The notes below the pieces were generated by a model. The model was not told where the DNA came from. It saw only the letters and a program-made list of their open reading frames with translations, and did no database searches. DNA of 62,047 nucleotides from Syntrophomonas sp. DTU018 (lineage in GTDB: Bacteria > Bacillota > Syntrophomonadia > Syntrophomonadales > Syntrophomonadaceae): assembly GCA_001513155.1 (NCBI GenBank), contig LFSR01000057.1, positions 1-62,047 on the forward strand, read 5' to 3'. Shown piece by piece: positions 1 to 62,047 of the stretch. The translations under genes and the position numbers were made by a program. How positions within the stretch are numbered: the first letter of the stretch is position 1; each line of letters begins with the position of its first letter.

Positions 1-177
1 CTTTTTGAGGTCTCTTTTCTATTCCTGACCTCTTTTTTCCTACTAAAACTTTACACTACCATTCCCTGTGATCCAAAAAATGTTTCTCGTCTCTAAATAT
101 GGCAAAATGAGTAATATCTCTTGGAACCCTGATCTATTAAGGCAGCCAAGATCATTTGTGTATAATTTCGAAATAAA

Positions 178-681
178 CTATTTCCCGCGCAGGCGGGACA
201 GCCAGGACTTGCTTTTGCTTTCGCTGCTCTCTGTCTTAAGCATCCTGACAATTTCTTCTATGTTTCTCTCCTGTTCCCGGGTATAGCGATCCAGCTTCTC
301 TTCCATGCGCTTAAGCCGCTCCTCCAGCATCCGGTTCTGGCGTATAATATCTTCGTTTTGATCCGCTACCTGGCGCACCAGAGATACCGCTTCCACAAAC
401 TCAAAAGTTACCAGGGGGCCCTGGCTGGAATCAGGTGCAGGAACTGGTTCTTCCTGTTCGGTATTTTCCAAAGCCAAACGTATAGCAGTAGTATTTAAAC
501 CCTTTTCCTTTAACTTGAGAACCAATCGTAAGGTGTCAATATCAGAGTCCGTATAAAGGCGGTCCCCGCGCTCATCCCGTTTGATTTTTAATTTCAGGCT
601 GTTCTCCAGGTAGCGCAGGGTGTGCTGCTCTATATTCAGCATTTCTGACACTTCGCCTATTTTATAAAAACGCTCTTTCAT
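178..681 (-). CDS. MerR-family HTH protein with C-terminal coiled coil
   Basis: Predicted DNA-binding protein of 167 aa. Residues about 5-73 form a MerR-type winged helix (KIGEVSEMLNIEQHTLRYLE, then the RLYTDSDIDTLRLVLKLKEKG wing/helix region). Residues about 95-150 are a heptad-like, charged coiled coil, and the extreme C terminus is basic with a tryptophan (SWLSRLRGK). There is no ligand-binding domain. This layout (MerR head, long coiled coil) resembles chromosome-anchoring RacA-like proteins and coiled-coil MerR regulators of Firmicutes more than metal or drug sensors; assignment to either is inference. It lies alone, co-directional with the DUF4870 gene 290 bp upstream. Confidence 0.8.
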   Translation of the reverse strand: MKERFYKIGEVSEMLNIEQHTLRYLENSLKLKIKRDERGDRLYTDSDIDTLRLVLKLKEKGLNTTAIRLALENTEQEEPVPAPDSSQGPLVTFEFVEAVSLVRQVADQNEDIIRQNRMLEERLKRMEEKLDRYTREQERNIEEIVRMLKTESSESKSKSWLSRLRGK

Positions 682-788
682 CAGTCACACTTTCCCTCCC
701 CACTTCATAATTTATTATCAGGTAGACGGATCAAGGTGGAACCGGCACCACACCGCAGTCAGAGACTTCATAAGTCTTTGTAAGATCA

Positions 789-878
789 TTAAATCAAAGA
801 GGATTTTGTTAACCGTCCGGTGAGGTTCACAATTAACTTGATTGTCAGCCTGATAACTTTCCCTTCCATGTAGCTCAT
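789..878 (-). CDS. possible 29-aa small protein
   Basis: A short reading frame begins with ATG preceded by a strong AGGAGG site five bases upstream and encodes 29 residues (starts MSYMEGKVIRLTIKL, ends LTKSSLI). It alternates hydrophobic and basic residues and could form a short amphipathic segment. It sits in the otherwise empty 292-bp gap between the MerR-like and DUF4870 genes on the same strand. I recognise no family. The ribosome binding site is the only strong support, so it may be chance. Confidence 0.28.
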   Translation of the reverse strand: MSYMEGKVIRLTIKLIVNLTGRLTKSSLI

Positions 879-912
879 GTGTGCCTCCTCTTACCACACA
901 ATATATGAGCAA

Positions 913-943
913 AGCCGTCCTTAATAGGACGGCTATTTTTTTT
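913..943 (+). terminator. intrinsic terminator-like hairpin facing right
   Basis: An 8-bp stem AGCCGTCC/GGACGGCT with a short loop is followed by ATTTTTTTT on the plus strand. The U-run is only on the plus-strand side, yet both neighbouring genes run on the minus strand, so no annotated gene uses it. It may end an unannotated plus-strand transcript across 690-910. Confidence 0.6.
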
Positions 944-973
944 GGGAGGGATGTTATCTATTAATTTCTTAGA

Positions 974-1357
974 TTACTTTATGAACCTTATTGTTAACGG
1001 ATAGGTAAATAATTCACCATTGCTGGTTTTAACAGCAGCTATAATTATCAGTACCAAATCGGCCAGGAAAAGGACAACCAGCAAGACTCCCAGGGCAACC
1101 GCCACCGGAATCAAAACTACTGTAAACGCACATGCAATAGCGGCCACAGCCGCAATTATGCTATAGACCATGAGGGAAATCTGAAAGTTAAGAGCTTCTT
1201 TGCCCTGCTGGTCTACCAGAGCATATTCGTCCTTTTTTATAAGCCAAACTATAAGGGGTCCTAAGATATTGCCAAAGGGCACCCCTATATAAAACACCAG
1301 AGCGGCCAGGTGGCAGCCCATAGCCCAGTTGCGGGCCGATTGTTCATGTAAATCCAC
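974..1357 (-). CDS. DUF4870-type small membrane protein
   Basis: A 127-aa integral membrane protein with about four hydrophobic segments. The N-terminal part (RNWAMGCHLAALVFYIGVPF, then GPLIVWLIKKDE and a V-D-x-Q-G-K-E-A-L-N-F-Q motif) is the signature of DUF4870/YwzB-like proteins, whose biochemical role is unknown. Length is normal for the family. It has its own start with GGGGAGGATAACC upstream and no operon partner; the next 760 bp upstream are repeats. Confidence 0.75.
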   Translation of the reverse strand: MDLHEQSARNWAMGCHLAALVFYIGVPFGNILGPLIVWLIKKDEYALVDQQGKEALNFQISLMVYSIIAAVAAIACAFTVVLIPVAVALGVLLVVLFLADLVLIIIAAVKTSNGELFTYPLTIRFIK

Positions 1358-1551
1358 TTGGTTATCCTCCCCTGCACATAGAATTTCTCTTTAATTGCAG
1401 TATAAAGTAGTACAGCGGTCATGGCAATTAACATATCCTGCTTTTCGCTGCCCTACGCAGTCATTAGTTTTAACGTGGGTTTGCAACGACTCGTGGTACG
1501 TCATTCGCCCACGCTTCCTTATATGTCATTGCTGTGAAAATGACTGCGCTT

Positions 1552-1648
1552 TGTCATCGCGAGGAGCGAAGCGACGTGGCGATCTCAACCGGTAAGCCCG
1601 GCTGCTTATGAATGAGATTGCCACGCCCCGTCGGGGCTCGCAATGACA
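1552..1648. repeat. 97-bp palindromic dispersed repeat (TGTCATCGCGAG family)
   Basis: The two ends, TGTCATCGCGAG...GCGATCTC and GAGATTGCCACGCCCC...CGCAATGACA, are imperfect inverted repeats about 35 bp long around a short GC-rich centre, so the whole unit can fold into a long hairpin. Related arms recur at 1712-1750, 2033-2063, 42440-42475, 42766-42806 and, degenerate, 53648-53679. It is a small non-coding repeat of the REP/MITE type seen in many bacterial genomes. Confidence 0.8.
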
Positions 1649-1711
1649 ATTAAGAATTCCTTTCATAGCGATGACAGGCTTAAGTTTTCGTTTATCGTGG
1701 CCTGTTATTCA

Positions 1712-1750
1712 GGTGACAATTGCGAGCCCCGTAGGGGCGTGGCAATCTCT
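1712..1750. repeat. partial TGACAATTGCGAG-family repeat arm
   Basis: This stretch (TGACAATTGCGAGCCCCG, then GGGGCGTGGCAATCTC) matches one arm of the 97-bp palindromic repeat at 1552-1648. It lies just left of the 210-bp element and has no inverted partner nearby; the copy right of that element (2033-2063) is in the same orientation. Confidence 0.65.
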
Positions 1751-1775
1751 ATGCCGATCTTCTGAATACGGTTTT

Positions 1776-1985
1776 GCAGGAGTATTAGCCGACTCGCTCC
1801 GGTACTCCTCGCCTGCAACACATCGGCAAACTTTAAGTGCGAAGGGGACCGCGCGTAATTCGGCATCCATGCACTCAGTACTCGCTGCTCGAAACATCCT
1901 GTTTCTCGCTCCTCTTCGCAGCCCTCAGTTTCGCCGTGTGCTGCGACGGCTCGTCGTAAGTCGCTCGTCGGGCTAATCCTCCTGC
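1776..1985 (+). mobile_element. 210-bp MITE-like element, copy 1
   Basis: The element begins GCAGGAGTATTAGCC and ends GGCTAATCCTCCTGC, giving imperfect terminal inverted repeats of about 15 bp. A second copy of exactly 210 bp, in opposite orientation and about 90 % identical by eye, lies at 42529-42738. It encodes no transposase. The open frames that cross it in both copies are conserved only because the DNA is conserved. I see no clear target-site duplication. It is non-autonomous or a structured repeat. Confidence 0.75.
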
Positions 1986-2032
1986 TTTAGCTGTGCAGTG
2001 ATCTTGTTATTTCTCAATGGCCTATTTTTCTG

Positions 2033-2063
2033 GTAACAATTGCGAGCGCAGCAAAGCAATCTA
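2033..2063. repeat. partial TTGCGAG-GCAATCT repeat arm
   Basis: GTAACAATTGCGAGCGCAGC followed by AAAGCAATCT is a degenerate arm of the same family as 1552-1648. It marks the right edge of the repeat cluster next to the end of the lipoyl operon. Confidence 0.55.
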
Positions 2064-2086
2064 AAATGGGAAAACAAAAGGAGACC

Positions 2087-2119
2087 AAGAAGACAAGTCT
2101 TTCGTTCCCGTGTCTTCTT
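2087..2119 (-). terminator. possible terminator of the lipoyl operon
   Basis: A perfect 9-bp stem AAGAAGACA/TGTCTTCTT overlaps the stop codon of the MBL-fold gene; the minus strand continues GGTCTCCTTTTGTTTTCC. The T-rich tract is interrupted, so it is a weak intrinsic terminator at best. Confidence 0.4.
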
Positions 2120-2876
2120 ACAGGGAAAAACTGTCATCCGGCAGATACTTGCCGGTTACATTATTATAGGCGTGGTCGTGACCGGGGATGATTATTCCCC
2201 GGAAGCGGGCGATGCGTTCCGCGTTTTGGCGGAACAGTGCTTCGTCGTAGTGAATGCCCATGATTTGGACTCCCTTCCACAGGTCGCGATGGTAAAGAGC
2301 ATCCCCGGTGGCCAGCGCCTGCCGGTACCTGCCCTGCAGAAGGATGGCCCGGGTGTCGATGGAATGTCCGGGCACATTTATAAGGGATATTGGTTTGGGT
2401 AGGGAGGGTTCGTTTTCAAAATACTCCAGCTGGACGGGATCGCCCACCAGTGATGGGGTGGGAAACTCCTGGGCAAGCCTCTTCAGGTCCCAGAGGAGGC
2501 GCTCGCCGTCTTGAGGTACCTGACGTCCCAGGGATCGTACTGTGGCTGCGGGGTCGCTAGCTTCCTGCAACAGGCGGTTGAGGGCGGTTTCGTATTCCAG
2601 TTCCCGGCGGCTGATCAGGATACGGGCATTGGTAAACAGCCGGTTACCACCGACGTGGTCCTGGTGCAGGTGGGTATTGATAACCAGATTGACGTCTTCC
2701 GGCTTGTATCCCAGTTCATTCAGCCACTGGAGGAGTTGGGGGTTACCGGCCATACCGGTGTCGATAATCACCAGGCAGTCTCCGGGGAGTTCTACCAGCG
2801 TGGAACTCACGGGAACGTCACGGATAATAAGATTGTCGGTATCGTGTACCAGGGTAACAGTGGTATGAATTTTCAC
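2118..2876 (-). CDS. MBL-fold metallo-hydrolase (lactonase-like)
   Basis: A 252-aa metallo-beta-lactamase-fold protein. The zinc motif THLHQDHVGG is at about residue 68-77, with further metal ligands plausible in the GHSIDTR and PGHDH segments near residues 170 and 230. Length and the VIIDTG strand fit small hydrolases such as AttM-type lactonases; the substrate cannot be read from sequence. It begins 40 bp after the second radical SAM gene, on the same strand, so it probably ends the lipoyl operon. A thioester or lactone hydrolysis role there would be guesswork. Confidence 0.8.
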   Translation of the reverse strand: MKIHTTVTLVHDTDNLIIRDVPVSSTLVELPGDCLVIIDTGMAGNPQLLQWLNELGYKPEDVNLVINTHLHQDHVGGNRLFTNARILISRRELEYETALNRLLQEASDPAATVRSLGRQVPQDGERLLWDLKRLAQEFPTPSLVGDPVQLEYFENEPSLPKPISLINVPGHSIDTRAILLQGRYRQALATGDALYHRDLWKGVQIMGIHYDEALFRQNAERIARFRGIIIPGHDHAYNNVTGKYLPDDSFSL

Positions 2877-2916
2877 CTGGCCTTCCCCTCCTAAAGCCTT
2901 CCTGCCCGGGAACCGT

Positions 2917-3894
2917 TTACAACTCGTCCTTGCCCGGAAGACAGACTAACGGGACAGCCGCGGCCAGGCTGCAGCACATCTCCGTGAAAACAATCTCCAG
3001 CCCCCGCCTCTGGGCGTGGTCAACGGTACTCTCATCCGGGTAAGCAATAGCGTTGATCCCACAGTCCACTGCCGCCATCTCCACCTGGCGCTTGTAAACC
3101 CCGGGAGGACGCGCACATCCCATGGTTATGGGAATATCAGGGTTCTGTATCCTGGCCATGGCCATGATCAGAGCCACCTGGTCAGCGGGAGGCGGCTCTA
3201 TGTTCTCCATAGCTGTGCCCCTGGTGGGGGTCAGGATAACTAAAACCAGCGCTTCAGGCTCCGCCTGCCGGATCATTTCCATAGCCTGCAGTTCGCCCAG
3301 TATAGTTCCGAAGTGCAATCCGATAACTATATGGGGGGCTATGGCTAATCCTGCCTCCCGGCATACCATCATCGAGTCCAGGTAGTCCCGGGGGGTGCGG
3401 TTCAGGTGATAAACTTGCCGGATGGTGTCCTCATGACCGATCACATCCATTAACACCTGATCCACTCCAGCCTCCCGCAAGGCCACCGCTGTCTCCCTGG
3501 TTATCAGCCCGCTGTGCACCAGCACCCGCAAGCCTTTGCTGCGAGCATAAGCTATAGCTTCGGCAAACTCAAGCAGGGGGACCTCTCCTGCACAGTCTGC
3601 TCCGCCGCTCACCAGAATCCCGCGGCAGCCCCGGTCCACCAGGCTATTTACTGCCCGCATCATGTCTGCCGGAGTGGGGATCGGCAGCATGCTCTGCAGG
3701 AGCTTGCCTTCGCAGTGGGCACACCGGCAGCTGCAGGCCTGCCCGGTGACACTGAGATTAACAAAAGAATCCCGGCGGTTGGCATAGTAACGGTTGGCAT
3801 AATGCTTGGCACCCGGTACCGCCATCCATAGGGTTGGTTCATGATTTTGCCTGACAGACCAGGCTTCTTTTATCAGTTCGTCAATATCCTGCAT
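2917..3894 (-). CDS. radical SAM protein, LipS1/LipS2-like lipoyl synthase component
   Basis: A 325-aa radical SAM enzyme with C54-x3-C58-x2-C61 (ACSCRCAHC) to bind the [4Fe-4S]/SAM cluster, an SGG motif (ILVSGGADC) and a TIM-barrel-like sequence. Extra cysteines at the C terminus (GCARPPG, AVDCG, EMCCS, VCLPG) could hold an auxiliary cluster for sulfur insertion. Its start ATG follows directly after the stop of another radical SAM gene. Paired radical SAM genes next to a geranylgeranyl-reductase-like flavoprotein, a lipoate ligase and a GcvH-like gene are the signature of the LipS1/LipS2 lipoate pathway described in archaea and sulfur oxidisers. Which of the pair is LipS1 and which LipS2 is not decided here. 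An unrelated biotin-synthase-like enzyme is the alternative. Confidence 0.7.
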   Translation of the reverse strand: MQDIDELIKEAWSVRQNHEPTLWMAVPGAKHYANRYYANRRDSFVNLSVTGQACSCRCAHCEGKLLQSMLPIPTPADMMRAVNSLVDRGCRGILVSGGADCAGEVPLLEFAEAIAYARSKGLRVLVHSGLITRETAVALREAGVDQVLMDVIGHEDTIRQVYHLNRTPRDYLDSMMVCREAGLAIAPHIVIGLHFGTILGELQAMEMIRQAEPEALVLVILTPTRGTAMENIEPPPADQVALIMAMARIQNPDIPITMGCARPPGVYKRQVEMAAVDCGINAIAYPDESTVDHAQRRGLEIVFTEMCCSLAAAVPLVCLPGKDEL

Positions 3895-4932
3895 CTATCT
3901 AACCCCATCCCATAATTGTGTGCGGATCATTTCCACATCCTGATGTCCAGGCACAAAGGGATAGTTGCGCATCGGCTCGCTGGCCCGTTCATTGCCAAAG
4001 GGCCGGTTACAGGCTACGGTTCCGTCTGCTCCCGGGCAACCTGAGGTCATGAAGGGCCTCCCCTGGGCCACATATGGCTCTATGTCAACCCCGAAATCGA
4101 CAACCTGTCCCGCGGGAGAAAACCGCATTGACCCAACGGGAACAATATTCTCGTTGATCAGGTACCGCGCCAATTGGACTCTCCGGTACTGCCCCAGGGG
4201 AGGCTGCGGTTGGTTCTCCATCGGGCTGCCAGCTTCGGGGAAAAAGGAGAACAAGTGGGTCAAGGCTCCCATTTCATGAGCTTTGGCAATAATGTTTATC
4301 ATCTCCTGCTCGGTTTCCCCCAAACCAACAATAAGATGAACCCCTACATGATAGGGACCGAAAACCTGCACTGCTTCCTCTATGGTATTCCAGAATTTTT
4401 CCCAGCGATGGGGTCCGCCGGCTCCTTTGCCGCGGTGCTGGTCGAACAACTCCGGAGTTGCTGCATCAATGGCAATGCCAACCCGGTCAGCACCGGCCTC
4501 CTTAATCGTCTCCAGGTCCCTCCTGCCTTTCAGCAGGGTCGGTGCCAGCAAACCGCTCACCGGCAACGAAGTGTCCTGCTTGACCCGGCGTATAATGGTA
4601 CAGGTATCCTCCAGGGCGCGAGCATGAGTAACCATGGATACACAGACTCTGGCAAAAGGATGGTGCCTGGTTTGCATCCGTTCCAGAATTTCGTCCAGGG
4701 AGTAAGTGGGCCATTTTACTCGTATAAAAGTCTGGCAGGCATCGTCCACCTGGCGTTTCCGGGACAACCCGCAATAGCTGCAGGATGCAGCACACCCGCT
4801 GTCGTAAGTAAGCAGGAGGTTAAGGCAGGTACACCTGACATCCTGCAAAAACCTGCCCGGTTCCATTCCCAAAGAGATAGCTCCGGCCAAACTGGTTTGT
4901 ACAAATTGGGGGCTTTCCTGTTTAATTTGCAT
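3895..4932 (-). CDS. radical SAM protein, LipS1/LipS2-like lipoyl synthase component (partner)
   Basis: A 345-aa radical SAM protein. C47-x3-C51-x2-C54 (GCAASCSYC) is the cluster motif; two cysteines just before it (C34, C36) and two near the C terminus (SGCPGADGTVACNRP) are candidates for an auxiliary iron-sulfur cluster, as needed when an enzyme sacrifices a cluster to donate sulfur. The ATG at 4932 is chosen because GGGAGGGAG lies just upstream; a longer start at 4950 lacks this. The gene overlaps the end of the LipT-like gene by 11 bp and abuts the other radical SAM gene, so the three are translationally linked. Together they would convert an octanoylated carrier to the lipoyl form; this rests on gene context plus motifs. 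Confidence 0.7.
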   Translation of the reverse strand: MQIKQESPQFVQTSLAGAISLGMEPGRFLQDVRCTCLNLLLTYDSGCAASCSYCGLSRKRQVDDACQTFIRVKWPTYSLDEILERMQTRHHPFARVCVSMVTHARALEDTCTIIRRVKQDTSLPVSGLLAPTLLKGRRDLETIKEAGADRVGIAIDAATPELFDQHRGKGAGGPHRWEKFWNTIEEAVQVFGPYHVGVHLIVGLGETEQEMINIIAKAHEMGALTHLFSFFPEAGSPMENQPQPPLGQYRRVQLARYLINENIVPVGSMRFSPAGQVVDFGVDIEPYVAQGRPFMTSGCPGADGTVACNRPFGNERASEPMRNYPFVPGHQDVEMIRTQLWDGVR

Positions 4933-6016
4933 GTAACTCCCTCCCTTCAAGGTTGCCGGGAAAGCTGATCCAGGTCCGCTTAATCAGGTTCGCAAATTTT
5001 TCGGGGTCACAGGTCCAATTGCGGTCGCACTCTTCTCGCTGCCGGGCCGCTCTTCCCAGGAAACGTCCCAAGAGGGACCGCCATTGTTCCGGGTACTCAG
5101 CTAACCGGCTCAGGTCATTGTGGAGTACTGCCTTGGCTGCCGCTTGGCCAGCCAGTTTCCCGTCGATAATGGCACTCATAATTCCACCACCGGTTACAGC
5201 ATGGGTGTGGCCAGCAGCATCACCCACCAGCAGCATATTGTCACGGTGTATTACTGGCAGAGGTCCGCCTACGGGGATCAGTCCTGCTGTGCTGTCCAGA
5301 GGAGTTTCACCTAATATCCCCCTGGTTGTCATACCCTTAAGAAAGTCCCTTAGCAGTTCCTGAATAACATGCTTAAAATTCAGGTTTACACCCACCCCGG
5401 CGTTAGCGGTATCTCCTTTGGGGAACAGCCAGGCATAGCCTCCTCTATACTGGGGACAAAAATATACGTCCGTAGATGATTGCGGTTCACATAAAGGCAT
5501 ACGGTACTGCAGGCCAATCATAAAACTCTGGTTCTGACTGTCCATCCACTGGCCTACCGTGGATCGCGGACCGTCCGCACCGATTATGACCTTACAGGCT
5601 ATTTTTACTTCCTGCCCGTTCCTGCGCACCACCACTTCCCGGTCGGTTCTGGCTGCCGCCTTGGCTCCCGGCCAGAACTCAGCGCCCGCTTCCCGGGCTT
5701 GTTGTACCAGACTGCTGTCAAATACAGCCCGATCCAGCATGTAACCTGGAGCAGCCAGGGTGGAAACCAGCTGGTCGTTAATAAAGGTGCGCAGGCTATC
5801 AATTCTCTGCACTACACATCCGGGCTTAAGGCGGATGTACCTCTTTACCGCGGTAGGCACATATTCCGCGCACTGGACCGGAGTTCCAGGCCGGGTCTTA
5901 CTGTCCAGGAGCAGAACCCTGACCCCCATCCGGGCAGCCGTTTCTGCCGCTGTAGCCCCTGCCGGGCCGGCCCCGACCACTACCACATCATAGTGCCACT
6001 TGCTCATTGTCTTCAC
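4922..6016 (-). CDS. lipT: FAD-dependent oxidoreductase, geranylgeranyl-reductase family (LipT-like)
   Basis: A 364-aa flavoprotein. GAGPAGATAAE at about residue 16 is the dinucleotide-binding fold, GADGPRS near 148 and GDAAGHTHAVTGGGI near 285 are the two later FAD motifs of the geranylgeranyl-reductase/PHBH family. There is no membrane segment. It lies between the two-domain lipoate ligase (29-bp overlap) and the paired radical SAM genes, the place occupied by lipT in LipS1/LipS2 clusters, where it is thought to pass electrons from NAD(P)H to the synthase pair. The symbol is by context; a start at 6007 (MSKWHYD) is also possible. Confidence 0.68.
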   Translation of the reverse strand: MKTMSKWHYDVVVVGAGPAGATAAETAARMGVRVLLLDSKTRPGTPVQCAEYVPTAVKRYIRLKPGCVVQRIDSLRTFINDQLVSTLAAPGYMLDRAVFDSSLVQQAREAGAEFWPGAKAAARTDREVVVRRNGQEVKIACKVIIGADGPRSTVGQWMDSQNQSFMIGLQYRMPLCEPQSSTDVYFCPQYRGGYAWLFPKGDTANAGVGVNLNFKHVIQELLRDFLKGMTTRGILGETPLDSTAGLIPVGGPLPVIHRDNMLLVGDAAGHTHAVTGGGIMSAIIDGKLAGQAAAKAVLHNDLSRLAEYPEQWRSLLGRFLGRAARQREECDRNWTCDPEKFANLIKRTWISFPGNLEGRELHAN

Positions 6017-7085
6017 CGGCCTTGTTTATGGCCAAATACAAAGCATGATAAATGTCATCGGCTTCCACACCGGGAATCCTGACTTCATTGGCAGCAAAAA
6101 ACTCCCGCACCGTTTTCAGCACATGGCTGGCCTGGCTGGAAGAGTTCTTGAGTACAGCTTCCAGGTCCAGGATACTTCTTTCCGGATAGGCGAAAAAGTC
6201 TCCGGTAATAAAAACGCTTTTGATGATACCACGGGTACGGTCCAGCCGCAGGGAGACTCTTATCAGCCCTCCCGGGGCTTTGTATTCGGCAGTGCTCAAA
6301 TAATTATCCTGAACAGGAGTACGGGTACCGCGAATCCATTCATCGGACTGGAAGCGGGGCAGTTCCCGGGCCAGCATTTGTTCCTCTTCTCGGGTCAGCC
6401 CGCCGGGTTCCAGTTTTACTCCCAGGACTTCCGCAAACCCCTGGGCCATGGCCTGCTTGATAGTTTCTATAGGCGGCAGGTAGCCCAGTACCCCCCGCAG
6501 GCAAGTTACTCTTTCCTTGAAGGACTTCACCTGCTTGTCTTTTAACTTCTCTACCGGAAGCTTCAAGCACTTGACCATGGTATCCACGTCAAAGTCAGTA
6601 AGAAGGCTGCCCTGGTACAGGAAGGCGTTTCCGTACTCGGTGCCGCCGCTGCCGCAAATCTTTCGGCCCGCCACTTCAATGTCGTTAGCGGGACGATAGT
6701 GAGCTTTAACCCCCAGTCGAGCCAGGCCAGCCACTGCACATTCACACATCATGCGGTACAAATCAGGCAACCGGATAGGAATACCCGGCGTATCTTTGCG
6801 GGCATATATCTCCCACCCCAGTTGACTCTCATCCCAGTAAAGATTCCCGCCACCGGTGATACGCCGGTTGATATCGATGCCATGTTGACGACAGTATTCC
6901 TCTTCAACTTCCAGCTCCACCGCCTGGTGGTAACCCACCAGCACACAGTGGGGAGAGAACTGGAGAAAGCGCACGGTATTGGGGACTAAATCCTTACTTC
7001 GGGCAGTGAGTATCACCCTGTCCAGTGCCATGTTGGCCGCAGCCGGCAGATGTCCAGTGTCGAGCAGGCGCCAGGCGTCGCTCAT
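5988..7085 (-). CDS. two-domain lipoate-protein ligase (sLpl(AB)/LplA type)
   Basis: A 365-aa lipoate/octanoate-protein ligase that would activate a free acid with ATP and attach it to a carrier lysine. NRRITGGGNLYWD (about residue 74) is the nucleotide/acyl-binding motif and GRKICGSGG (about 145) carries the expected catalytic lysine. After the catalytic domain a C-terminal LplB-type accessory domain is present (from about residue 255, RVSLRLDRTRGIIKSVFITG), so one chain carries both A and B modules. Its ATG overlaps the stop of the upstream GcvH-like gene (ATGA), which suggests that this H-like protein is its substrate. It matches the sLpl(AB) enzymes that serve LipS1/LipS2 in layout. Confidence 0.82.
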   Translation of the reverse strand: MSDAWRLLDTGHLPAAANMALDRVILTARSKDLVPNTVRFLQFSPHCVLVGYHQAVELEVEEEYCRQHGIDINRRITGGGNLYWDESQLGWEIYARKDTPGIPIRLPDLYRMMCECAVAGLARLGVKAHYRPANDIEVAGRKICGSGGTEYGNAFLYQGSLLTDFDVDTMVKCLKLPVEKLKDKQVKSFKERVTCLRGVLGYLPPIETIKQAMAQGFAEVLGVKLEPGGLTREEEQMLARELPRFQSDEWIRGTRTPVQDNYLSTAEYKAPGGLIRVSLRLDRTRGIIKSVFITGDFFAYPERSILDLEAVLKNSSSQASHVLKTVREFFAANEVRIPGVEADDIYHALYLAINKAGEDNEQVAL

Positions 7086-7513
7086 AATACCACCTCATCT
7101 TCCATTTCACGACGAACCTGCTCTTCCACCCATTGCGCATAAGCTGCTGCATCCATCAAACCATCAGCGTCTTCCGGGCTGTTTAGTCTGACCTTTATCA
7201 TCCATCCCTGGCCGTACGGGTCGCTGTTGACTTTTCGCGGGTCAGTTTCCAGCTCGCTGTTGATTTCCATAACTACTCCGGAGACTGGAGCCACCAGGCT
7301 ACCCACCCATTTCCCAGACTCTACGGAGCCAAAACTACCGCCTTGTTCAAGTTCCGTTCCTGGAGAAACCAATTCCAAATAGAGGACATCTCCGATAGTG
7401 TACTGCCCGTATTCGGTTAAACCGACTAAAGCCTGGTTACCTTCCAGCTTTACCCAGAAATTGTCATGGGTATAGAGCAAGGTTTCAGGAATCTGCCACT
7501 TGCCTGCTTGCAT
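7082..7513 (-). CDS. GcvH-like lipoyl carrier protein 1
   Basis: A 143-aa glycine-cleavage-H-like protein. The hybrid-barrel fold is clear (HDNFWVKLEG, VGLTEYGQYTIGDV, then APVSGVV and NSDPYGQGWM), and the lipoylation site is Lys68 in VESGKWVG, where canonical H proteins have VESVKA. The ATG at 7513 is preferred over an upstream ATG because GGGAGGAAG stands at normal distance. No glycine decarboxylase (P) or aminomethyltransferase (T) gene is in the window, so a role in glycine cleavage is unlikely. Coupled translation with the ligase, and the HdrD-like gene nearby, point to a carrier similar in logic to the LbpA proteins of the sHdr system. Confidence 0.88.
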   Translation of the reverse strand: MQAGKWQIPETLLYTHDNFWVKLEGNQALVGLTEYGQYTIGDVLYLELVSPGTELEQGGSFGSVESGKWVGSLVAPVSGVVMEINSELETDPRKVNSDPYGQGWMIKVRLNSPEDADGLMDAAAYAQWVEEQVRREMEDEVVL

Positions 7514-7592
7514 TTTTCTTCTTCCTCCCTTGGGCGTTATTTGCCTTCGAGGCTGCTGCCCCACAAAAGAATAAACTGCCTGGATATAATTC

Positions 7593-8513
7593 TTATGGGG
7601 TGTTCATCGACCATGCTGGTGCTGTATCGGGACAATCCTCCGTGTTATTTTCCCACAGTACTTCCTCCGCTTTTCCATTCTTTAGCAGTATCGTTACACT
7701 CTGCTGGTCTCCCAGCCTGCGTTCCTCCAGATAAACCCCTTCGGCGATCTTCACTCTCCGCTGGCAGGTTTTTTTGCCCGGCATGTTCAGCCAGTCAGAG
7801 GAAGTCAAGCGCTCCCGGATTTGACCGGCCATCTTTATCAACCCTTCATCCGGCCTCTGGGGAGTGAGATTGCCCAGCAATTCAGCAAAGCCGGCTGCCA
7901 GCGCCTCCGCAAGTTCAGTGTGAGTCACTGAGTTCCCTGGTATCCAATCGGCCAGGGTAGTCATATGATCGCGCATAGTCTTGCGCAGGCACTGGCGAAA
8001 ACCAGGAGAGGGAACGCGCAGAACCCGGCTCATGGTATCAAAGTCAAAATCCAGCAATAGGTTGCCCACATAAGCTGTACACGCGCCTATGTCCCCTGCC
8101 GCATTGCCGGAACACTTTTTCCCTTCAGCTATCAAGTCAGCAGGAGGCCGGAGATAGGCCGGCAACCCGTACGATTGATAAACCTTGATGGCTGGCTGCA
8201 GGAATTTGGGGTAGAAGCGTTCCCGGCGCAGGGGCAACAAAGGGTTATCCCGGCGCAGTACCAGTTGAAAGAACAATTGGCGGCAGTCCAGGTAGACTAC
8301 ACCGCCACCTGTCTCCCGCCGTATAAGAGGTAAGCTCTGGTCCCGGCAATAGTCCACATCGATTTCCTGTTCCAGGTCATCATGCAGACCCAGGCAGATA
8401 TAAGGGGTGGTGGGATAACATATGATTAAGCCTTCCCTGCCCAGCATAGCCAGGGCATGATAAAAGCATTGCGACTCCCACCAGCTCACTGCTCCCAGGT
8501 TGTAGAAGTCCAT
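7593..8513 (-). CDS. LplA-family lipoate/octanoate ligase or transferase (second copy)
   Basis: A 306-aa member of the biotin/lipoate protein ligase fold. RRETGGGVVYLD (about residue 71) and GKKCSGNAA (about 137) are the acyl-binding motif and catalytic lysine. It is related to, but clearly different from, the 365-aa ligase next door, and its C-terminal part is too short for a full LplB domain. It could be a ligase for the second H-like protein or E2, or an amidotransferase (LipL/LipM-like) moving lipoyl groups between carriers. It has its own site (GGGAGGTAAGCT) and follows the DUF6506 gene by about 25 bp. Confidence 0.8.
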   Translation of the reverse strand: MDFYNLGAVSWWESQCFYHALAMLGREGLIICYPTTPYICLGLHDDLEQEIDVDYCRDQSLPLIRRETGGGVVYLDCRQLFFQLVLRRDNPLLPLRRERFYPKFLQPAIKVYQSYGLPAYLRPPADLIAEGKKCSGNAAGDIGACTAYVGNLLLDFDFDTMSRVLRVPSPGFRQCLRKTMRDHMTTLADWIPGNSVTHTELAEALAAGFAELLGNLTPQRPDEGLIKMAGQIRERLTSSDWLNMPGKKTCQRRVKIAEGVYLEERRLGDQQSVTILLKNGKAEEVLWENNTEDCPDTAPAWSMNTP

Positions 8514-8537
8514 AGCTTACCTCCCGGTCTTCTGTAT

Positions 8538-8840
8538 CTAAAACAGTTCATCGCCGCTCTTGAATCCCAGGCCAGGGTGGTTGTCAAAGCGGACTACACC
8601 TACTACAGCTTTGCCATCCACCGCTTTCTTTACTGCAGCAGTTCCTTCAATACCAAAACCACCACATAATTCAATTGCGCCTACACCTTCATTGACCAGT
8701 TCTTTTGCAGCCTCTGTCGCCATCTGGTAGTCCTTTACTCCTACCACGGTCAGTTCCACTTCCGGTGTATTTACCACCGCCCGGTGTTTACGGGCATCTG
8801 CTTCGGGAGCCACAAATATAAACGCCGCCTTCAATGCCAT
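8538..8840 (-). CDS. DUF6506-like small protein
   Basis: A 100-aa soluble protein (starts MALKAAFIFVAPEADARKHR; ends GVVRFDNHPGLGF). It looks like the DUF6506 family by its start (KAAFIFVAPEAD) and the GAIELCGGFG segment; no function is known to me. The ATG at 8840 has AAAGGAGTGA at good distance and is preferred over the one at 8846. It sits between the HdrD-like and LplA-like genes, within the operon, so a link to lipoyl chemistry is possible but not shown. Confidence 0.65.
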   Translation of the reverse strand: MALKAAFIFVAPEADARKHRAVVNTPEVELTVVGVKDYQMATEAAKELVNEGVGAIELCGGFGIEGTAAVKKAVDGKAVVGVVRFDNHPGLGFKSGDELF

Positions 8841-8878
8841 TCCCATTCACTCCTTTATTAATTAAATCCCATTGAGTA

Positions 8879-10045
8879 TCATTCCATAGCTTCCAGAATC
8901 AACTGGCTTATATCCATAACCCGTACTGGCAGACCCGTCTCACGGATGGCTGCACTCAACATCTGTTCACATTGCTGGCAGGAGGAAACCACAATGGTAG
9001 CTCCAGTTTCCTTTATTTCTTCCACTCTGAGCTTGGTTATTTCTTTGGCCAGCTGCGGATCTACGCTCTGCAAATTTCCGCCTCCGCCGCAGCAGAGGGA
9101 ATCCATACCGTGATGGGCCAGTTCTACAAACCTTACTCCCGGAATGCTGTTAATAATTTTACGGGGAGCATCAAAAATCCCGCCGTTGCGCCCCAGGTCA
9201 CAGGGGTCATGGTAGGTTATTACTTCGTCCAGTTCATTCAGTTGGATGCGATTTTCTTCTATAAGCCGGGCCAGGTATTCAGTAGTATGCAGTACTTCCA
9301 GGTCATATCCGGCTAATTGTTCCCGGCTCTCGTATTTCCAGATGTGGTAACAGGATGCACAGCTTGCCACCAGAGTAGAAATACCCATTTCCTTGATTTT
9401 TTCCACATTATGCCTGCGGAACTCCCGGGCATCATCAGGATAGCCGCTGATAATCAGGGGAAAACCGCAGCACCATTCATCCCCGCCCATGGTGGTAAAG
9501 TCCACCCCTGCTGCGCCAAATATTTCTGCATTGGCCAGGGGTATTTGGGCGGCCTGGGGGAAGAATGAGGAAACGCACCCGACAAAGTAGGCTACTTCCG
9601 CTCCGTCTCTCGGTTCCGCCACATCTGGATCATCTAAATCCTGTGCCCACTCCAGACGGTCTTGGTTGTCGAAGGTGGTAATATTCTTGTTGTCCAGTAT
9701 ATTTTTCCGAATATCCTGCAAGCCTTTAGGATTTTTGCCGCCCTCAGCTATACGGCGCCGCAGTTCTATCCATAGTTCTCTTAAATCAATACTGGTTGAA
9801 CAGACAACGTTACAAGCTCCGCATAGAGTACACTGGGTCACCCGCTGGATAAATTCGTCGCTCAGGGCATTTTTATTTCCCTTAACATAAAGATCCTTGG
9901 CCACTGTGATTTTGCCCCGGGGTGAAGCTGACTCCCATCCAATCACCCGGTAGACCGGACAGCAATTCCGGCAATAACCACACCGGGCGCATATCAAAGC
10001 TTCTTGCTCCAACGTAGTGAACTTATTTTCGTGTTGTGTGCTCAT
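8879..10045 (-). CDS. (Fe-S) oxidoreductase with two CCG domains, HdrD/GlcF-like
   Basis: A 388-aa electron-transfer protein. Two ferredoxin motifs bind [4Fe-4S] clusters (C19-x2-C22-x2-C25-x3-C29-P; C72-x2-C75-x2-C78-x3-C82). Two complete CCG motifs follow: C157-x34-CC-x35-C229-x2-C232 and C282-x35-CC-x36-C356-x2-C359, the spacing of the non-cubane-cluster sites in heterodisulfide reductase HdrB/HdrD. The ATG at 10045 overlaps the stop of the GlcD-like gene (ATGA) and has AAGGGGTGG upstream, so the long upstream reading frame is rejected. It should pair with that flavoprotein. Having both CCG sites complete suggests disulfide chemistry rather than simple glycolate oxidation; a lipoyl disulfide is the obvious local partner (inference). 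Confidence 0.9.
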   Translation of the reverse strand: MSTQHENKFTTLEQEALICARCGYCRNCCPVYRVIGWESASPRGKITVAKDLYVKGNKNALSDEFIQRVTQCTLCGACNVVCSTSIDLRELWIELRRRIAEGGKNPKGLQDIRKNILDNKNITTFDNQDRLEWAQDLDDPDVAEPRDGAEVAYFVGCVSSFFPQAAQIPLANAEIFGAAGVDFTTMGGDEWCCGFPLIISGYPDDAREFRRHNVEKIKEMGISTLVASCASCYHIWKYESREQLAGYDLEVLHTTEYLARLIEENRIQLNELDEVITYHDPCDLGRNGGIFDAPRKIINSIPGVRFVELAHHGMDSLCCGGGGNLQSVDPQLAKEITKLRVEEIKETGATIVVSSCQQCEQMLSAAIRETGLPVRVMDISQLILEAME

Positions 10046-11496
10046 CTGCGACCACCCCTTCCTGCTGCCCTTATCAGTCCTGCCATTACATTTGCGCCTA
10101 TACCAAAAGTAAATGGATGGAACAGCAAGGGGTAGCGGTATACTTTGCCGGGATTCAATATGCCCCTGGGATCCAATCGCTTCTTCCGTTCTCTCAGTTC
10201 CGCCAGCTCTTTTCGGGAATAAATACGGGTAATATATGGGCTGTTCCAAAGTCCGATTCCGTATGGATGCCCGCCGTACCGGAAGCCAACATCCTGAATT
10301 TTCTTAGTTAAACCGAGACTGAACATATAATTAATAGTGTTTACTTCATTAGCATAGAACATGGTCATAACGGTAACATATTCTGGTGTAACCACATGCC
10401 CGTAAGACATAAAACGAATACCGTACTTGGAAGACATTGCAGCAATGTCAGCCAGGTAACCTGACACTTCTTTGATGGGAAGCCAAACTTCTCCGCCCAA
10501 TACACTTGGTCCGCCTCGTTTTAACCGCAGGGCTTTGAACCTTTCTTCCCACTCCAGATCCGCCATCTCGCCAGGCATCATTTTCACCTTGGGATGTTGA
10601 TCGACTATTCTGCGGATGATGTCTTCCGCCTGATCCAGTTCCTGCTCGGCTCCTTCATAATCAACCTGTAAAAGACATCCCTCGCCAACCTCATCCGGGA
10701 TCAGTCCCAAGGCGTGCATTCCCTGTACACAGGCTGGATCGGTAAAATGTAAGTTGTAGGGGATGACGGGAGCATCTTTTACTTCCTTTAATACCTGGGC
10801 CATTTCTGGTACGCTGTCCATCTTTAAAAGAAAGTGTTTCATGGGGTTAAGTTTGCGAACTTCCAGCTCTAACCAGGTTACAATACCGAGAGTGCCCTCC
10901 GAACCAGCAAACCAGCTCAAAGGGGGATCTGTATCCGGGGTAACCGCTATCGTGTCGCCGGTGGCCAGAACCACTTGGGCAGACTTAACCTGAGACAGCA
11001 GACTGCCGTATTTCAAACTGCCGATACCATATCCCATCATGCAAAACCACCCGCCGATGGTGGCTACCGGAGCGCTGCTGGGATAAGATTTTTCCGTTAA
11101 GCCCCGGCGTTTTAAATAATCATCAAGTTCGCTCCAAGTGGTGCCAGCCTGCACAGTAACCGTCATCCGCTCTTCATTTAAACCCACCACGCCTCTGAGC
11201 AGGTTAAGGTCCATAACTATGCCGCCCTTGACAGGAATGGAATCAAAATATGTGGTGGAAGCACCTGCTCTCGGGGTTACCGGAATATTTTCTTTCCAGG
11301 CTATCCTCAGTATTTCAGCAACCTCTTCTTCATTGGCGGGACGCACCACCAGGTCCGGCATGGTTTTAAAAAGGGGATCCACCATGAGAGCCGGTACCGG
11401 TGCCAGATCCCGGGTATACAAGTTTCGTTCAAAAGGAGAATCGTTAGCCCGGTCACCGTATTTGTGCTTTATTTCCTCCACTATTTCAGGTTTCAT
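10042..11496 (-). CDS. FAD-binding oxidoreductase, GlcD/lactate-dehydrogenase-like
   Basis: A 484-aa flavoprotein of the PCMH/VAO family: FAD-binding domain in residues about 45-225 (VVRPANEEEVAEILRIA, TPRAGASTTY, MTVTVQAGTTWSEL, GSEGTLGIVT), then the FAD-oxidase C domain ending in the family signature RLDPRGILNPGKVY. Members oxidise 2-hydroxyacids such as lactate or glycolate and pass electrons to an iron-sulfur partner, here the overlapping HdrD/GlcF-like gene. No membrane segment is seen. It lies between a GcvH-like gene and the iron-sulfur gene, so its electron donor or acceptor may be a lipoyl protein. Substrate unknown. Confidence 0.88.
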   Translation of the reverse strand: MKPEIVEEIKHKYGDRANDSPFERNLYTRDLAPVPALMVDPLFKTMPDLVVRPANEEEVAEILRIAWKENIPVTPRAGASTTYFDSIPVKGGIVMDLNLLRGVVGLNEERMTVTVQAGTTWSELDDYLKRRGLTEKSYPSSAPVATIGGWFCMMGYGIGSLKYGSLLSQVKSAQVVLATGDTIAVTPDTDPPLSWFAGSEGTLGIVTWLELEVRKLNPMKHFLLKMDSVPEMAQVLKEVKDAPVIPYNLHFTDPACVQGMHALGLIPDEVGEGCLLQVDYEGAEQELDQAEDIIRRIVDQHPKVKMMPGEMADLEWEERFKALRLKRGGPSVLGGEVWLPIKEVSGYLADIAAMSSKYGIRFMSYGHVVTPEYVTVMTMFYANEVNTINYMFSLGLTKKIQDVGFRYGGHPYGIGLWNSPYITRIYSRKELAELRERKKRLDPRGILNPGKVYRYPLLFHPFTFGIGANVMAGLIRAAGRGGRR

Positions 11497-11523
11497 TTTT
11501 TACCCTCCCTAACCGGACCTTAC

Positions 11524-11949
11524 TTACTGTGCATGCTTGGCTATTTCCTCTTTAACCCACTCCACTGCTTTTTCTCCATAAAGCAGAGCTTTCAATCCAT
11601 TTTCCAGGTCCTCGGGTTCCATTACCGCGATCCACCCTGCACCATATGGATCTTCATTCAATGGACGGGGATTGGACGCCAAATCCTTATTTACTTCTAC
11701 GACTTTGCCCTTCATGGGTACCAAAATCTTTCCTGCCCATTTGCCAGATTGCAGGCTTGCCAGGGTTTTACCGGCTTCCAGCACTTTATCCACCCGGGGA
11801 ATCCGGATGAAGGTAATCTCTCCCGCTAACTGCTGCATGAAGTCAGTTATGCCGATTCTGATTTTGGACCCTTCTACTTTGACCCAGGCATGGTCGGTGG
11901 TATAGTAAAGGTCATCGGGCATTTCATACTTATTTTCAATCGTGGCCAA
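11524..11949 (-). CDS. GcvH-like lipoyl carrier protein 2
   Basis: A 141-aa GcvH-like protein (144 aa if the GTG at 11958 is used). The TTG at 11949 is preferred since AGGAGG lies eight bases upstream, while the GTG overlaps it. Fold motifs are TTDHAWVKVEG, GITDFMQQLAGE, VPMKGKVVEVN and EDPYGAGW. The lipoyl lysine is in LQSGKWAG, sharing the SGKW core with H-like protein 1 and unlike the S-V-K-A core of glycine-cleavage H proteins. It overlaps the lipA end by 14 bp and precedes the GlcD-like gene, which suggests that LipB/LipA lipoylate it and the flavin/iron-sulfur pair uses it. Confidence 0.88.
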   Translation of the reverse strand: MATIENKYEMPDDLYYTTDHAWVKVEGSKIRIGITDFMQQLAGEITFIRIPRVDKVLEAGKTLASLQSGKWAGKILVPMKGKVVEVNKDLASNPRPLNEDPYGAGWIAVMEPEDLENGLKALLYGEKAVEWVKEEIAKHAQ

Positions 11950-12835
11950 CCTCTTCACCTCCTCTTCTCCTGTATATGCTGCGCAACTTATCCATGGTCT
12001 GGCTGGCCATATAAGAGCTTCTTACCAGCGGTCCGGCATGAACTGCGTCAAACCCCATATCATACCCGATTTGCTCCAGTTGCGCGAAAGTGTCGGGAGT
12101 GATATAGTCAACCACCGGAAGATGCTGGGGTGAAGGGCAAAGATACTGTCCCAAAGTCACCACATGGCAGCCGACTTCCCGGAGTTCGGCCATAACCCGG
12201 ATAACTTCCGGGATGGTTTCCCCAAGTCCCAGCATTAATCCTGACTTGGTAAGGATGTTTTCATCTGCGGCATTTACGCGGTGCAAGAGTTCCAGGGATC
12301 TGGAATATACGGCCTGAGGGCGCACAACAGGGTACAGCCGGGGAACGGTTTCTACGTTGTGGTTGATAACATCCGGCCTGGCTTCTATGACCTGGTTTAA
12401 TGCCTCAAAATCTCCCCGGAAATCCGGAATCAGCACCTCCACCGTGGCTTCCGGAACTTCTCGCCGCAGGGCTCTGATGGTAGCGGCAAAATGCCCTGCA
12501 CCTCCGTCGGGCAGGTCATCCCTGGTAACCGAGGTCACCACCACATGCTTTAACCCCAGCTGCCGGGCGGTTAACGCCACCGCCTCTGGTTCATTTTTAT
12601 CCACTGGTGCCGGTCGCCCGGGAGTAACCGCACAAAACCTGCAATTACGGGTACATACATCACCTAAGATCATAAAAGTACAGATTCTGTTGCCGAAACA
12701 CTCTCCTATGTTCGGGCAATCGGCGCTTTCGCATACCGTATGGAGATGACCTGCATCCAGCAGCCGCTTCATCCTCATCAGTTCGTCTTCGTCCGGCGCC
12801 GGCAAAGTAAGCCACTCCGGCCTATCCAGCTTCAT
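11936..12835 (-). CDS. lipA: lipoyl synthase LipA
   Basis: A 299-aa radical SAM enzyme that inserts two sulfurs into protein-bound octanoate. The N-terminal auxiliary cluster motif C35-x4-C40-x5-C46, the radical SAM motif C61-x3-C65-x2-C68 and the C-terminal R-S-S-Y (about residue 276-279) that ligates the auxiliary cluster are all present. Length is normal. It starts inside the end of lipB (14-bp overlap, AAGGAGGATGGCAA upstream), so the two are coupled. It gives the operon a classical route next to the LipS1/LipS2-like pair. Confidence 0.97.
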   Translation of the reverse strand: MKLDRPEWLTLPAPDEDELMRMKRLLDAGHLHTVCESADCPNIGECFGNRICTFMILGDVCTRNCRFCAVTPGRPAPVDKNEPEAVALTARQLGLKHVVVTSVTRDDLPDGGAGHFAATIRALRREVPEATVEVLIPDFRGDFEALNQVIEARPDVINHNVETVPRLYPVVRPQAVYSRSLELLHRVNAADENILTKSGLMLGLGETIPEVIRVMAELREVGCHVVTLGQYLCPSPQHLPVVDYITPDTFAQLEQIGYDMGFDAVHAGPLVRSSYMASQTMDKLRSIYRRRGGEEVGHD

Positions 12836-13514
12836 TTGCCATCCTCCTTAAGTCTTCCGGGTCTACATCCTCCAGCAGGAGATCGAAAACCTCACTGAAC
12901 TGGCGGCGCATCTCCTGGCGTACTGCAGCAATGTCAACCGGGTGGTCTAAGAGCTGTTCCATTGAAGTAACTCCATAATTGGAGATTCCACAGGGAATAA
13001 TAAGGGAAAAATGCTGCATCTTGGGACACACATTCAACGATACCCCGTGCATGGTAACCCAGTTCTGAACTCCGATTCCTTCTTGCGCAATCTTGGCTGA
13101 CCCTACCCAGACGCCAGGATAGCCCGGTTTGCGCCCCGCAGTTATTCCATAATGTTTCAGGGTACGAATAATAACTTCCTCAAGCCGGCGGGCATAGGCA
13201 TGAACGTCACAACCGTAATCGTTCAGGTCGATAATCGGGTAGCATATCAGCTGGCCCGGCCCATGATAGGTGACGTCTCCTCCCCGGTCGGTTTCATATA
13301 CAGCTATACCTTGCTGATTCAGCTGCTCATCATCTGCCAGGATGTGTTCGAAACCGCCTTTGCGGCCCACGGTAAAACAAGGATGGTGTTCAAGAAAAAT
13401 TACCGTGTCCGGGATAATCCCCTGGCGCCGGGCGGCATTGAGGCTGTGCTGGAGCCTCAATGCGGTATCGTATTCTTCTAAACCCAGTTCTAAACAGTAT
13501 CCGTGCCCGCTCAT
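12822..13514 (-). CDS. lipB: octanoyl-ACP:protein octanoyltransferase LipB
   Basis: A 230-aa LipB. It moves octanoate from acyl carrier protein to the target lysine of lipoyl domains. Seen are the RGGDVTYHGPGQLICYPI core (about residue 77), the conserved lysine in GSAKIA (about 139) and the catalytic cysteine in IIPCGI (about 172). It follows the AhpD-like gene and overlaps lipA. The substrate is likely the E2 and/or the second GcvH-like protein of the same operon. Confidence 0.96.
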   Translation of the reverse strand: MSGHGYCLELGLEEYDTALRLQHSLNAARRQGIIPDTVIFLEHHPCFTVGRKGGFEHILADDEQLNQQGIAVYETDRGGDVTYHGPGQLICYPIIDLNDYGCDVHAYARRLEEVIIRTLKHYGITAGRKPGYPGVWVGSAKIAQEGIGVQNWVTMHGVSLNVCPKMQHFSLIIPCGISNYGVTSMEQLLDHPVDIAAVRQEMRRQFSEVFDLLLEDVDPEDLRRMANEAG

Positions 13515-13552
13515 GCCTTCTTCTCCGCTTCATGCCAGCTAATTTTGTTACA

Positions 13553-13897
13553 TTACTCAAATGCTTCCAGAGCTTTCATGATCGTGGTGGACAGGTAAGC
13601 CATGGACGGCGAACCACCAAAGGCCACTGCCACAGCAGCCGCCTCCAGAATTTCTTCCCGGGTGGCCCCTTCGTTGAGGGCTTGCTTGACATGCAGGTTC
13701 ATGCAGTACTCACACCGGGCATACAGGGCTATAGCTAGTCCAATGAGTTCCTTGTATTTCCTTTCCAGCTCACCTTCCACATAGCAAGCCTGGTCCATCT
13801 GGACAAAAGCTGCGTTAAGTTCAGGCAATTCATCTCCCACCTGAGCCATGCCTTCAAACAGTTCTTCCATCAGTTCGTTAGGATCTTTCGCCATCAT
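13553..13897 (-). CDS. AhpD/carboxymuconolactone-decarboxylase-like protein
   Basis: A 114-aa alpha-helical CMD-family protein with the redox CxxC and histidine of AhpD (RCEYCMNLHVKQAL, about residues 61-74). AhpD of mycobacteria takes electrons from the lipoyl group of E2 and passes them to a peroxidase. The position directly after the E2 gene here makes a thiol exchange with E2 or the H-like proteins likely, but no AhpC or E3 gene is in the window. A role as plain CMD-family protein cannot be excluded. The ATG may be 13897 or 13894. Confidence 0.8.
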   Translation of the reverse strand: MMAKDPNELMEELFEGMAQVGDELPELNAAFVQMDQACYVEGELERKYKELIGLAIALYARCEYCMNLHVKQALNEGATREEILEAAAVAVAFGGSPSMAYLSTTIMKALEAFE

Positions 13898-13919
13898 AAA
13901 ACCCTCCAGTACCGGTTTT

Positions 13920-15089
13920 TTATATGAATATCTTGTAGGGCTGTTCGATCAGCTCCAGAAGTACGGCTAGGAATTCTGCCGCCGGTGCCCCGTCGATAAC
14001 CCGATGGTCAAAGGACAATGAAAGGCCCATCATCGGCCGGATTACAATCTGCCCGTCTACCACTACCGGTCTGTCCACCGTTCGACCTACTCCCAGAATA
14101 GCGGACTCCGGCTGGTTGATGATGGGGGTAAACCAGTCTACTGAACCCCAGGCTCCTACGTTGGTAATGGTAAAGGTTCCGCCCACCATTTCATCGGGAT
14201 CCAGCTTATTTTTCCGGGCCCGTTTGGCCAGATCCTTTACTTCCTTGCTGACCTCAGCCAGGCTTTTCTTGTTGGCGTTTCTTACCACCGGCACAATCAG
14301 CCCGTCATCAAGGGCTACGGCCACACCGATGTTGATATCTTCCAGCACTTTAATTTCGTCGCCGTCCAGGGTGACATTAATGTTAGGTTTAATTTCCAAA
14401 GCCCTGGCTACTGCTTTAACCAGCAAGTCGGTGATGGAGATCTTGTCCTTGTCCTTGAGCCCATTGTTCAGGGTTTTGCGGAGGGCCAACAGGTTGGAAA
14501 TATCCACGCTCACATGGTGGGTAACTTTGGGGGCCACAGACCAGCTGTGAGCCATGTTTTCACCAATCGCTCGTCTCATTCCCTCATAGGGAATAACCTC
14601 CCGGCAAGTGCACACATAACCGGCAGATACGCCCTCCTCGATGGCTTTTTCCACGTCCTCTTTGGTAATGCGGCCTTCTGGTCCGGTTCCCACAATACAT
14701 GTGTAGTCAATACCGTGTTCTTCGGCCAGCTTTTTGGCTGCCGGGGAAATCTTCACCCTCTTTCCGGCTGCTGCCTGGCCTGCCGGAGCTCCGCTTTGGG
14801 CAGCCGCAGCCGGTGCTCCTGCCCCGGCCAGGATGGCAGAAATGTCCTCACCGGCTTCACCAATGACTCCCATCAGTCCGCCCACCGGCAGTTTTGTTCC
14901 CTTGGGAGCAACTATTTTCAATAAAATGCCGTCAGCCGGGGACTCTACCTTGTTGGTGATCTTCTCGGTCATGACCTCGACCACCGGTTCCCCCTTCTTC
15001 ACGGCATCGCCTTCATTTTTCAGCCACTTGCCCACGGTTCCCGTCTTCATGGACAGTCCCATTTTAGGCATGGTAATTGCTGTCGCCAT
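13920..15089 (-). CDS. acoC: 2-oxoacid/acetoin dehydrogenase E2 (acyltransferase)
   Basis: A 389-aa dihydrolipoamide acyltransferase. Order: a single lipoyl domain (residues 1-78, lipoyl lysine in TEKITNKVESPADG), an Ala/Gly-rich linker, a peripheral-subunit-binding domain (about 112-147, ISPAAKKLAEEHG...EGRITKEDV) and the catalytic core ending in the active-site SFDHRVIDGAPAAEF. The PSBD normally anchors E3, but no E3 gene is present. The neighbouring E1alpha, E1beta and AcoX genes favour an acetoin-type complex over pyruvate dehydrogenase; the symbol is by this context. Confidence 0.9.
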   Translation of the reverse strand: MATAITMPKMGLSMKTGTVGKWLKNEGDAVKKGEPVVEVMTEKITNKVESPADGILLKIVAPKGTKLPVGGLMGVIGEAGEDISAILAGAGAPAAAAQSGAPAGQAAAGKRVKISPAAKKLAEEHGIDYTCIVGTGPEGRITKEDVEKAIEEGVSAGYVCTCREVIPYEGMRRAIGENMAHSWSVAPKVTHHVSVDISNLLALRKTLNNGLKDKDKISITDLLVKAVARALEIKPNINVTLDGDEIKVLEDINIGVAVALDDGLIVPVVRNANKKSLAEVSKEVKDLAKRARKNKLDPDEMVGGTFTITNVGAWGSVDWFTPIINQPESAILGVGRTVDRPVVVDGQIVIRPMMGLSLSFDHRVIDGAPAAEFLAVLLELIEQPYKIFI

Positions 15090-16124
15090 CTAAGCTTCCT
15101 CCTTTAGCCTCCGTACAAGTTTGGTGACTGCGTCCCCGCGAAAACAGCCCCGGAGCGCTGCCTGCCGCAGTGCTGCTCTGACGTCTATCACCCTGGGTCC
15201 TTCAAAGGTAAGCTTAATTGTGGCTTCGTCTCCTTCCCTTACCTCCAGTTCCCTCTCGCCGTCCAGAGCTATTAAGCAGGGCACGTCCTTCACCTTGATT
15301 TCTTCATTCAATTCAATGTGCCGGTAGTTCCTGACCCTCAGCGGTTCCACCAATCCGGGGGCAATGGGTGCCAGCAGGTTGGCCTCACCCGGCTCAACTT
15401 CCATGACCAGTCCTCTTTCTTCCATAATCCCCACTGGTTCCAGAACACCGGCAATTGATGAAATTCCTATATTGTGCGCCTCGCCCCGGGTTACCACCAC
15501 CTGCCGGATACGCTCTGCATCCCAGACCGCCCGGGAGCCGATAAAAGTGTCCTTGAGAATTACCGCATCGATAAGAGCTATGTCAGCCGGAGTTCCATTC
15601 AGATAGATGACCAATTTTTTGGTCGGGTGTATGGCCGGGGTGTCACAGACCCAGCCTTGAGCCACTACACCGGCCGCCAAACCGGCGGAAGTTCCTTCTA
15701 TCATCTCAGGAAACACGTTGTTGGTTCCGGTGGAAATAGGGAGGAGAGGAATTTCGCCGCATCCCTTGGCCACCATCCGGTTGGTACCGTCGCCGCCCAG
15801 GGTTATAATGCAGCCAACCCCGGACCGCTGGAGTTCCAAAGCTGCCTGGTATGAATCCTCTTGAGTTCCGGTTAGTTCGATGTCCGCACAAACTATATCC
15901 ATGGGCAGCCGGTGACGACTGCCAATACCATCAGCAGCTTTGGGAACAATTCCATAATAATCGGGCATATAGATTACTTCTTCCACTCCTGTGGCAGCTA
16001 AAGCCAGTAAAACCCTGCGCACAATGCTGACCTTTTCCTGATTGTCAAAGACCGTTCCATAGGCTACAAGCCGGCGAATATCCTTACCAGATGCCGGGTT
16101 GGCTATAATTCCTACCTTGCTCAT
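15090..16124 (-). CDS. acoX: AcoX-like ATP-NAD kinase family protein
   Basis: A 344-aa protein of the ATP-NAD/AcoX kinase fold: IIANPASGKDIRR at the N terminus and the GGDGTNRMVAKG nucleotide motif near residue 116. AcoX genes accompany acetoin dehydrogenase clusters in many bacteria, though their function is still uncertain. It lies between E1beta and E2 in the same operon and directly abuts the E2 gene. This is one of the better reasons to call the complex acetoin-type. Confidence 0.85.
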   Translation of the reverse strand: MSKVGIIANPASGKDIRRLVAYGTVFDNQEKVSIVRRVLLALAATGVEEVIYMPDYYGIVPKAADGIGSRHRLPMDIVCADIELTGTQEDSYQAALELQRSGVGCIITLGGDGTNRMVAKGCGEIPLLPISTGTNNVFPEMIEGTSAGLAAGVVAQGWVCDTPAIHPTKKLVIYLNGTPADIALIDAVILKDTFIGSRAVWDAERIRQVVVTRGEAHNIGISSIAGVLEPVGIMEERGLVMEVEPGEANLLAPIAPGLVEPLRVRNYRHIELNEEIKVKDVPCLIALDGERELEVREGDEATIKLTFEGPRVIDVRAALRQAALRGCFRGDAVTKLVRRLKEEA

Positions 16125-16207
16125 TCCTCGTTCTCCCCTTAATATCAGACTTGGGGTGCCGGCATTCAGGGAGCGCAGCCCGCCCCCTGGATGCCGGCTC
16201 CGGCTGG

Positions 16208-17179
16208 TTAAAACAGGTCGTGAACAGCTTTGATGATTTTCTCTTCACTGGGCAAGTAGGCTTCCTCCAGCACCGGGGAGAAGGGTATTGGGGTATCGGG
16301 AGCGGTTACCCGTTTAATGGGAGCATCCAACAGGTCAAAGCCCTCTTCGCATACCAGGGCAGCTATTTCGGCTCCGTATCCACCGGTCTTGACCGCTTCG
16401 TGCACTATTACCAGCTTGTTGGTCTTGCCCACCGATTTCAGAATGGCTTCTTTATCCAGGGGAACCAGGGTACGGGGATCCAGGACCTCGGCACTGATGC
16501 CTTCCTTAGCCAGGGATTCAGCCGCAGCCAGGGCTTTTTGCACCATCCAGGACCAGGCCACGATGGTAACATCCGAACCTTCCCGTTTCACATCGGCTTT
16601 GCCCAGGGGAACCACATACTCCCCTTCCGGTACGTCGCCGACTAAGGTCAGAAGCTGCTTGTGTTCAATGTAGATTACCGGATTGTCGTCACGGATGGCT
16701 GCTTCTATCAATCCCTTGGCATCGGCGGGAGTAGAAGGCATAACCACTTTCAGACCTGGTATATGGGTAAACCAGGCTTCCAGGGACTGGGAGTGCTGGG
16801 CGGCAGCGGACTGTCCGGCTCCGCAAGGTGTGCGGACTACCATAGGCAGCCGGGCCTTGCCGCCGAACATGTATCTCATCTTGGCAGCCTGGTTAAGGAT
16901 TTCATCCATGCATACGCCCATAAAGTCAACGAACATAATCTCGGCAATGGGCCGCAGACCTACAGCCGCAGCACCAACTGCACTGCCCACAATAGCAGTC
17001 TCACTGATGGGGGTGTCGAAAACCCGCTCGGGGCCAAATTCGTCTAACAGCCCTGCGGTTACACCAAAGCAACCGCCGAACATACCTACATCTTCCCCAT
17101 ACAGTACGACTCTGGGGTCTCTTCTCATTTCCATGCGCATGCCGTCCCGGATAGCCTCGGCATAAGTCATCTGTGTCAT
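16208..17179 (-). CDS. acoB: acetoin/2-oxoacid dehydrogenase E1 beta
   Basis: A 323-aa transketolase-family beta subunit. YGEDVGMFGG (about residue 26), DTPISETAIVG, FVDFMG and RTPCGAG are characteristic of E1beta, followed by the C-terminal transketolase domain. The ATG at 17179 is used as AGGGTGAG lies upstream; longer frames run into the E1alpha gene. With E1alpha it forms the ThDP-dependent decarboxylating or cleaving component that reductively acylates the lipoyl domain of E2. Confidence 0.9.
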   Translation of the reverse strand: MTQMTYAEAIRDGMRMEMRRDPRVVLYGEDVGMFGGCFGVTAGLLDEFGPERVFDTPISETAIVGSAVGAAAVGLRPIAEIMFVDFMGVCMDEILNQAAKMRYMFGGKARLPMVVRTPCGAGQSAAAQHSQSLEAWFTHIPGLKVVMPSTPADAKGLIEAAIRDDNPVIYIEHKQLLTLVGDVPEGEYVVPLGKADVKREGSDVTIVAWSWMVQKALAAAESLAKEGISAEVLDPRTLVPLDKEAILKSVGKTNKLVIVHEAVKTGGYGAEIAALVCEEGFDLLDAPIKRVTAPDTPIPFSPVLEEAYLPSEEKIIKAVHDLF

Positions 17180-17198
17180 ACTTCTCACCCTTTCCGTA

Positions 17199-18161
17199 TT
17201 ATTCTGCATAAACGTCGGTAAAGACGTCCTCAGGGGCTGGCAGCGGACTTGCTTCGGCGAACTTAACAGCGGATTCAATCTCCGCCTGGGCATCCGCTTC
17301 AATCTTGTCTAATTCAGCCCGGGTGGCGTACTTCAGCTCAATGATCTTGTCTGCCAGCCTGGGGATCGGGTCTTTCTTAAGCCATGCTTCCTGTTCCTTC
17401 GGGTCTTTATATATAGCGGGATCACCTTCAAAGTGTCCCCGGTGTCTCCAAGTCTTGCATTCAATCAGGCTAGGCCCGTCACCGCTCCTGGCCCGTTTGA
17501 CAGCCTCGGCAGCCGCTTCATAGACGGCTATTACGTCATTGCCGTCAACAGCCACTCCGGGAATACCGTAAGCAGCAGCGCGGTCAGCGATATCGGCCAC
17601 GTTCATGTGGTTCTTCTGGTAGTTGGAAATACCCCACATATTGTTCTCAGCTACGAAGACCACGGGCAGTTTCCAAATGGAGGCCATGTTGAGGGACTCG
17701 TGGAAAGTACCCCGGTTGGAAGCACCGTCACCGAAGAAGCAGACAACTACGGCACCGTTTTTCAACAGCTTGCAGGCCAAGGCAGCCCCGGTGGCAATAG
17801 GCTGGCCAGCGCCAACGATACCATTGGCTCCCAGGATACCCAGATCTACATCGGCGATATGCATGGAACCGCCCTTCCCTTTGCAGTATCCGGTGGATCT
17901 GCCGAACAGCTCAGCCATCATAAGATCGATTTTGCCGCCTTTGGCAATCAGATGGCCGTGACCCCGGTGGGTACTGGTAATATAGTCCTTCTGCTCCAGG
18001 TTGGCACATACACCGGTAGCTACAGCTTCTTCCCCGGCGTACAGGTGCACAAAGCCCGGGAGTTTGCCGGCAGCAAACAATTCTGCCGCCTTCAGCTCAA
18101 ACGCTCTGATAGTGGTCATGGTCTTGTAAAAACCGAGCAATTGCTCTTTGGAAAGTTTCAT
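17199..18161 (-). CDS. acoA: acetoin/2-oxoacid dehydrogenase E1 alpha
   Basis: A 320-aa ThDP-binding subunit with the thiamine diphosphate motif GDGASNRGTFHESLNMAS to AENN at about residues 144-170, and THRGHGH near residue 64. Size and the K-G-K-G-G-S-M-H segment fit AcoA/PdhA-type E1alpha. It is preceded by AAGGAGGGA and lies 17 bp after the zinc dehydrogenase. Substrate (acetoin versus branched 2-oxoacids or pyruvate) is not readable with certainty; AcoX and the butanediol-dehydrogenase-like neighbour favour acetoin. Confidence 0.9.
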   Translation of the reverse strand: MKLSKEQLLGFYKTMTTIRAFELKAAELFAAGKLPGFVHLYAGEEAVATGVCANLEQKDYITSTHRGHGHLIAKGGKIDLMMAELFGRSTGYCKGKGGSMHIADVDLGILGANGIVGAGQPIATGAALACKLLKNGAVVVCFFGDGASNRGTFHESLNMASIWKLPVVFVAENNMWGISNYQKNHMNVADIADRAAAYGIPGVAVDGNDVIAVYEAAAEAVKRARSGDGPSLIECKTWRHRGHFEGDPAIYKDPKEQEAWLKKDPIPRLADKIIELKYATRAELDKIEADAQAEIESAVKFAEASPLPAPEDVFTDVYAE

Positions 18162-18178
18162 GCTAATTTCCCTCCTTC

Positions 18179-19234
18179 TTATTTCGGAGACACGATAATC
18201 TTGATGTTTTCATCCTTGTTGTTAATCAATTCCTGGAAGCCTTTTTCGATGATATCGTCCAGGCCAATCCTGCCAGTAATCATCATTTCGGCATTCAGCC
18301 TGCCATCGTTCAGCATCCCAATTACCCGGGCAAAATCCCCGTTGTAAGCCAGAGAGCCTTTGATCTCTTTTTCCGGAAAGGTTACGTTGTTGAACTGGAT
18401 CGGAGTGTCGCTCTCGAAAACACCTGCGGTAACCACAATTCCCCGAGGCCGGACGCTTTCCAGAGCTACCGGAACCGTCTTGTTGCTGCCTACGCACTCG
18501 ATGGCAACATCAGCGCCCAGCCCGCCGGTTAGTCTTTTTACTTCCGCAGGTACATCGCACTCGGTGGGATCGAAAACAGCATATGCGCCAAGCTTTTCGG
18601 CGTACTCTTTGCGAGCTCTGGCTAATTCGACCACAATAACCTTGGCAGCACCGGCAGCCATGGTACATGGAAGTGTAGATAGGACGTTGGTGCCAGCTCC
18701 GAAGATTACTACGTTATCACCGGCTGTAACCAGAGCCCGCAGCACAGCGTGCATGCCAACAGCAAGGGGTTCAACCAGGACCGCTTGGTCAAAAGGCAGG
18801 TTGTCCGGGATCTTGCAGAGGGTATAAGCGGGTACATCTACATAACTAGCAAATGCTCCGTCGGTGTGCAGCCCGGTGAAGGCTAGTTTTTCGCAGGCAA
18901 GATAATTGTACCTCTTGCAGGAATAACACTCCCAGCAAACCTGGCAGGCATCAGGGGCAACTCCTTCGGCTATATTCCAACCTTCAACACTTTCGCCGAC
19001 TTCAACTATAGTACCGGAAAACTCATGTCCAAGGATAATAGGAGCAGTTCCGCCCGTTAGGGGGTGAGGTTTGTCTACCGGAATAAGGATGGTGACTACG
19101 TATTCGTGCAGGTCCGATCCGCAGATTCCGCACCTTTCAACTTCAATCTTCACCCAGCCGAGGGGAGGAGAGGGCGGTTCCGGTATGTCCACAACTCTAA
19201 CGTCATTTCTTCCATACCATACTTCTGCTTTCAT
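18179..19234 (-). CDS. zinc alcohol dehydrogenase, 2,3-butanediol-dehydrogenase-like
   Basis: A 351-aa medium-chain dehydrogenase. Catalytic zinc ligands are in ERCGICGSDLHEY and ILGHEFSG; four structural-zinc cysteines follow the pattern C-x2-C-x2-C-x7-C (CWECYSCKRYNYLAC). The HPLTGGTAPIILGHE stretch is typical of (R,R)-butanediol dehydrogenases, which interconvert butanediol and acetoin. The Rossmann motif is odd: GAGTNVLST instead of the usual G-x-G-x-x-G (third glycine is valine). ATG at 19234 with AAGGGGTGA is preferred over an upstream start. It probably feeds acetoin to the E1/E2 complex. Confidence 0.85.
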   Translation of the reverse strand: MKAEVWYGRNDVRVVDIPEPPSPPLGWVKIEVERCGICGSDLHEYVVTILIPVDKPHPLTGGTAPIILGHEFSGTIVEVGESVEGWNIAEGVAPDACQVCWECYSCKRYNYLACEKLAFTGLHTDGAFASYVDVPAYTLCKIPDNLPFDQAVLVEPLAVGMHAVLRALVTAGDNVVIFGAGTNVLSTLPCTMAAGAAKVIVVELARARKEYAEKLGAYAVFDPTECDVPAEVKRLTGGLGADVAIECVGSNKTVPVALESVRPRGIVVTAGVFESDTPIQFNNVTFPEKEIKGSLAYNGDFARVIGMLNDGRLNAEMMITGRIGLDDIIEKGFQELINNKDENIKIIVSPK

Positions 19235-19426
19235 CGAGTCACCCCTTTCCAATTGGAATGTATACAGACTGGACGCCACAGCGGTTGTTAATGGTTATTT
19301 TTCTTGTTTCCCCCCTTCCTTAGAGTATCTCTGCCAGTTCCCATGGAAAGTACTGCTGCTGGGAATGCTGGTAAGTGAAGAGATTCTTGAGATCGGGCAA
19401 ATACAGGCCAGTCCTGTCCTATTGGT

Positions 19427-19789
19427 TCATTCCGGCACGTCCACATAGACGGTCAGCGCAGCCACGGCCACTACGATAGTGTCACCCTCCCCCAGTTCGG
19501 GGACGTGCAGGCCGCGGACAGACAAACCGCCTTCCACTACTTCCAGCTTGGTGGAGCCAAAAGGAACCGCTTTAAGGACCTCCTGATGGTTGAGTCTTTC
19601 CGGGTAAGGACAGGCGATTTTAACTTCAACATGCATCTGGTTGGGATCGGTGAGACCAATGATGTCAAACAAGCCGCACAGGCAGCTGTGAGATACGGCA
19701 TCTTTTATCGCCTTTTGAGCAGCATTGGTCACATCTCCCCCATGCAGATCCATGCCTGTGCCTATTTCAACAATGTAGCGTTTTAACAC
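19427..19789 (-). CDS. Lin0512-family conserved protein
   Basis: A 120-aa protein of the Lin0512 family, recognised by EIGTGMDLHGGDVTNAA, KDAVSHSCLCGL and the repeated KVPFG-like segment VPFGSTKLEVVEGGL. It contains paired cysteines (SCLCG). Function is unknown. GTG start with GGGGGAGCGAG upstream. It is the first gene after the sigma-54 promoter, so it belongs to the lipoyl/acetoin regulon; 192 bp separate it from the dehydrogenase. Confidence 0.82.
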   Translation of the reverse strand: MLKRYIVEIGTGMDLHGGDVTNAAQKAIKDAVSHSCLCGLFDIIGLTDPNQMHVEVKIACPYPERLNHQEVLKAVPFGSTKLEVVEGGLSVRGLHVPELGEGDTIVVAVAALTVYVDVPE

Positions 19790-19861
19790 AACTCGCTCCC
19801 CCTTTTCGCCACTGTCTCAATCTCCTGGTGATACCTGCGGAATCGTTGCATCTTAGTTTTT

Positions 19862-19878
19862 CGCAAGTACCATGCCAA
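19862..19878 (-). promoter_or_regulatory. sigma-54 (RpoN) promoter
   Basis: On the minus strand the sequence reads TTGGCATG-GTAC-TTGCG, against the consensus TTGGCACG-N4-TTGCW. The GG and GC dinucleotides are ten bases apart as required. Transcription should start near 19851, about 60 bp before the Lin0512 gene. The matching activator is encoded just upstream. Confidence 0.85.
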
Positions 19879-19980
19879 CTTAACGAATTCCCCGGAAAAT
19901 TCGTAAAAACCCTTGCACCAGCGCGATTTCCCGCCCTGCTGCCCTTTAGCATATGAAGGGATCATAAATATGTAAAAACG

Positions 19981-19990
19981 GTCACAGTGA
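19981..19990. promoter_or_regulatory. possible activator half-site GTCACAGTGA
   Basis: A short near-palindrome (TCAC-a-GTGA) about 105 bp upstream of the sigma-54 promoter. It resembles the better palindrome at 20061, so both could bind the AcoR-type activator. Confidence 0.35.
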
Positions 19991-20060
19991 TCGGGCTGTA
20001 ATTACCGCTAATACTGGAGAATTGCCCCTTGCGTTCCCCCTGCCGGGTGTAATGCAGTTG

Positions 20061-20074
20061 TCACATTTATGTGA
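20061..20074. promoter_or_regulatory. candidate upstream activator sequence TCACAT-TT-ATGTGA
   Basis: A perfect 6+6 bp inverted repeat with a two-base spacer, about 185 bp upstream of the sigma-54 promoter, at the usual distance for enhancer sites. A related partial site TGTCACAT occurs at 20209. Binding by the neighbouring activator is inference. Confidence 0.5.
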
Positions 20075-20120
20075 ATGGACTGTCATGTTTTCCCTGCTTA
20101 TTGCTGCTGCCCCAAAGCAG

Positions 20121-20163
20121 CAAAAAGCCCGCCGGACCAAATTCATCTCTGGTCGGCGGGCTT
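20121..20163 (-). terminator. terminator of the AcoR-type regulator gene
   Basis: A 14-bp GC-rich stem (GCCCGCCG-ACCA with one bulge against TGGT-CGGCGGGC) is followed by CTTTTTG on the minus strand, about 170 bp after the regulator stop. It separates the regulator transcript from the sigma-54 operon. Confidence 0.75.
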
Positions 20164-20331
20164 CATAAAGTGCCGCTAAAGCAAAACATAAGTTATTGTC
20201 CTAATACTGTCACATAGGTGTCCTCCCTCTGCCCATTCATATAGTATTTATCTCCGCATCCTGTTTCCAGTTCCCTTTCCCAGTCCTCAGTTTCGCCCTA
20301 TAATAAATCTATGATAGTGTTAAGCTGGCTT

Positions 20332-22251
20332 CTAAGAAGTGATATTATACTGTTTCATCTTACGGTACAACGTATTGCGGGAAACTCCCAAATCCCGGGC
20401 CACCCGGCTGACATTGCCGCCGTGTTTTGCCAACAGCGCTATGATTTCCTGGCTTTCTTTTTCCGCCAGCAGTTGTTTTTTGTGCTGCCTCTCCCGGAAA
20501 AGCCTATTTACCCGGGGTAAAGATAATGGGTCCTGATCATCCCCTGAGCCGTTGGTATATATCTCGAGGGGTAACAGATCCAAACCTATAACGGGGCCGT
20601 CAGCCATGCTGATCATTCTTTCCAGCACATTTTGCAGCTCGCGCACATTTCCCGGCCAATTGTATCTTGTGAGGTAAGTCATAACCTCCGGCTCAACCCG
20701 GTCAACCTGCATTCCCCAATCCCGGCTGATCTTTTTGAGAAAGTGCTCCACCAGCAGAGGTATATCCTCCCGGCGTTTGCGCAGCGGAGGCAAATTGATG
20801 GTGATAACATTTATCCGGTAGTAAAGATCCTTCCGGAACCTTCCTTTTTCTACCTCTTGTTTCAAATCCCGGTTGGTAGCACAGATGACCCGAATGTCCA
20901 CAGGAATCATCTTATCACCGCCAATCCGGGTGATTTTCTTTTCCTGCAATACCCGCAGTAGGGCTACCTGTTGTTCCAGGGGCATATCGCCAATTTCGTC
21001 CAGGAATAGAGTTCCCCCTGAAGCCAACTCAAACTTCCCAGGTCTGCCCCCGCGTTTTGCCCCGGTAAAGGCACCTTCCGAATACCCGAATAGTTCACTG
21101 GCGATCAGTTCCCGGGGTATGGCGCCGCAATTAACGGCTACAAAGGGTCCCTTGCGGCGGGCGCTGCGATTATGAATAGCTTGAGCAAAAACCTCCTTGC
21201 CAGTCCCGCTCTCACCCTGCAACAGCACGGTGGACATACTATGAGCAGCCAGGGATGCCATGCGGATTGTCTCCTGCATCGCCGCACTATTACCGATGAT
21301 ATCCCGGAAGTGAAAATTGGCATTGGCACCGCTGAAGCGGTTAACCAGGCTCTGGACCTTATCCATGGGGCGCAGCAGGATGACTCCGCCGCTTAAAGCA
21401 CCCTGGTCATCCATGATAGGTTTCCCTGAGGACACACAATGAATGGAGTCTCCCAGCGCATCCAGGATTAGCTCCACGTCATGGTAGGGTTGTTGCTTGC
21501 CCAGGATCATTTCAATACAATAGGCTTGGCCTCCAAGAAGATCCTTGATAGATTTGCCTGACATCTCTCGGGCAGCTTTGCCCACAATATTTTCTGCTGC
21601 AGGATTTACCTGAGTGATTATGCCTTGACTGTCGACCATTATAACACCGTCAGACATGGACTGAAGGATGTTGTTTAACCGGTTGTTGGTCAAGACCAGC
21701 TTGCGATTGTTTTCTTTTATCTCCAGAGCCCGGTAAGCCATCTCTGAAAAGGTATTGGCTATAGAAAAAAGCACTTTGGCAATTGACCAGACTCCTTCTT
21801 CAGATATCACTGGTATTTTGTTAACCGCAACTATATACTCATCTGGATCTATTCCCAGTTCTTCGGCAATTCGTTGAAATTTAGCTGGATTGGGGGGTTC
21901 AGTCAGAACTTGGCCGCCAAAGATGGCGCCTATATTCCTGCCTTTCAGCATAATGGGTGCGGCAAAATCAATTAAACCGGCGTGACATTCATACACCGCC
22001 GGTTTTCCGGTACTTACCGCTGTTCTTATTCCCTGCAGATCACATGCACGGCAGCGTCTGCTCCCGATTTCTGTGGAACGGATAAGCTTAGAGCAGAATT
22101 CAGAAAAACAACTGGGTCTGGTTACAGGTTCACCATATTCATCTTCAATCACAACTGCTACGCCCGTGCTATAGGCAAAGTTGTCCTGAAATTCTTGGAT
22201 AAAATCGATATCAATAAGGTCTCTTAGTTCAACGGTGTCCGCTATGTTCAT
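20332..22251 (-). CDS. acoR: sigma-54-dependent activator, PocR-PAS-AAA+-Fis (AcoR-type)
   Basis: A 639-aa enhancer-binding protein. N-terminal PocR-type sensor domain (about 10-180, with the Cys-rich GSRRCRACDLQGI and VYECHAGLIDFAAPI), a PAS domain (about 190-300), a sigma-54 AAA+ domain (about 320-555) with Walker A GESGTGKE, the sigma-54 contact loop GAFTGAK and Walker B GGTLFLDE, and a Fis-type helix-turn-helix at the C terminus (VARDLGVSRNTLYRKMKQY). All catalytic parts are intact. It lies upstream of the only good sigma-54 promoter found. The inducer is not known; acetoin or a related diol is likely from the operon content. The symbol is by analogy. Confidence 0.88.
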   Translation of the reverse strand: MNIADTVELRDLIDIDFIQEFQDNFAYSTGVAVVIEDEYGEPVTRPSCFSEFCSKLIRSTEIGSRRCRACDLQGIRTAVSTGKPAVYECHAGLIDFAAPIMLKGRNIGAIFGGQVLTEPPNPAKFQRIAEELGIDPDEYIVAVNKIPVISEEGVWSIAKVLFSIANTFSEMAYRALEIKENNRKLVLTNNRLNNILQSMSDGVIMVDSQGIITQVNPAAENIVGKAAREMSGKSIKDLLGGQAYCIEMILGKQQPYHDVELILDALGDSIHCVSSGKPIMDDQGALSGGVILLRPMDKVQSLVNRFSGANANFHFRDIIGNSAAMQETIRMASLAAHSMSTVLLQGESGTGKEVFAQAIHNRSARRKGPFVAVNCGAIPRELIASELFGYSEGAFTGAKRGGRPGKFELASGGTLFLDEIGDMPLEQQVALLRVLQEKKITRIGGDKMIPVDIRVICATNRDLKQEVEKGRFRKDLYYRINVITINLPPLRKRREDIPLLVEHFLKKISRDWGMQVDRVEPEVMTYLTRYNWPGNVRELQNVLERMISMADGPVIGLDLLPLEIYTNGSGDDQDPLSLPRVNRLFRERQHKKQLLAEKESQEIIALLAKHGGNVSRVARDLGVSRNTLYRKMKQYNITS

Positions 22252-22341
22252 CCGTCAAACCCCCCTTTGCCTTAACAGTAGCACAGGAAAGAGAACACAG
22301 CAAATTAAAATTCTTAATGGTCCAGGTTGGATTTCAATGCG

Positions 22342-22368
22342 AAAAAAGAGGCTGCCCCTGGCAGCCTC
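22342..22368 (-). terminator. terminator of the first acyl-CoA dehydrogenase
   Basis: Perfect 9-bp stem GAGGCTGCC/GGCAGCCTC with a three-base loop, followed by TTTTTTC on the minus strand, 19 bp after the stop. Confidence 0.9.
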
Positions 22369-22386
22369 CAAGTACTGGCATATTGT

Positions 22387-24225
22387 TTAGTAGTCAAAGG
22401 ACTGCAGATCAATATCCAGAGCTGAGGTATCTCCGTCTTTAATAATCTCGGCAATGGCCCAGACATTGGGAACCACATTGCGCAGGTAATAGCGAGCTGC
22501 GGCTACCTTGCCGGTGTAGAAGGGATAATCGTAATGGTCCGGCCCTACTTCTTTGGCTTTCTTGTCAGCCAGCAGAGCCTGATCCAAAATACACCTTCCG
22601 GCAAACAGCTGGGAGGTAGCAGTCAGTATGCGCCGGGCATACAGGGGCATCATGCCATACTGCTTGTTGGCAAAGTACCCGCCAATGGCTGCCTGGATCT
22701 CGGCATAGGCATCCAAAGCTCTGCCCAGATTGGCGAATTCTTTCTCAAAACCAGGAGCATTCTTGTTAGCTTCGTAAAAGTCCCGCATTTCCTGAATAAA
22801 TGCTGCAAAGGCCGCTCCTTTCTTCATAAGCCATTTGCGGCCGATTAAATCCATGGATTGGATGTAGTTGGTACCTTCCCAGATGGAATAAATCTTTACA
22901 TCCCGTGCAATCTGAGCAACCGGATATTCCTCACAGTAGCCGTAGCCACCATATGTTTGTATGGCTTCGCCTATCAGCCACCAGGCTTCGTCAGTGGGAT
23001 AAGCTTTGCAAAGGGGAGTAGCCACTTGTATTAAATCATCGGCTTTTTCTCTTTCTGCCGGGTCAGGATCATTTTCGCGAATATCAAAATTGAAGTAGAC
23101 TTTGTACATCATGGCCCGGATGGCTTCAATATGGGCCTTGCCCATCAGCAGAGTACGGCGGATATCTTCATGATTGATTATGGTAACCCGGTCACCTTTG
23201 GGATTGGTCAGGAGACGGCCCTGGACTCGCTCTTTGGCATAATCCCGGGCGTTGTAGAAGGCATTGGCAATACAGGATAAACCGGCATGTCCGGTTTCCA
23301 TGCGGGCCATATTCATCATCTGGAACATCTGGGCCATACCATCGCCCTTGCCGTCATTTTCCCGAGGATCAATGCCCAGGAGCCAGCCGCGGCAGTTATT
23401 GTTTTCCCCGAAGGACAAAGCAGCAGTGCAGGAACCATGCTGACCCATCTTGTGCTCTACGCCGGTGGTCTGCACATCGTTGTCCTCCAGAGTGCCGTCT
23501 TCATTTACCCAATACTTGGGTACTACAAAGAGGGAAATTCCCTTAGTTCCAGGCCGTGCCCCTTCAACTCTGGCCAGCACCATATGGACAATGTTTTCGG
23601 TAAAGTCGTTGTCCCCGCCGGTGATAAATATTTTCTGTCCTTTGATTTTGAAAATGCGTGGGTGATCAGTCGGATAAGCTTTGGAGAGAATATCCCCTAC
23701 GTCTGAACCAGCCGTAGGCTCAGTGAGACACATGGTACCGCTCCAACTGCCGTCCATCATCTTGGGCAGGAACATCTGCTTCAGTTTATCGTCGCCAAAA
23801 GTCTGGATGAGGTCTGCTGCTCCCGTAGTCAATATAATATACGGTCCGAAAGTCGGGTTGGCAGCACAGAACATTTCCCATACCATGGCGAACAGGAATT
23901 TGGGCAAAACCATAGCCCCTTCGGATTTATCGATGTTGCTGGTTCCCCATCCTTCAGACTGAAGCTGTTTGAAAAGGGGTCCGAAGGATTTGGGAAGTAT
24001 CACCTTGCCGTTTTCAAATCTTACCGGATTCTTGTCCCCGTCATCATTGGTGGGTTCAATCAATTCCTTGGCCATTTTCAGACAAGGATCCAGGATGGCA
24101 TCAACATCATCTTTGGAATAATACTCGGAAAATCTCGGATAGGCAAAAATCCTTTCGCTGGGCAGCCATTCTTTGGCAATGAATTTCAGGTCGCGAGTAT
24201 TTAGATATGCAAAATTGGCAGACAT
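22387..24225 (-). CDS. acyl-CoA dehydrogenase, long (about 612 aa) type
   Basis: A 612-aa FAD flavoprotein. N-terminal, middle (MCLTEPTAGSDVGD, about residue 165; FITGGDNDFTEN) and C-terminal ACAD domains are clear; YGGYGYCEEYPVAQIARD is followed by the catalytic glutamate in IWEGTN. An extra C-terminal domain of about 130 residues distinguishes it from the 380-aa short-chain enzymes; this long form is typical of VLCAD/DmdC-like families and is used in beta-oxidation by syntrophs. It should oxidise a saturated acyl-CoA, passing electrons to ETF. Single-gene transcript with own terminator. Confidence 0.92.
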   Translation of the reverse strand: MSANFAYLNTRDLKFIAKEWLPSERIFAYPRFSEYYSKDDVDAILDPCLKMAKELIEPTNDDGDKNPVRFENGKVILPKSFGPLFKQLQSEGWGTSNIDKSEGAMVLPKFLFAMVWEMFCAANPTFGPYIILTTGAADLIQTFGDDKLKQMFLPKMMDGSWSGTMCLTEPTAGSDVGDILSKAYPTDHPRIFKIKGQKIFITGGDNDFTENIVHMVLARVEGARPGTKGISLFVVPKYWVNEDGTLEDNDVQTTGVEHKMGQHGSCTAALSFGENNNCRGWLLGIDPRENDGKGDGMAQMFQMMNMARMETGHAGLSCIANAFYNARDYAKERVQGRLLTNPKGDRVTIINHEDIRRTLLMGKAHIEAIRAMMYKVYFNFDIRENDPDPAEREKADDLIQVATPLCKAYPTDEAWWLIGEAIQTYGGYGYCEEYPVAQIARDVKIYSIWEGTNYIQSMDLIGRKWLMKKGAAFAAFIQEMRDFYEANKNAPGFEKEFANLGRALDAYAEIQAAIGGYFANKQYGMMPLYARRILTATSQLFAGRCILDQALLADKKAKEVGPDHYDYPFYTGKVAAARYYLRNVVPNVWAIAEIIKDGDTSALDIDLQSFDY

Positions 24226-24735
24226 ATTTTACACCCTCCATTTCCCGGAGGCCCCCCTTATTACATCCCCTTTTGCATACATTTTATGAAGTTGTCCCCT
24301 AGTCCCCCGTAGGGAAGTCCCCCTTAGTTTGTTATAATTCTCTCTCTGTCTAGCATAAAACTTGGTAGCCCTCCAACATATAAACTATCTGCTGAAGTGC
24401 GTGCTTAACCCTCTGACTCTTCACCTCCCCCCAGCTATTACCCATACATGAAAACCTTTCCATGCATTGATTATGACATTCTATTCCTGAACAGCAGGTA
24501 ATATACCTTACCCCATTGCCCAGTAAGAATGCCATCAATATTTCTCATTAGTTTTAATATTCTAAATAAGTTAAATAATTCCTCTTTAACGATTATTTGT
24601 TTGAATATTCCTGCATTTCAGCATAAAAAAAACCGGTACAGCAACAGCTGTTCCGGTTCAATATCACAGGGCAGCACTCTTAAAACGTATCCGCTGAACC
24701 CTGTGCCAAACTAGGGGGGACCTAGCTCGTCAACT
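24226..24735. other. intergenic region between the two acyl-CoA dehydrogenase genes
   Basis: About 510 bp. It contains the terminator of the downstream-encoded second dehydrogenase (24625-24659) and, on the minus strand, the leader of the first. GGAGGGTGTAAAAT precedes the first gene's ATG. I see no further convincing gene, operator or RNA structure. Confidence 0.6.
24625..24659 (-). terminator. terminator of the second acyl-CoA dehydrogenase
   Basis: Stem AACCGG-ACAGC / GCTGT-CCGGTT with one mismatch is followed by a run of eight T residues on the minus strand. Confidence 0.85.
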
Positions 24736-26571
24736 TTAGAAAATCAAGAAAGCTTCTTCCTCAATATCCAGCACGGAAGTATCACCGTCTTTGATTACTT
24801 CCAGAGTGCGGAAGATATTGGGTACGATGTTGTGCAGGTAATAGCGGGCAGCATTAACCTTGCCGTTGTAGAAGGCATAATCATAATGATCTTTGCCCAG
24901 TTCATCTATTTTGGCTTGCGCCACTAAAGCCTGTTCGAGAATCAGCTGTCCGCAGACCAATTCTCCGGTAGCATGGAGTATTCTGGTTGCATAGAGGGGC
25001 ATCATGCGGATTTTTTGATTCATGACATAGTTGGCAATGGTAGCCTGAATCTCCTTGTAGGCGTCCACTGCTCTCTTCAGGATAGCCATTTCACTGGCCA
25101 GCACAGGATGATTGGCATGTTCATTGGCGAAAGCCTCTATATCAGCCAGCCATTGAGCAAATACTTTTCCTTTGCCCATCATCCACTTGCGGCCTACCAG
25201 GTCCATAGACTGGATGAAATTGGTGCCCTCCCAGATGGAGTAGATCTTCACATCCCGGCATAATTCAGCAATAGGATATTCTTCGGAATAACCATTGCCG
25301 CCGAATACCTGCATGGCTTCTGCGCACAGCTCCCAGGCCTTATCGGAGCAGTAAGCCTTAACAATGGGAGTATGGATATCGATCTTGCCGGAGACTTTCT
25401 TCTTCTCCTCCGGATCAGTGGTGTTTTCCATAATGTCAAAATAGTAATAGGTCTTGAAGATCAGGGCTCGCATAGCCTCAACATGGGCTTTGAGATCCAG
25501 CAGCATGCGGCGCACATCTTCGTGCTTGATGATCAACTGTCTGTCAGCTTTAGGATTGGTTATAGGCCGACCCTGAATACGCTCATTGGCATAGGAGGCT
25601 GCATTGTGATAGGCCACAGCTGTTTCGGCTACGGCAGCATGTCCCGTTTCCATGCGGGCTCCATTCATCATCTGGAACATCTGGGCCATACCTTCGCCTC
25701 GGCCTTCGGCATCAGGAGGATTACCCAGCAGGTATCCCCGGCATTCATTGTTCTCACCAAAGGACATTACACAAGTAGCCGAACCCTTAATACCCATTTT
25801 GTGCTCAATACCGATACAGGTAACATCATTGGGTCCCACAATATTGCCGTCGTCATCCACCCACATTTTGGGCACAGCAAACAAGGATATACCCTTGGTG
25901 CCAGGCGCAGCACCCTCTACCCGGGCCAGCACCAGGTGAACTATATTTTCTGTAATATCCTGTTCTCCACCGGTAATGAAACACTTGGTGCCTTTGATTT
26001 TATATACTCCGGGCACATCGGTGGGATATGCCTTGGTTAAAAGATCGCCCACATCGGAACCGGCATTGGGCTCAGTCAGGCACATGGTACCGGCCCATTC
26101 TCCGCTGTACATTTTCTCCCGGAACAGTTTTTGGACCTTTTCATTGCCGAAGCTGGCAATCAGCCCAGCGGCCCCGGCGGTGGCCAGAACATACGGCATT
26201 AAAGCGGCGTTGGCACCGGCCAGGTATTCACCGCAAGCCCTGAACAGGGTCTGAGGCAGCCGTCCTTCACAGTGATGGTCTTCATTGCTGGCTCCCCATC
26301 CGTTTTGCTGCACAAACCAGTAAGCATCCTTAAAGGATTGGGGCACAGTGACCTTTCCGTCCTTGAATTGAGCCTGGATGGCGTCATTATCATCCCGGCT
26401 GGGAGCTACCACCTCTTTGGCTACCTTCAGGGCCTGGTCCAAAATCATATCAATGTCGTCTACTCCGTAGTAATCTTTAAAAGCATCATAGGCTAGAATT
26501 TTCTCCATATCCAGCCATTCTTTGAGAATAAATTTGTGATCACGTGTCGAGTAAAGGAAATTAGATGCCAC
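24736..26571 (-). CDS. acyl-CoA dehydrogenase, long type (paralogue)
   Basis: A 611-aa protein similar throughout to the gene at 22.4 kb: MCLTEPNAGSDVGD, FITGGEQDITEN, GNGYSEEYPIAELCRD and catalytic IWEGTN. GTG start with GGAGGAATAACA upstream. The two genes are in tandem with separate terminators, so the pair probably arose by duplication and may differ in chain length or condition of use. The role is presumably beta-oxidation of butyrate or longer fatty acids. No ETF genes are in the window. Confidence 0.92.
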   Translation of the reverse strand: MASNFLYSTRDHKFILKEWLDMEKILAYDAFKDYYGVDDIDMILDQALKVAKEVVAPSRDDNDAIQAQFKDGKVTVPQSFKDAYWFVQQNGWGASNEDHHCEGRLPQTLFRACGEYLAGANAALMPYVLATAGAAGLIASFGNEKVQKLFREKMYSGEWAGTMCLTEPNAGSDVGDLLTKAYPTDVPGVYKIKGTKCFITGGEQDITENIVHLVLARVEGAAPGTKGISLFAVPKMWVDDDGNIVGPNDVTCIGIEHKMGIKGSATCVMSFGENNECRGYLLGNPPDAEGRGEGMAQMFQMMNGARMETGHAAVAETAVAYHNAASYANERIQGRPITNPKADRQLIIKHEDVRRMLLDLKAHVEAMRALIFKTYYYFDIMENTTDPEEKKKVSGKIDIHTPIVKAYCSDKAWELCAEAMQVFGGNGYSEEYPIAELCRDVKIYSIWEGTNFIQSMDLVGRKWMMGKGKVFAQWLADIEAFANEHANHPVLASEMAILKRAVDAYKEIQATIANYVMNQKIRMMPLYATRILHATGELVCGQLILEQALVAQAKIDELGKDHYDYAFYNGKVNAARYYLHNIVPNIFRTLEVIKDGDTSVLDIEEEAFLIF

Positions 26572-26909
26572 TTGTTATTCCTCCCGTCATAAATTCTTCC
26601 CCAGATTTGCAATAATTATCTGCCGGCTGAGTACCTGTTAACTGTTTCAAGAAGACAGCCAACAGGCAGCAACTTACCTGGGTAACGCCCCTCTCCTTAA
26701 ACACCGATCCTTTCCTACTTCGTATTTTCCTCATTATAATAATTGGATAATAAAATTAAAAGGTTTCCGCCCGGCAATAACCAAAGTCTTTATTTTCGAA
26801 CGATTCAGCCATTTTTCTAATCCATTTTCCTCTCCGTATTCTTCGCTAATATTAGACAATTTCCCGGCATAATTCTGTGCAGGAATAATCACGTCTTGCT
26901 GCCGTGGAT
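26572..26909. other. intergenic region between acyl-CoA dehydrogenase and CoA-transferase
   Basis: About 340 bp, AT-rich towards 26730-26790. On the minus strand it is the 3' end of the CoA-transferase transcript and the leader of the second dehydrogenase. I find no clear terminator or promoter. Confidence 0.5.
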
Positions 26910-28265
26910 CTATTCTTTTATTTCTTGAGCCCACCCAGGGAAGAAATTCTTTCTCAGACTGGCGCGCAGTTCGCCCCGCAGATCGGGATGAGCTATGGCA
27001 ATTAGCTCCTTAGCTCTTTCGCGCCGGCTCTTGTACCGCAAGTTGGCTATTCCGTATTCGCTGATAACATATTGGGCATAGGTTCTGGGAACAGTTACAG
27101 GAGTACCGGGAGGAAGCTCAGGAACTATCGATGAAACCAACTGCCCATCTGCCAGGGTACGGGCAGCTTTTATCAGGGTGATCCCCCTTCCGCCATCTGA
27201 CCAGTAAGCCCCCATCATAAAATCCAACTGTCCGCCCGAACCGCTTATCATTCTATGACCAATTCCTTCCGCCGCGATTTGCCCGCTGAAATCTATCATT
27301 AAAGCCATATTCATAGCCACCATATTGGGGTGCTGGGCAATGAAGGCAGGATTACATACATAAGCTGCCGGGTACAGCTCACAGGAGGGGTTGCGGTCTA
27401 CAAAGCTGTACAGTTCCTGGTCTCCCAGAATAAAGGTCCCTATGGTAATACCGGTATGGAGAGATTTGCGGCGGTTGGTAACTATACCTTTCTCCACCAA
27501 CTGGGGAAGACCAATGGGATACATTTCCGTTACTATACCCAGATCGTACCGGTTGTCCAATCCGCTGATGACCGCTTCCGGGATGCCGCCAATCCCCATT
27601 TGGATGGTATCGCCATCCTTGATTAGCTCCAGGACATAGCTGGCAATGGCTTTTTCAGCCTCAGTGGGGGTTCCCCTTGTAAATTCAGGGATGGGACTGG
27701 AGTGCTCTATAAAATAGTCAAACTCGGATACATGCAGCCAATTGTTGCCGAATACTACCGGAGTCTGTTCATTTACCTCACCGATAACGGTACGCAATTT
27801 CCCCAGTTTGCGTCCTTCTTTGATGGTATACCAACTATAATCGTTGCTAAGGCTTAAGTTGACGTACCCGTTTTTGTCGGGCGGGGTAACCATAGTGATA
27901 TACACATCGGAGCGGTGGGCTACTTTATCTCCCCCATCAAACACCGTGTTGACTATATAATCACAATTATCAGCATAGGATTTGCGTATGGTAGAAATGC
28001 CAAAGGCGGGCATGTAGTTAATCCGGCCATCCAAATTTTTCATAAATTCAGGGTCATATAAACGAGTAGGGCGCAGCTGAATAGAATCCATTATGATTAC
28101 GTCGCGAAGTTCCTCATGACGGTTGAGTATAGCTTCGTATAATTCACTGGAGCACCCTCCGGCACCAATGGCAATGGAAACGAAATCTCCTGATTGTATG
28201 GTCCGGGCTGCCTCTTCAAAGCTCACTAGTTTGCGACGATATTCTTCCTTCCATTTCGGCTCCAT
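26910..28265 (-). CDS. acetyl-CoA hydrolase/CoA-transferase family protein
   Basis: A 451-aa family-I CoA-transferase (Cat1/4-hydroxybutyrate-CoA-transferase type). Motifs: IGAGGCSSELYEAI near residue 35, GIGGIPEAVISGL near 220 and the catalytic glutamate in VTEMYPIG near 243. Members exchange CoA between acetate and butyrate or similar acids. Next to two acyl-CoA dehydrogenases it may activate fatty acids with acetyl-CoA, or release acetate. Substrate pair is inference. Divergent from the MFS gene at 28577. Confidence 0.88.
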   Translation of the reverse strand: MEPKWKEEYRRKLVSFEEAARTIQSGDFVSIAIGAGGCSSELYEAILNRHEELRDVIIMDSIQLRPTRLYDPEFMKNLDGRINYMPAFGISTIRKSYADNCDYIVNTVFDGGDKVAHRSDVYITMVTPPDKNGYVNLSLSNDYSWYTIKEGRKLGKLRTVIGEVNEQTPVVFGNNWLHVSEFDYFIEHSSPIPEFTRGTPTEAEKAIASYVLELIKDGDTIQMGIGGIPEAVISGLDNRYDLGIVTEMYPIGLPQLVEKGIVTNRRKSLHTGITIGTFILGDQELYSFVDRNPSCELYPAAYVCNPAFIAQHPNMVAMNMALMIDFSGQIAAEGIGHRMISGSGGQLDFMMGAYWSDGGRGITLIKAARTLADGQLVSSIVPELPPGTPVTVPRTYAQYVISEYGIANLRYKSRRERAKELIAIAHPDLRGELRASLRKNFFPGWAQEIKE

Positions 28266-28576
28266 TTGACTTATACCCCCGCTGTTATAATTGCGTTATA
28301 GGTACATTCTCACATCAAACTTTCCAGAGTTCAACTATCTAGCCGGGTTTTTTAATAAATTTAGTCTATTTCTAAAAGGATTTCTTGAATGTCCGTTGAA
28401 TAAATGGAGAACTTCGCCCCATATATTCCATTACTTTTTATTTCAGGAATATAGCGAAGGGATTCTCGGGTAAAGGGGGAGTGCGTTTTTCTTGGCAGTT
28501 TGTTCCTAATATTCTCTTAATCTCATCTCTCATCTCTCATCTCTTCCAAATAAGTCAATAATAGGGGGGTTTTTTT
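28266..28576. other. divergent promoter region, CoA-transferase / OFA transporter
   Basis: About 310 bp between divergent genes. It contains a short (TCTCA)n-like microsatellite at 28522-28548 and AGGGGGG before the transporter start. I could not fix promoters. Confidence 0.5.
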
Positions 28577-29776
28577 TTGAACAAAGAAAGGGTTATGAAC
28601 CGGTGGCTCGTAGTTTTTGGTGCAGTCCTGATTCAGCTTTGTTTGGGTGCAGTTTACGCCTGGAGTCTTTTTAATCAGCCTCTCGTAGATAAGTTCCACT
28701 GGGATCAAGCAGATGTCGTCTTTACCTTTTCTATTACTATTCTGGTTTTCTCCATCTTTACAATCATTGCCGGGAAAATCCAAGACAAAATTGGACCACG
28801 CTGGGTGGCAACAGCAGGCGGTGTGCTTCTGGGCGCTGGACTTATGCTGGCCAGCCAGGCTACTACCATCACCCAGCTTTATTTGTTTTACGGTTTGATC
28901 GGTGGAGCAGGTATAGGAACCGCTTATGTATGTCCCCTGGCCACCTGCCTGAAATGGTTTCCTGACAAGAGGGGCCTTATCAGCGGTATTGCCGTAGCTG
29001 GATTCGGTGCCGGCGCCCTGGTATTTAAGCCTCTCATTCTGGCCTTTCTGGCTGTGGATGTCAGCAGTACTTTCCTGTACCTGGGGATCATATATTTGGC
29101 GGCAGTAGTTGTTGGCGCACAGTTTCTGGTACTGCCTCCTGCCGGGTATTGCCCGGAAGGATGGACTCCTCCAGCGGCCGCCGCGGGAGCAGTACGGGAT
29201 TTCAGCCCGGGCCAAATGCTGGGCACCCTGCATTTTTACCTGCTCTGGGTAATGTACTTGTTCGGATGTACCGCCGGCCTTATGATAATTGGTCTTGCCA
29301 AGGATATCGGGGAAAAGCTGGTAAGCCTGTCAGCAGCGGAGGCAGCTAATGCTGTGGTAGTAGTAGCCATATTCAATGCCGCCGGTCGCATTATATGGGG
29401 AACCCTTTCGGATAAACTGGGAAGAATGAACTCCTTGCTGGTAATGTATGCTCTGGCTGCAGTGGCCATGTTCCTGATGAGCAGTATAACAATGGGCTAT
29501 GGCAGTTACCTGGGATTATGTTCGTTGATCGGCTTCTGTTTTGGCGGCTTCCTGGCCTTATTCCCTTCAGTCACTGCAGATTACTACGGTACCCAGAACG
29601 TTGGCACCAACTACGGCTTGATGTTTCTTGCCTATGGCACAGCCGCCATTGTGGGACCCAAGGTGGGTACCTCCGTTCCCTTCACCCAAGCCTTCCTTAT
29701 CGCTGCGGTACTCTGTTTGATTGCCGGCGGGCTGAGCTTGCTGGTCCGCAAACCTCCGCAGCTTAAGAGTGTTTAG
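28577..29776 (+). CDS. OFA-family MFS transporter (oxalate/formate antiporter-like)
   Basis: A 399-aa, 12-segment major-facilitator protein. The N terminus (RWLVVFGAVLIQLCLGAVYAWSLFNQPL) is the OFA-family signature and the RIIWGTLSDKLGRMN loop is the second MFS motif. Start is TTG at 28577 (AGGGGGG site) or ATG at 28595. OFA members move oxalate, formate or other small carboxylates. Near a CoA-transferase and an acetate-type transporter, a small-acid exporter or importer is plausible; substrate unknown. Confidence 0.85.
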   Translation: MNKERVMNRWLVVFGAVLIQLCLGAVYAWSLFNQPLVDKFHWDQADVVFTFSITILVFSIFTIIAGKIQDKIGPRWVATAGGVLLGAGLMLASQATTITQLYLFYGLIGGAGIGTAYVCPLATCLKWFPDKRGLISGIAVAGFGAGALVFKPLILAFLAVDVSSTFLYLGIIYLAAVVVGAQFLVLPPAGYCPEGWTPPAAAAGAVRDFSPGQMLGTLHFYLLWVMYLFGCTAGLMIIGLAKDIGEKLVSLSAAEAANAVVVVAIFNAAGRIIWGTLSDKLGRMNSLLVMYALAAVAMFLMSSITMGYGSYLGLCSLIGFCFGGFLALFPSVTADYYGTQNVGTNYGLMFLAYGTAAIVGPKVGTSVPFTQAFLIAAVLCLIAGGLSLLVRKPPQLKSV

Positions 29777-29801
29777 GGATCGGCGCTTAAAGCTTCCAAA
29801 A

Positions 29802-29828
29802 AACCGGGAATGAGTTCCCGGTTTTTTT
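29802..29828 (+). terminator. terminator after the OFA transporter
   Basis: Perfect 9-bp stem AACCGGGAA/TTCCCGGTT with TGAG loop, followed by TTTTT. The left side is A-rich, so it could act in both directions. Confidence 0.9.
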
Positions 29829-30024
29829 ATGGCGTTTTCTGACCAGTTCATGATCCTGGCTATAGCTTCATTAGGCATATTTGGAGCAATAAAAAGGATA
29901 GTATTATATTTATGTTGAATATATGGAAATTACAGTAATACCAGTAAAATAGAGCCGGATCAGGGAGGTGAATCTATATTTTCAGTTTATAAGGAAACAC
30001 TTACATTACTTGGGGAGGGAGATT

Positions 30025-30684
30025 ATGGCAAACAGCAACGAATTGAAAGTAAGCGGACATGTTCAGGAGTTAGTAGCTAATCCGTCACCCCTGGGTCTTT
30101 TTGGTCTGGCTATCGTCACTCTGGTAGCCTCCTCACAAAAACTAGGTATTACTGACGGAACAGCTTATATTATTCCCTGGGCATTATTTTTGGGAGCGGC
30201 GGCTCAGTTTGTAGCCGGCATAATGGACTACAAGCACAACAATACTTTTGGAGCAACAGCCTTCTGCGGGTATGGCTTCTTCTGGTTCGCTATGGCTTTC
30301 AGCTGGATGATCGCCAACGGCCTGTGGGGAGATGGCACCGTGGCTTTTGATGCTCACCAAATGGGATTCGCCTTTTTGGGATATTTCATCTTTACCATGT
30401 ACATGACCATAGGGGCCATGGGGACCAACAAAGTTCTGTTCATTATCTTTTTCCTAATTGACCTGCTCTTCCTGGGTCTCTTCATGAACAACCTGGGTTG
30501 GGGAGGAGAACCCTTCCATATGCTGGCTGCTTATGCCGAACTGGGAATTGCTATAGTGTCCTTCTACGGATCAGCAGCTACAGTATTGAATACTCACTAT
30601 GGCTTCACCGTTCTGCCGGTAGGCAAACCTTTCGGCCCCTGGGCCAAAGCAGCCGAGGCTGCCAAGTCCGAAGTAGCCGCTTAA
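30025..30684 (+). CDS. acetate uptake transporter, GPR1/FUN34/YaaH family
   Basis: A 219-aa membrane protein with six predicted segments. ANPSPLGLFGLAIVTLV (about residue 18) is the N-P-x-P-L-G-L family signature. SatP/YaaH members move acetate (and succinate) with protons. ATG at 30025 is used because GGGGAGGGAG stands directly upstream; an in-frame ATG at 29968 is not supported. In a syntroph acetate is the end product, so export is as likely as uptake. Confidence 0.92.
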   Translation: MANSNELKVSGHVQELVANPSPLGLFGLAIVTLVASSQKLGITDGTAYIIPWALFLGAAAQFVAGIMDYKHNNTFGATAFCGYGFFWFAMAFSWMIANGLWGDGTVAFDAHQMGFAFLGYFIFTMYMTIGAMGTNKVLFIIFFLIDLLFLGLFMNNLGWGGEPFHMLAAYAELGIAIVSFYGSAATVLNTHYGFTVLPVGKPFGPWAKAAEAAKSEVAA

Positions 30685-30697
30685 GAGTGAACTGCAA

Positions 30698-30730
30698 AAG
30701 GCGGATGCAGTCCAATAGCATCCGCCTTAA
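30698..30730. terminator. bidirectional terminator between satP-like and glucosaminidase genes
   Basis: Perfect 11-bp stem AAGGCGGATGC/GCATCCGCCTT; TTAATTTTC follows on the plus strand and TTTTG on the minus strand, between convergent genes. Confidence 0.8.
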
Positions 30731-30762
30731 TTTTCACTTCTGTCTTGTTTTCCAGCTCGCTA

Positions 30763-31980
30763 TCATTTATCTGCCAGGGAGAATATCTGCGCATAATAAT
30801 GTTTAATGATGCTGTGTCCATAAGTATCCTGGTTGGCAAAGGCCTCCTCAAAACCATTTTCTCCAGGGTATTTGTTGCGGTCATAACCCGGATAAGCCCA
30901 TTTTCCTCCCAAATCAATCCAACGGGGAGCACACCCGCGGGTGACTTTCTTGAAGCGGGGATCTACCAGGGTAGCCCAATCGGGCAAAGGCTGGCGAGTA
31001 GCATAAGCGTACAGGTGCTGAATCTGGGCTTCCACTCCGTCGGCGGGAGTGGCAAATATGGCACCGTGCACCCCTGCTTCATAACGGACCCGGGAAGGGT
31101 CTGCCCCCAGCAAATCTTCTTCCCCAGTAGCTGCAACTCCGGTAGCCCCCAGCCCGCAGTAGTTATTCTGCCAGGGCTGCACTATCCCGGTAAATCGCCA
31201 CCAGCCGGTTTCCTTAGCTGCCTGGCAGAAAGCCAGGTCTCCCCGCACTCCGTATTTCGCTCCAATTTCCAGGTAGAGATCCACCAAATCCGGGGCATTG
31301 GGGTTATTCTTATGTAATATGGCCCGCAGCTGTTCGGCCGTAGCTTGAGCCGGTCCCATGATAAGAGCTTCCATATCCAGTTCGTTATCCTTCTCGCTAA
31401 CCGCAGTTTCCTTTACCGGTGGTGCTGGAGGCTCCTGCGGAGCGGGTTCCTCCTCTATCTGTGCAGGCTCTTCTGCCGGTAGACTTGTCTCCGGGATCTG
31501 CTCCTCCTCTTCCGGGGTTGGAGCGGGTTGGGGCCAATATATGTTTACCTCGTAGGTTTCATGATTCCAGTCTACCGTCATTCCCATTTTTTCGCTGATA
31601 AGCCGGATGGGAACCATGGTGCGATCATTAAGTATAAAGGGGTCGACATCTGATTCCAGTTCGCAGCCGTTATAGAATATACGAATGGGGCTCTGGGGTG
31701 ATCCCACTACCCCCGGCGGTGCCATCAGGTTACTCTCGTTGGAAGAGATCAGCACAAAATAATTCTGGGCATCCCATTCCACCGCCAGTCCCAATCCTTC
31801 GCATATAGCCCGCAGGGGAACCATGGTACGACTCCCGCGAATAACCGGATCTGTATCTGACTCCAGTTTTTTCCCCTCGATAAAAATAACTACCGTATCG
31901 GGCTGGGCGATAGCCGGTGTTATGCCTCCGGCAGCTAGTATTATCAGAGCCATTAGTATTGCCAGCGCTTTCTTGCCCAT
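30763..31980 (-). CDS. exported glucosaminidase-like protein with two copper-amine-oxidase N domains
   Basis: A 405-aa secreted protein. A signal peptide (residues 1-25, MGKKALAILMALIILAAGG, ends AIAQP) is followed by two similar stalk repeats of the Cu_amine_oxidN1 type (TMVPLRAICEGLGLAVEWDA and TMVPIRLISEKMGMTVDWNH), a Pro/Glu-rich linker (about 160-205) and a glucosaminidase/lysozyme-like domain (about 225-405; likely catalytic glutamate in CQAAKETGWW). It probably hydrolyses peptidoglycan outside the membrane. GGAGGTTTTTC precedes the ATG. Confidence 0.85.
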   Translation of the reverse strand: MGKKALAILMALIILAAGGITPAIAQPDTVVIFIEGKKLESDTDPVIRGSRTMVPLRAICEGLGLAVEWDAQNYFVLISSNESNLMAPPGVVGSPQSPIRIFYNGCELESDVDPFILNDRTMVPIRLISEKMGMTVDWNHETYEVNIYWPQPAPTPEEEEQIPETSLPAEEPAQIEEEPAPQEPPAPPVKETAVSEKDNELDMEALIMGPAQATAEQLRAILHKNNPNAPDLVDLYLEIGAKYGVRGDLAFCQAAKETGWWRFTGIVQPWQNNYCGLGATGVAATGEEDLLGADPSRVRYEAGVHGAIFATPADGVEAQIQHLYAYATRQPLPDWATLVDPRFKKVTRGCAPRWIDLGGKWAYPGYDRNKYPGENGFEEAFANQDTYGHSIIKHYYAQIFSLADK

Positions 31981-32160
31981 GAAAAACCTCCTGTTGCTAT
32001 GTTACTTGCGAATATGTCTTTGGTAATATTACCACACTCTACTTTTCCTGCCTATAAACACTTTTCTTGTTAACTTTATACGATAATCAGCCCTCTTTTC
32101 CTACATAACGACAAGCATTTTTCTTGCTTCCTTTTCCTTTGATTTCATACCATATTCCCC

Positions 32161-32189
32161 TTGACAGCTACTCCAGGTGAAGTTATTAT
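32161..32189 (+). promoter_or_regulatory. sigma-A promoter of the degV gene
   Basis: TTGACA, 17-base spacer, TATTAT: a near-perfect vegetative promoter. A perfect 12-bp palindrome CTGAATATTCAG (32190-32201) covers the expected start of transcription, and the RBS CGGAGG follows at 32211. Confidence 0.85.
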
Positions 32190-32223
32190 CTGAATATTCA
32201 GAATAATAATCGGAGGCAGCACC

Positions 32224-33057
32224 ATGTCATTAATTCTCGTAACTGACAGTACCTGTGATCTTTCCCGCGAATATGTACAGCAGCATGGTATTCATGTTGT
32301 ACCGTTGAACATTCACCTGAAAAACTCCGTTTACAAGGATGGCATTGATATCAAGCCGGCAGAACTTTATCATCGCCTGCGCTGCGAGGACATCTTTCCT
32401 CAAACCTCCCAACCCTCAGCGGGAGAATTTTTAGAGCTGTACCGGAAATTGCAGCCGGAAGATGAATGTCTGGTAATATGCATATCCTCAGACTTATCCG
32501 GAACTTACCAATCAGCCCAGCTGGCTGCCGATATGTACGCTGAAGAAGGGACGGCGGAAATTCATGTGGTAGACTCCCGTTCAGTATCTATGGGCCTGGG
32601 AATGCAGGTAATGCATGCTCAGCAATGCTTTGCCCAGGGCAAAGATATGACCCAGACTCTTTTCGAATTAGCCGAGATGCGCCGGCGCATGCGCATTTTA
32701 TTCGTAGTGGATACCTTGGATTATCTGGCCCGGGGAGGCAGAATCGGTCAGCTCAGCAAGCACCTGGGCAACCTGCTGCAGCTGAAGCCCCTTCTCCATT
32801 TGGAAAACGGGCGCATAGGCCTTTTGGATAAGGTACGTACCAAACCCAAAGCAGTCCAGCACATGTTGGACATATTTGCCAAAGAAGCCCGACAAGCTCA
32901 GCAGGTAGTGGCGCTGCACATCGATGCTCTGGAAGAAGGCCAAGCACTGGTGCAAAAGGTCCAAGAGCATTATTCCGGCCCCGTCTCCCTGGTCCAGTGC
33001 GGTGCAGTAATCGGGTCTCACGCCGGCCCCGGCACCGTGGGCCTGTGCTGGTATTAG
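32224..33057 (+). CDS. DegV family fatty-acid-binding protein
   Basis: A 277-aa DegV-fold protein. The N-terminal LVTDSTCDLSREY and the DSRSVSMGLGMQV and YLARGGRIGQ motifs are typical. DegV/FakB proteins bind a fatty acid and present it to a kinase (FakA) for phosphorylation. No fakA gene is in the window. Preceded by a strong sigma-A promoter and followed by a terminator, so a single-gene unit. Confidence 0.93.
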   Translation: MSLILVTDSTCDLSREYVQQHGIHVVPLNIHLKNSVYKDGIDIKPAELYHRLRCEDIFPQTSQPSAGEFLELYRKLQPEDECLVICISSDLSGTYQSAQLAADMYAEEGTAEIHVVDSRSVSMGLGMQVMHAQQCFAQGKDMTQTLFELAEMRRRMRILFVVDTLDYLARGGRIGQLSKHLGNLLQLKPLLHLENGRIGLLDKVRTKPKAVQHMLDIFAKEARQAQQVVALHIDALEEGQALVQKVQEHYSGPVSLVQCGAVIGSHAGPGTVGLCWY

Positions 33058-33065
33058 AAAAGAAG

Positions 33066-33100
33066 AACCCGCTGACGTTACTTTACGCCGGCGGGTTTTT
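33066..33100 (+). terminator. terminator after degV
   Basis: Stem AACCCGC/GCGGGTT with extra pairing inside, followed by TTTTTA on the plus strand. It may also help to end the convergent metF transcript. Confidence 0.8.
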
Positions 33101-33115
33101 AAGTTAACTAATTAT

Positions 33116-33982
33116 TCACTTTATGCCCACATTATTGACTATTTCCGTAATTTGGTCAGCTTTATTCATAGTATATAAATGAATGCCTGGCACATGCTCG
33201 CTGAGCAGGTCAGCTATCTGCCGGCTGGCATACTCAATGCCGGCTTTTTCCATATCCTCGGGCTTGTATTCGTAACGATCCACCAGGCTGAGCAACTTGG
33301 AGGGTATGGAAGCACCGCACAAATATATAATTCTTTTGATCTGCTTGGCATTCAGAACCGGCATAATCCCCGGTATTATGGGACATTCAATGCCTTTAGC
33401 CATGGCTCGATCCACAAAATCGTAATAAATACGGTTATCAAAAAACAACTGGGTAATTAAAAAATCAACCCCGCAGTCCACTTTATGCTTCAAATTAACC
33501 AGGTCTTCACTTAATTTACGGCATTCAGGATGGCCTTCGGGATGGGCGGCAGCTGCGATACCGAAGTCCGCTTTGTTACGGGCATCATTAATCAGCTCAA
33601 AAGCATAGCGATATTCCTGCTTGCTTATATCAAAATCCGGATCATCTTCGGGATAATCGCCCCTTAATGCCATGATATTCTGAATGCCTTCTTCCTGCAA
33701 ACAGTCCAGAATATCCGAGATTTCTTGCCGGGTATGGCGAACACAGGTCAAGTGGGCCAGGGATTCTATTTTATGATTCTTCTTGATCCGGGCAGCTATT
33801 TCAACGGTGCGGTCCCGGGTTTTGCCTCCGGCGCCATAGGTGACACTGATAAACCCGGGATGCAGGCGGATAAGTTTTTCTATGGTTGTGAACACCGTCT
33901 CCAAAGGATAGTCCGGACGCGGCGGAAATATTTCCAGGGATAAAACCGGCTGTTTGCTCCGGTACATATCAATAATTTTCAT
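33116..33982 (-). CDS. metF: methylenetetrahydrofolate reductase MetF
   Basis: A 288-aa TIM-barrel flavoprotein that reduces 5,10-methylene-THF to 5-methyl-THF. Seen: LEIFPPRP near residue 17, VTYGAGGKTRD near 48, NIMALRGDYP near 98 and DFLITQLFFDN near 173. No metV or zinc-cluster partner adjoins it, so it may be a plain MetF. It follows icd by about 50 bp on the same strand and could be the last gene of that operon. Confidence 0.94.
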   Translation of the reverse strand: MKIIDMYRSKQPVLSLEIFPPRPDYPLETVFTTIEKLIRLHPGFISVTYGAGGKTRDRTVEIAARIKKNHKIESLAHLTCVRHTRQEISDILDCLQEEGIQNIMALRGDYPEDDPDFDISKQEYRYAFELINDARNKADFGIAAAAHPEGHPECRKLSEDLVNLKHKVDCGVDFLITQLFFDNRIYYDFVDRAMAKGIECPIIPGIMPVLNAKQIKRIIYLCGASIPSKLLSLVDRYEYKPEDMEKAGIEYASRQIADLLSEHVPGIHLYTMNKADQITEIVNNVGIK

Positions 33983-34032
33983 AAATCAATCCCCACCCCT
34001 AAAACAATAGCTGTCTCTCCCCTGCAGACAGA

Positions 34033-35298
34033 CTACATATTGGCAATCAGGGCATCGGCAAATTCAGAGCACTTCACTTCAGTGGCACCTTCCATCAGGC
34101 GCGCAAAGTCGTAGGTCACTACTTTGCTGGCTATGGTCTTCTCCATGGAAGCAATGATCAGGTCAGCAGCCTCATGCCAATTCAAGTGCCTGAGCATCAT
34201 TTCCCCGGACAGGATAACTGAGGAGGGATTCACTTTATCCAGCCCGGCATACTTGGGAGCAGTGCCGTGGGTGGCCTCAAAAACAGCATGCCCGGTGGCA
34301 TAATTGATGTTGGCACCCGGGGCAATCCCGATGCCGCCTACTTGAGCTGCCAGGGCATCGGAAATATAGTCACCGTTCAGGTTCATGGTAGCGATCACAT
34401 CAAACTCCGCCGGACGGGTCAAAACTTGCTGCAGGAAGATATCAGCTATAACATCTTTGACAATTATCTTACCGCTGTTTTCAGCTTCCTTCTGGGCCGC
34501 ATCGGCAGCAGCGGTTCCCTTCTCATCCTTAATCCGATCATATTGATCCCAGGTAAACACCTTGTCGCCGAATTCCCTTTCCGCCAGCTCATAACCCCAC
34601 TGCTTAAAGGCTCCTTCCGTGTATTTCATTATATTGCCTTTGTGCACCAGGGTTACACTTTTGCGTTTGTTTTCAATGGCATATTTGATGGCGGCTCTTA
34701 CCAGCCTCTCGGTCCCCTCCTGGGAAACAGGCTTGATACCAATGCCGGATGTTTCCGGGAAGCGGATTTTATTGACTCCCAGTTCTTCCTTCAAGAAGCG
34801 GATCAGCTTGCGCACTTCCTCCGAATCCTTGGGATATTCGATACCCGCATATATATCCTCGGTATTCTCCCGGAAAATAACCATATCCACCAATTCCGGC
34901 CGCTTGACCGGCGAAGGAACTCCATTGAAATAGCGCACCGGGCGCAGGCAAACGTAAAGATCCAGTTCCTGGCGCAAAGCCACATTCAGGGATCTTATTC
35001 CTCCTCCTACCGGCGTGGTCAAAGGCCCTTTAATGGCAATGATATATTCCCGGATAATGTCCAGGGTTTCCTGGGGCAGCCATTCCCCGGTCTGGTTAAA
35101 GGCCTTTTCCCCGGCCAGTACTTCTTTCCAAACCAGTTTTCTTTTGCCCTGATAGGCTTTCTCCACGGCTGCATCCAATACCCGGGAAGCGGCCCTCCAA
35201 ATGTCCGGTCCGGTTCCATCCCCTTCTATAAAAGGAATAATCGGGTGATCAGGCACGTTCAGTACCCCGTTGGTTACGGTAATTTTCTCCCCCTGCAT
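34033..35298 (-). CDS. icd: NADP-type isocitrate dehydrogenase
   Basis: A 421-aa enzyme of the bacterial NADP-IDH type. [13 protein letters not shown] near residue 22, [13 protein letters not shown] near 99 (the serine and asparagine that contact isocitrate in E. coli IDH), [12 protein letters not shown], the lysine/aspartate metal site [13 protein letters not shown] and the cofactor loop [13 protein letters not shown] are present. The R-S-L-N signature favours isocitrate over homoisocitrate. It follows the leuC/leuD-like pair, which suggests an oxidative half-cycle to 2-oxoglutarate for glutamate. Confidence 0.93.
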
Positions 35299-35325
35299 GT
35301 ATTGATTTCCTCCTAATCTCAGCTC

Positions 35326-35826
35326 TTAATCAAAATTAAAAGTCCCGTATTTTTTGAAATGCTCTACCAGCCCGCCATCGGACAGGATTTTCAGCATTAC
35401 CTTGGGCAGAGGTGTAATAGGAATGTCAATTCCCTTAGTGACGTTGCGCAGAATACCCTTCTGCAGATCCAGATCCAGTTCATCTCCCTCATCGATCTGA
35501 TCAGTGTCGCATTCTACTAAAGGCAGTCCGGTATTGATACAGTTGCGGTAAAATATACGGGCAAAGGACTTGGCCACCACCGCACTGATATTGGCGTTAA
35601 TAATAGCCAGCGGAGCCTGTTCTCTTGATGAGCCGCAGCCAAAATTGCGCCCGGCCACTATCATATCTCCGGGGGTTACTTTGGAGTAGAATTCAGGATC
35701 CAGGTCTTCCATAACATGCTTGGCCAATTCCTTCATATCCAAAGTCTTAAACTTGTAACGGCCCGAAATAATATAATCTGTATTAACATCATCACCAAAC
35801 TTGTGTGCTTTGCCTTTCAGATTCAT
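35326..35826 (-). CDS. aconitase/isopropylmalate dehydratase family, small subunit
   Basis: A 166-aa LeuD-like swivel domain (GDDVNTDYIISGRYK at the N terminus, GRNFGCGSSREQAP near residue 60). Binds the C-terminal part of substrate. Forms a heterodimer with the large-subunit gene immediately upstream (15 bp). Given its neighbours it probably handles citrate or homocitrate rather than isopropylmalate. Confidence 0.92.
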   Translation of the reverse strand: MNLKGKAHKFGDDVNTDYIISGRYKFKTLDMKELAKHVMEDLDPEFYSKVTPGDMIVAGRNFGCGSSREQAPLAIINANISAVVAKSFARIFYRNCINTGLPLVECDTDQIDEGDELDLDLQKGILRNVTKGIDIPITPLPKVMLKILSDGGLVEHFKKYGTFNFD

Positions 35827-35841
35827 AATGTTCCTCCCACC

Positions 35842-37098
35842 CTAATTGATAAACTCGCGGGGGTCGGTTATCCGACCGGTCAGCATGGAGGCAGCTACGG
35901 TAGCCGGCGATGCCAGGTATATAAAGGCCTTGTTGTTGCCCATGCGACCCTTAAAGTTGCGGTTAGCCGTAGATATTACATTCTCACCATCTGAAGGAAC
36001 CCCGTTATGAGTACCCACACAAGGCCCGCAGCCGGGAGTAACCACAGCCGCTCCGGCTTCCACAAAGATCTCCATCAAGCCTTCGCGAATGGCCTGCAGG
36101 TAAATGGAACGGGAAGCCGGTGCTACCACCAGACGGGTTCCCTTGGCTATCTTGCGCCCTTTGAGAATTCCGGCAGCTATGCGCAGGTCTTCCAGGCGCC
36201 CATTAGTGCATGTCCCCAATACTCCCTGCTGGACAGGAGTCCCGGCCACAGCCGACACCGGTGATACATTATCCACGGTATGGGGACTGGCTACCTGGGG
36301 CTCCAGATTGGATACATCGTATTCTTTTACCTGGGCATAGACCGCATCCGGGTCAGCGCTGACCGGGGTAAAAGGACGGCTGCTGTGCTGTTTCACCCAG
36401 GCAATGGTTTTTTCATCTGCTTCCATCAAGCCGCATTTGGCTCCCATTTCGATGGCCATATTGCTGATAGTGAAGCGGGCTTCCACGGATAAATCCTGAA
36501 TGGCCGGGCCAACGAACTCCGCGGCCATATAAGTAGCTCCGTCAGCGGTAACATCACCGATAAGAAAGAGAATCAAGTCTTTGGAATAAACCCCGGCCGG
36601 CAAGCGCCCATTAAGGACAAATTTAATGGTTTCCGGTACCTTAAACCACATTTTGCCGGAAATAATACCGGCGGCCAAATCGGTGGATCCCACTCCGGTG
36701 GAGAATACATTGATGGCCCCATAGGTGCAGGTGTGGGAATCTGCCCCTATCACTAAGTCCCCAGGAACTACATGGCCCTGTTCAGGCACCAGTTGGTGAC
36801 AAACCCCGTCACCGATATCATAAAAGCATATCCCCTGCTCATCAGCAAAATCCCGCATTTGCTTGTGCAGTTCGGATACACCGAGCAGAGGACTGGGAGC
36901 ACTATGATCTATGACCATAGCTACCCGGGAGGGGTCAAATACCCGCCGGGCACCCATTTCCCTAAATGCCTGAATGGCTAATGGCGAAGTACCATCCTGT
37001 CCCATCACAAAGTCCAGGTCAGCCACTACGATATCATTGGCTTTGGCATCCACTCCGCTTTTGTTGGATAAAATTTTTTCGGCGATGGTCTTACCCAC
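35842..37098 (-). CDS. aconitase/isopropylmalate dehydratase family, large subunit
   Basis: A 418-aa LeuC/HacA-like iron-sulfur hydratase. One cluster cysteine is in GTCTNGRLEDL near residue 298 and two in GCGPCVGTHNG near 358; IDHSAPSP near 64 and GADSHTCTYGA near 118 are active-site segments. GTG start with GGAGAAGGAG. Length and motifs fit the archaeal-type two-subunit (homo)aconitase/IPM isomerase class. Flanked by a homocitrate-synthase-like gene and icd, so citrate to isocitrate is the likely reaction. Confidence 0.92.
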   Translation of the reverse strand: MGKTIAEKILSNKSGVDAKANDIVVADLDFVMGQDGTSPLAIQAFREMGARRVFDPSRVAMVIDHSAPSPLLGVSELHKQMRDFADEQGICFYDIGDGVCHQLVPEQGHVVPGDLVIGADSHTCTYGAINVFSTGVGSTDLAAGIISGKMWFKVPETIKFVLNGRLPAGVYSKDLILFLIGDVTADGATYMAAEFVGPAIQDLSVEARFTISNMAIEMGAKCGLMEADEKTIAWVKQHSSRPFTPVSADPDAVYAQVKEYDVSNLEPQVASPHTVDNVSPVSAVAGTPVQQGVLGTCTNGRLEDLRIAAGILKGRKIAKGTRLVVAPASRSIYLQAIREGLMEIFVEAGAAVVTPGCGPCVGTHNGVPSDGENVISTANRNFKGRMGNNKAFIYLASPATVAASMLTGRITDPREFIN

Positions 37099-37099
37099 T

Positions 37100-38275
37100 T
37101 TACTTCTCCTTCTCCTTCATTAATTCTTCATATATATACATGAGTTCTTTATCAAACAGAGAACGTTTTAATTGGATGGACATCTCCCGTGCCCTCTTTA
37201 ATACTTCCTGTACAATGGGATCGGGCAGTTCCAGACCATATTCATTCAGGAACTTGGAGCGAATAGCTGCGGAACCTGAATGCTTGCCGATAACTATTTG
37301 CCGCTCCAAACCTACTTCTTCCGGTGAAAATACCTCATAGGTCAAGGGGTTTTTCAGCACTCCGTCGCCGTGTATACCCGATTCATGGGCGAAAATGTTG
37401 GAACCTACAATGGGTTTGCTGATCGGCAGAGGCCGCCCCGAGGCCTGGGCTACATATTCGGCCACTTCCCTGAACAGGGTGGTATTGTAATTGCAGTCCA
37501 GCTTCATGATATATTTCATGCCCATGATAACTTCCTGCAAACAGGCATTGCCCGCCCGTTCACCCAGACCATTAACGGTAACACCTACATAGCTGGCTCC
37601 GGCATATATGCCAGATAAAGCGTTGGCCGTTGCCATACCAAAGTCATTATGGGTGTGCATTTCCACATCCAGTCCTACCGCATCCACCAGGATCCGGATA
37701 TAGCGATAGGTGGTTATTGGATTCAGGGTTCCCACTGTATCACAGAAGCGCAGTCTGTCGGCCCCCGCCCGTTTAGCGGCTAAGGCAAATTCGGTCAGAA
37801 AGCCTATGTCGGTACGGGAAGCATCCTCGGCATTGACGGACACATAGAGATCGTGGTCCTTGGCAAATTTAACCGCATCGGTCATGCGCTGCAAAACATC
37901 TTCCCGGGTAGTCTGCAGTTTATGCTGGATATGAATGTCGGAAGTGGAGATAGAAATAGCTACCGCATCCACACCGCATTCAATGGATTCTTTAATATCA
38001 GCAATTACTGCCCGGTTCCAGGCCATTATGCTGGCCTTAAGTCCCATGCTGACAATCTGTTTGATACAGTCCTTTTCAAAGCCGCCCATTACCGGAATAC
38101 CGGCTTCAATCTGATCTACCCCGATTTGATCCAGATAAGAAGCAATCTTAATTTTTTCCTCGTTGGAAAATACGACTCCCGCAGTTTGCTCTCCATCTCT
38201 TAAGGTTGTGTCAACTACTCTTACCTTGGCTCCTGGGCTTTGGAACCAATCACGATTCATTATCTCCCATATCAC
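37100..38275 (-). CDS. homocitrate synthase (NifV-like) or citrate synthase of the DRE-TIM family
   Basis: A 391-aa DRE-TIM metallolyase-family condensing enzyme. VVDTTLRDGEQTAGVVFS near residue 20 holds the metal/proton motif; IEAGIPVMGG, HTHNDFGMATAN and the C-terminal HESGIHGDGVLKNP follow. By motifs it is of the homocitrate synthase (NifV) class and lacks the long regulatory domain of LeuA. No leucine, lysine or nif gene adjoins it; instead two aconitase-like subunits and icd follow. So it makes homocitrate, or in effect citrate. GTG at 38275 or ATG at 38260 could be the start. Confidence 0.85.
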   Translation of the reverse strand: MIWEIMNRDWFQSPGAKVRVVDTTLRDGEQTAGVVFSNEEKIKIASYLDQIGVDQIEAGIPVMGGFEKDCIKQIVSMGLKASIMAWNRAVIADIKESIECGVDAVAISISTSDIHIQHKLQTTREDVLQRMTDAVKFAKDHDLYVSVNAEDASRTDIGFLTEFALAAKRAGADRLRFCDTVGTLNPITTYRYIRILVDAVGLDVEMHTHNDFGMATANALSGIYAGASYVGVTVNGLGERAGNACLQEVIMGMKYIMKLDCNYNTTLFREVAEYVAQASGRPLPISKPIVGSNIFAHESGIHGDGVLKNPLTYEVFSPEEVGLERQIVIGKHSGSAAIRSKFLNEYGLELPDPIVQEVLKRAREMSIQLKRSLFDKELMYIYEELMKEKEK

Positions 38276-38284
38276 TTATACTCC

Positions 38285-39733
38285 TCACTCCCTCATTAAG
38301 CGTTCCTTTAGTATTTCATTCACCAGTGCAGGGTTAGCCTGACCCCGGGTGGCCTTCATTACTTGACCTACCAGAAAGCCGAAAGCTTTTTCTTTGCCGT
38401 TCTTGTAATCTTCAACCACCTTGGGATTGCCTGCTACCACTTCGTCGATTATTTTCTGCAGGGTTTCCTGATCAGAAATCTGCTGCATACCTTTTTCCTT
38501 AATGATTTCCTCCGGTGATTTGCCGGTGAAGAACATCTCTTCAAAAATGGTTTTGGCCATTTTGCCGCTGATAGTTCCTTTTTCAATAAGCCGGAGCATT
38601 TCCGCCAGGTACTGGGGAGTCACCTTGCTGTCGGCTATTTCCATATTGTTTTGATTTAACAAGCGGCTGAAATCGCCCATCATCCAATTGGAAACAGCCT
38701 TGGCATCAGGATAATGCTTGACCGTCTCATCAAAGAACTCCAGCGTCTGCGGGGTAGAAGTGAGCCAGTTGGCATCATAATCCGACAAGCCATAAGTGTT
38801 AATCAAGCGTTGCTGGGCCTGGTCGGGCATTTCCGGCATCGACGCCCGTACCCTCTCTACCCACTCCCGGTCAATACGCAGGGGCGGCAAGTCTGGGTCC
38901 GGGAAATAGCGGTAATCATGAGCTTCCTCTTTGGAGCGCATGGAACGGGTTACCTGTTTTTCCTCATCCCAGGTACGAGTTTCCTGGACCAGTTCTTCTC
39001 CATCTTCCAAAGCCTCTATCTGCCGCCTGGCTTCATATTCTATAGCTCTTTCCAGGGAACGGAAGGAATTGAGATTCTTGATCTCCACCCGGGTCCCCAA
39101 TTTACTGGAACCCTTGGGCCTCACTGACACATTGGCATCACAGCGCAAGGACCCTTCCTCCATCTTGCAATCCGATACCCCGGCAAACAGGCAAATGGAA
39201 CGCAGCTTTTCCAGATAAGCTCTGGCTTCAGCCCCGCTGCGCATATCCGGCTGGGACACTATTTCCAAAAGGGGTACTCCGCAGCGGTTCAGATTAACCA
39301 GGGAATAGGTGGTGGTAGTAATCGAACCTTGATGAACCAGTTTGCCGGCATCTTCCTCCAGGTGAGCCCTGATGATGCCTATCCGGCTATGTTTGCCGTC
39401 CACATTTATATCCAGGTAGCCATTCTTGCAAATAGGTTGATCATATTGAGAAATCTGATAGGCATTGGGCAGGTCAGGATAGAAGTAGTTTTTCCGATCG
39501 AACTTGCATACTTCCGCAATTTCGCAATTCAAAGCCAGCCCCGTTCTTATAGCATATTCAACTGCCTGCCGGTTTAGAACCGGCAAAGCACCTGGAAATC
39601 CGGAACAAACCGGACAAACCTGGGTATTGGGTTCAGCCCCGAAAGCAGTGGAACAAGAACAGAATATCTTGGTGGCTGTCTTTAACTCAACGTGAACTTC
39701 CAGACCTACTACAATTTCATATTCTCTATCCAT
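38285..39733 (-). CDS. gatB: Asp-tRNA(Asn)/Glu-tRNA(Gln) amidotransferase subunit B
   Basis: A 482-aa GatB: N-terminal cradle ([42 protein letters not shown]) and the C-terminal YqeY-like tail helical domain. It phosphorylates the misacylated tRNA and accepts ammonia from GatA. Starts on the A of the gatA stop codon (TAATG). The next gene begins 10 bp downstream. Confidence 0.97.
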
Positions 39734-41190
39734 TATTTGCTCACCCCCAGGTTTGGTCTGGCATTATGGTAATCAGTAGTCTGTTCAAAAGCATAAGCTG
39801 CTTTGAAGATAGTACCTTCATCGAAGGGTTTGCCGACTATCTGCATCCCTACCGGCATCCCATTTACAAACCCGCAGGGAACGGACATTCCGGGAAGACC
39901 GGCCATGTTAACAGGAACTGTTAAGATATCATTCATGTACAAAGTCAGCAAGTCATCGGTATGCTCTCCAATACGGAAAGCTACCGTGGGAGTAGTAGGG
40001 GCAACAATCAAGTCATAATCAGCAAATACTTTTTGAAAATCTTCCGCAATCAGGCGGCGCACCTTTAAGGCTTTCAGATAGTAGGCGTCATAATACCCGG
40101 TACTCAGGGCATAGGTTCCCAGCATTATGCGCCGTTTTACTTCATCACCAAAACCAGCTGCCCGGCTGCGGGAGAACATGTCCACTACATTTTCAGCCTG
40201 CAGGTCGCGCAACCCATAACGCACCCCATCATAACGAGCCAAATTGGCACTGGCTTCCGCTGGCGCAATCAAATAATAAGCCGGCAAAGCATATTCGCTA
40301 TGGGGCAGCGAAACTTCCTCAACAATTGCTCCCAGCTGTTCATAATGCTTGAGGGCGTTCTTGACCACCTGGCGTATTTCACTGTCCACTCCCTGCTGGA
40401 AATACTCCCGGGGATAAGCAATTTTCAGTCCTTTAATGTCAGTGGTCAGAAAGCTGGTATAATCAGGCACAGCCTGATTAACCGAGGTAGAATCTTTGGG
40501 ATCATGCCCGGCTATGACATTCAATACCAGGGCACAGTCCCTGACATCCCGGGATACAACCCCCACTTGGTCAAAAGAGGAAGCATAAGCCATAACTCCC
40601 CAGCGGGAAACCCGGCCATATGTAGGCTTCAGCCCTACCACACCGCAGAAAGCTGCCGGCTGGCGAATGGAGCCTCCGGAATCCGTACCCAGGGAATAGG
40701 GTACTTCACCAGCGGCCACTGCTGCAGCTGATCCCCCGGAGGAACCTCCTGGTACTCTGTCCAGATCCCAGGGGTTTCGGGTGGGATAAAAAGCGGAATT
40801 CTCTGTAGAAGATCCCATGGCAAATTCGTCCAGGTTTAATTTCCCCAGCATAATCCCTTTATGTGCTGCCAGCCTGGCCGCTACCGTGGCATCATAGAAG
40901 GGAATAAAGTTCTCCAGCATCTTGGAGGAGGCAGTGGTGCGAACACCCCGGGTACAGATGATATCCTTCAGCCCATAGGGTAATCCTCCCAATCCCGGAA
41001 CGGGCTCCCCCGCATCATACTGTTCGGCTTGCTCTAAAGCCAGATCGCCGGTTATAGTAACAAAGGCTTTTATCTGATCCTCCACCTGTTCAATGCGCTT
41101 TAGAAAAGCTTGGGTGATTTCCCGGCTGGAAATCTCTTTCCGGTCTAATTTTTCTTTTAGTTCGTGACAAGTTAATTCATACAATTCCAC
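39733..41190 (-). CDS. gatA: Asp-tRNA(Asn)/Glu-tRNA(Gln) amidotransferase subunit A
   Basis: A 485-aa amidase. The catalytic lysine ([12 protein letters not shown]) and the Ser-cisSer pair ([17 protein letters not shown]...[12 protein letters not shown]) are intact. It hydrolyses glutamine and channels ammonia to GatB. GTG at 41190 has GGGAGTGAAAGCA at proper distance; the GTG at 41199 is nine bases further up. Co-transcribed gatC-gatA-gatB. Confidence 0.97.
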
Positions 41191-41202
41191 TGCTTTCACT
41201 CC

Positions 41203-41487
41203 CTAGATAATCCTGGGTACTTTGAACTGCCCGTCTTCAACCAGAGGAGCATTGCTTAGGGTCTCCTCCCGGGGCGGTCCTGGCTGAACTACATCTTCGC
41301 GCATGACGTTATATATGGGCAGAATATGGTGAAGGGGCTCCACCTGTTCAGTATCAAGCTCATTAAGTTTGTCAGCATATTCCAGAATAGCTGTCAGTTG
41401 CTGGGTAAATATTTGCTTTTCCTGTTCAGTCAGTTCCAATCGGGCCAAATAGGCCACCTGTTCAACTTGTTTTACACTGATAGCCAT
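41203..41487 (-). CDS. gatC: Asp-tRNA(Asn)/Glu-tRNA(Gln) amidotransferase subunit C
   Basis: A 94-aa GatC that wraps around and stabilises GatA/GatB (ARLELTEQEKQIFTQQLTAI). ATG at 41487 is preferred for the AAGGAGG eight bases upstream. First gene of a run that continues without large gaps through gatB to metF. Confidence 0.95.
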   Translation of the reverse strand: MAISVKQVEQVAYLARLELTEQEKQIFTQQLTAILEYADKLNELDTEQVEPLHHILPIYNVMREDVVQPGPPREETLSNAPLVEDGQFKVPRII

Positions 41488-41631
41488 AAAAACGGCCTCC
41501 TTCGCCACATTAATAAGTTACTTCAATATTATAGCAAAAAAGTATACTTTTACACGATCAATCTGACCATCCCGCCTATATTCGGCCATATTTCCTCTAT
41601 ACGCCAAGTTTTGCCCTTTTATGCTTCAGGG

Positions 41632-42312
41632 CTACATCTGGAACAAAAGGGTTATAAAAGGTACCAGCAACAATCCGGGTAACAGGTTGGCCACTCTAAT
41701 GCGGGTAATGCCCAAAAGGTTCAAGCCCAGACCAGCAATCAAGACCCCGCCCAGAGCAGTTATATTGTTGAGCATTATATCAGAAAGGAGGGGTTTGAGA
41801 AATCCTGCTCCCAAACTGATAGCTCCCTGATAGAGGAATACAGGTATGGCTGAAAACAGCACCCCGACTCCCATACTGGCGGCAAAAAGCATGGAGAAAA
41901 TGCCGTCCAGCAGGGACTTAACCAGCAATATCTGGTAATTGCCGGTCAGACCATCTTCCAAAGATCCCACTACGGCCATGGCTCCTATACAAAACAAGAG
42001 GGTAGCCGATACAAATCCCCTGGCAAAAGAGCTGTTGCCATTGCCAAACCGGTTCTGCAGTTTTTCTCCCCAGCGCTCCAGCCGGGCTTCCCACTGCCGC
42101 CACTCCCCGATAGCTGCTCCGAAGGCCAGGCTAAGGCCGATTATCGCCAAGTTATCTCCTTGAAGGCCATACTGAACGCCGATAATAATTATGAGCAGCC
42201 CCAGGCCATCCTGCATGGTGCGGCTGATATGATCGGGAATACCCTTGCGCAAAGCTAAGCCGATCAGGCCGGCTCCAATAATCGCAGCTGCATTAATGAT
42301 GGTACCTGTCAT
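41632..42312 (-). CDS. DUF554 family membrane protein
   Basis: A 226-aa protein with about seven membrane segments. The start (MTGTIINAAAIIGAGLIG) and FCIGAMAVVGSLEDGL motif are the hallmarks of DUF554 (YdfK-like), proposed transporters of unknown substrate. Single gene, bounded by the repeat region. Confidence 0.88.
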   Translation of the reverse strand: MTGTIINAAAIIGAGLIGLALRKGIPDHISRTMQDGLGLLIIIIGVQYGLQGDNLAIIGLSLAFGAAIGEWRQWEARLERWGEKLQNRFGNGNSSFARGFVSATLLFCIGAMAVVGSLEDGLTGNYQILLVKSLLDGIFSMLFAASMGVGVLFSAIPVFLYQGAISLGAGFLKPLLSDIMLNNITALGGVLIAGLGLNLLGITRIRVANLLPGLLLVPFITLLFQM

Positions 42313-42439
42313 ATTTCTGTCATACCTATTGCTTGCATATTGACAGCATTATACCCCTTAAACGGGGATATGAAAAGAACAGAGGGGGATGTATACAATT
42401 GTTACCGGTGATGCAGACCACGATGAAGAACAATTTCCG

Positions 42440-42475
42440 GGTGTCATCGCAAGGAACGCAGCGACGTGACAATAT
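42440..42475. repeat. left arm of TGTCATCGC palindromic repeat
   Basis: GTGTCATCGCAAGGAACGCA then GCGACGTGACAATATC matches the left arm of the 1552-1648 repeat. Its inverted partner lies at 42766-42806, on the other side of the 210-bp element, as if the element had inserted into the loop. Confidence 0.65.
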
Positions 42476-42528
42476 CTATGCCAGTCTACTCTAATTAACC
42501 CCGGCTTGGAAAGAGTGCAGCCCGAGAT

Positions 42529-42738
42529 GCAGGAGTATTAGACGGGCGAGCGACTTACGACGCGCCGTTGCAACTCACGGCGCAACTGAGGGCTGCGAAG
42601 GGGAGCGAGAAACAGGACGTTTCGAGCAGCGAGTACTGAGTGCATGGATGCCGAATTACGAGCGGTCCCCTTCGCACTTAAAGTTTGCCGATGTGTTGCA
42701 GGCAAGGAGTACCGGAGCGAGCCGGCTAATACTCCTGC
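42529..42738 (-). mobile_element. 210-bp MITE-like element, copy 2
   Basis: Begins GCAGGAGTATTAG and ends CTAATACTCCTGC: a perfect 13-bp terminal inverted repeat. Same 210-bp length as copy 1 at 1776-1985 but opposite orientation, with about 90 % identity by eye. No transposase, no clear target duplication. Confidence 0.8.
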
Positions 42739-42765
42739 AAAGCCATGATTAACAGAGATTGTCAT

Positions 42766-42806
42766 AGAGATTGCCACGCCCCTGATGGGACTCGCAACGG
42801 CACATT
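42766..42806. repeat. right arm of palindromic repeat
   Basis: AGAGATTGCCACGCCCCTGA then GGGACTCGCAACGGCAC is the inverted partner of 42440-42475. Confidence 0.6.
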
Positions 42807-42827
42807 AGGAAGTCATTTCCCCAGCAA

Positions 42828-46927
<4,100 letters not shown>

Positions 46928-46976
46928 CCGTCTTTCGCCTTCTCCGTCTGTTAATTCTTCTCTATTTTAGCACACC

Positions 46977-47447
46977 TTAGGTGGCCTTGGCTCTGTCGCG
47001 GAACAAACGTTCTGGGAAACCAGGCCAGAAGCGGGATATGGCTGCACACACTGCCACTGCCAGCACCAGCCGGTAAACCAGTACCGGCAGCCAAATGGCG
47101 CCAATAGCCGCAAACAGAATGGTATCTTCAAATACCGAATGGCATATTACCAGGAACAGATTGATTATGTAGATATCACTGCTGGATAGAGTTCCCTCCC
47201 GGGCAGCCTGAATAATAATTCCTGCACCATAGGAAATACCGAAAAACAGGCCAGCCATCAGGGGCAACCCGGCTTCCTGGGGGAGTTTCATCCACCGGGT
47301 AAAAGGAGCCAAAACCCCAGTTAAATAATGCAGCCAGTTCAGATCTTTTATGATCTCAATGAAAATCATCAGGGGAATGACAATCAAGGCAATCTGCAAC
47401 ACATTGCTCAGGCTGCCCAGTAATGCTTCCTGTAAAATTGCCAGCAT
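46977..47447 (-). CDS. nucleoside-recognition (Gate) domain membrane protein, SpmB-like
   Basis: A 156-aa protein with about four membrane helices (IALIVIPLMIFIEIIKDLN, MAGLFFGISYGAGIIIQA). The Gate domain is shared with spore maturation proteins SpmA/SpmB and nucleoside transporters. It follows another Gate-domain gene by 14 bp, so they form a pair. Substrate unknown. Confidence 0.75.
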   Translation of the reverse strand: MLAILQEALLGSLSNVLQIALIVIPLMIFIEIIKDLNWLHYLTGVLAPFTRWMKLPQEAGLPLMAGLFFGISYGAGIIIQAAREGTLSSSDIYIINLFLVICHSVFEDTILFAAIGAIWLPVLVYRLVLAVAVCAAISRFWPGFPERLFRDRAKAT

Positions 47448-47461
47448 AAGCTACCTCCTGC

Positions 47462-47878
47462 TTACAACAGCAAATTAAATAAATATCCTGATAAAAAGGA
47501 AAGGATGATCCTTACTAGTATCAAGCCGGTCACTGGGGTTCCGGTCTGTTTGGCAACCGCTGCTTCCATGGGCAAACCGTGAGCCAAGAGAAGCATTACC
47601 GATATAATGGTAATCTCTCTCACACTTAGGCCTAGAGGAAGCATGGCACCGATAGCTGCATAGATATTGAGGAAATATCCCAGCACCAGCGGCAGAGATG
47701 CTTCTCCCGGCAAGCCCAGCAACTTCATAATTGGTACCATATGCTGGCTTATCCAGGGAAGTACGGGGGTATATTTTAAGATGGTGACACAAAAGAATAC
47801 CGGGATAACCACCCGGGCTAATTCCCAGGTGATGATGAGCCCGTTTTTGGTCCCCCTCAGAATGGTATCCCAACCCAT
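47462..47878 (-). CDS. nucleoside-recognition (Gate) domain membrane protein, SpmA-like
   Basis: A 138-aa protein with about four membrane helices (VVIPVFFCVTILKYTPVLPW, LPLVLGYFLNIYAAIGAM). First of the two-gene Gate pair; each half is one Gate domain. Such split pairs can form a heteromeric membrane protein. No sporulation gene is adjacent, so a sporulation role is not shown. Confidence 0.72.
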   Translation of the reverse strand: MGWDTILRGTKNGLIITWELARVVIPVFFCVTILKYTPVLPWISQHMVPIMKLLGLPGEASLPLVLGYFLNIYAAIGAMLPLGLSVREITIISVMLLLAHGLPMEAAVAKQTGTPVTGLILVRIILSFLSGYLFNLLL

Positions 47879-48016
47879 TGCTCCGATTCACTCTCCACGG
47901 GCTATATTAACCATCTAATTCTATCACAGCCTTTCCGGCAAGAGTAGATATGATTTATAGCCAGGTCAATTCATGGTACATTGGTAGTAAGCAGGTGATA
48001 AAGGGGTTTTTTCAGT

Positions 48017-48745
48017 ATGCGTCGGCTTGGAATTGCTGCAGCGCTGCTGGCTGTGCTCTCCCTTATTCTGGTTTGGGAAATCCATAGAGATGCAGGTAAG
48101 TTATTGGATTTGCCTGGCATAGTTGAGGACAGGCTGCCGCCCTCCCCGGTGGAAACCATCCCTGCATCCCAGCGGGCCGCTGCTGACTGGATTGTTATAG
48201 GCGCCCGGGAAGAAGTAAAAAAAGGCACCCGCTACGATGCCAGTTATCAAGTTATCAGTTATCCGGGGGGAGATGTCAGTCCTGATCGGGGTGCATGTAC
48301 TGACGTGGTAATCCGCGCTCTGCGCTGGGCAGGCCTCGATCTTCAGCAGCTTATTCACGAAGACATGGCTGAAAATTTCGCCCTCTATCCTCAAAACTGG
48401 GGACTGACCGGGCCAGATCCTAATATTGACCATCGCCGGGTCCCTAATCAGATGACCTTTTTTCAGCGCCACGGCTTATCCCTTACCTGCCAGGTCGAGG
48501 ATCATCTGGATGAATGGCAGTGGGGAGATATTGTCTACTGGCGTTTTGACAACGGGGAAGAACACTGTGGGGTGATCAGCGATAGGAAAAACCCCTCAGG
48601 CAGACCCCTGGTTATTCATAATGCGGGTATAGCGGTGGAGGAAGATTGCCTGGAACGCTGGGAGATTATTGGTCACTTCCGTTATCCTGTTTTATGGGAT
48701 TCCAATATTTTGGCAAATAGCTCAACCAAGTTTGGATCAAATTGA
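48017..48745 (+). CDS. DUF1287 family exported protein
   Basis: A 242-aa protein with an N-terminal membrane or signal segment (residues 4-20) and a DUF1287 domain (about 55-230: GACTDVVIRALRWAGLDLQ, WGLTGPDPNIDHRRVPN, GDIVYWRF). The C-T-D, H-R-R and H-x-G positions resemble an NlpC/P60-like cysteine peptidase fold; function is unknown. Its last 64 bp overlap the end of the convergent PAS/HD-GYP gene. Confidence 0.82.
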   Translation: MRRLGIAAALLAVLSLILVWEIHRDAGKLLDLPGIVEDRLPPSPVETIPASQRAAADWIVIGAREEVKKGTRYDASYQVISYPGGDVSPDRGACTDVVIRALRWAGLDLQQLIHEDMAENFALYPQNWGLTGPDPNIDHRRVPNQMTFFQRHGLSLTCQVEDHLDEWQWGDIVYWRFDNGEEHCGVISDRKNPSGRPLVIHNAGIAVEEDCLERWEIIGHFRYPVLWDSNILANSSTKFGSN

Positions 48746-51700
48746 CTGCCGGCTTTGTTCCGCAGTTCCTGCACCGCCTCCTCCCGGGACAAGGCCCGGC
48801 GATGAGTCATGGTATCATAGGCATCCGCGATAGCCATAATACGGCACTCCAGGGGTATTTCCTCTCTCTTCAGACCTAAGGGATAACCCTCTCCGTTCCA
48901 CCATTCGTGGTGTTTGAGGATCCAGTCGGATATCAGCACCAATTCGGGTACCGATAAGGCTATGCGATGCCCGATTTCACAGTGTCTTTGCAATAAACGC
49001 TGCTCTTCTTCAGTTAGTTCACCCTCTTTAAACAGAACGGAATCAGGTATGCCTACCTTGCCAATATCATGAAATTGGGCCAGCAAGCGCAAATCATTTA
49101 TGGTCCGGTCGGACAGGCCTAATTCCCGAGCCATAAGTTCAAGCCATAACTGCAGTCGTTCAGCATGTCCTGCGGAAATATCATCTTTGACTTCCAAAGC
49201 TTTAACCAAAGTATGAACCATTGTACTGCGGACACTCCCGCCGCTGTCTAGCTTTTTCCTGTACATATTGTCGTCCGCTTCCTTGAATACCTGCAACATT
49301 GGCACCTGAGGGTGTCGGCGAACCGCATAGCCCAGTGAAAGGCTGATGGGAAAATCACGATGCTCAAGATTATAGTCCTTTACTTTATTAAAAATAGCCT
49401 GTATCCTTTCCTCCAATAAACCGGGGCTGGCATTGGGCACAATGGCGGCGAATTCATCGCCTCCCACCCTGGCCAGAATGTCATCTCCCCGGAAGCAGCT
49501 TTTCATTAAATCTGATATCACCCGCAGCAAACGATCTCCCTGTTCATGACCCAGGGTATCATTAACCAGTTTTAAGCCATCCACATCGCACATAATCAAG
49601 CCAACCGGATTGGAACTGGATTCATACCGTTTCAATGCCTCTTCGAAATAGCGGCGGTTATATAATCCAGTCAGGGGATCACGCTGACTTAAATACGTTA
49701 ATTTCTCCTGGGCAGCTTTCTGTTCAGTAATGTCACGCCCTACCGACTGGTAATTAACTAGATTCCCAAAACCATCAAAAATAGCCCGGTGAGTCCACTG
49801 CTGCCAGCGAATATCTCCATCACATAAAACCACGCGGTATTCCAAAGTACATGACGGATTTTCCGGTGATAAACTATTCATCTGCTGCATGACCCAGGTT
49901 CTATCTTCCGGATGAATAGGCAAATTAAAATTCTTTTCCAAAACCTCTTCTCTCTTTTGGTTAAAATAGCGGCAATAGGCTTCGTTTACAAAGATAATTC
50001 TTCCGTCGGGATGACTGCGGCAGATAAGCTCGGTCTGATCCTCCACAATAGCCCGGTACTGAGCCTCGCTGATCTCCAAGGCCTGCTGGGCTAATTTGCG
50101 TTCGGTTATATCTTCGGCCAATACCATGCCGCCGATAATTTTATCGCCATCACCCAAAAGAGATGAGGTATTCAATTTGATAATGCGTTCCGATCCATTC
50201 TTATGTATAATAGGCACTTCATAGGTATCTCGGGACCTTTTTCCTAACCTGGCGCGTACTCCCTGGTAGATCCTATCCCTTACATCCGGCCTGACAAAAT
50301 CAGCCACGTGACATCCTATAATCTCGTCAGGACCATAACCCAGAACATCATAAGAACGCTTGTTTACAAAAGTTATGTGCCCGTTCCGGTCAAAGGTGAA
50401 AAACATCTCATGCAGGTTGTCGATTAAGGTGTTCAAGTACTCCACCTGCTGGCGCAAGTTCTTTTCGCTGGCCTGTAAAGCCAGCTCGGCTTTTTTCCGG
50501 GCGGTAATATCACGTACAATACCTCGAAAGCCAATTACTTCATCATTTTCTTTGATAGGAATTACTGTACTTTCTACCGCTATCTGGCTTCCATCCCTAT
50601 GCCTGACATACCACTCGGCATCCCGAATTGTTTTACCGGTTTTATAAGCAAGATGGAAGGTTTTCCGTACCCGTTCAGCATTTTCCTCATCCATCATTGT
50701 TCGAAAATTCTTCCCTAACAATTCTCCAGTTCTATAAGCAACTCTTTCACACAGGTAACGGTTTACAAATTGGAAGTTGCCTTCCAGGTCCACTTCAAAA
50801 TAACCATCATCAATATTCTCTATCATGTTGCGGTACTTTTGTTCGCTCTCGTATAGGGCTTTTTCCACTTTTTTTCGCTCAGTAACATCCCGCATAATTT
50901 CTATGGCTCCTGCCAAATTGCCATCCCGGTCCAGTAAAGGCGCACTTTTACAGGATAAGTAGGAGCCCTGCACACCCAGCTGCGGGCAGTAGATTTCCGC
51001 AAATATGGTGTCGTTTTCTTTCGCATCAACTACCATGTTGTATTCCTGTATCAGCTGTGGATTCATTGCGGCATCAATCAACATGGGAACCCGACGGCCA
51101 TAAAAGGGAACGGCATATTCGTAATTGCCCCTTCCCAATATATCCCGGGCTTTAATCCCCGTTAAATCTTCCATAGCATGGTTCCATAATTCCACTTTGC
51201 CCTGCCGGTTTATTACGAAGGCGGGATCGGGTAAAAAGTCGATAATGGTTTGCAGCCGTTGATGAGCTTCGGCCAGGGCATTTTTATTTATTTCCGCCTC
51301 CTCCAGTTGAGCACGCAATTCTTCTTCAACAGCCTGCTGCTGCTGCTGGTAAGCTGCCACTAGCTCTTCCCGAACCCTATGAAGAATGTCATTGCTGCGC
51401 TGCAATTCCATTTCCACCCGCAGCTTTTCTGTGACCTCTTCGGCTAAAGCCATTCCTCCGATAGTTTCCCCATTTCTTTTAACCGGAAAAGCTTTTACCT
51501 GCAAAACACGTTCATCCCCATCACCATGCAGAACCTTGATCATGTAGTTTTCCTCTTTGCCATTATTTAGGTGCTGCTTTAATTCCTGGACGACCACATC
51601 ACGGTATCTTTCCGGAACAAATTCCCACAAATACCGGCCCAGGCATTCACGAGGGGGGTAACCTAACATGGAAAATGCTTGGCGGTTGATGAAGGTAATC

Positions 51701-51804
51701 CTTCCCGTCAAATCGCAAGTGTAAAAAAGCACGTCAATGCTGTCTAGAAGCAGACGATACTCTGCACTAGGAACCAAGTCCCTATCATGGCTGTCAGGTT
51801 TCAT
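48682..51804 (-). CDS. multi-PAS sensor with GGDEF and HD-GYP domains
   Basis: A 1040-aa cytoplasmic signalling protein. Five PAS/PAC units (about 10-135, 175-305, 315-435, 445-565, 575-695), a glutamine-rich coiled coil (about 140-172), a diguanylate cyclase domain with intact VGGDEF and an I-site R-G-D-D five residues earlier, and an HD-GYP phosphodiesterase domain (HDIGK near 945; HHEWWNGEGYP near 990). No transmembrane segment. It could both make and break c-di-GMP in response to redox, ligand or light signals sensed by PAS. It shares its last 64 bp with the convergent DUF1287 gene. Confidence 0.92.
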   Translation of the reverse strand: MKPDSHDRDLVPSAEYRLLLDSIDVLFYTCDLTGRITFINRQAFSMLGYPPRECLGRYLWEFVPERYRDVVVQELKQHLNNGKEENYMIKVLHGDGDERVLQVKAFPVKRNGETIGGMALAEEVTEKLRVEMELQRSNDILHRVREELVAAYQQQQQAVEEELRAQLEEAEINKNALAEAHQRLQTIIDFLPDPAFVINRQGKVELWNHAMEDLTGIKARDILGRGNYEYAVPFYGRRVPMLIDAAMNPQLIQEYNMVVDAKENDTIFAEIYCPQLGVQGSYLSCKSAPLLDRDGNLAGAIEIMRDVTERKKVEKALYESEQKYRNMIENIDDGYFEVDLEGNFQFVNRYLCERVAYRTGELLGKNFRTMMDEENAERVRKTFHLAYKTGKTIRDAEWYVRHRDGSQIAVESTVIPIKENDEVIGFRGIVRDITARKKAELALQASEKNLRQQVEYLNTLIDNLHEMFFTFDRNGHITFVNKRSYDVLGYGPDEIIGCHVADFVRPDVRDRIYQGVRARLGKRSRDTYEVPIIHKNGSERIIKLNTSSLLGDGDKIIGGMVLAEDITERKLAQQALEISEAQYRAIVEDQTELICRSHPDGRIIFVNEAYCRYFNQKREEVLEKNFNLPIHPEDRTWVMQQMNSLSPENPSCTLEYRVVLCDGDIRWQQWTHRAIFDGFGNLVNYQSVGRDITEQKAAQEKLTYLSQRDPLTGLYNRRYFEEALKRYESSSNPVGLIMCDVDGLKLVNDTLGHEQGDRLLRVISDLMKSCFRGDDILARVGGDEFAAIVPNASPGLLEERIQAIFNKVKDYNLEHRDFPISLSLGYAVRRHPQVPMLQVFKEADDNMYRKKLDSGGSVRSTMVHTLVKALEVKDDISAGHAERLQLWLELMARELGLSDRTINDLRLLAQFHDIGKVGIPDSVLFKEGELTEEEQRLLQRHCEIGHRIALSVPELVLISDWILKHHEWWNGEGYPLGLKREEIPLECRIMAIADAYDTMTHRRALSREEAVQELRNKAGSQFDPNLVELFAKILESHKTG

Positions 51805-52103
51805 TCCCAGTCCCCCAGTTTGAAATACCTAGTGGTGTGGGTGCTATATTAAATAAAGCAATTATAAAATTATTCTCTTTAAACCTTATTCTTCCACAGT
51901 CCTAAGAAACTTTCTAGTACCTGCTCAATAAAAATTAGGAAACATTTCCTGGGCCGGTGTGAAATACCGCTGATTTCAAAATGAAAAAGCAACTAATCAC
52001 CCAATATAAGTATATAATGATATTTTGATATAAGGTTTTTAAGTTTGGCGATGACCATTTCCTTGTGTAAAATATAAAAAGTTTATAAAAGGCTGGACTG
52101 AGT

Positions 52104-52526
52104 ATGAAGGTTGAAACTGTGGACCTGCATAATCTAAACCTAAGTGAAGCCCTGGCTAAAGCCGAAAAAAACTTGCTTTGGTCAATGGAGCATCAAGTAG
52201 ATGTAATTGACTTTATACACGGCAAAGGACTGCACAGTGAACGAAGGTTCTCCGTGATTAAACAGGAACTGCGCCGCTATCTAAAAAACAATGCCCTGCT
52301 GAAGGATTCCGGATACCGTGTTGTACCTGGAGAATCAGATCTCCCTATTGCATTAGGTTTTGATGAAGGTCATACTCTAGTGGTGGCCCGGGGTCTGGAA
52401 AACGAATATCTGGGGGGACGTCGCCAGCAAGAGAAAAACCAACTGCTCTTTACCAAAGAAGGGCGCCAGGCAAGAAAAAATGCCAAAGCAATTATGGCTG
52501 CCAAACGCAAGCGCAAGCCACGCTAA
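52104..52526 (+). CDS. Smr-domain protein
   Basis: A 140-aa protein: Smr (small MutS-related) domain in residues 1-70 (VDLHNLNLSEALAKAEKNLL; IHGKGLHS), then a basic C-terminal tail (NAKAIMAAKRKRKPR). Smr domains are nucleases or nucleic-acid binders. The tail suggests RNA or ribosome binding. ATG start; the downstream MBL-fold gene follows within 35 bp. Confidence 0.75.
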   Translation: MKVETVDLHNLNLSEALAKAEKNLLWSMEHQVDVIDFIHGKGLHSERRFSVIKQELRRYLKNNALLKDSGYRVVPGESDLPIALGFDEGHTLVVARGLENEYLGGRRQQEKNQLLFTKEGRQARKNAKAIMAAKRKRKPR

Positions 52527-52558
52527 GAGAGAAAAGCAGTTGTCAAGGAGGAGTTATT

Positions 52559-53476
52559 GTGTTTATCCCGGTTACAGACAAAATTTATCTGGTTGCACCT
52601 TATGAGAGGGGCAATTTTCCCAATTCTTTCTCCTTTTATATTGATGATGAAGTACCCACTTTAATTGATACCCCTTTAACATTCTGGGCCCAGGCATTTC
52701 AGGCGGAGATGGGTGCTCGTCCTGTAAAAAGGATTTTGAATACCCACTTTCACCGGGACCATACCGGATGCAATCACCTGTTTCCAGATGCAGAGGTTTA
52801 TGCTCATCCAGCTGATATCCCGCCTATGCTTTCCCGGGAAAATTTCATGCATTTTTATGGGCTGGATAGATATGCTGATCGAAACGTTGTGGAGGGGCTG
52901 ATGTCCTGGATACAATGGCGGCCAAGTACAGTGACCCATGAATTAAAAGACGGTCAGATTATCAACCTGGGTGACATAGAGCTCACGGTAATCCATACTC
53001 CCGGACATACCCCTGGACACTGTGTATTTTACTGGGAAAAAGAAGGTTTGCTCTTTTCCGGCGATATTGATCTTACCAGTTTCGGTCCCTGGTATGGGAA
53101 TGTCAACAGCGATATCACCCAGTTAATTGAGTCTATCGAGAAGCTGATAAACTTAAATCCCCGGGTAATATGCTCCGGTCATAAAGGGGTAATTGAACAT
53201 AACGTGCGGGACCAGTTGAATAGATACCTGGATCGCTTGTTGGAAAAAGAAGAAAATGTATTAAAAGCATTAAAAAAACCTCTTACCCTAGATGAGTTGG
53301 TAGAGCGCAAATTGGTCTACGGGCGCTGGGGAAAACCGGAAGAGCAGTTCCATTACTTCGAAAAAATAAGTGTAATGGTGCACCTGCGCCGCCTGCAGGA
53401 ACTCCAGCTAGTGGAGGAATACCAGGGGAAATACCGGGCTGTTAACCAGCCCCCCTGCCAATGTGCCCACATGTAG
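52559..53476 (+). CDS. MBL-fold metallo-hydrolase
   Basis: A 305-aa metallo-beta-lactamase-fold protein. Zinc motif NTHFHRDHTG near residue 60, HTPGHTPGHC near 145, SGDID near 165 and SGHKG near 200. GTG start with AAGGAGGAG. The C-terminal part (about 235-300) is a small helical winged-helix-like add-on and ends in a Cys/His cluster (CQCAHM). Substrate unknown. Confidence 0.85.
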   Translation: MFIPVTDKIYLVAPYERGNFPNSFSFYIDDEVPTLIDTPLTFWAQAFQAEMGARPVKRILNTHFHRDHTGCNHLFPDAEVYAHPADIPPMLSRENFMHFYGLDRYADRNVVEGLMSWIQWRPSTVTHELKDGQIINLGDIELTVIHTPGHTPGHCVFYWEKEGLLFSGDIDLTSFGPWYGNVNSDITQLIESIEKLINLNPRVICSGHKGVIEHNVRDQLNRYLDRLLEKEENVLKALKKPLTLDELVERKLVYGRWGKPEEQFHYFEKISVMVHLRRLQELQLVEEYQGKYRAVNQPPCQCAHM

Positions 53477-53522
53477 TTCCAGAACATACCCAGAAGAATG
53501 CTTGACCATTATTTATAGCAGA

Positions 53523-53560
53523 GAAGACAGGGCGATGTTTTTTCCCTGTCTTCTTCGTCT
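53523..53560 (+). terminator. terminator after the MBL-fold gene
   Basis: Perfect 10-bp stem GAAGACAGGG/CCCTGTCTTC, then a T-rich run TTCGTCTTTGTTTTT. Confidence 0.7.
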
Positions 53561-53647
53561 TTGTTTTTATCAATCTTTTTCAATAGATCCGCGTCCCTTA
53601 TCTCAGCTTTGCAGCTAATTACTTTTCATCCTAGCTTGCGTCCCAGG

Positions 53648-53679
53648 TCATAATTGCTAGCGAAGCGACCCAATCTTAC
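53648..53679. repeat. degenerate TCAT-ATTGC-AGCGAAGCG repeat remnant
   Basis: TCATAATTGCTAGCGAAGCG followed by ACCCAATCTTA resembles one arm of the 1552-1648 palindromic family. Only one arm remains; chance similarity is possible. Confidence 0.4.
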
Positions 53680-53776
53680 CAAAAATTACAGGCAATGCCG
53701 ACAAGAAAACATAGCGCAGCCCTTTGCTCTCCATGGTGACAATACAGCCATCTTTTAGGATGGAGAACCTATTACC

Positions 53777-55003
53777 TTATACCACCGTTACGTGGCGCAA
53801 TTCCGGAAAGGGGGCCAGAGTACGATCCAGCACTCCCCGCATGTAACTTATGGCAATGCCGTAGTTGGTAATGGGTACCCCCGCCTGTTCAGCCTGCTCC
53901 ATCCGGTTCAGGTAGGAACGCCTGGTTATGGTGCAGCCTCCGCATTGCACAATCAGCTTATAATCTTTTAAATCCTTGGGAAAAGCAGGTCCCGCAGTTA
54001 CCTGGAAATCAATATCCTTGCCGGTAAACTGCCTCATCCAGCGGGGAATTTTTACCCGGCCAATGTCTTCATGAAAAGGATGATGAGTGCAGGCTTCAGC
54101 TATCAATACCACATCACCATTATCCAAGGTGTCTATAGCCCGGGCACCGGCTACCAATGAGGCTAAATCCCCTTTATACCGGGAAAAGATGATAGAAAAA
54201 GTAGTCAGGGGTATATGGTCAGGCAATTGCCGGTAAACCTCCAGTACCGCTTGGGAATCAGTTATCACCAGATCTGGAGGAGAGCTTAGTTTATACATCT
54301 GCCTGGCCAGATCCTTCTCGGTTACTACTAAAGCACTGGCCCGGCAATCCAGTATATTTCTTAAAGTCTGAACCTGAGGAAGAATCAGCCTCCCCTTGGG
54401 AGCGCCGGAATCTATGGGTACTACCAAAACCACCATATCCCCTGGTTTTACTATCCCGTCCAGCAGACCCGGGTCTTCCAGGCGCCCGGCATCTTTTTGA
54501 TTCCTGATGAGGTCTTTAAGGGCGGCTATTCCCCGTCCATCTTCCGTAGATACCAGGATATAGGGCCAGCCTTTGTCTTGCACAGTCTGCTCCACACCCC
54601 GGTAACGTTCCAGATCAATTTTGTTAATTACCACTATAAAGGGTTTTTTCTGGGCGGTCAGAGCTGCAGCCAGGTATTCCTCATAATCAGTTATCTTCCC
54701 ATCACCGATAACCAGCAGCCCTATATCAGCATTCTCCAAAACCTGGTTGGTTTTCTGGACACGCATTGCTCCCAGTTCGCTGTCGTCGTCAATTCCTGCG
54801 GTATCGATCAGCAGGCAAGGTCCCAGAGGATTCAGTTCCACTGCCTTTTCCACCGGGTCAGTGGTAGTTCCGGGTACATCGGATACAATGGCCAGATCAT
54901 AGCCCACCAGGGCATTAATCAGGGATGATTTTCCCGCATTGCGGCGCCCCAAAACGGCAATTACCGTTCTCATGCCTTTGGATGTCTCATTTAAGCTGCT
55001 CAT
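53777..55003 (-). CDS. hydF: [FeFe]-hydrogenase maturation GTPase HydF
   Basis: A 408-aa scaffold that assembles the 2Fe subcluster. GTPase motifs G1 GRRNAGKSS, G3 DTAGI and NKIDL are in the N-terminal half; the cluster motif C-T-H (EACTHHPF) and CGGCTITRR is at the C terminus. The ATG at 55003, with GGAGG and one base after the hydE stop, is used; the ORF that starts at 55129 overlaps hydE. Last gene of the maturase operon. Confidence 0.96.
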   Translation of the reverse strand: MSSLNETSKGMRTVIAVLGRRNAGKSSLINALVGYDLAIVSDVPGTTTDPVEKAVELNPLGPCLLIDTAGIDDDSELGAMRVQKTNQVLENADIGLLVIGDGKITDYEEYLAAALTAQKKPFIVVINKIDLERYRGVEQTVQDKGWPYILVSTEDGRGIAALKDLIRNQKDAGRLEDPGLLDGIVKPGDMVVLVVPIDSGAPKGRLILPQVQTLRNILDCRASALVVTEKDLARQMYKLSSPPDLVITDSQAVLEVYRQLPDHIPLTTFSIIFSRYKGDLASLVAGARAIDTLDNGDVVLIAEACTHHPFHEDIGRVKIPRWMRQFTGKDIDFQVTAGPAFPKDLKDYKLIVQCGGCTITRRSYLNRMEQAEQAGVPITNYGIAISYMRGVLDRTLAPFPELRHVTVV

Positions 55004-55004
55004 A

Positions 55005-56090
55005 TTACATAGCCTCCTCTGCTGGCATATGGCCAGCCTCATTATTTTCCTCACTCTGCTGCCGGCGTTTAGCCCAGCGCAGGGAATCGCCCCACTGCCA
55101 TAATCCCAAGCGGAAACCGGCTTCCTCAACTTCTGCCTTTAGCTGAGAGAAAGGCTTATAATTTTTGTTGGCATACAGACGGTAATGCTCCCGGTACTCA
55201 ATGGGGGTCAGTATGGGCATCACTACATTGGCCCCGGCTCTTAAACCCCATTTTAGCCCATCGGGACGCAGGGACTGGAGAGCAGTTGAGGCTACCATAT
55301 TGATATCCGGCATGAGAATACGGGTCAAAGCCATTATTTTCAGGGTATGCACCCAGGGATCTACCTGACTTTTTACCGATTTTTGGCCCATGGGAGTCTG
55401 AGGATGAGGAATATAGGGTCCCAGGCCTATCATATCCACATCCATGTCAACAAAAAACTGCAAGTCCGCCACCAGGTGATCAGAAGTCTGACCGGGAAGG
55501 CCTACCATTATACCGGTACCCACCTGATAGCCGAGATCCTTTAAGTAGTACAAGCATTCCAGCCGTTTTCCCAGGGTCTGGGAGGGCGGATGAATGCTGG
55601 CAAAAAGCTGCGGGTCCGTAGTCTCTATCCGCAGCAGGTAACGATGAGCACCGGCTTCATACAAGCGCTTGTAGTCAGCATAGGATAGTTCGCCGACACT
55701 CAGGGTAATACCCAACCCTATGGAACCGTCCCGGGTGGTTAATTCCCTGATTTCGCTTACCACTCTTACTAAAAAGTCGACGGTTTTCCGGTCGGGGTTT
55801 TCCCCGGACTGTAAAGCCAGGGACTGAAAGCCCAGCTTGTGGGCTTGCAAAGCTAGCTCTATTATCTCTTCCGCCTTTAAACGGTAGCGCTCCAGGGCAT
55901 TATTGTCCCGGCGCAGGCCACAATAATAGCAGTTGCGCTGGCAGTAATTGGTGATTTCGATCAATCCCCGCAGATATACTTCATCGCCGCGGCACATCCG
56001 CCTTACCTGATCAGCCTTGGCTATCAACTCCTCCAGGGTTGCGGGGTTGTCATCCTTCAATATATTCTCGATCCAACTCATTTCTATCAC
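55005..56090 (-). CDS. hydE: [FeFe]-hydrogenase maturation radical SAM protein HydE
   Basis: A 361-aa radical SAM enzyme, BioB/ThiH-like barrel. EITNYCQRNCYYCGLRR (about residue 46) has the C-x3-C-x2-C motif and SLALQSGENPD follows. HydE works on the HydG-made Fe(CO)2CN precursor. It starts directly after the small unknown gene and stops one base before hydF, so the genes are translationally linked. Start 56090 or 56081. Confidence 0.95.
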   Translation of the reverse strand: MIEMSWIENILKDDNPATLEELIAKADQVRRMCRGDEVYLRGLIEITNYCQRNCYYCGLRRDNNALERYRLKAEEIIELALQAHKLGFQSLALQSGENPDRKTVDFLVRVVSEIRELTTRDGSIGLGITLSVGELSYADYKRLYEAGAHRYLLRIETTDPQLFASIHPPSQTLGKRLECLYYLKDLGYQVGTGIMVGLPGQTSDHLVADLQFFVDMDVDMIGLGPYIPHPQTPMGQKSVKSQVDPWVHTLKIMALTRILMPDINMVASTALQSLRPDGLKWGLRAGANVVMPILTPIEYREHYRLYANKNYKPFSQLKAEVEEAGFRLGLWQWGDSLRWAKRRQQSEENNEAGHMPAEEAM

Positions 56091-56378
56091 TCACTTCAAG
56101 TAATCTTTTAACACCTGGACCATTTGGGTTAACTCGGGCTCGGGAATGGGACAGGGCTCATCAAGGACTATTCCCCATCCCTCGTTAATCTGCACCCGCC
56201 GGCCGGCGCTGAACATACTGGTTTCGTCCCCCCATACATGTGACCAGCGGCGCCCGTATATTTTGGTCCAGCGCACTTTCAGCTCCGGATATAATTCCTG
56301 TATCGCCTGGTGGCAGGCCTGTAAGGTCGGAAGCTGCCGGACATAATTCTCAATTCGCTTTGCCAATTCCCGGGTCAT
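56091..56378 (-). CDS. small protein of unknown function between hydG and hydE
   Basis: A 95-aa soluble protein (ELAKRIENYVRQLPTLQACH, then IYGRRWSHVWG and SAGRRVQINEGWG). I do not recognise the family. It is 13 bp after hydG and abuts hydE, so it is co-transcribed with the maturation genes. Tryptophan- and arginine-rich. A role in hydrogenase maturation or assembly is inference from position. Confidence 0.8.
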   Translation of the reverse strand: MTRELAKRIENYVRQLPTLQACHQAIQELYPELKVRWTKIYGRRWSHVWGDETSMFSAGRRVQINEGWGIVLDEPCPIPEPELTQMVQVLKDYLK

Positions 56379-56390
56379 AGGATGACCTCC

Positions 56391-57857
56391 TTACAGGAAT
56401 AGATCCCGTTCTCCTGCTTCGATCCGTTCCAGCATGCTTTTGACCTTCTCTCTTACATGCTCGTTAGGCAAGGCATCTAATTCTTTATCAATCAGGTAAG
56501 ACGCTTCCGTTTTGGTTTCCGGGCTGGCATAATCCAGCAGGTATTCTTTGAAGGTGAGGATAGCGTTGGGCATACACAGATTATGGATTTTGCCCTGCTT
56601 GGTAATACTCATGAAGCATTCCCCGGTACGCCCGCAGCGGTAATCAGCGGTGCAGAAGGAGGTTATGAAACCCATCTTGGCCAGATCGCGGATCATCTCA
56701 TCCAGAGTGCGGTTATCCCCGAGAATAAACTGCTGGCGGGTGTAATCCAAATTATTTTCAGAATAGCTGCCCACGCCGATGTTGGACCCGGCATCCAGCT
56801 GGGTGACCCCTACTTTAATTACGTCGTTGCGCACCTCGGCTCTCTCCCGGGCGGTTAAGATAAGTCCTGTATAAGGCACTGACAGGCGAATAACGGTTAC
56901 CAGTTTCTTAAAGCTGTCATCATCCACCAGGTAACGGCTATTCTTAGTAAAGGGAGTATTGACTGCGGGCTGAATCCTGGGTACAGATATAGTATGAGGC
57001 CCCACTCCGCCGAATTTCTCCTCCAAGTCGATAGTATGCAGCAGCAGGCCCATGACTTCAAATTTCCAGTTATACAGCCCAAACAAAGCCCCGATACCTA
57101 CATCGTCCACTCCAGCTTCCAGACAGCGATGGAGTGAATACAGCCGCCAGTGATAGTTGGCTTTAATTGTTCCTTTGGGATGCAGGCGCTGGTATGATTT
57201 ATGATGATAGGTTTCCTGGAATACCTGGAAGGTGCCGATGCCCACATCTCTCAATATCTTCAGATCTTCTACAGACATGGGGGCCGCATTCACATTGACC
57301 CGGCGTATTTCCCCGTTGCCTACTTTGGTGTTATAAGCGCAGGCTATGGTATCGGCAATATAATGAACGTCAGATAAGGGATGCTCTCCATAGACCATGA
57401 TCAAGCGCTTATGCCCTTGCTGAACTAAAGCTTTTATTTCCGCTTCTACTTGATCCAAAGTCAGCCGGTGGCGCACCGTTTCCTTATTTGATTTCCTATA
57501 ACCGCAGTAAACACAGTTGTTAACACAGTAATTGCTGACATAAAGAGGAGCAAAAGTAACAATACGGCGCCCGTATACCTTCTCCTTTATCTGGTAGCCA
57601 ACCTGATACATTTCCTCCCAAATTTCTTCATCCTGGCAATTCAACAGAGCTGCGGTTTCATCAGGGTCCAACCGCTGCAGTTCCAGGGCTTTGGCCATAA
57701 TTTCCCGCAGCCTGGTCTTGGAAGGCTGCCGGTTGGCCAGCAGAGCCTGGTTTATAAGTTCTTCATTGACAAAATCCCGCCCCTGGTTCAGGTATTTCTC
57801 TATCTGCTCAGGTTTGACAACACTATCTATCCATTCCTGATAACTTACGCTGCTCAT
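56391..57857 (-). CDS. hydG: [FeFe]-hydrogenase maturation radical SAM lyase HydG
   Basis: A 488-aa tyrosine lyase that makes CO and CN for the H-cluster. NYCVNNCVYCGYRKSN (about residue 108) is the radical SAM motif and a Cys-rich C-terminal stretch (SFCTADYRCGRTGECFMS) holds the auxiliary cluster. ATG at 57857, with GGGGGTGTG upstream, is preferred to an upstream ATG. Second gene of the operon after the TM1266-type regulator. Confidence 0.96.
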   Translation of the reverse strand: MSSVSYQEWIDSVVKPEQIEKYLNQGRDFVNEELINQALLANRQPSKTRLREIMAKALELQRLDPDETAALLNCQDEEIWEEMYQVGYQIKEKVYGRRIVTFAPLYVSNYCVNNCVYCGYRKSNKETVRHRLTLDQVEAEIKALVQQGHKRLIMVYGEHPLSDVHYIADTIACAYNTKVGNGEIRRVNVNAAPMSVEDLKILRDVGIGTFQVFQETYHHKSYQRLHPKGTIKANYHWRLYSLHRCLEAGVDDVGIGALFGLYNWKFEVMGLLLHTIDLEEKFGGVGPHTISVPRIQPAVNTPFTKNSRYLVDDDSFKKLVTVIRLSVPYTGLILTARERAEVRNDVIKVGVTQLDAGSNIGVGSYSENNLDYTRQQFILGDNRTLDEMIRDLAKMGFITSFCTADYRCGRTGECFMSITKQGKIHNLCMPNAILTFKEYLLDYASPETKTEASYLIDKELDALPNEHVREKVKSMLERIEAGERDLFL

Positions 57858-57904
57858 AATCACACCCCCAAATGAAATTCTCAAGTATATTTTTTCGCCT
57901 CTGG

Positions 57905-58165
57905 TTAACTTGGGTTAGATGCTTTAGCCAGGGCGCTCTTTACCGTCACTTTAGGAAGATTGCCTAATTTACCCGTTAAAGCTCCCAGTTCATCAGTAGT
58001 ACCGTCAACAATCAAGGATATGACTGAAACATTGCGTTCCCGATAAGGAAGTCCCATACGGCCAATGATCATATGGGCATGCTCATGCAATATTTGATTA
58101 ACCTTCGACGCTACTTCCCGGTCCTCTATGACAATACCGATTACTCCCAAACGTTTTTCCGCCAT
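57905..58165 (-). CDS. iron-only hydrogenase system regulator (TM1266 family)
   Basis: An 86-aa ACT/NikR-C-like protein (KRLGVIGIVIEDREVASKVN, HAHMIIGRMGLP, VSVISLIVDGTTDE). TM1266 proteins occur next to [FeFe]-hydrogenase genes as putative regulators. ATG with AAGGAGAGTG. Probably first gene of the maturase operon. Confidence 0.9.
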   Translation of the reverse strand: MAEKRLGVIGIVIEDREVASKVNQILHEHAHMIIGRMGLPYRERNVSVISLIVDGTTDELGALTGKLGNLPKVTVKSALAKASNPS

Positions 58166-58190
58166 AATGCACTCTCCTTAGCAAAAAAAT

Positions 58191-58216
58191 AAGCCGCTCC
58201 TGAAAAAGAGCGGCCT
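58191..58216 (-). terminator. terminator of the hydCBA operon
   Basis: Stem GCCGCTC/GAGCGGC, 7 bp, followed by TTATTTTTTTGC on the minus strand, about 150 bp after hydA and just upstream of the TM1266-type gene. Confidence 0.85.
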
Positions 58217-58363
58217 AATCCGATAAGCCAACTTAATATTAAAACCCAATAAAAGTCAATAAGTTCACTTACGATAAATAACTGCGCCCCTCTAATTCAG
58301 CTCTCGCCTTATTATCAGGGAAAATATGCTGTTGTGCTTAGACCTGGTTATGCTATCAGACCT

Positions 58364-60091
58364 TTATAGATATTTCTTATTCTTGGGTGTATAGTGAGTA
58401 TGCAACAGTTCATGAGACTTGTGTCCCAACGGCTCATGCAAGAATTCATCGTAAAGGGTCTTGACCTCGGGATTCTCATGGGATTTACGGATCGGCATCT
58501 TTTCATCTTCCACGTAAATGGCCTCAATACGTTCAGCCCGTTTAACATTGGCTTTGGTAATGGGCTGACCGCCGCCGCCTATACAGCCTCCCGGGCAGGC
58601 CATTATCTCGATGAAATGATAATCGCATTTGCCATCTCTAACCAGATCCATTAATTTCCGGGCATTGCTCAAGCCATGGGCTACCGCTACTTTAACCACG
58701 GTTCCTTTGAGGTCCACTTCTGCTTCCTTGATTCCTTCCATACCGCGAACCGCCGTGAAGTTAATATCCTTGAGCTCTTCCTTGGTAACAACCTCGTACA
58801 CGGTTCTCAGGGCAGCTTCCATAACGCCGCCGGTGGCACCAAAGATAACTCCGGCACCGGTGTACTTGCCCATCCAGGGATCAAACTGGGAAGGAGCCAG
58901 TTTGGAGAAATCTACTCCGGACATGCGGAACAGTCTGCCGACTTCCCGGGTGGTCAACACCAGATCCACATCCCGGTAGCCGCTGTCACACATCTCAGGA
59001 CGGCTGGCTTCATACTTCTTGGCGGTACAGGGCATGATAGATACGGAATAAATCTTGCTGGGATCAATATTCATCTTATCTGCCCAATAGGTCTTCACCA
59101 GAGCTCCGAACATCTGCTGCGGAGACTTGCAGGTGGACAGGTGATCCAGCAGGTCAGGATAGAAAGTCTCACAGAAGTTGATCCAGCCCGGACTGCAGGA
59201 AGTGAACATAGGCAGAACTCCACCTTCATTGAGCCTCTTCAGCAGCTCGTTGCCTTCCTCAATAATGGTGAGGTCGGCAGTGAAGTTGGTATGCAGTACA
59301 TAATCAAAACCCACCTGGCGCAGACCGGCCACCAGTACTTCCATGGGAAGCTCACCGGTTGCCATGCCTATCTCCTCACTGAGGGCCACGCGCACTGCAG
59401 GAGCAATCTGGGTGACTACTATCTTGTCAGGATCAGCTATGGCATCAAGCAACTCATCAATTTGCTCGTTCTCATAAATAGCTCCCACCGGGCAGGCATG
59501 GATGCACTGTCCGCACATTACGCAGGGACTTTCAATCAACTGTTCTCCCATGGTGGGAACTACCATGGCCGCAGCACCTCTATTTTCCAGTCCCAATGCG
59601 TATACGGACTGAGTTACCGAGCAAGCATCGATACATCTGCGGCACAAAACACATTTGTTCTGGTCACGGACAATGGACGGTGTGGAGCGATCCAGCTCAT
59701 AGCCGCGGGTCTTCAATTCAAAGGGATTCTCGCGGATGAAGTACTCGGCAGCCAGATCCTGCAGCTCGCAATTGCCGTTGCGTATACAATTCAGGCAGTC
59801 CTGCGGGTGATTGGATAAAAGCAGTTGCAGGATCATGGTGCGCGCCTCAATTACTTTGGGCGTCTTGGTCTTTACTACCATTCCCTCGGTAACCGGTGTG
59901 GAACAGGCAGCTTGCAGCAACCGGTTCCCCTCTACCTCACAGACGCAGATACGGCAATTGGCCTTTATTGCCTGATCCGGATGCCAGCACAAGGTAGGGA
60001 TCCTGATACCGGCCTGTGCGGCTGCTTGCAAAATGGTTGAGCCCTGAGGAACAGATACTTTGACCCCATCTATAGTAAGATTTATCATCAC
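58364..60091 (-). CDS. hydA: [FeFe]-hydrogenase catalytic subunit HydA
   Basis: A 575-aa hydrogenase. N-terminal [2Fe-2S] domain (residues 1-75), His-Cys [4Fe-4S] (HPQDCLNCIRNGNC), two [4Fe-4S] (CVLCRRCIDAC, CVMCGQCIHAC) and the H-cluster domain with L1 TSCSPGW, L2 MPCTAKK and L3 MACPGGCIGGGG. All H-cluster cysteines are present. It lies downstream of hydB by 9 bp. The organisation with a short NuoF-like subunit is that of NADH-dependent hydrogenases in Syntrophomonas. Confidence 0.97.
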   Translation of the reverse strand: MMINLTIDGVKVSVPQGSTILQAAAQAGIRIPTLCWHPDQAIKANCRICVCEVEGNRLLQAACSTPVTEGMVVKTKTPKVIEARTMILQLLLSNHPQDCLNCIRNGNCELQDLAAEYFIRENPFELKTRGYELDRSTPSIVRDQNKCVLCRRCIDACSVTQSVYALGLENRGAAAMVVPTMGEQLIESPCVMCGQCIHACPVGAIYENEQIDELLDAIADPDKIVVTQIAPAVRVALSEEIGMATGELPMEVLVAGLRQVGFDYVLHTNFTADLTIIEEGNELLKRLNEGGVLPMFTSCSPGWINFCETFYPDLLDHLSTCKSPQQMFGALVKTYWADKMNIDPSKIYSVSIMPCTAKKYEASRPEMCDSGYRDVDLVLTTREVGRLFRMSGVDFSKLAPSQFDPWMGKYTGAGVIFGATGGVMEAALRTVYEVVTKEELKDINFTAVRGMEGIKEAEVDLKGTVVKVAVAHGLSNARKLMDLVRDGKCDYHFIEIMACPGGCIGGGGQPITKANVKRAERIEAIYVEDEKMPIRKSHENPEVKTLYDEFLHEPLGHKSHELLHTHYTPKNKKYL

Positions 60092-60100
60092 TCTACCCCC

Positions 60101-61324
60101 CTAAACGAATTTGGCTTCATAGTCAGCTCTAAAGTGTTCAATAGTGGATAAAGCCGGAATCATGGCAGCCTGCCCCAGGCCACACAGACAGGAATAAGAC
60201 ATAACTCGGCCCAATTTCTGCAGCAGATTCAGGTCTTTCTGGCTGCCTAAACCTGCATTGATTTTTTCCATAATTTCTGCACTGCGAGCTGTACCTTCAC
60301 GGCAGGGGGCACATTTGCCACAGGATTCATGTTCAAAGAATTTGGTGATTTGGGAAACTGTATCTACAATTTGCCGGGTTTCATCCAGTACAAACACAGC
60401 CCCAGATCCCAGAGTAGCTCCAATGGCGGCCATGTTGTCAAAAGCAATGGGAGTGTCCAGGTTGGATTCAGGAATGAATGCGCCTGAGGTTCCGCCGATT
60501 TGTACGGCTTTGAACTTCTTGCCTCCCGGAATGCCTCCGCCTAACTTATAAATAACTTCGCGGATAGTGGTATTAGTAGGAACTTCAAAGAAAGTCCGGT
60601 TATTTACGTCTCCGGTCAGAGTTACTACCTTGGTTCCGGGGTAGGAAGGTACGCCGATGGATGCAAACCACTCAGCACCTTTTTCAACAATTACAGGAAT
60701 GTTGGCTAAGGTTTCCACGTTATTGACAATGGTGGGCTTGCCCCATAAACCTTCGGATGGCGGGTAAGGCGGCTTAAATCTGGGTTCGCCCCGCTTGCCT
60801 TCCAGAGATTCAATCAGGGCAGTCTCTTCGCCGCAAACATAAGCCCCGGCACCCATACGGACTTCGATGTCGAAATCTCCCAGAACACCTTTTTCTTTGG
60901 CTTGACTTATAGCCGTTTTCAGAATCTTAGTGACGTGAGGATATTCACCACGGCAATAGATATAGCCCTTCTTGGCACCTATTGCATAAGCACAGATAGC
61001 CATCCCTTCCAAAAGGGTATGGGGATCATTTTCCATTATCAGCCTGTCTTTATAGGTTCCTGGTTCACCTTCATCAGCATTGCATACCACATATTTTTCA
61101 TCGCCTGGTGCCTGATAAGCAAAAGACCACTTCTGCCCGCAATTAAAGCCGGCTCCTCCCCTGCCTCTCAAATTGGACTTTTTAACTTCCTCAATCAGAG
61201 CTTTGGGGTCCATGGTACGGGCCTTTTCGAGAGCTTTATATCCACCTTGGGCTATATAGTCGTCTATTTTCAGCGGATCAATCTTGCCGTAGTTTCGCAG
61301 AACAATACGTAATTCTTCCGCCAC
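60101..61324 (-). CDS. hydB: NADH-binding hydrogenase subunit HydB (NuoF-like, short form)
   Basis: A 407-aa NuoF-like subunit. FMN/NAD site: GRGGAGFNCGQKW (about residue 54), GAGAYVCGEETALIESLEGK (about 167); C-terminal [4Fe-4S] site CGKCAPCREGT and CLCG. GTG start with GAAGGGAGGC. It lacks both the N-terminal thioredoxin-like and the C-terminal 2[4Fe-4S] parts of Thermotoga HydB (about 620 aa), as in the ferredoxin-independent S. wolfei enzyme. Couples NADH oxidation to H2. Confidence 0.95.
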   Translation of the reverse strand: MAEELRIVLRNYGKIDPLKIDDYIAQGGYKALEKARTMDPKALIEEVKKSNLRGRGGAGFNCGQKWSFAYQAPGDEKYVVCNADEGEPGTYKDRLIMENDPHTLLEGMAICAYAIGAKKGYIYCRGEYPHVTKILKTAISQAKEKGVLGDFDIEVRMGAGAYVCGEETALIESLEGKRGEPRFKPPYPPSEGLWGKPTIVNNVETLANIPVIVEKGAEWFASIGVPSYPGTKVVTLTGDVNNRTFFEVPTNTTIREVIYKLGGGIPGGKKFKAVQIGGTSGAFIPESNLDTPIAFDNMAAIGATLGSGAVFVLDETRQIVDTVSQITKFFEHESCGKCAPCREGTARSAEIMEKINAGLGSQKDLNLLQKLGRVMSYSCLCGLGQAAMIPALSTIEHFRADYEAKFV

Positions 61325-61385
61325 TTATATGCCTCCCTTCAGCATAACGTTGTAAATGAACTCACTTTCACTTACGCTGAAACAA

Positions 61386-61832
61386 TTATTTACGGTATTC
61401 GGATAAAATGCTGGGAATTTGGGCTGGCTTAACATCCAGATATGGCTTGCCGTTGATGGTGATCACTGGAGTAGCCTGGCACTGCCCTACGCACTGAGTG
61501 AATTCCAGGGCAAATAATCCATCCGGGGTACTTTCTCCCATTTTTACACCCAGTTCTCTTTCCAGGGCATTAACAACCTCGGCAGCTCCGGCCACATGGC
61601 AGGGAGCACTTTCGCATAGGCGAATGACGTTCTTGCCCCGGCTTTTCACAGAAAACATGGAGTAAAAAGTAGCTACCCCATAAGCTTCAGAAGCAGGAAT
61701 GTTAAATACTTTGGCTGCTTCTCCAACAACTTCCTTGGGCAGATATCCTAGTTCAGCTTGTACTGCATGAAAGGCCTCCACCAACCCGCCAGGTACATTA
61801 GCATGATCACTGAGAATTTTCCGATAATCCAA
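61386..61832 (-). CDS. hydC: hydrogenase subunit HydC (NuoE-like, [2Fe-2S])
   Basis: A 148-aa thioredoxin-like ferredoxin: four cysteines C-x4-C (LCESAPCH) and C-x3-C (CVGQC) bind a [2Fe-2S] cluster. TTG at 61832 is preferred because GGGGAGGGGG stands seven bases upstream; the ATG at 61883 would put that site inside the gene. First gene of the hydCBA operon; AT-rich sequence lies upstream. Confidence 0.93.
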   Translation of the reverse strand: MDYRKILSDHANVPGGLVEAFHAVQAELGYLPKEVVGEAAKVFNIPASEAYGVATFYSMFSVKSRGKNVIRLCESAPCHVAGAAEVVNALERELGVKMGESTPDGLFALEFTQCVGQCQATPVITINGKPYLDVKPAQIPSILSEYRK

Positions 61833-62047
61833 TCTTCTTCCCCCTCCCCATTGTTTTATTCGAGAAGTTGGATGCCCCCACACCCGAACCTACTCTTCCC
61901 TGCGATAAGGATACAATATATGTCAATTAAATATAAAAGCTGTAATTTAATTGTTTTAACTCCATTTTTGTTATTAATGATATATATTGAGACTTTTGCA
62001 AACTGGCCAGCCCAGGAAAATTGGGGATTTGTTTTTGATAAAAAAGG

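Follow-up and report, generated by a model that had tools for sequence, protein, structure and literature searches.

The region between the Lin0512 gene and the regulator gene upstream of it very probably controls an acetoin-dehydrogenase-like (aco) operon through a sigma-54 promoter, TGT-N12-ACA activator sites, and the adjacent activator gene, with likely read-through to the lipoate genes. The region was analyzed within a 62,047-nucleotide stretch of Syntrophomonas sp. DTU018, which we refer to as the window, and its features are collected in Table 1. Sequence comparison gives good support for an on-switch of a well-known type, sigma-54 with a dedicated activator, conserved in sequence and ordinary in kind, placed before a long metabolic operon. 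The comparison set held 31 further loci carrying a Lin0512 gene with E1, AcoX, and E2 neighbours, or 32 including the window, several of which are near-duplicates, including L021/L022 and L083/L084.

Table 1. Features of the operon and its predicted control region, in window coordinates
Feature	Position	Strand	Basis or remarks
First operon gene, Lin0512 family (PF09585)	19427..19789	-	domain match
Zinc alcohol dehydrogenase, E1 alpha, E1 beta, AcoX-like kinase-fold protein, lipoyl E2, CMD/AhpD-like protein	13553..19279	-	
LipB, LipA, GcvH-like, GlcD-like, GlcF-like, DUF6506, LplA-like, second GcvH-like, second LplA-like, FAD oxidoreductase, two radical-SAM proteins, metallo-beta-lactamase-fold protein	2118..13514	-	
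Predicted sigma-54 -24/-12 promoter TTGGCATGGTACTTGCG	19862..19878	-	rank 1 with relatives-only matrix; kept in 25/32 loci
Possible third activator site TGTGACCGTTTTTACA (TGT-N10-ACA)	19971..19986	-	centre ~-127; weak; overlaps earlier-noted GTCACAGTGA
Main predicted activator site TGTGACAACTGCATTACA (TGT-N12-ACA)	20048..20065	-	centre ~-205 from predicted start
Earlier-noted palindrome TCACAT-TT-ATGTGA	20061..20074	.	exact; 0.12 expected with at most 1 mismatch; overlaps main activator site
Stem-loop and T tract	20124..20164	-	z -5.3; partly in terminator-scan output too
Second predicted activator site TGTGACAGTATTAGGACA (TGT-N12-ACA)	20197..20214	-	centre ~-354; genome-wide pattern count; not kept in L019
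Enhancer-binding activator, PocR-PAS-Sigma54_activat (GAFTGA)-AAA lid-HTH_8	20332..22251	-	domain matches, tree

Content and extent of the operon

From Lin0512 down to position 2118, all genes lie on one strand with a largest gap of ~150 bp, and those in the lipoate-assembly part overlap or are spaced by no more than ~40 bp. Given this close spacing, the acetoin-dehydrogenase-like and lipoate-assembly genes likely share a transcript down to ~2118. A terminator scan of the operon from 6500 up returned two weak minus-strand sites, 18424-18438 and 19677-19690, both of them intragenic. The operon holds no E3 gene, and one strong dihydrolipoamide dehydrogenase match was found at C41.

Several aspects of the gene content were recorded as separate observations. 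The minus-strand genes at 2917-7564 (GcvH-like, LplA-like, FAD oxidoreductase, and two adjacent radical-SAM genes) are similar to a LipS1/LipS2/LipT lipoate assembly set; by their context next to LplA- and GcvH-like genes, the radical-SAM pair resembles LipS1/S2 and the FAD oxidoreductase resembles LipT (PMC10332631). LipA and LipB belong to the same gene run, so that one operon would contain two lipoate synthesis routes. At 8879-11496, also on the minus strand, a GlcD-like FAD oxidase and a GlcF-like CCG iron-sulfur protein adjoin a GcvH-like lipoyl protein, an arrangement kept in several relatives. The Lin0512 gene itself is patchy: within the class, 8 of 63 genomes carry it, and the three genomes from the same genus all lack it, a distribution that suggests transfer or repeated loss. 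Among the top-ranked literature matches, there was no mention of Lin0512.

The adjacent activator and its sensor domain

The original prediction placed an activator gene just 5' of the promoter, and one is indeed found there. Its product has the AAA+ domain with GAFTGA loop and the Fis-type HTH of a bacterial enhancer-binding protein (EBP). Calling it AcoR-type holds for the AAA+/HTH part, which is AcoR-like, but not for the sensor, where PocR replaces the GAF domain of the AcoR architecture (GAF-PAS-AAA-HTH_8). Ten relatives were scanned, and GAF-PAS was observed in eight of them (L018, L020, L023, L024, L026, L028, L029, and L081), while the L021 activator also carries PocR and PAS is the only called sensor in L025. 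Since similar activators carry PocR in the window and L021 but GAF in eight relatives, the sensor domain varies. The kind it belongs to, AcoR/sigma-54, is known; what differs is the sensor domain. It is possible, though doubtful, that GAF was swapped for PocR in an ancestral AcoR-type circuit whose promoter, activator sites (UAS), and operon were retained, so that the same lipoate-dependent dehydrogenase operon with its own lipoate machinery would answer a different small alcohol or ketol.

The genome contains one intact rpoN gene (463 aa, ARRRY (RpoN) box present) and 20 strong EBP matches. Exact TTGGCA-N6-TTGC sites number 22 genome-wide, with seven of them within 3 kb of an EBP compared to 1.0 expected. 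With ~20 EBPs available, the sigma-54 promoter could be real but have another of them as its active regulator, for example the paralogue C58:17615, the closest among them in a tree built from the AAA+ and HTH part. In that tree, however, the adjacent activator clusters with the operon-linked activators of other genomes and none of its 19 own paralogues falls inside the group, with moderate node support around the nearest paralogue (0.68-0.87). The pattern TGTGACA-N8-ACA is also exclusive to this operon in the genome, and a search for the same UAS around three paralogous EBP loci found none. We therefore consider regulation by another EBP very unlikely. On this tree, the window activator is orthologous to the operon-linked activators elsewhere.

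The stem-loop downstream of the activator gene is probably the terminator of its transcript. Directly upstream of the gene (22387-26571, minus strand) lies a pair of related acyl-CoA dehydrogenase genes that share 57% identity. The 16-mer TTGCCATAGAGATTGC has many copies over many contigs of genome G000 and is probably a piece of a dispersed repeat.

A conserved predicted sigma-54 promoter before Lin0512

Sigma-54 requires GG and GC ten bases apart. TTGGCATGGTACTTGCG has this GG-N10-GC spacing as well as the TTGGCA...TTGC consensus, and 89 bp separate it from the Lin0512 start at 19789. The near-consensus sigma-54 promoter sequence noted before this gene is present, and counting the C of GC as -12 gives the same predicted start, ~19851, as originally stated. 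When the window was left out of the matrix, TTGGCATGGTACTTGCG still ranked first in the window at 22.7 bits, with the runner-up at 18.7 bits. The exact core TGGCA-N6-TTGC has two copies in the 62 kb; the other (17238-17252, plus strand) lies inside the operon coding region on the opposite strand and scored far lower with the relatives-only matrix. One-mismatch forms of the core were in slight excess, with 31 observed compared to 22 by chance, a rate near enough to chance that the motif by itself is unconvincing.

Across loci, a promoter was called where a site upstream of Lin0512 reached a score of 10 or more out of 13. Such a -24/-12 element was observed in 25 of the 32 loci, mostly between -51 and -133, with a single case at -257. 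The background rate in the same loci, taken over both strands, was ~1 site per 10 kb and strand, which leads to ~1.4 matches expected by chance. Of the seven loci without a promoter call, four (L085, L086, L092, and L094) show no activator gene, the sole EBP of L087 is 6.5 kb downstream, L089 is rearranged, and the upstream sequence of L090 spans just 105 bp. Loci with the promoter tend to have the activator, and loci without the one tend to lack the other (Fisher p 0.026, indicative only, as the loci are related). A point against the proposed control is that in L019, L022, L079, and L080 the promoter is kept and the activator gene is absent from the available stretch. Separately, L021 and L022 carry another sigma-54-type site, TTGGCACTAACCTTGCA, in divergent orientation ~545 bp from Lin0512 on its upstream side, suggesting shared control of a divergent gene.

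Somewhat less probable again than control by another EBP is that a sigma-A promoter drives the operon and the sigma-54-like match is incidental. A sigma-70-like pair, TTGGCA-17-TAAGAT, does overlap the TTGGCATGGTACTTGCG region, and more were found at 19948-19976 and 20185-20213, but such matches occur at the chance rate (17 observed, 15.2 expected). In addition, GG and TTGC are kept in relatives with their spacing exact, and the would-be -10 region is little conserved.

Predicted activator sites at enhancer distance

Two palindromes, TCACAT-TT-ATGTGA and TCACAGTGA, were originally predicted as activator sites. Palindromes are present at enhancer distance, but the conserved element is a TGT-N12-ACA dyad, TGTGACAACTGCATTACA, that overlaps the longer one. 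An unbiased trinucleotide-dyad search over 12 upstream regions yielded TGT-N12-ACA, found in 8 loci compared to 1.1 expected (z 10.2, null maximum 7.6). The related dyads ACA-N4-TGT and ACA-N13-TGT were likewise above the null maximum. In L018, L023, and L026, the dyad is missing or different despite the presence of promoter and activator. A UAS matrix built without the window ranked TGTGACAACTGCATTACA best in the 62 kb. TGTGACA-N8-ACA has two copies in the 2.56-Mb genome, TGTGACAACTGCATTACA and TGTGACAGTATTAGGACA, and the reversed control pattern has four; this pattern was partly picked after viewing the window, so we place more weight on the dyad search and the leave-window-out matrix. Taken together, the comparisons strongly support the predicted sigma-54 promoter, the predicted sites at enhancer distance, and the tie to the neighbouring activator.

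The TGT-N10-12-ACA sites of Clostridiales EBPs lie 100-250 bp upstream (PMC6615313). Measured from the -24 element, sites in the window begin 187 and 108 bp upstream, within this range, while another TGT/ACA site at 336 bp is beyond it. The second predicted site (~-354) sits upstream of the terminator-like hairpin, and in L019 only the TGTGA of the possible third site is kept. A covariation between recognition helix and half site (SRNT with TGTnACA, ARST with TGCnACA) was suggested by L018 but broken by L021, which has ARST with TGTAACA. No Rfam match to a riboswitch was found in the leader.

TCACAGTGA (19982-19990) is short and has a further copy at 26267, with two found compared to 0.53 expected, and so is near chance by itself. 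An alignment to the closest relative, L019, showed AAATGTGACAAC and TACACC kept and the left arms of both palindromes lost, which rules out the palindromes as drawn as conserved units. TGTnACA heptamers repeat at an 11-bp step in several loci, such as L079, which would explain the palindromic look, with TCACA-TAAA-TGTGA as two adjacent units; the outer arm of TCACAT-TT-ATGTGA may be part of such an 11-bp-period tandem array. The CRP consensus is TGTGA-N6-TCACA, and the least probable alternative is that the palindromes are CRP/FNR-type sites: TGTGA and TCACA half sites are found inside them, but in the reverse order, TCACA...TGTGA, and with left arms that L019 does not keep.

Discussion

We propose that RNA polymerase with sigma-54 would sit at TTGGCATGGTACTTGCG as a closed complex. 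The activator from the adjacent gene would bind TGT-N12-ACA ~205 bp, and probably also 354 bp, upstream of the start, loop over, and open the complex with ATP once a small carbon compound sets the PocR/PAS sensor. Opening would turn on the Lin0512-ADH-E1-AcoX-E2 genes, and read-through would turn on the lipoate assembly genes to ~2118. We infer activator binding, looping, and a single long transcript from the arrangement of sites and genes, while the family context suggests that the ligand may be acetoin, 2,3-butanediol, or another small diol or ketol like these. The activator carries two sensor domains, PocR and PAS; that one metabolite would turn on the whole operon, as originally predicted, we also infer.

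The region offers a well-supported regulatory unit, open to testing, for a lipoate-dependent dehydrogenase operon of syntrophic Firmicutes, a group that has been little studied. It also shows a natural sensor difference, PocR or GAF, between activators that otherwise match, and suggests that assembly of the lipoate cofactor is induced along with its client enzyme.

An AcoR-acoABCL regulon is known (PMC6615313), and the AcoR/sigma-54 (SigL) aco operons of Clostridium and Bacillus have the same PAS/AAA+/Fis-type HTH EBP beside an acoAB-type operon (PMC6615313). They share a -24/-12 promoter and an enhancer-distance UAS with the window. The window activator adjoins an acetoin-dehydrogenase-like operon, as AcoR does, and would be a candidate for its control, with acetoin or 2,3-butanediol as a candidate substrate. 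In contrast, AcoR systems have a GAF sensor where the window activator has PocR, and the window operon opens with Lin0512, lacks its own E3, and includes lipoate assembly genes. The window UAS is TGT-N12-ACA, whereas the Clostridium AcoR motif is listed among the distinct ones (PMC6615313). Compared to the Clostridiales EBPs of the TGT-N10-12-ACA class (AdhR, BldR, PrdR, and others; PMC6615313), site architecture and promoter distance are alike and target genes differ; the NCBIfam model closest to the window activator is PrdR, with a match below its cut-off. The acetoin dehydrogenase cluster of Pelobacter carbinolicus (PMC3543383) likewise has acoX, acoA/B/C, lipoate synthesis, and acoR genes in a long co-oriented cluster, but it contains thiamin genes and acoL, where the window has GcvH-like, GlcD/F-like, LplA-like, and LipS1/S2/LipT-like genes.
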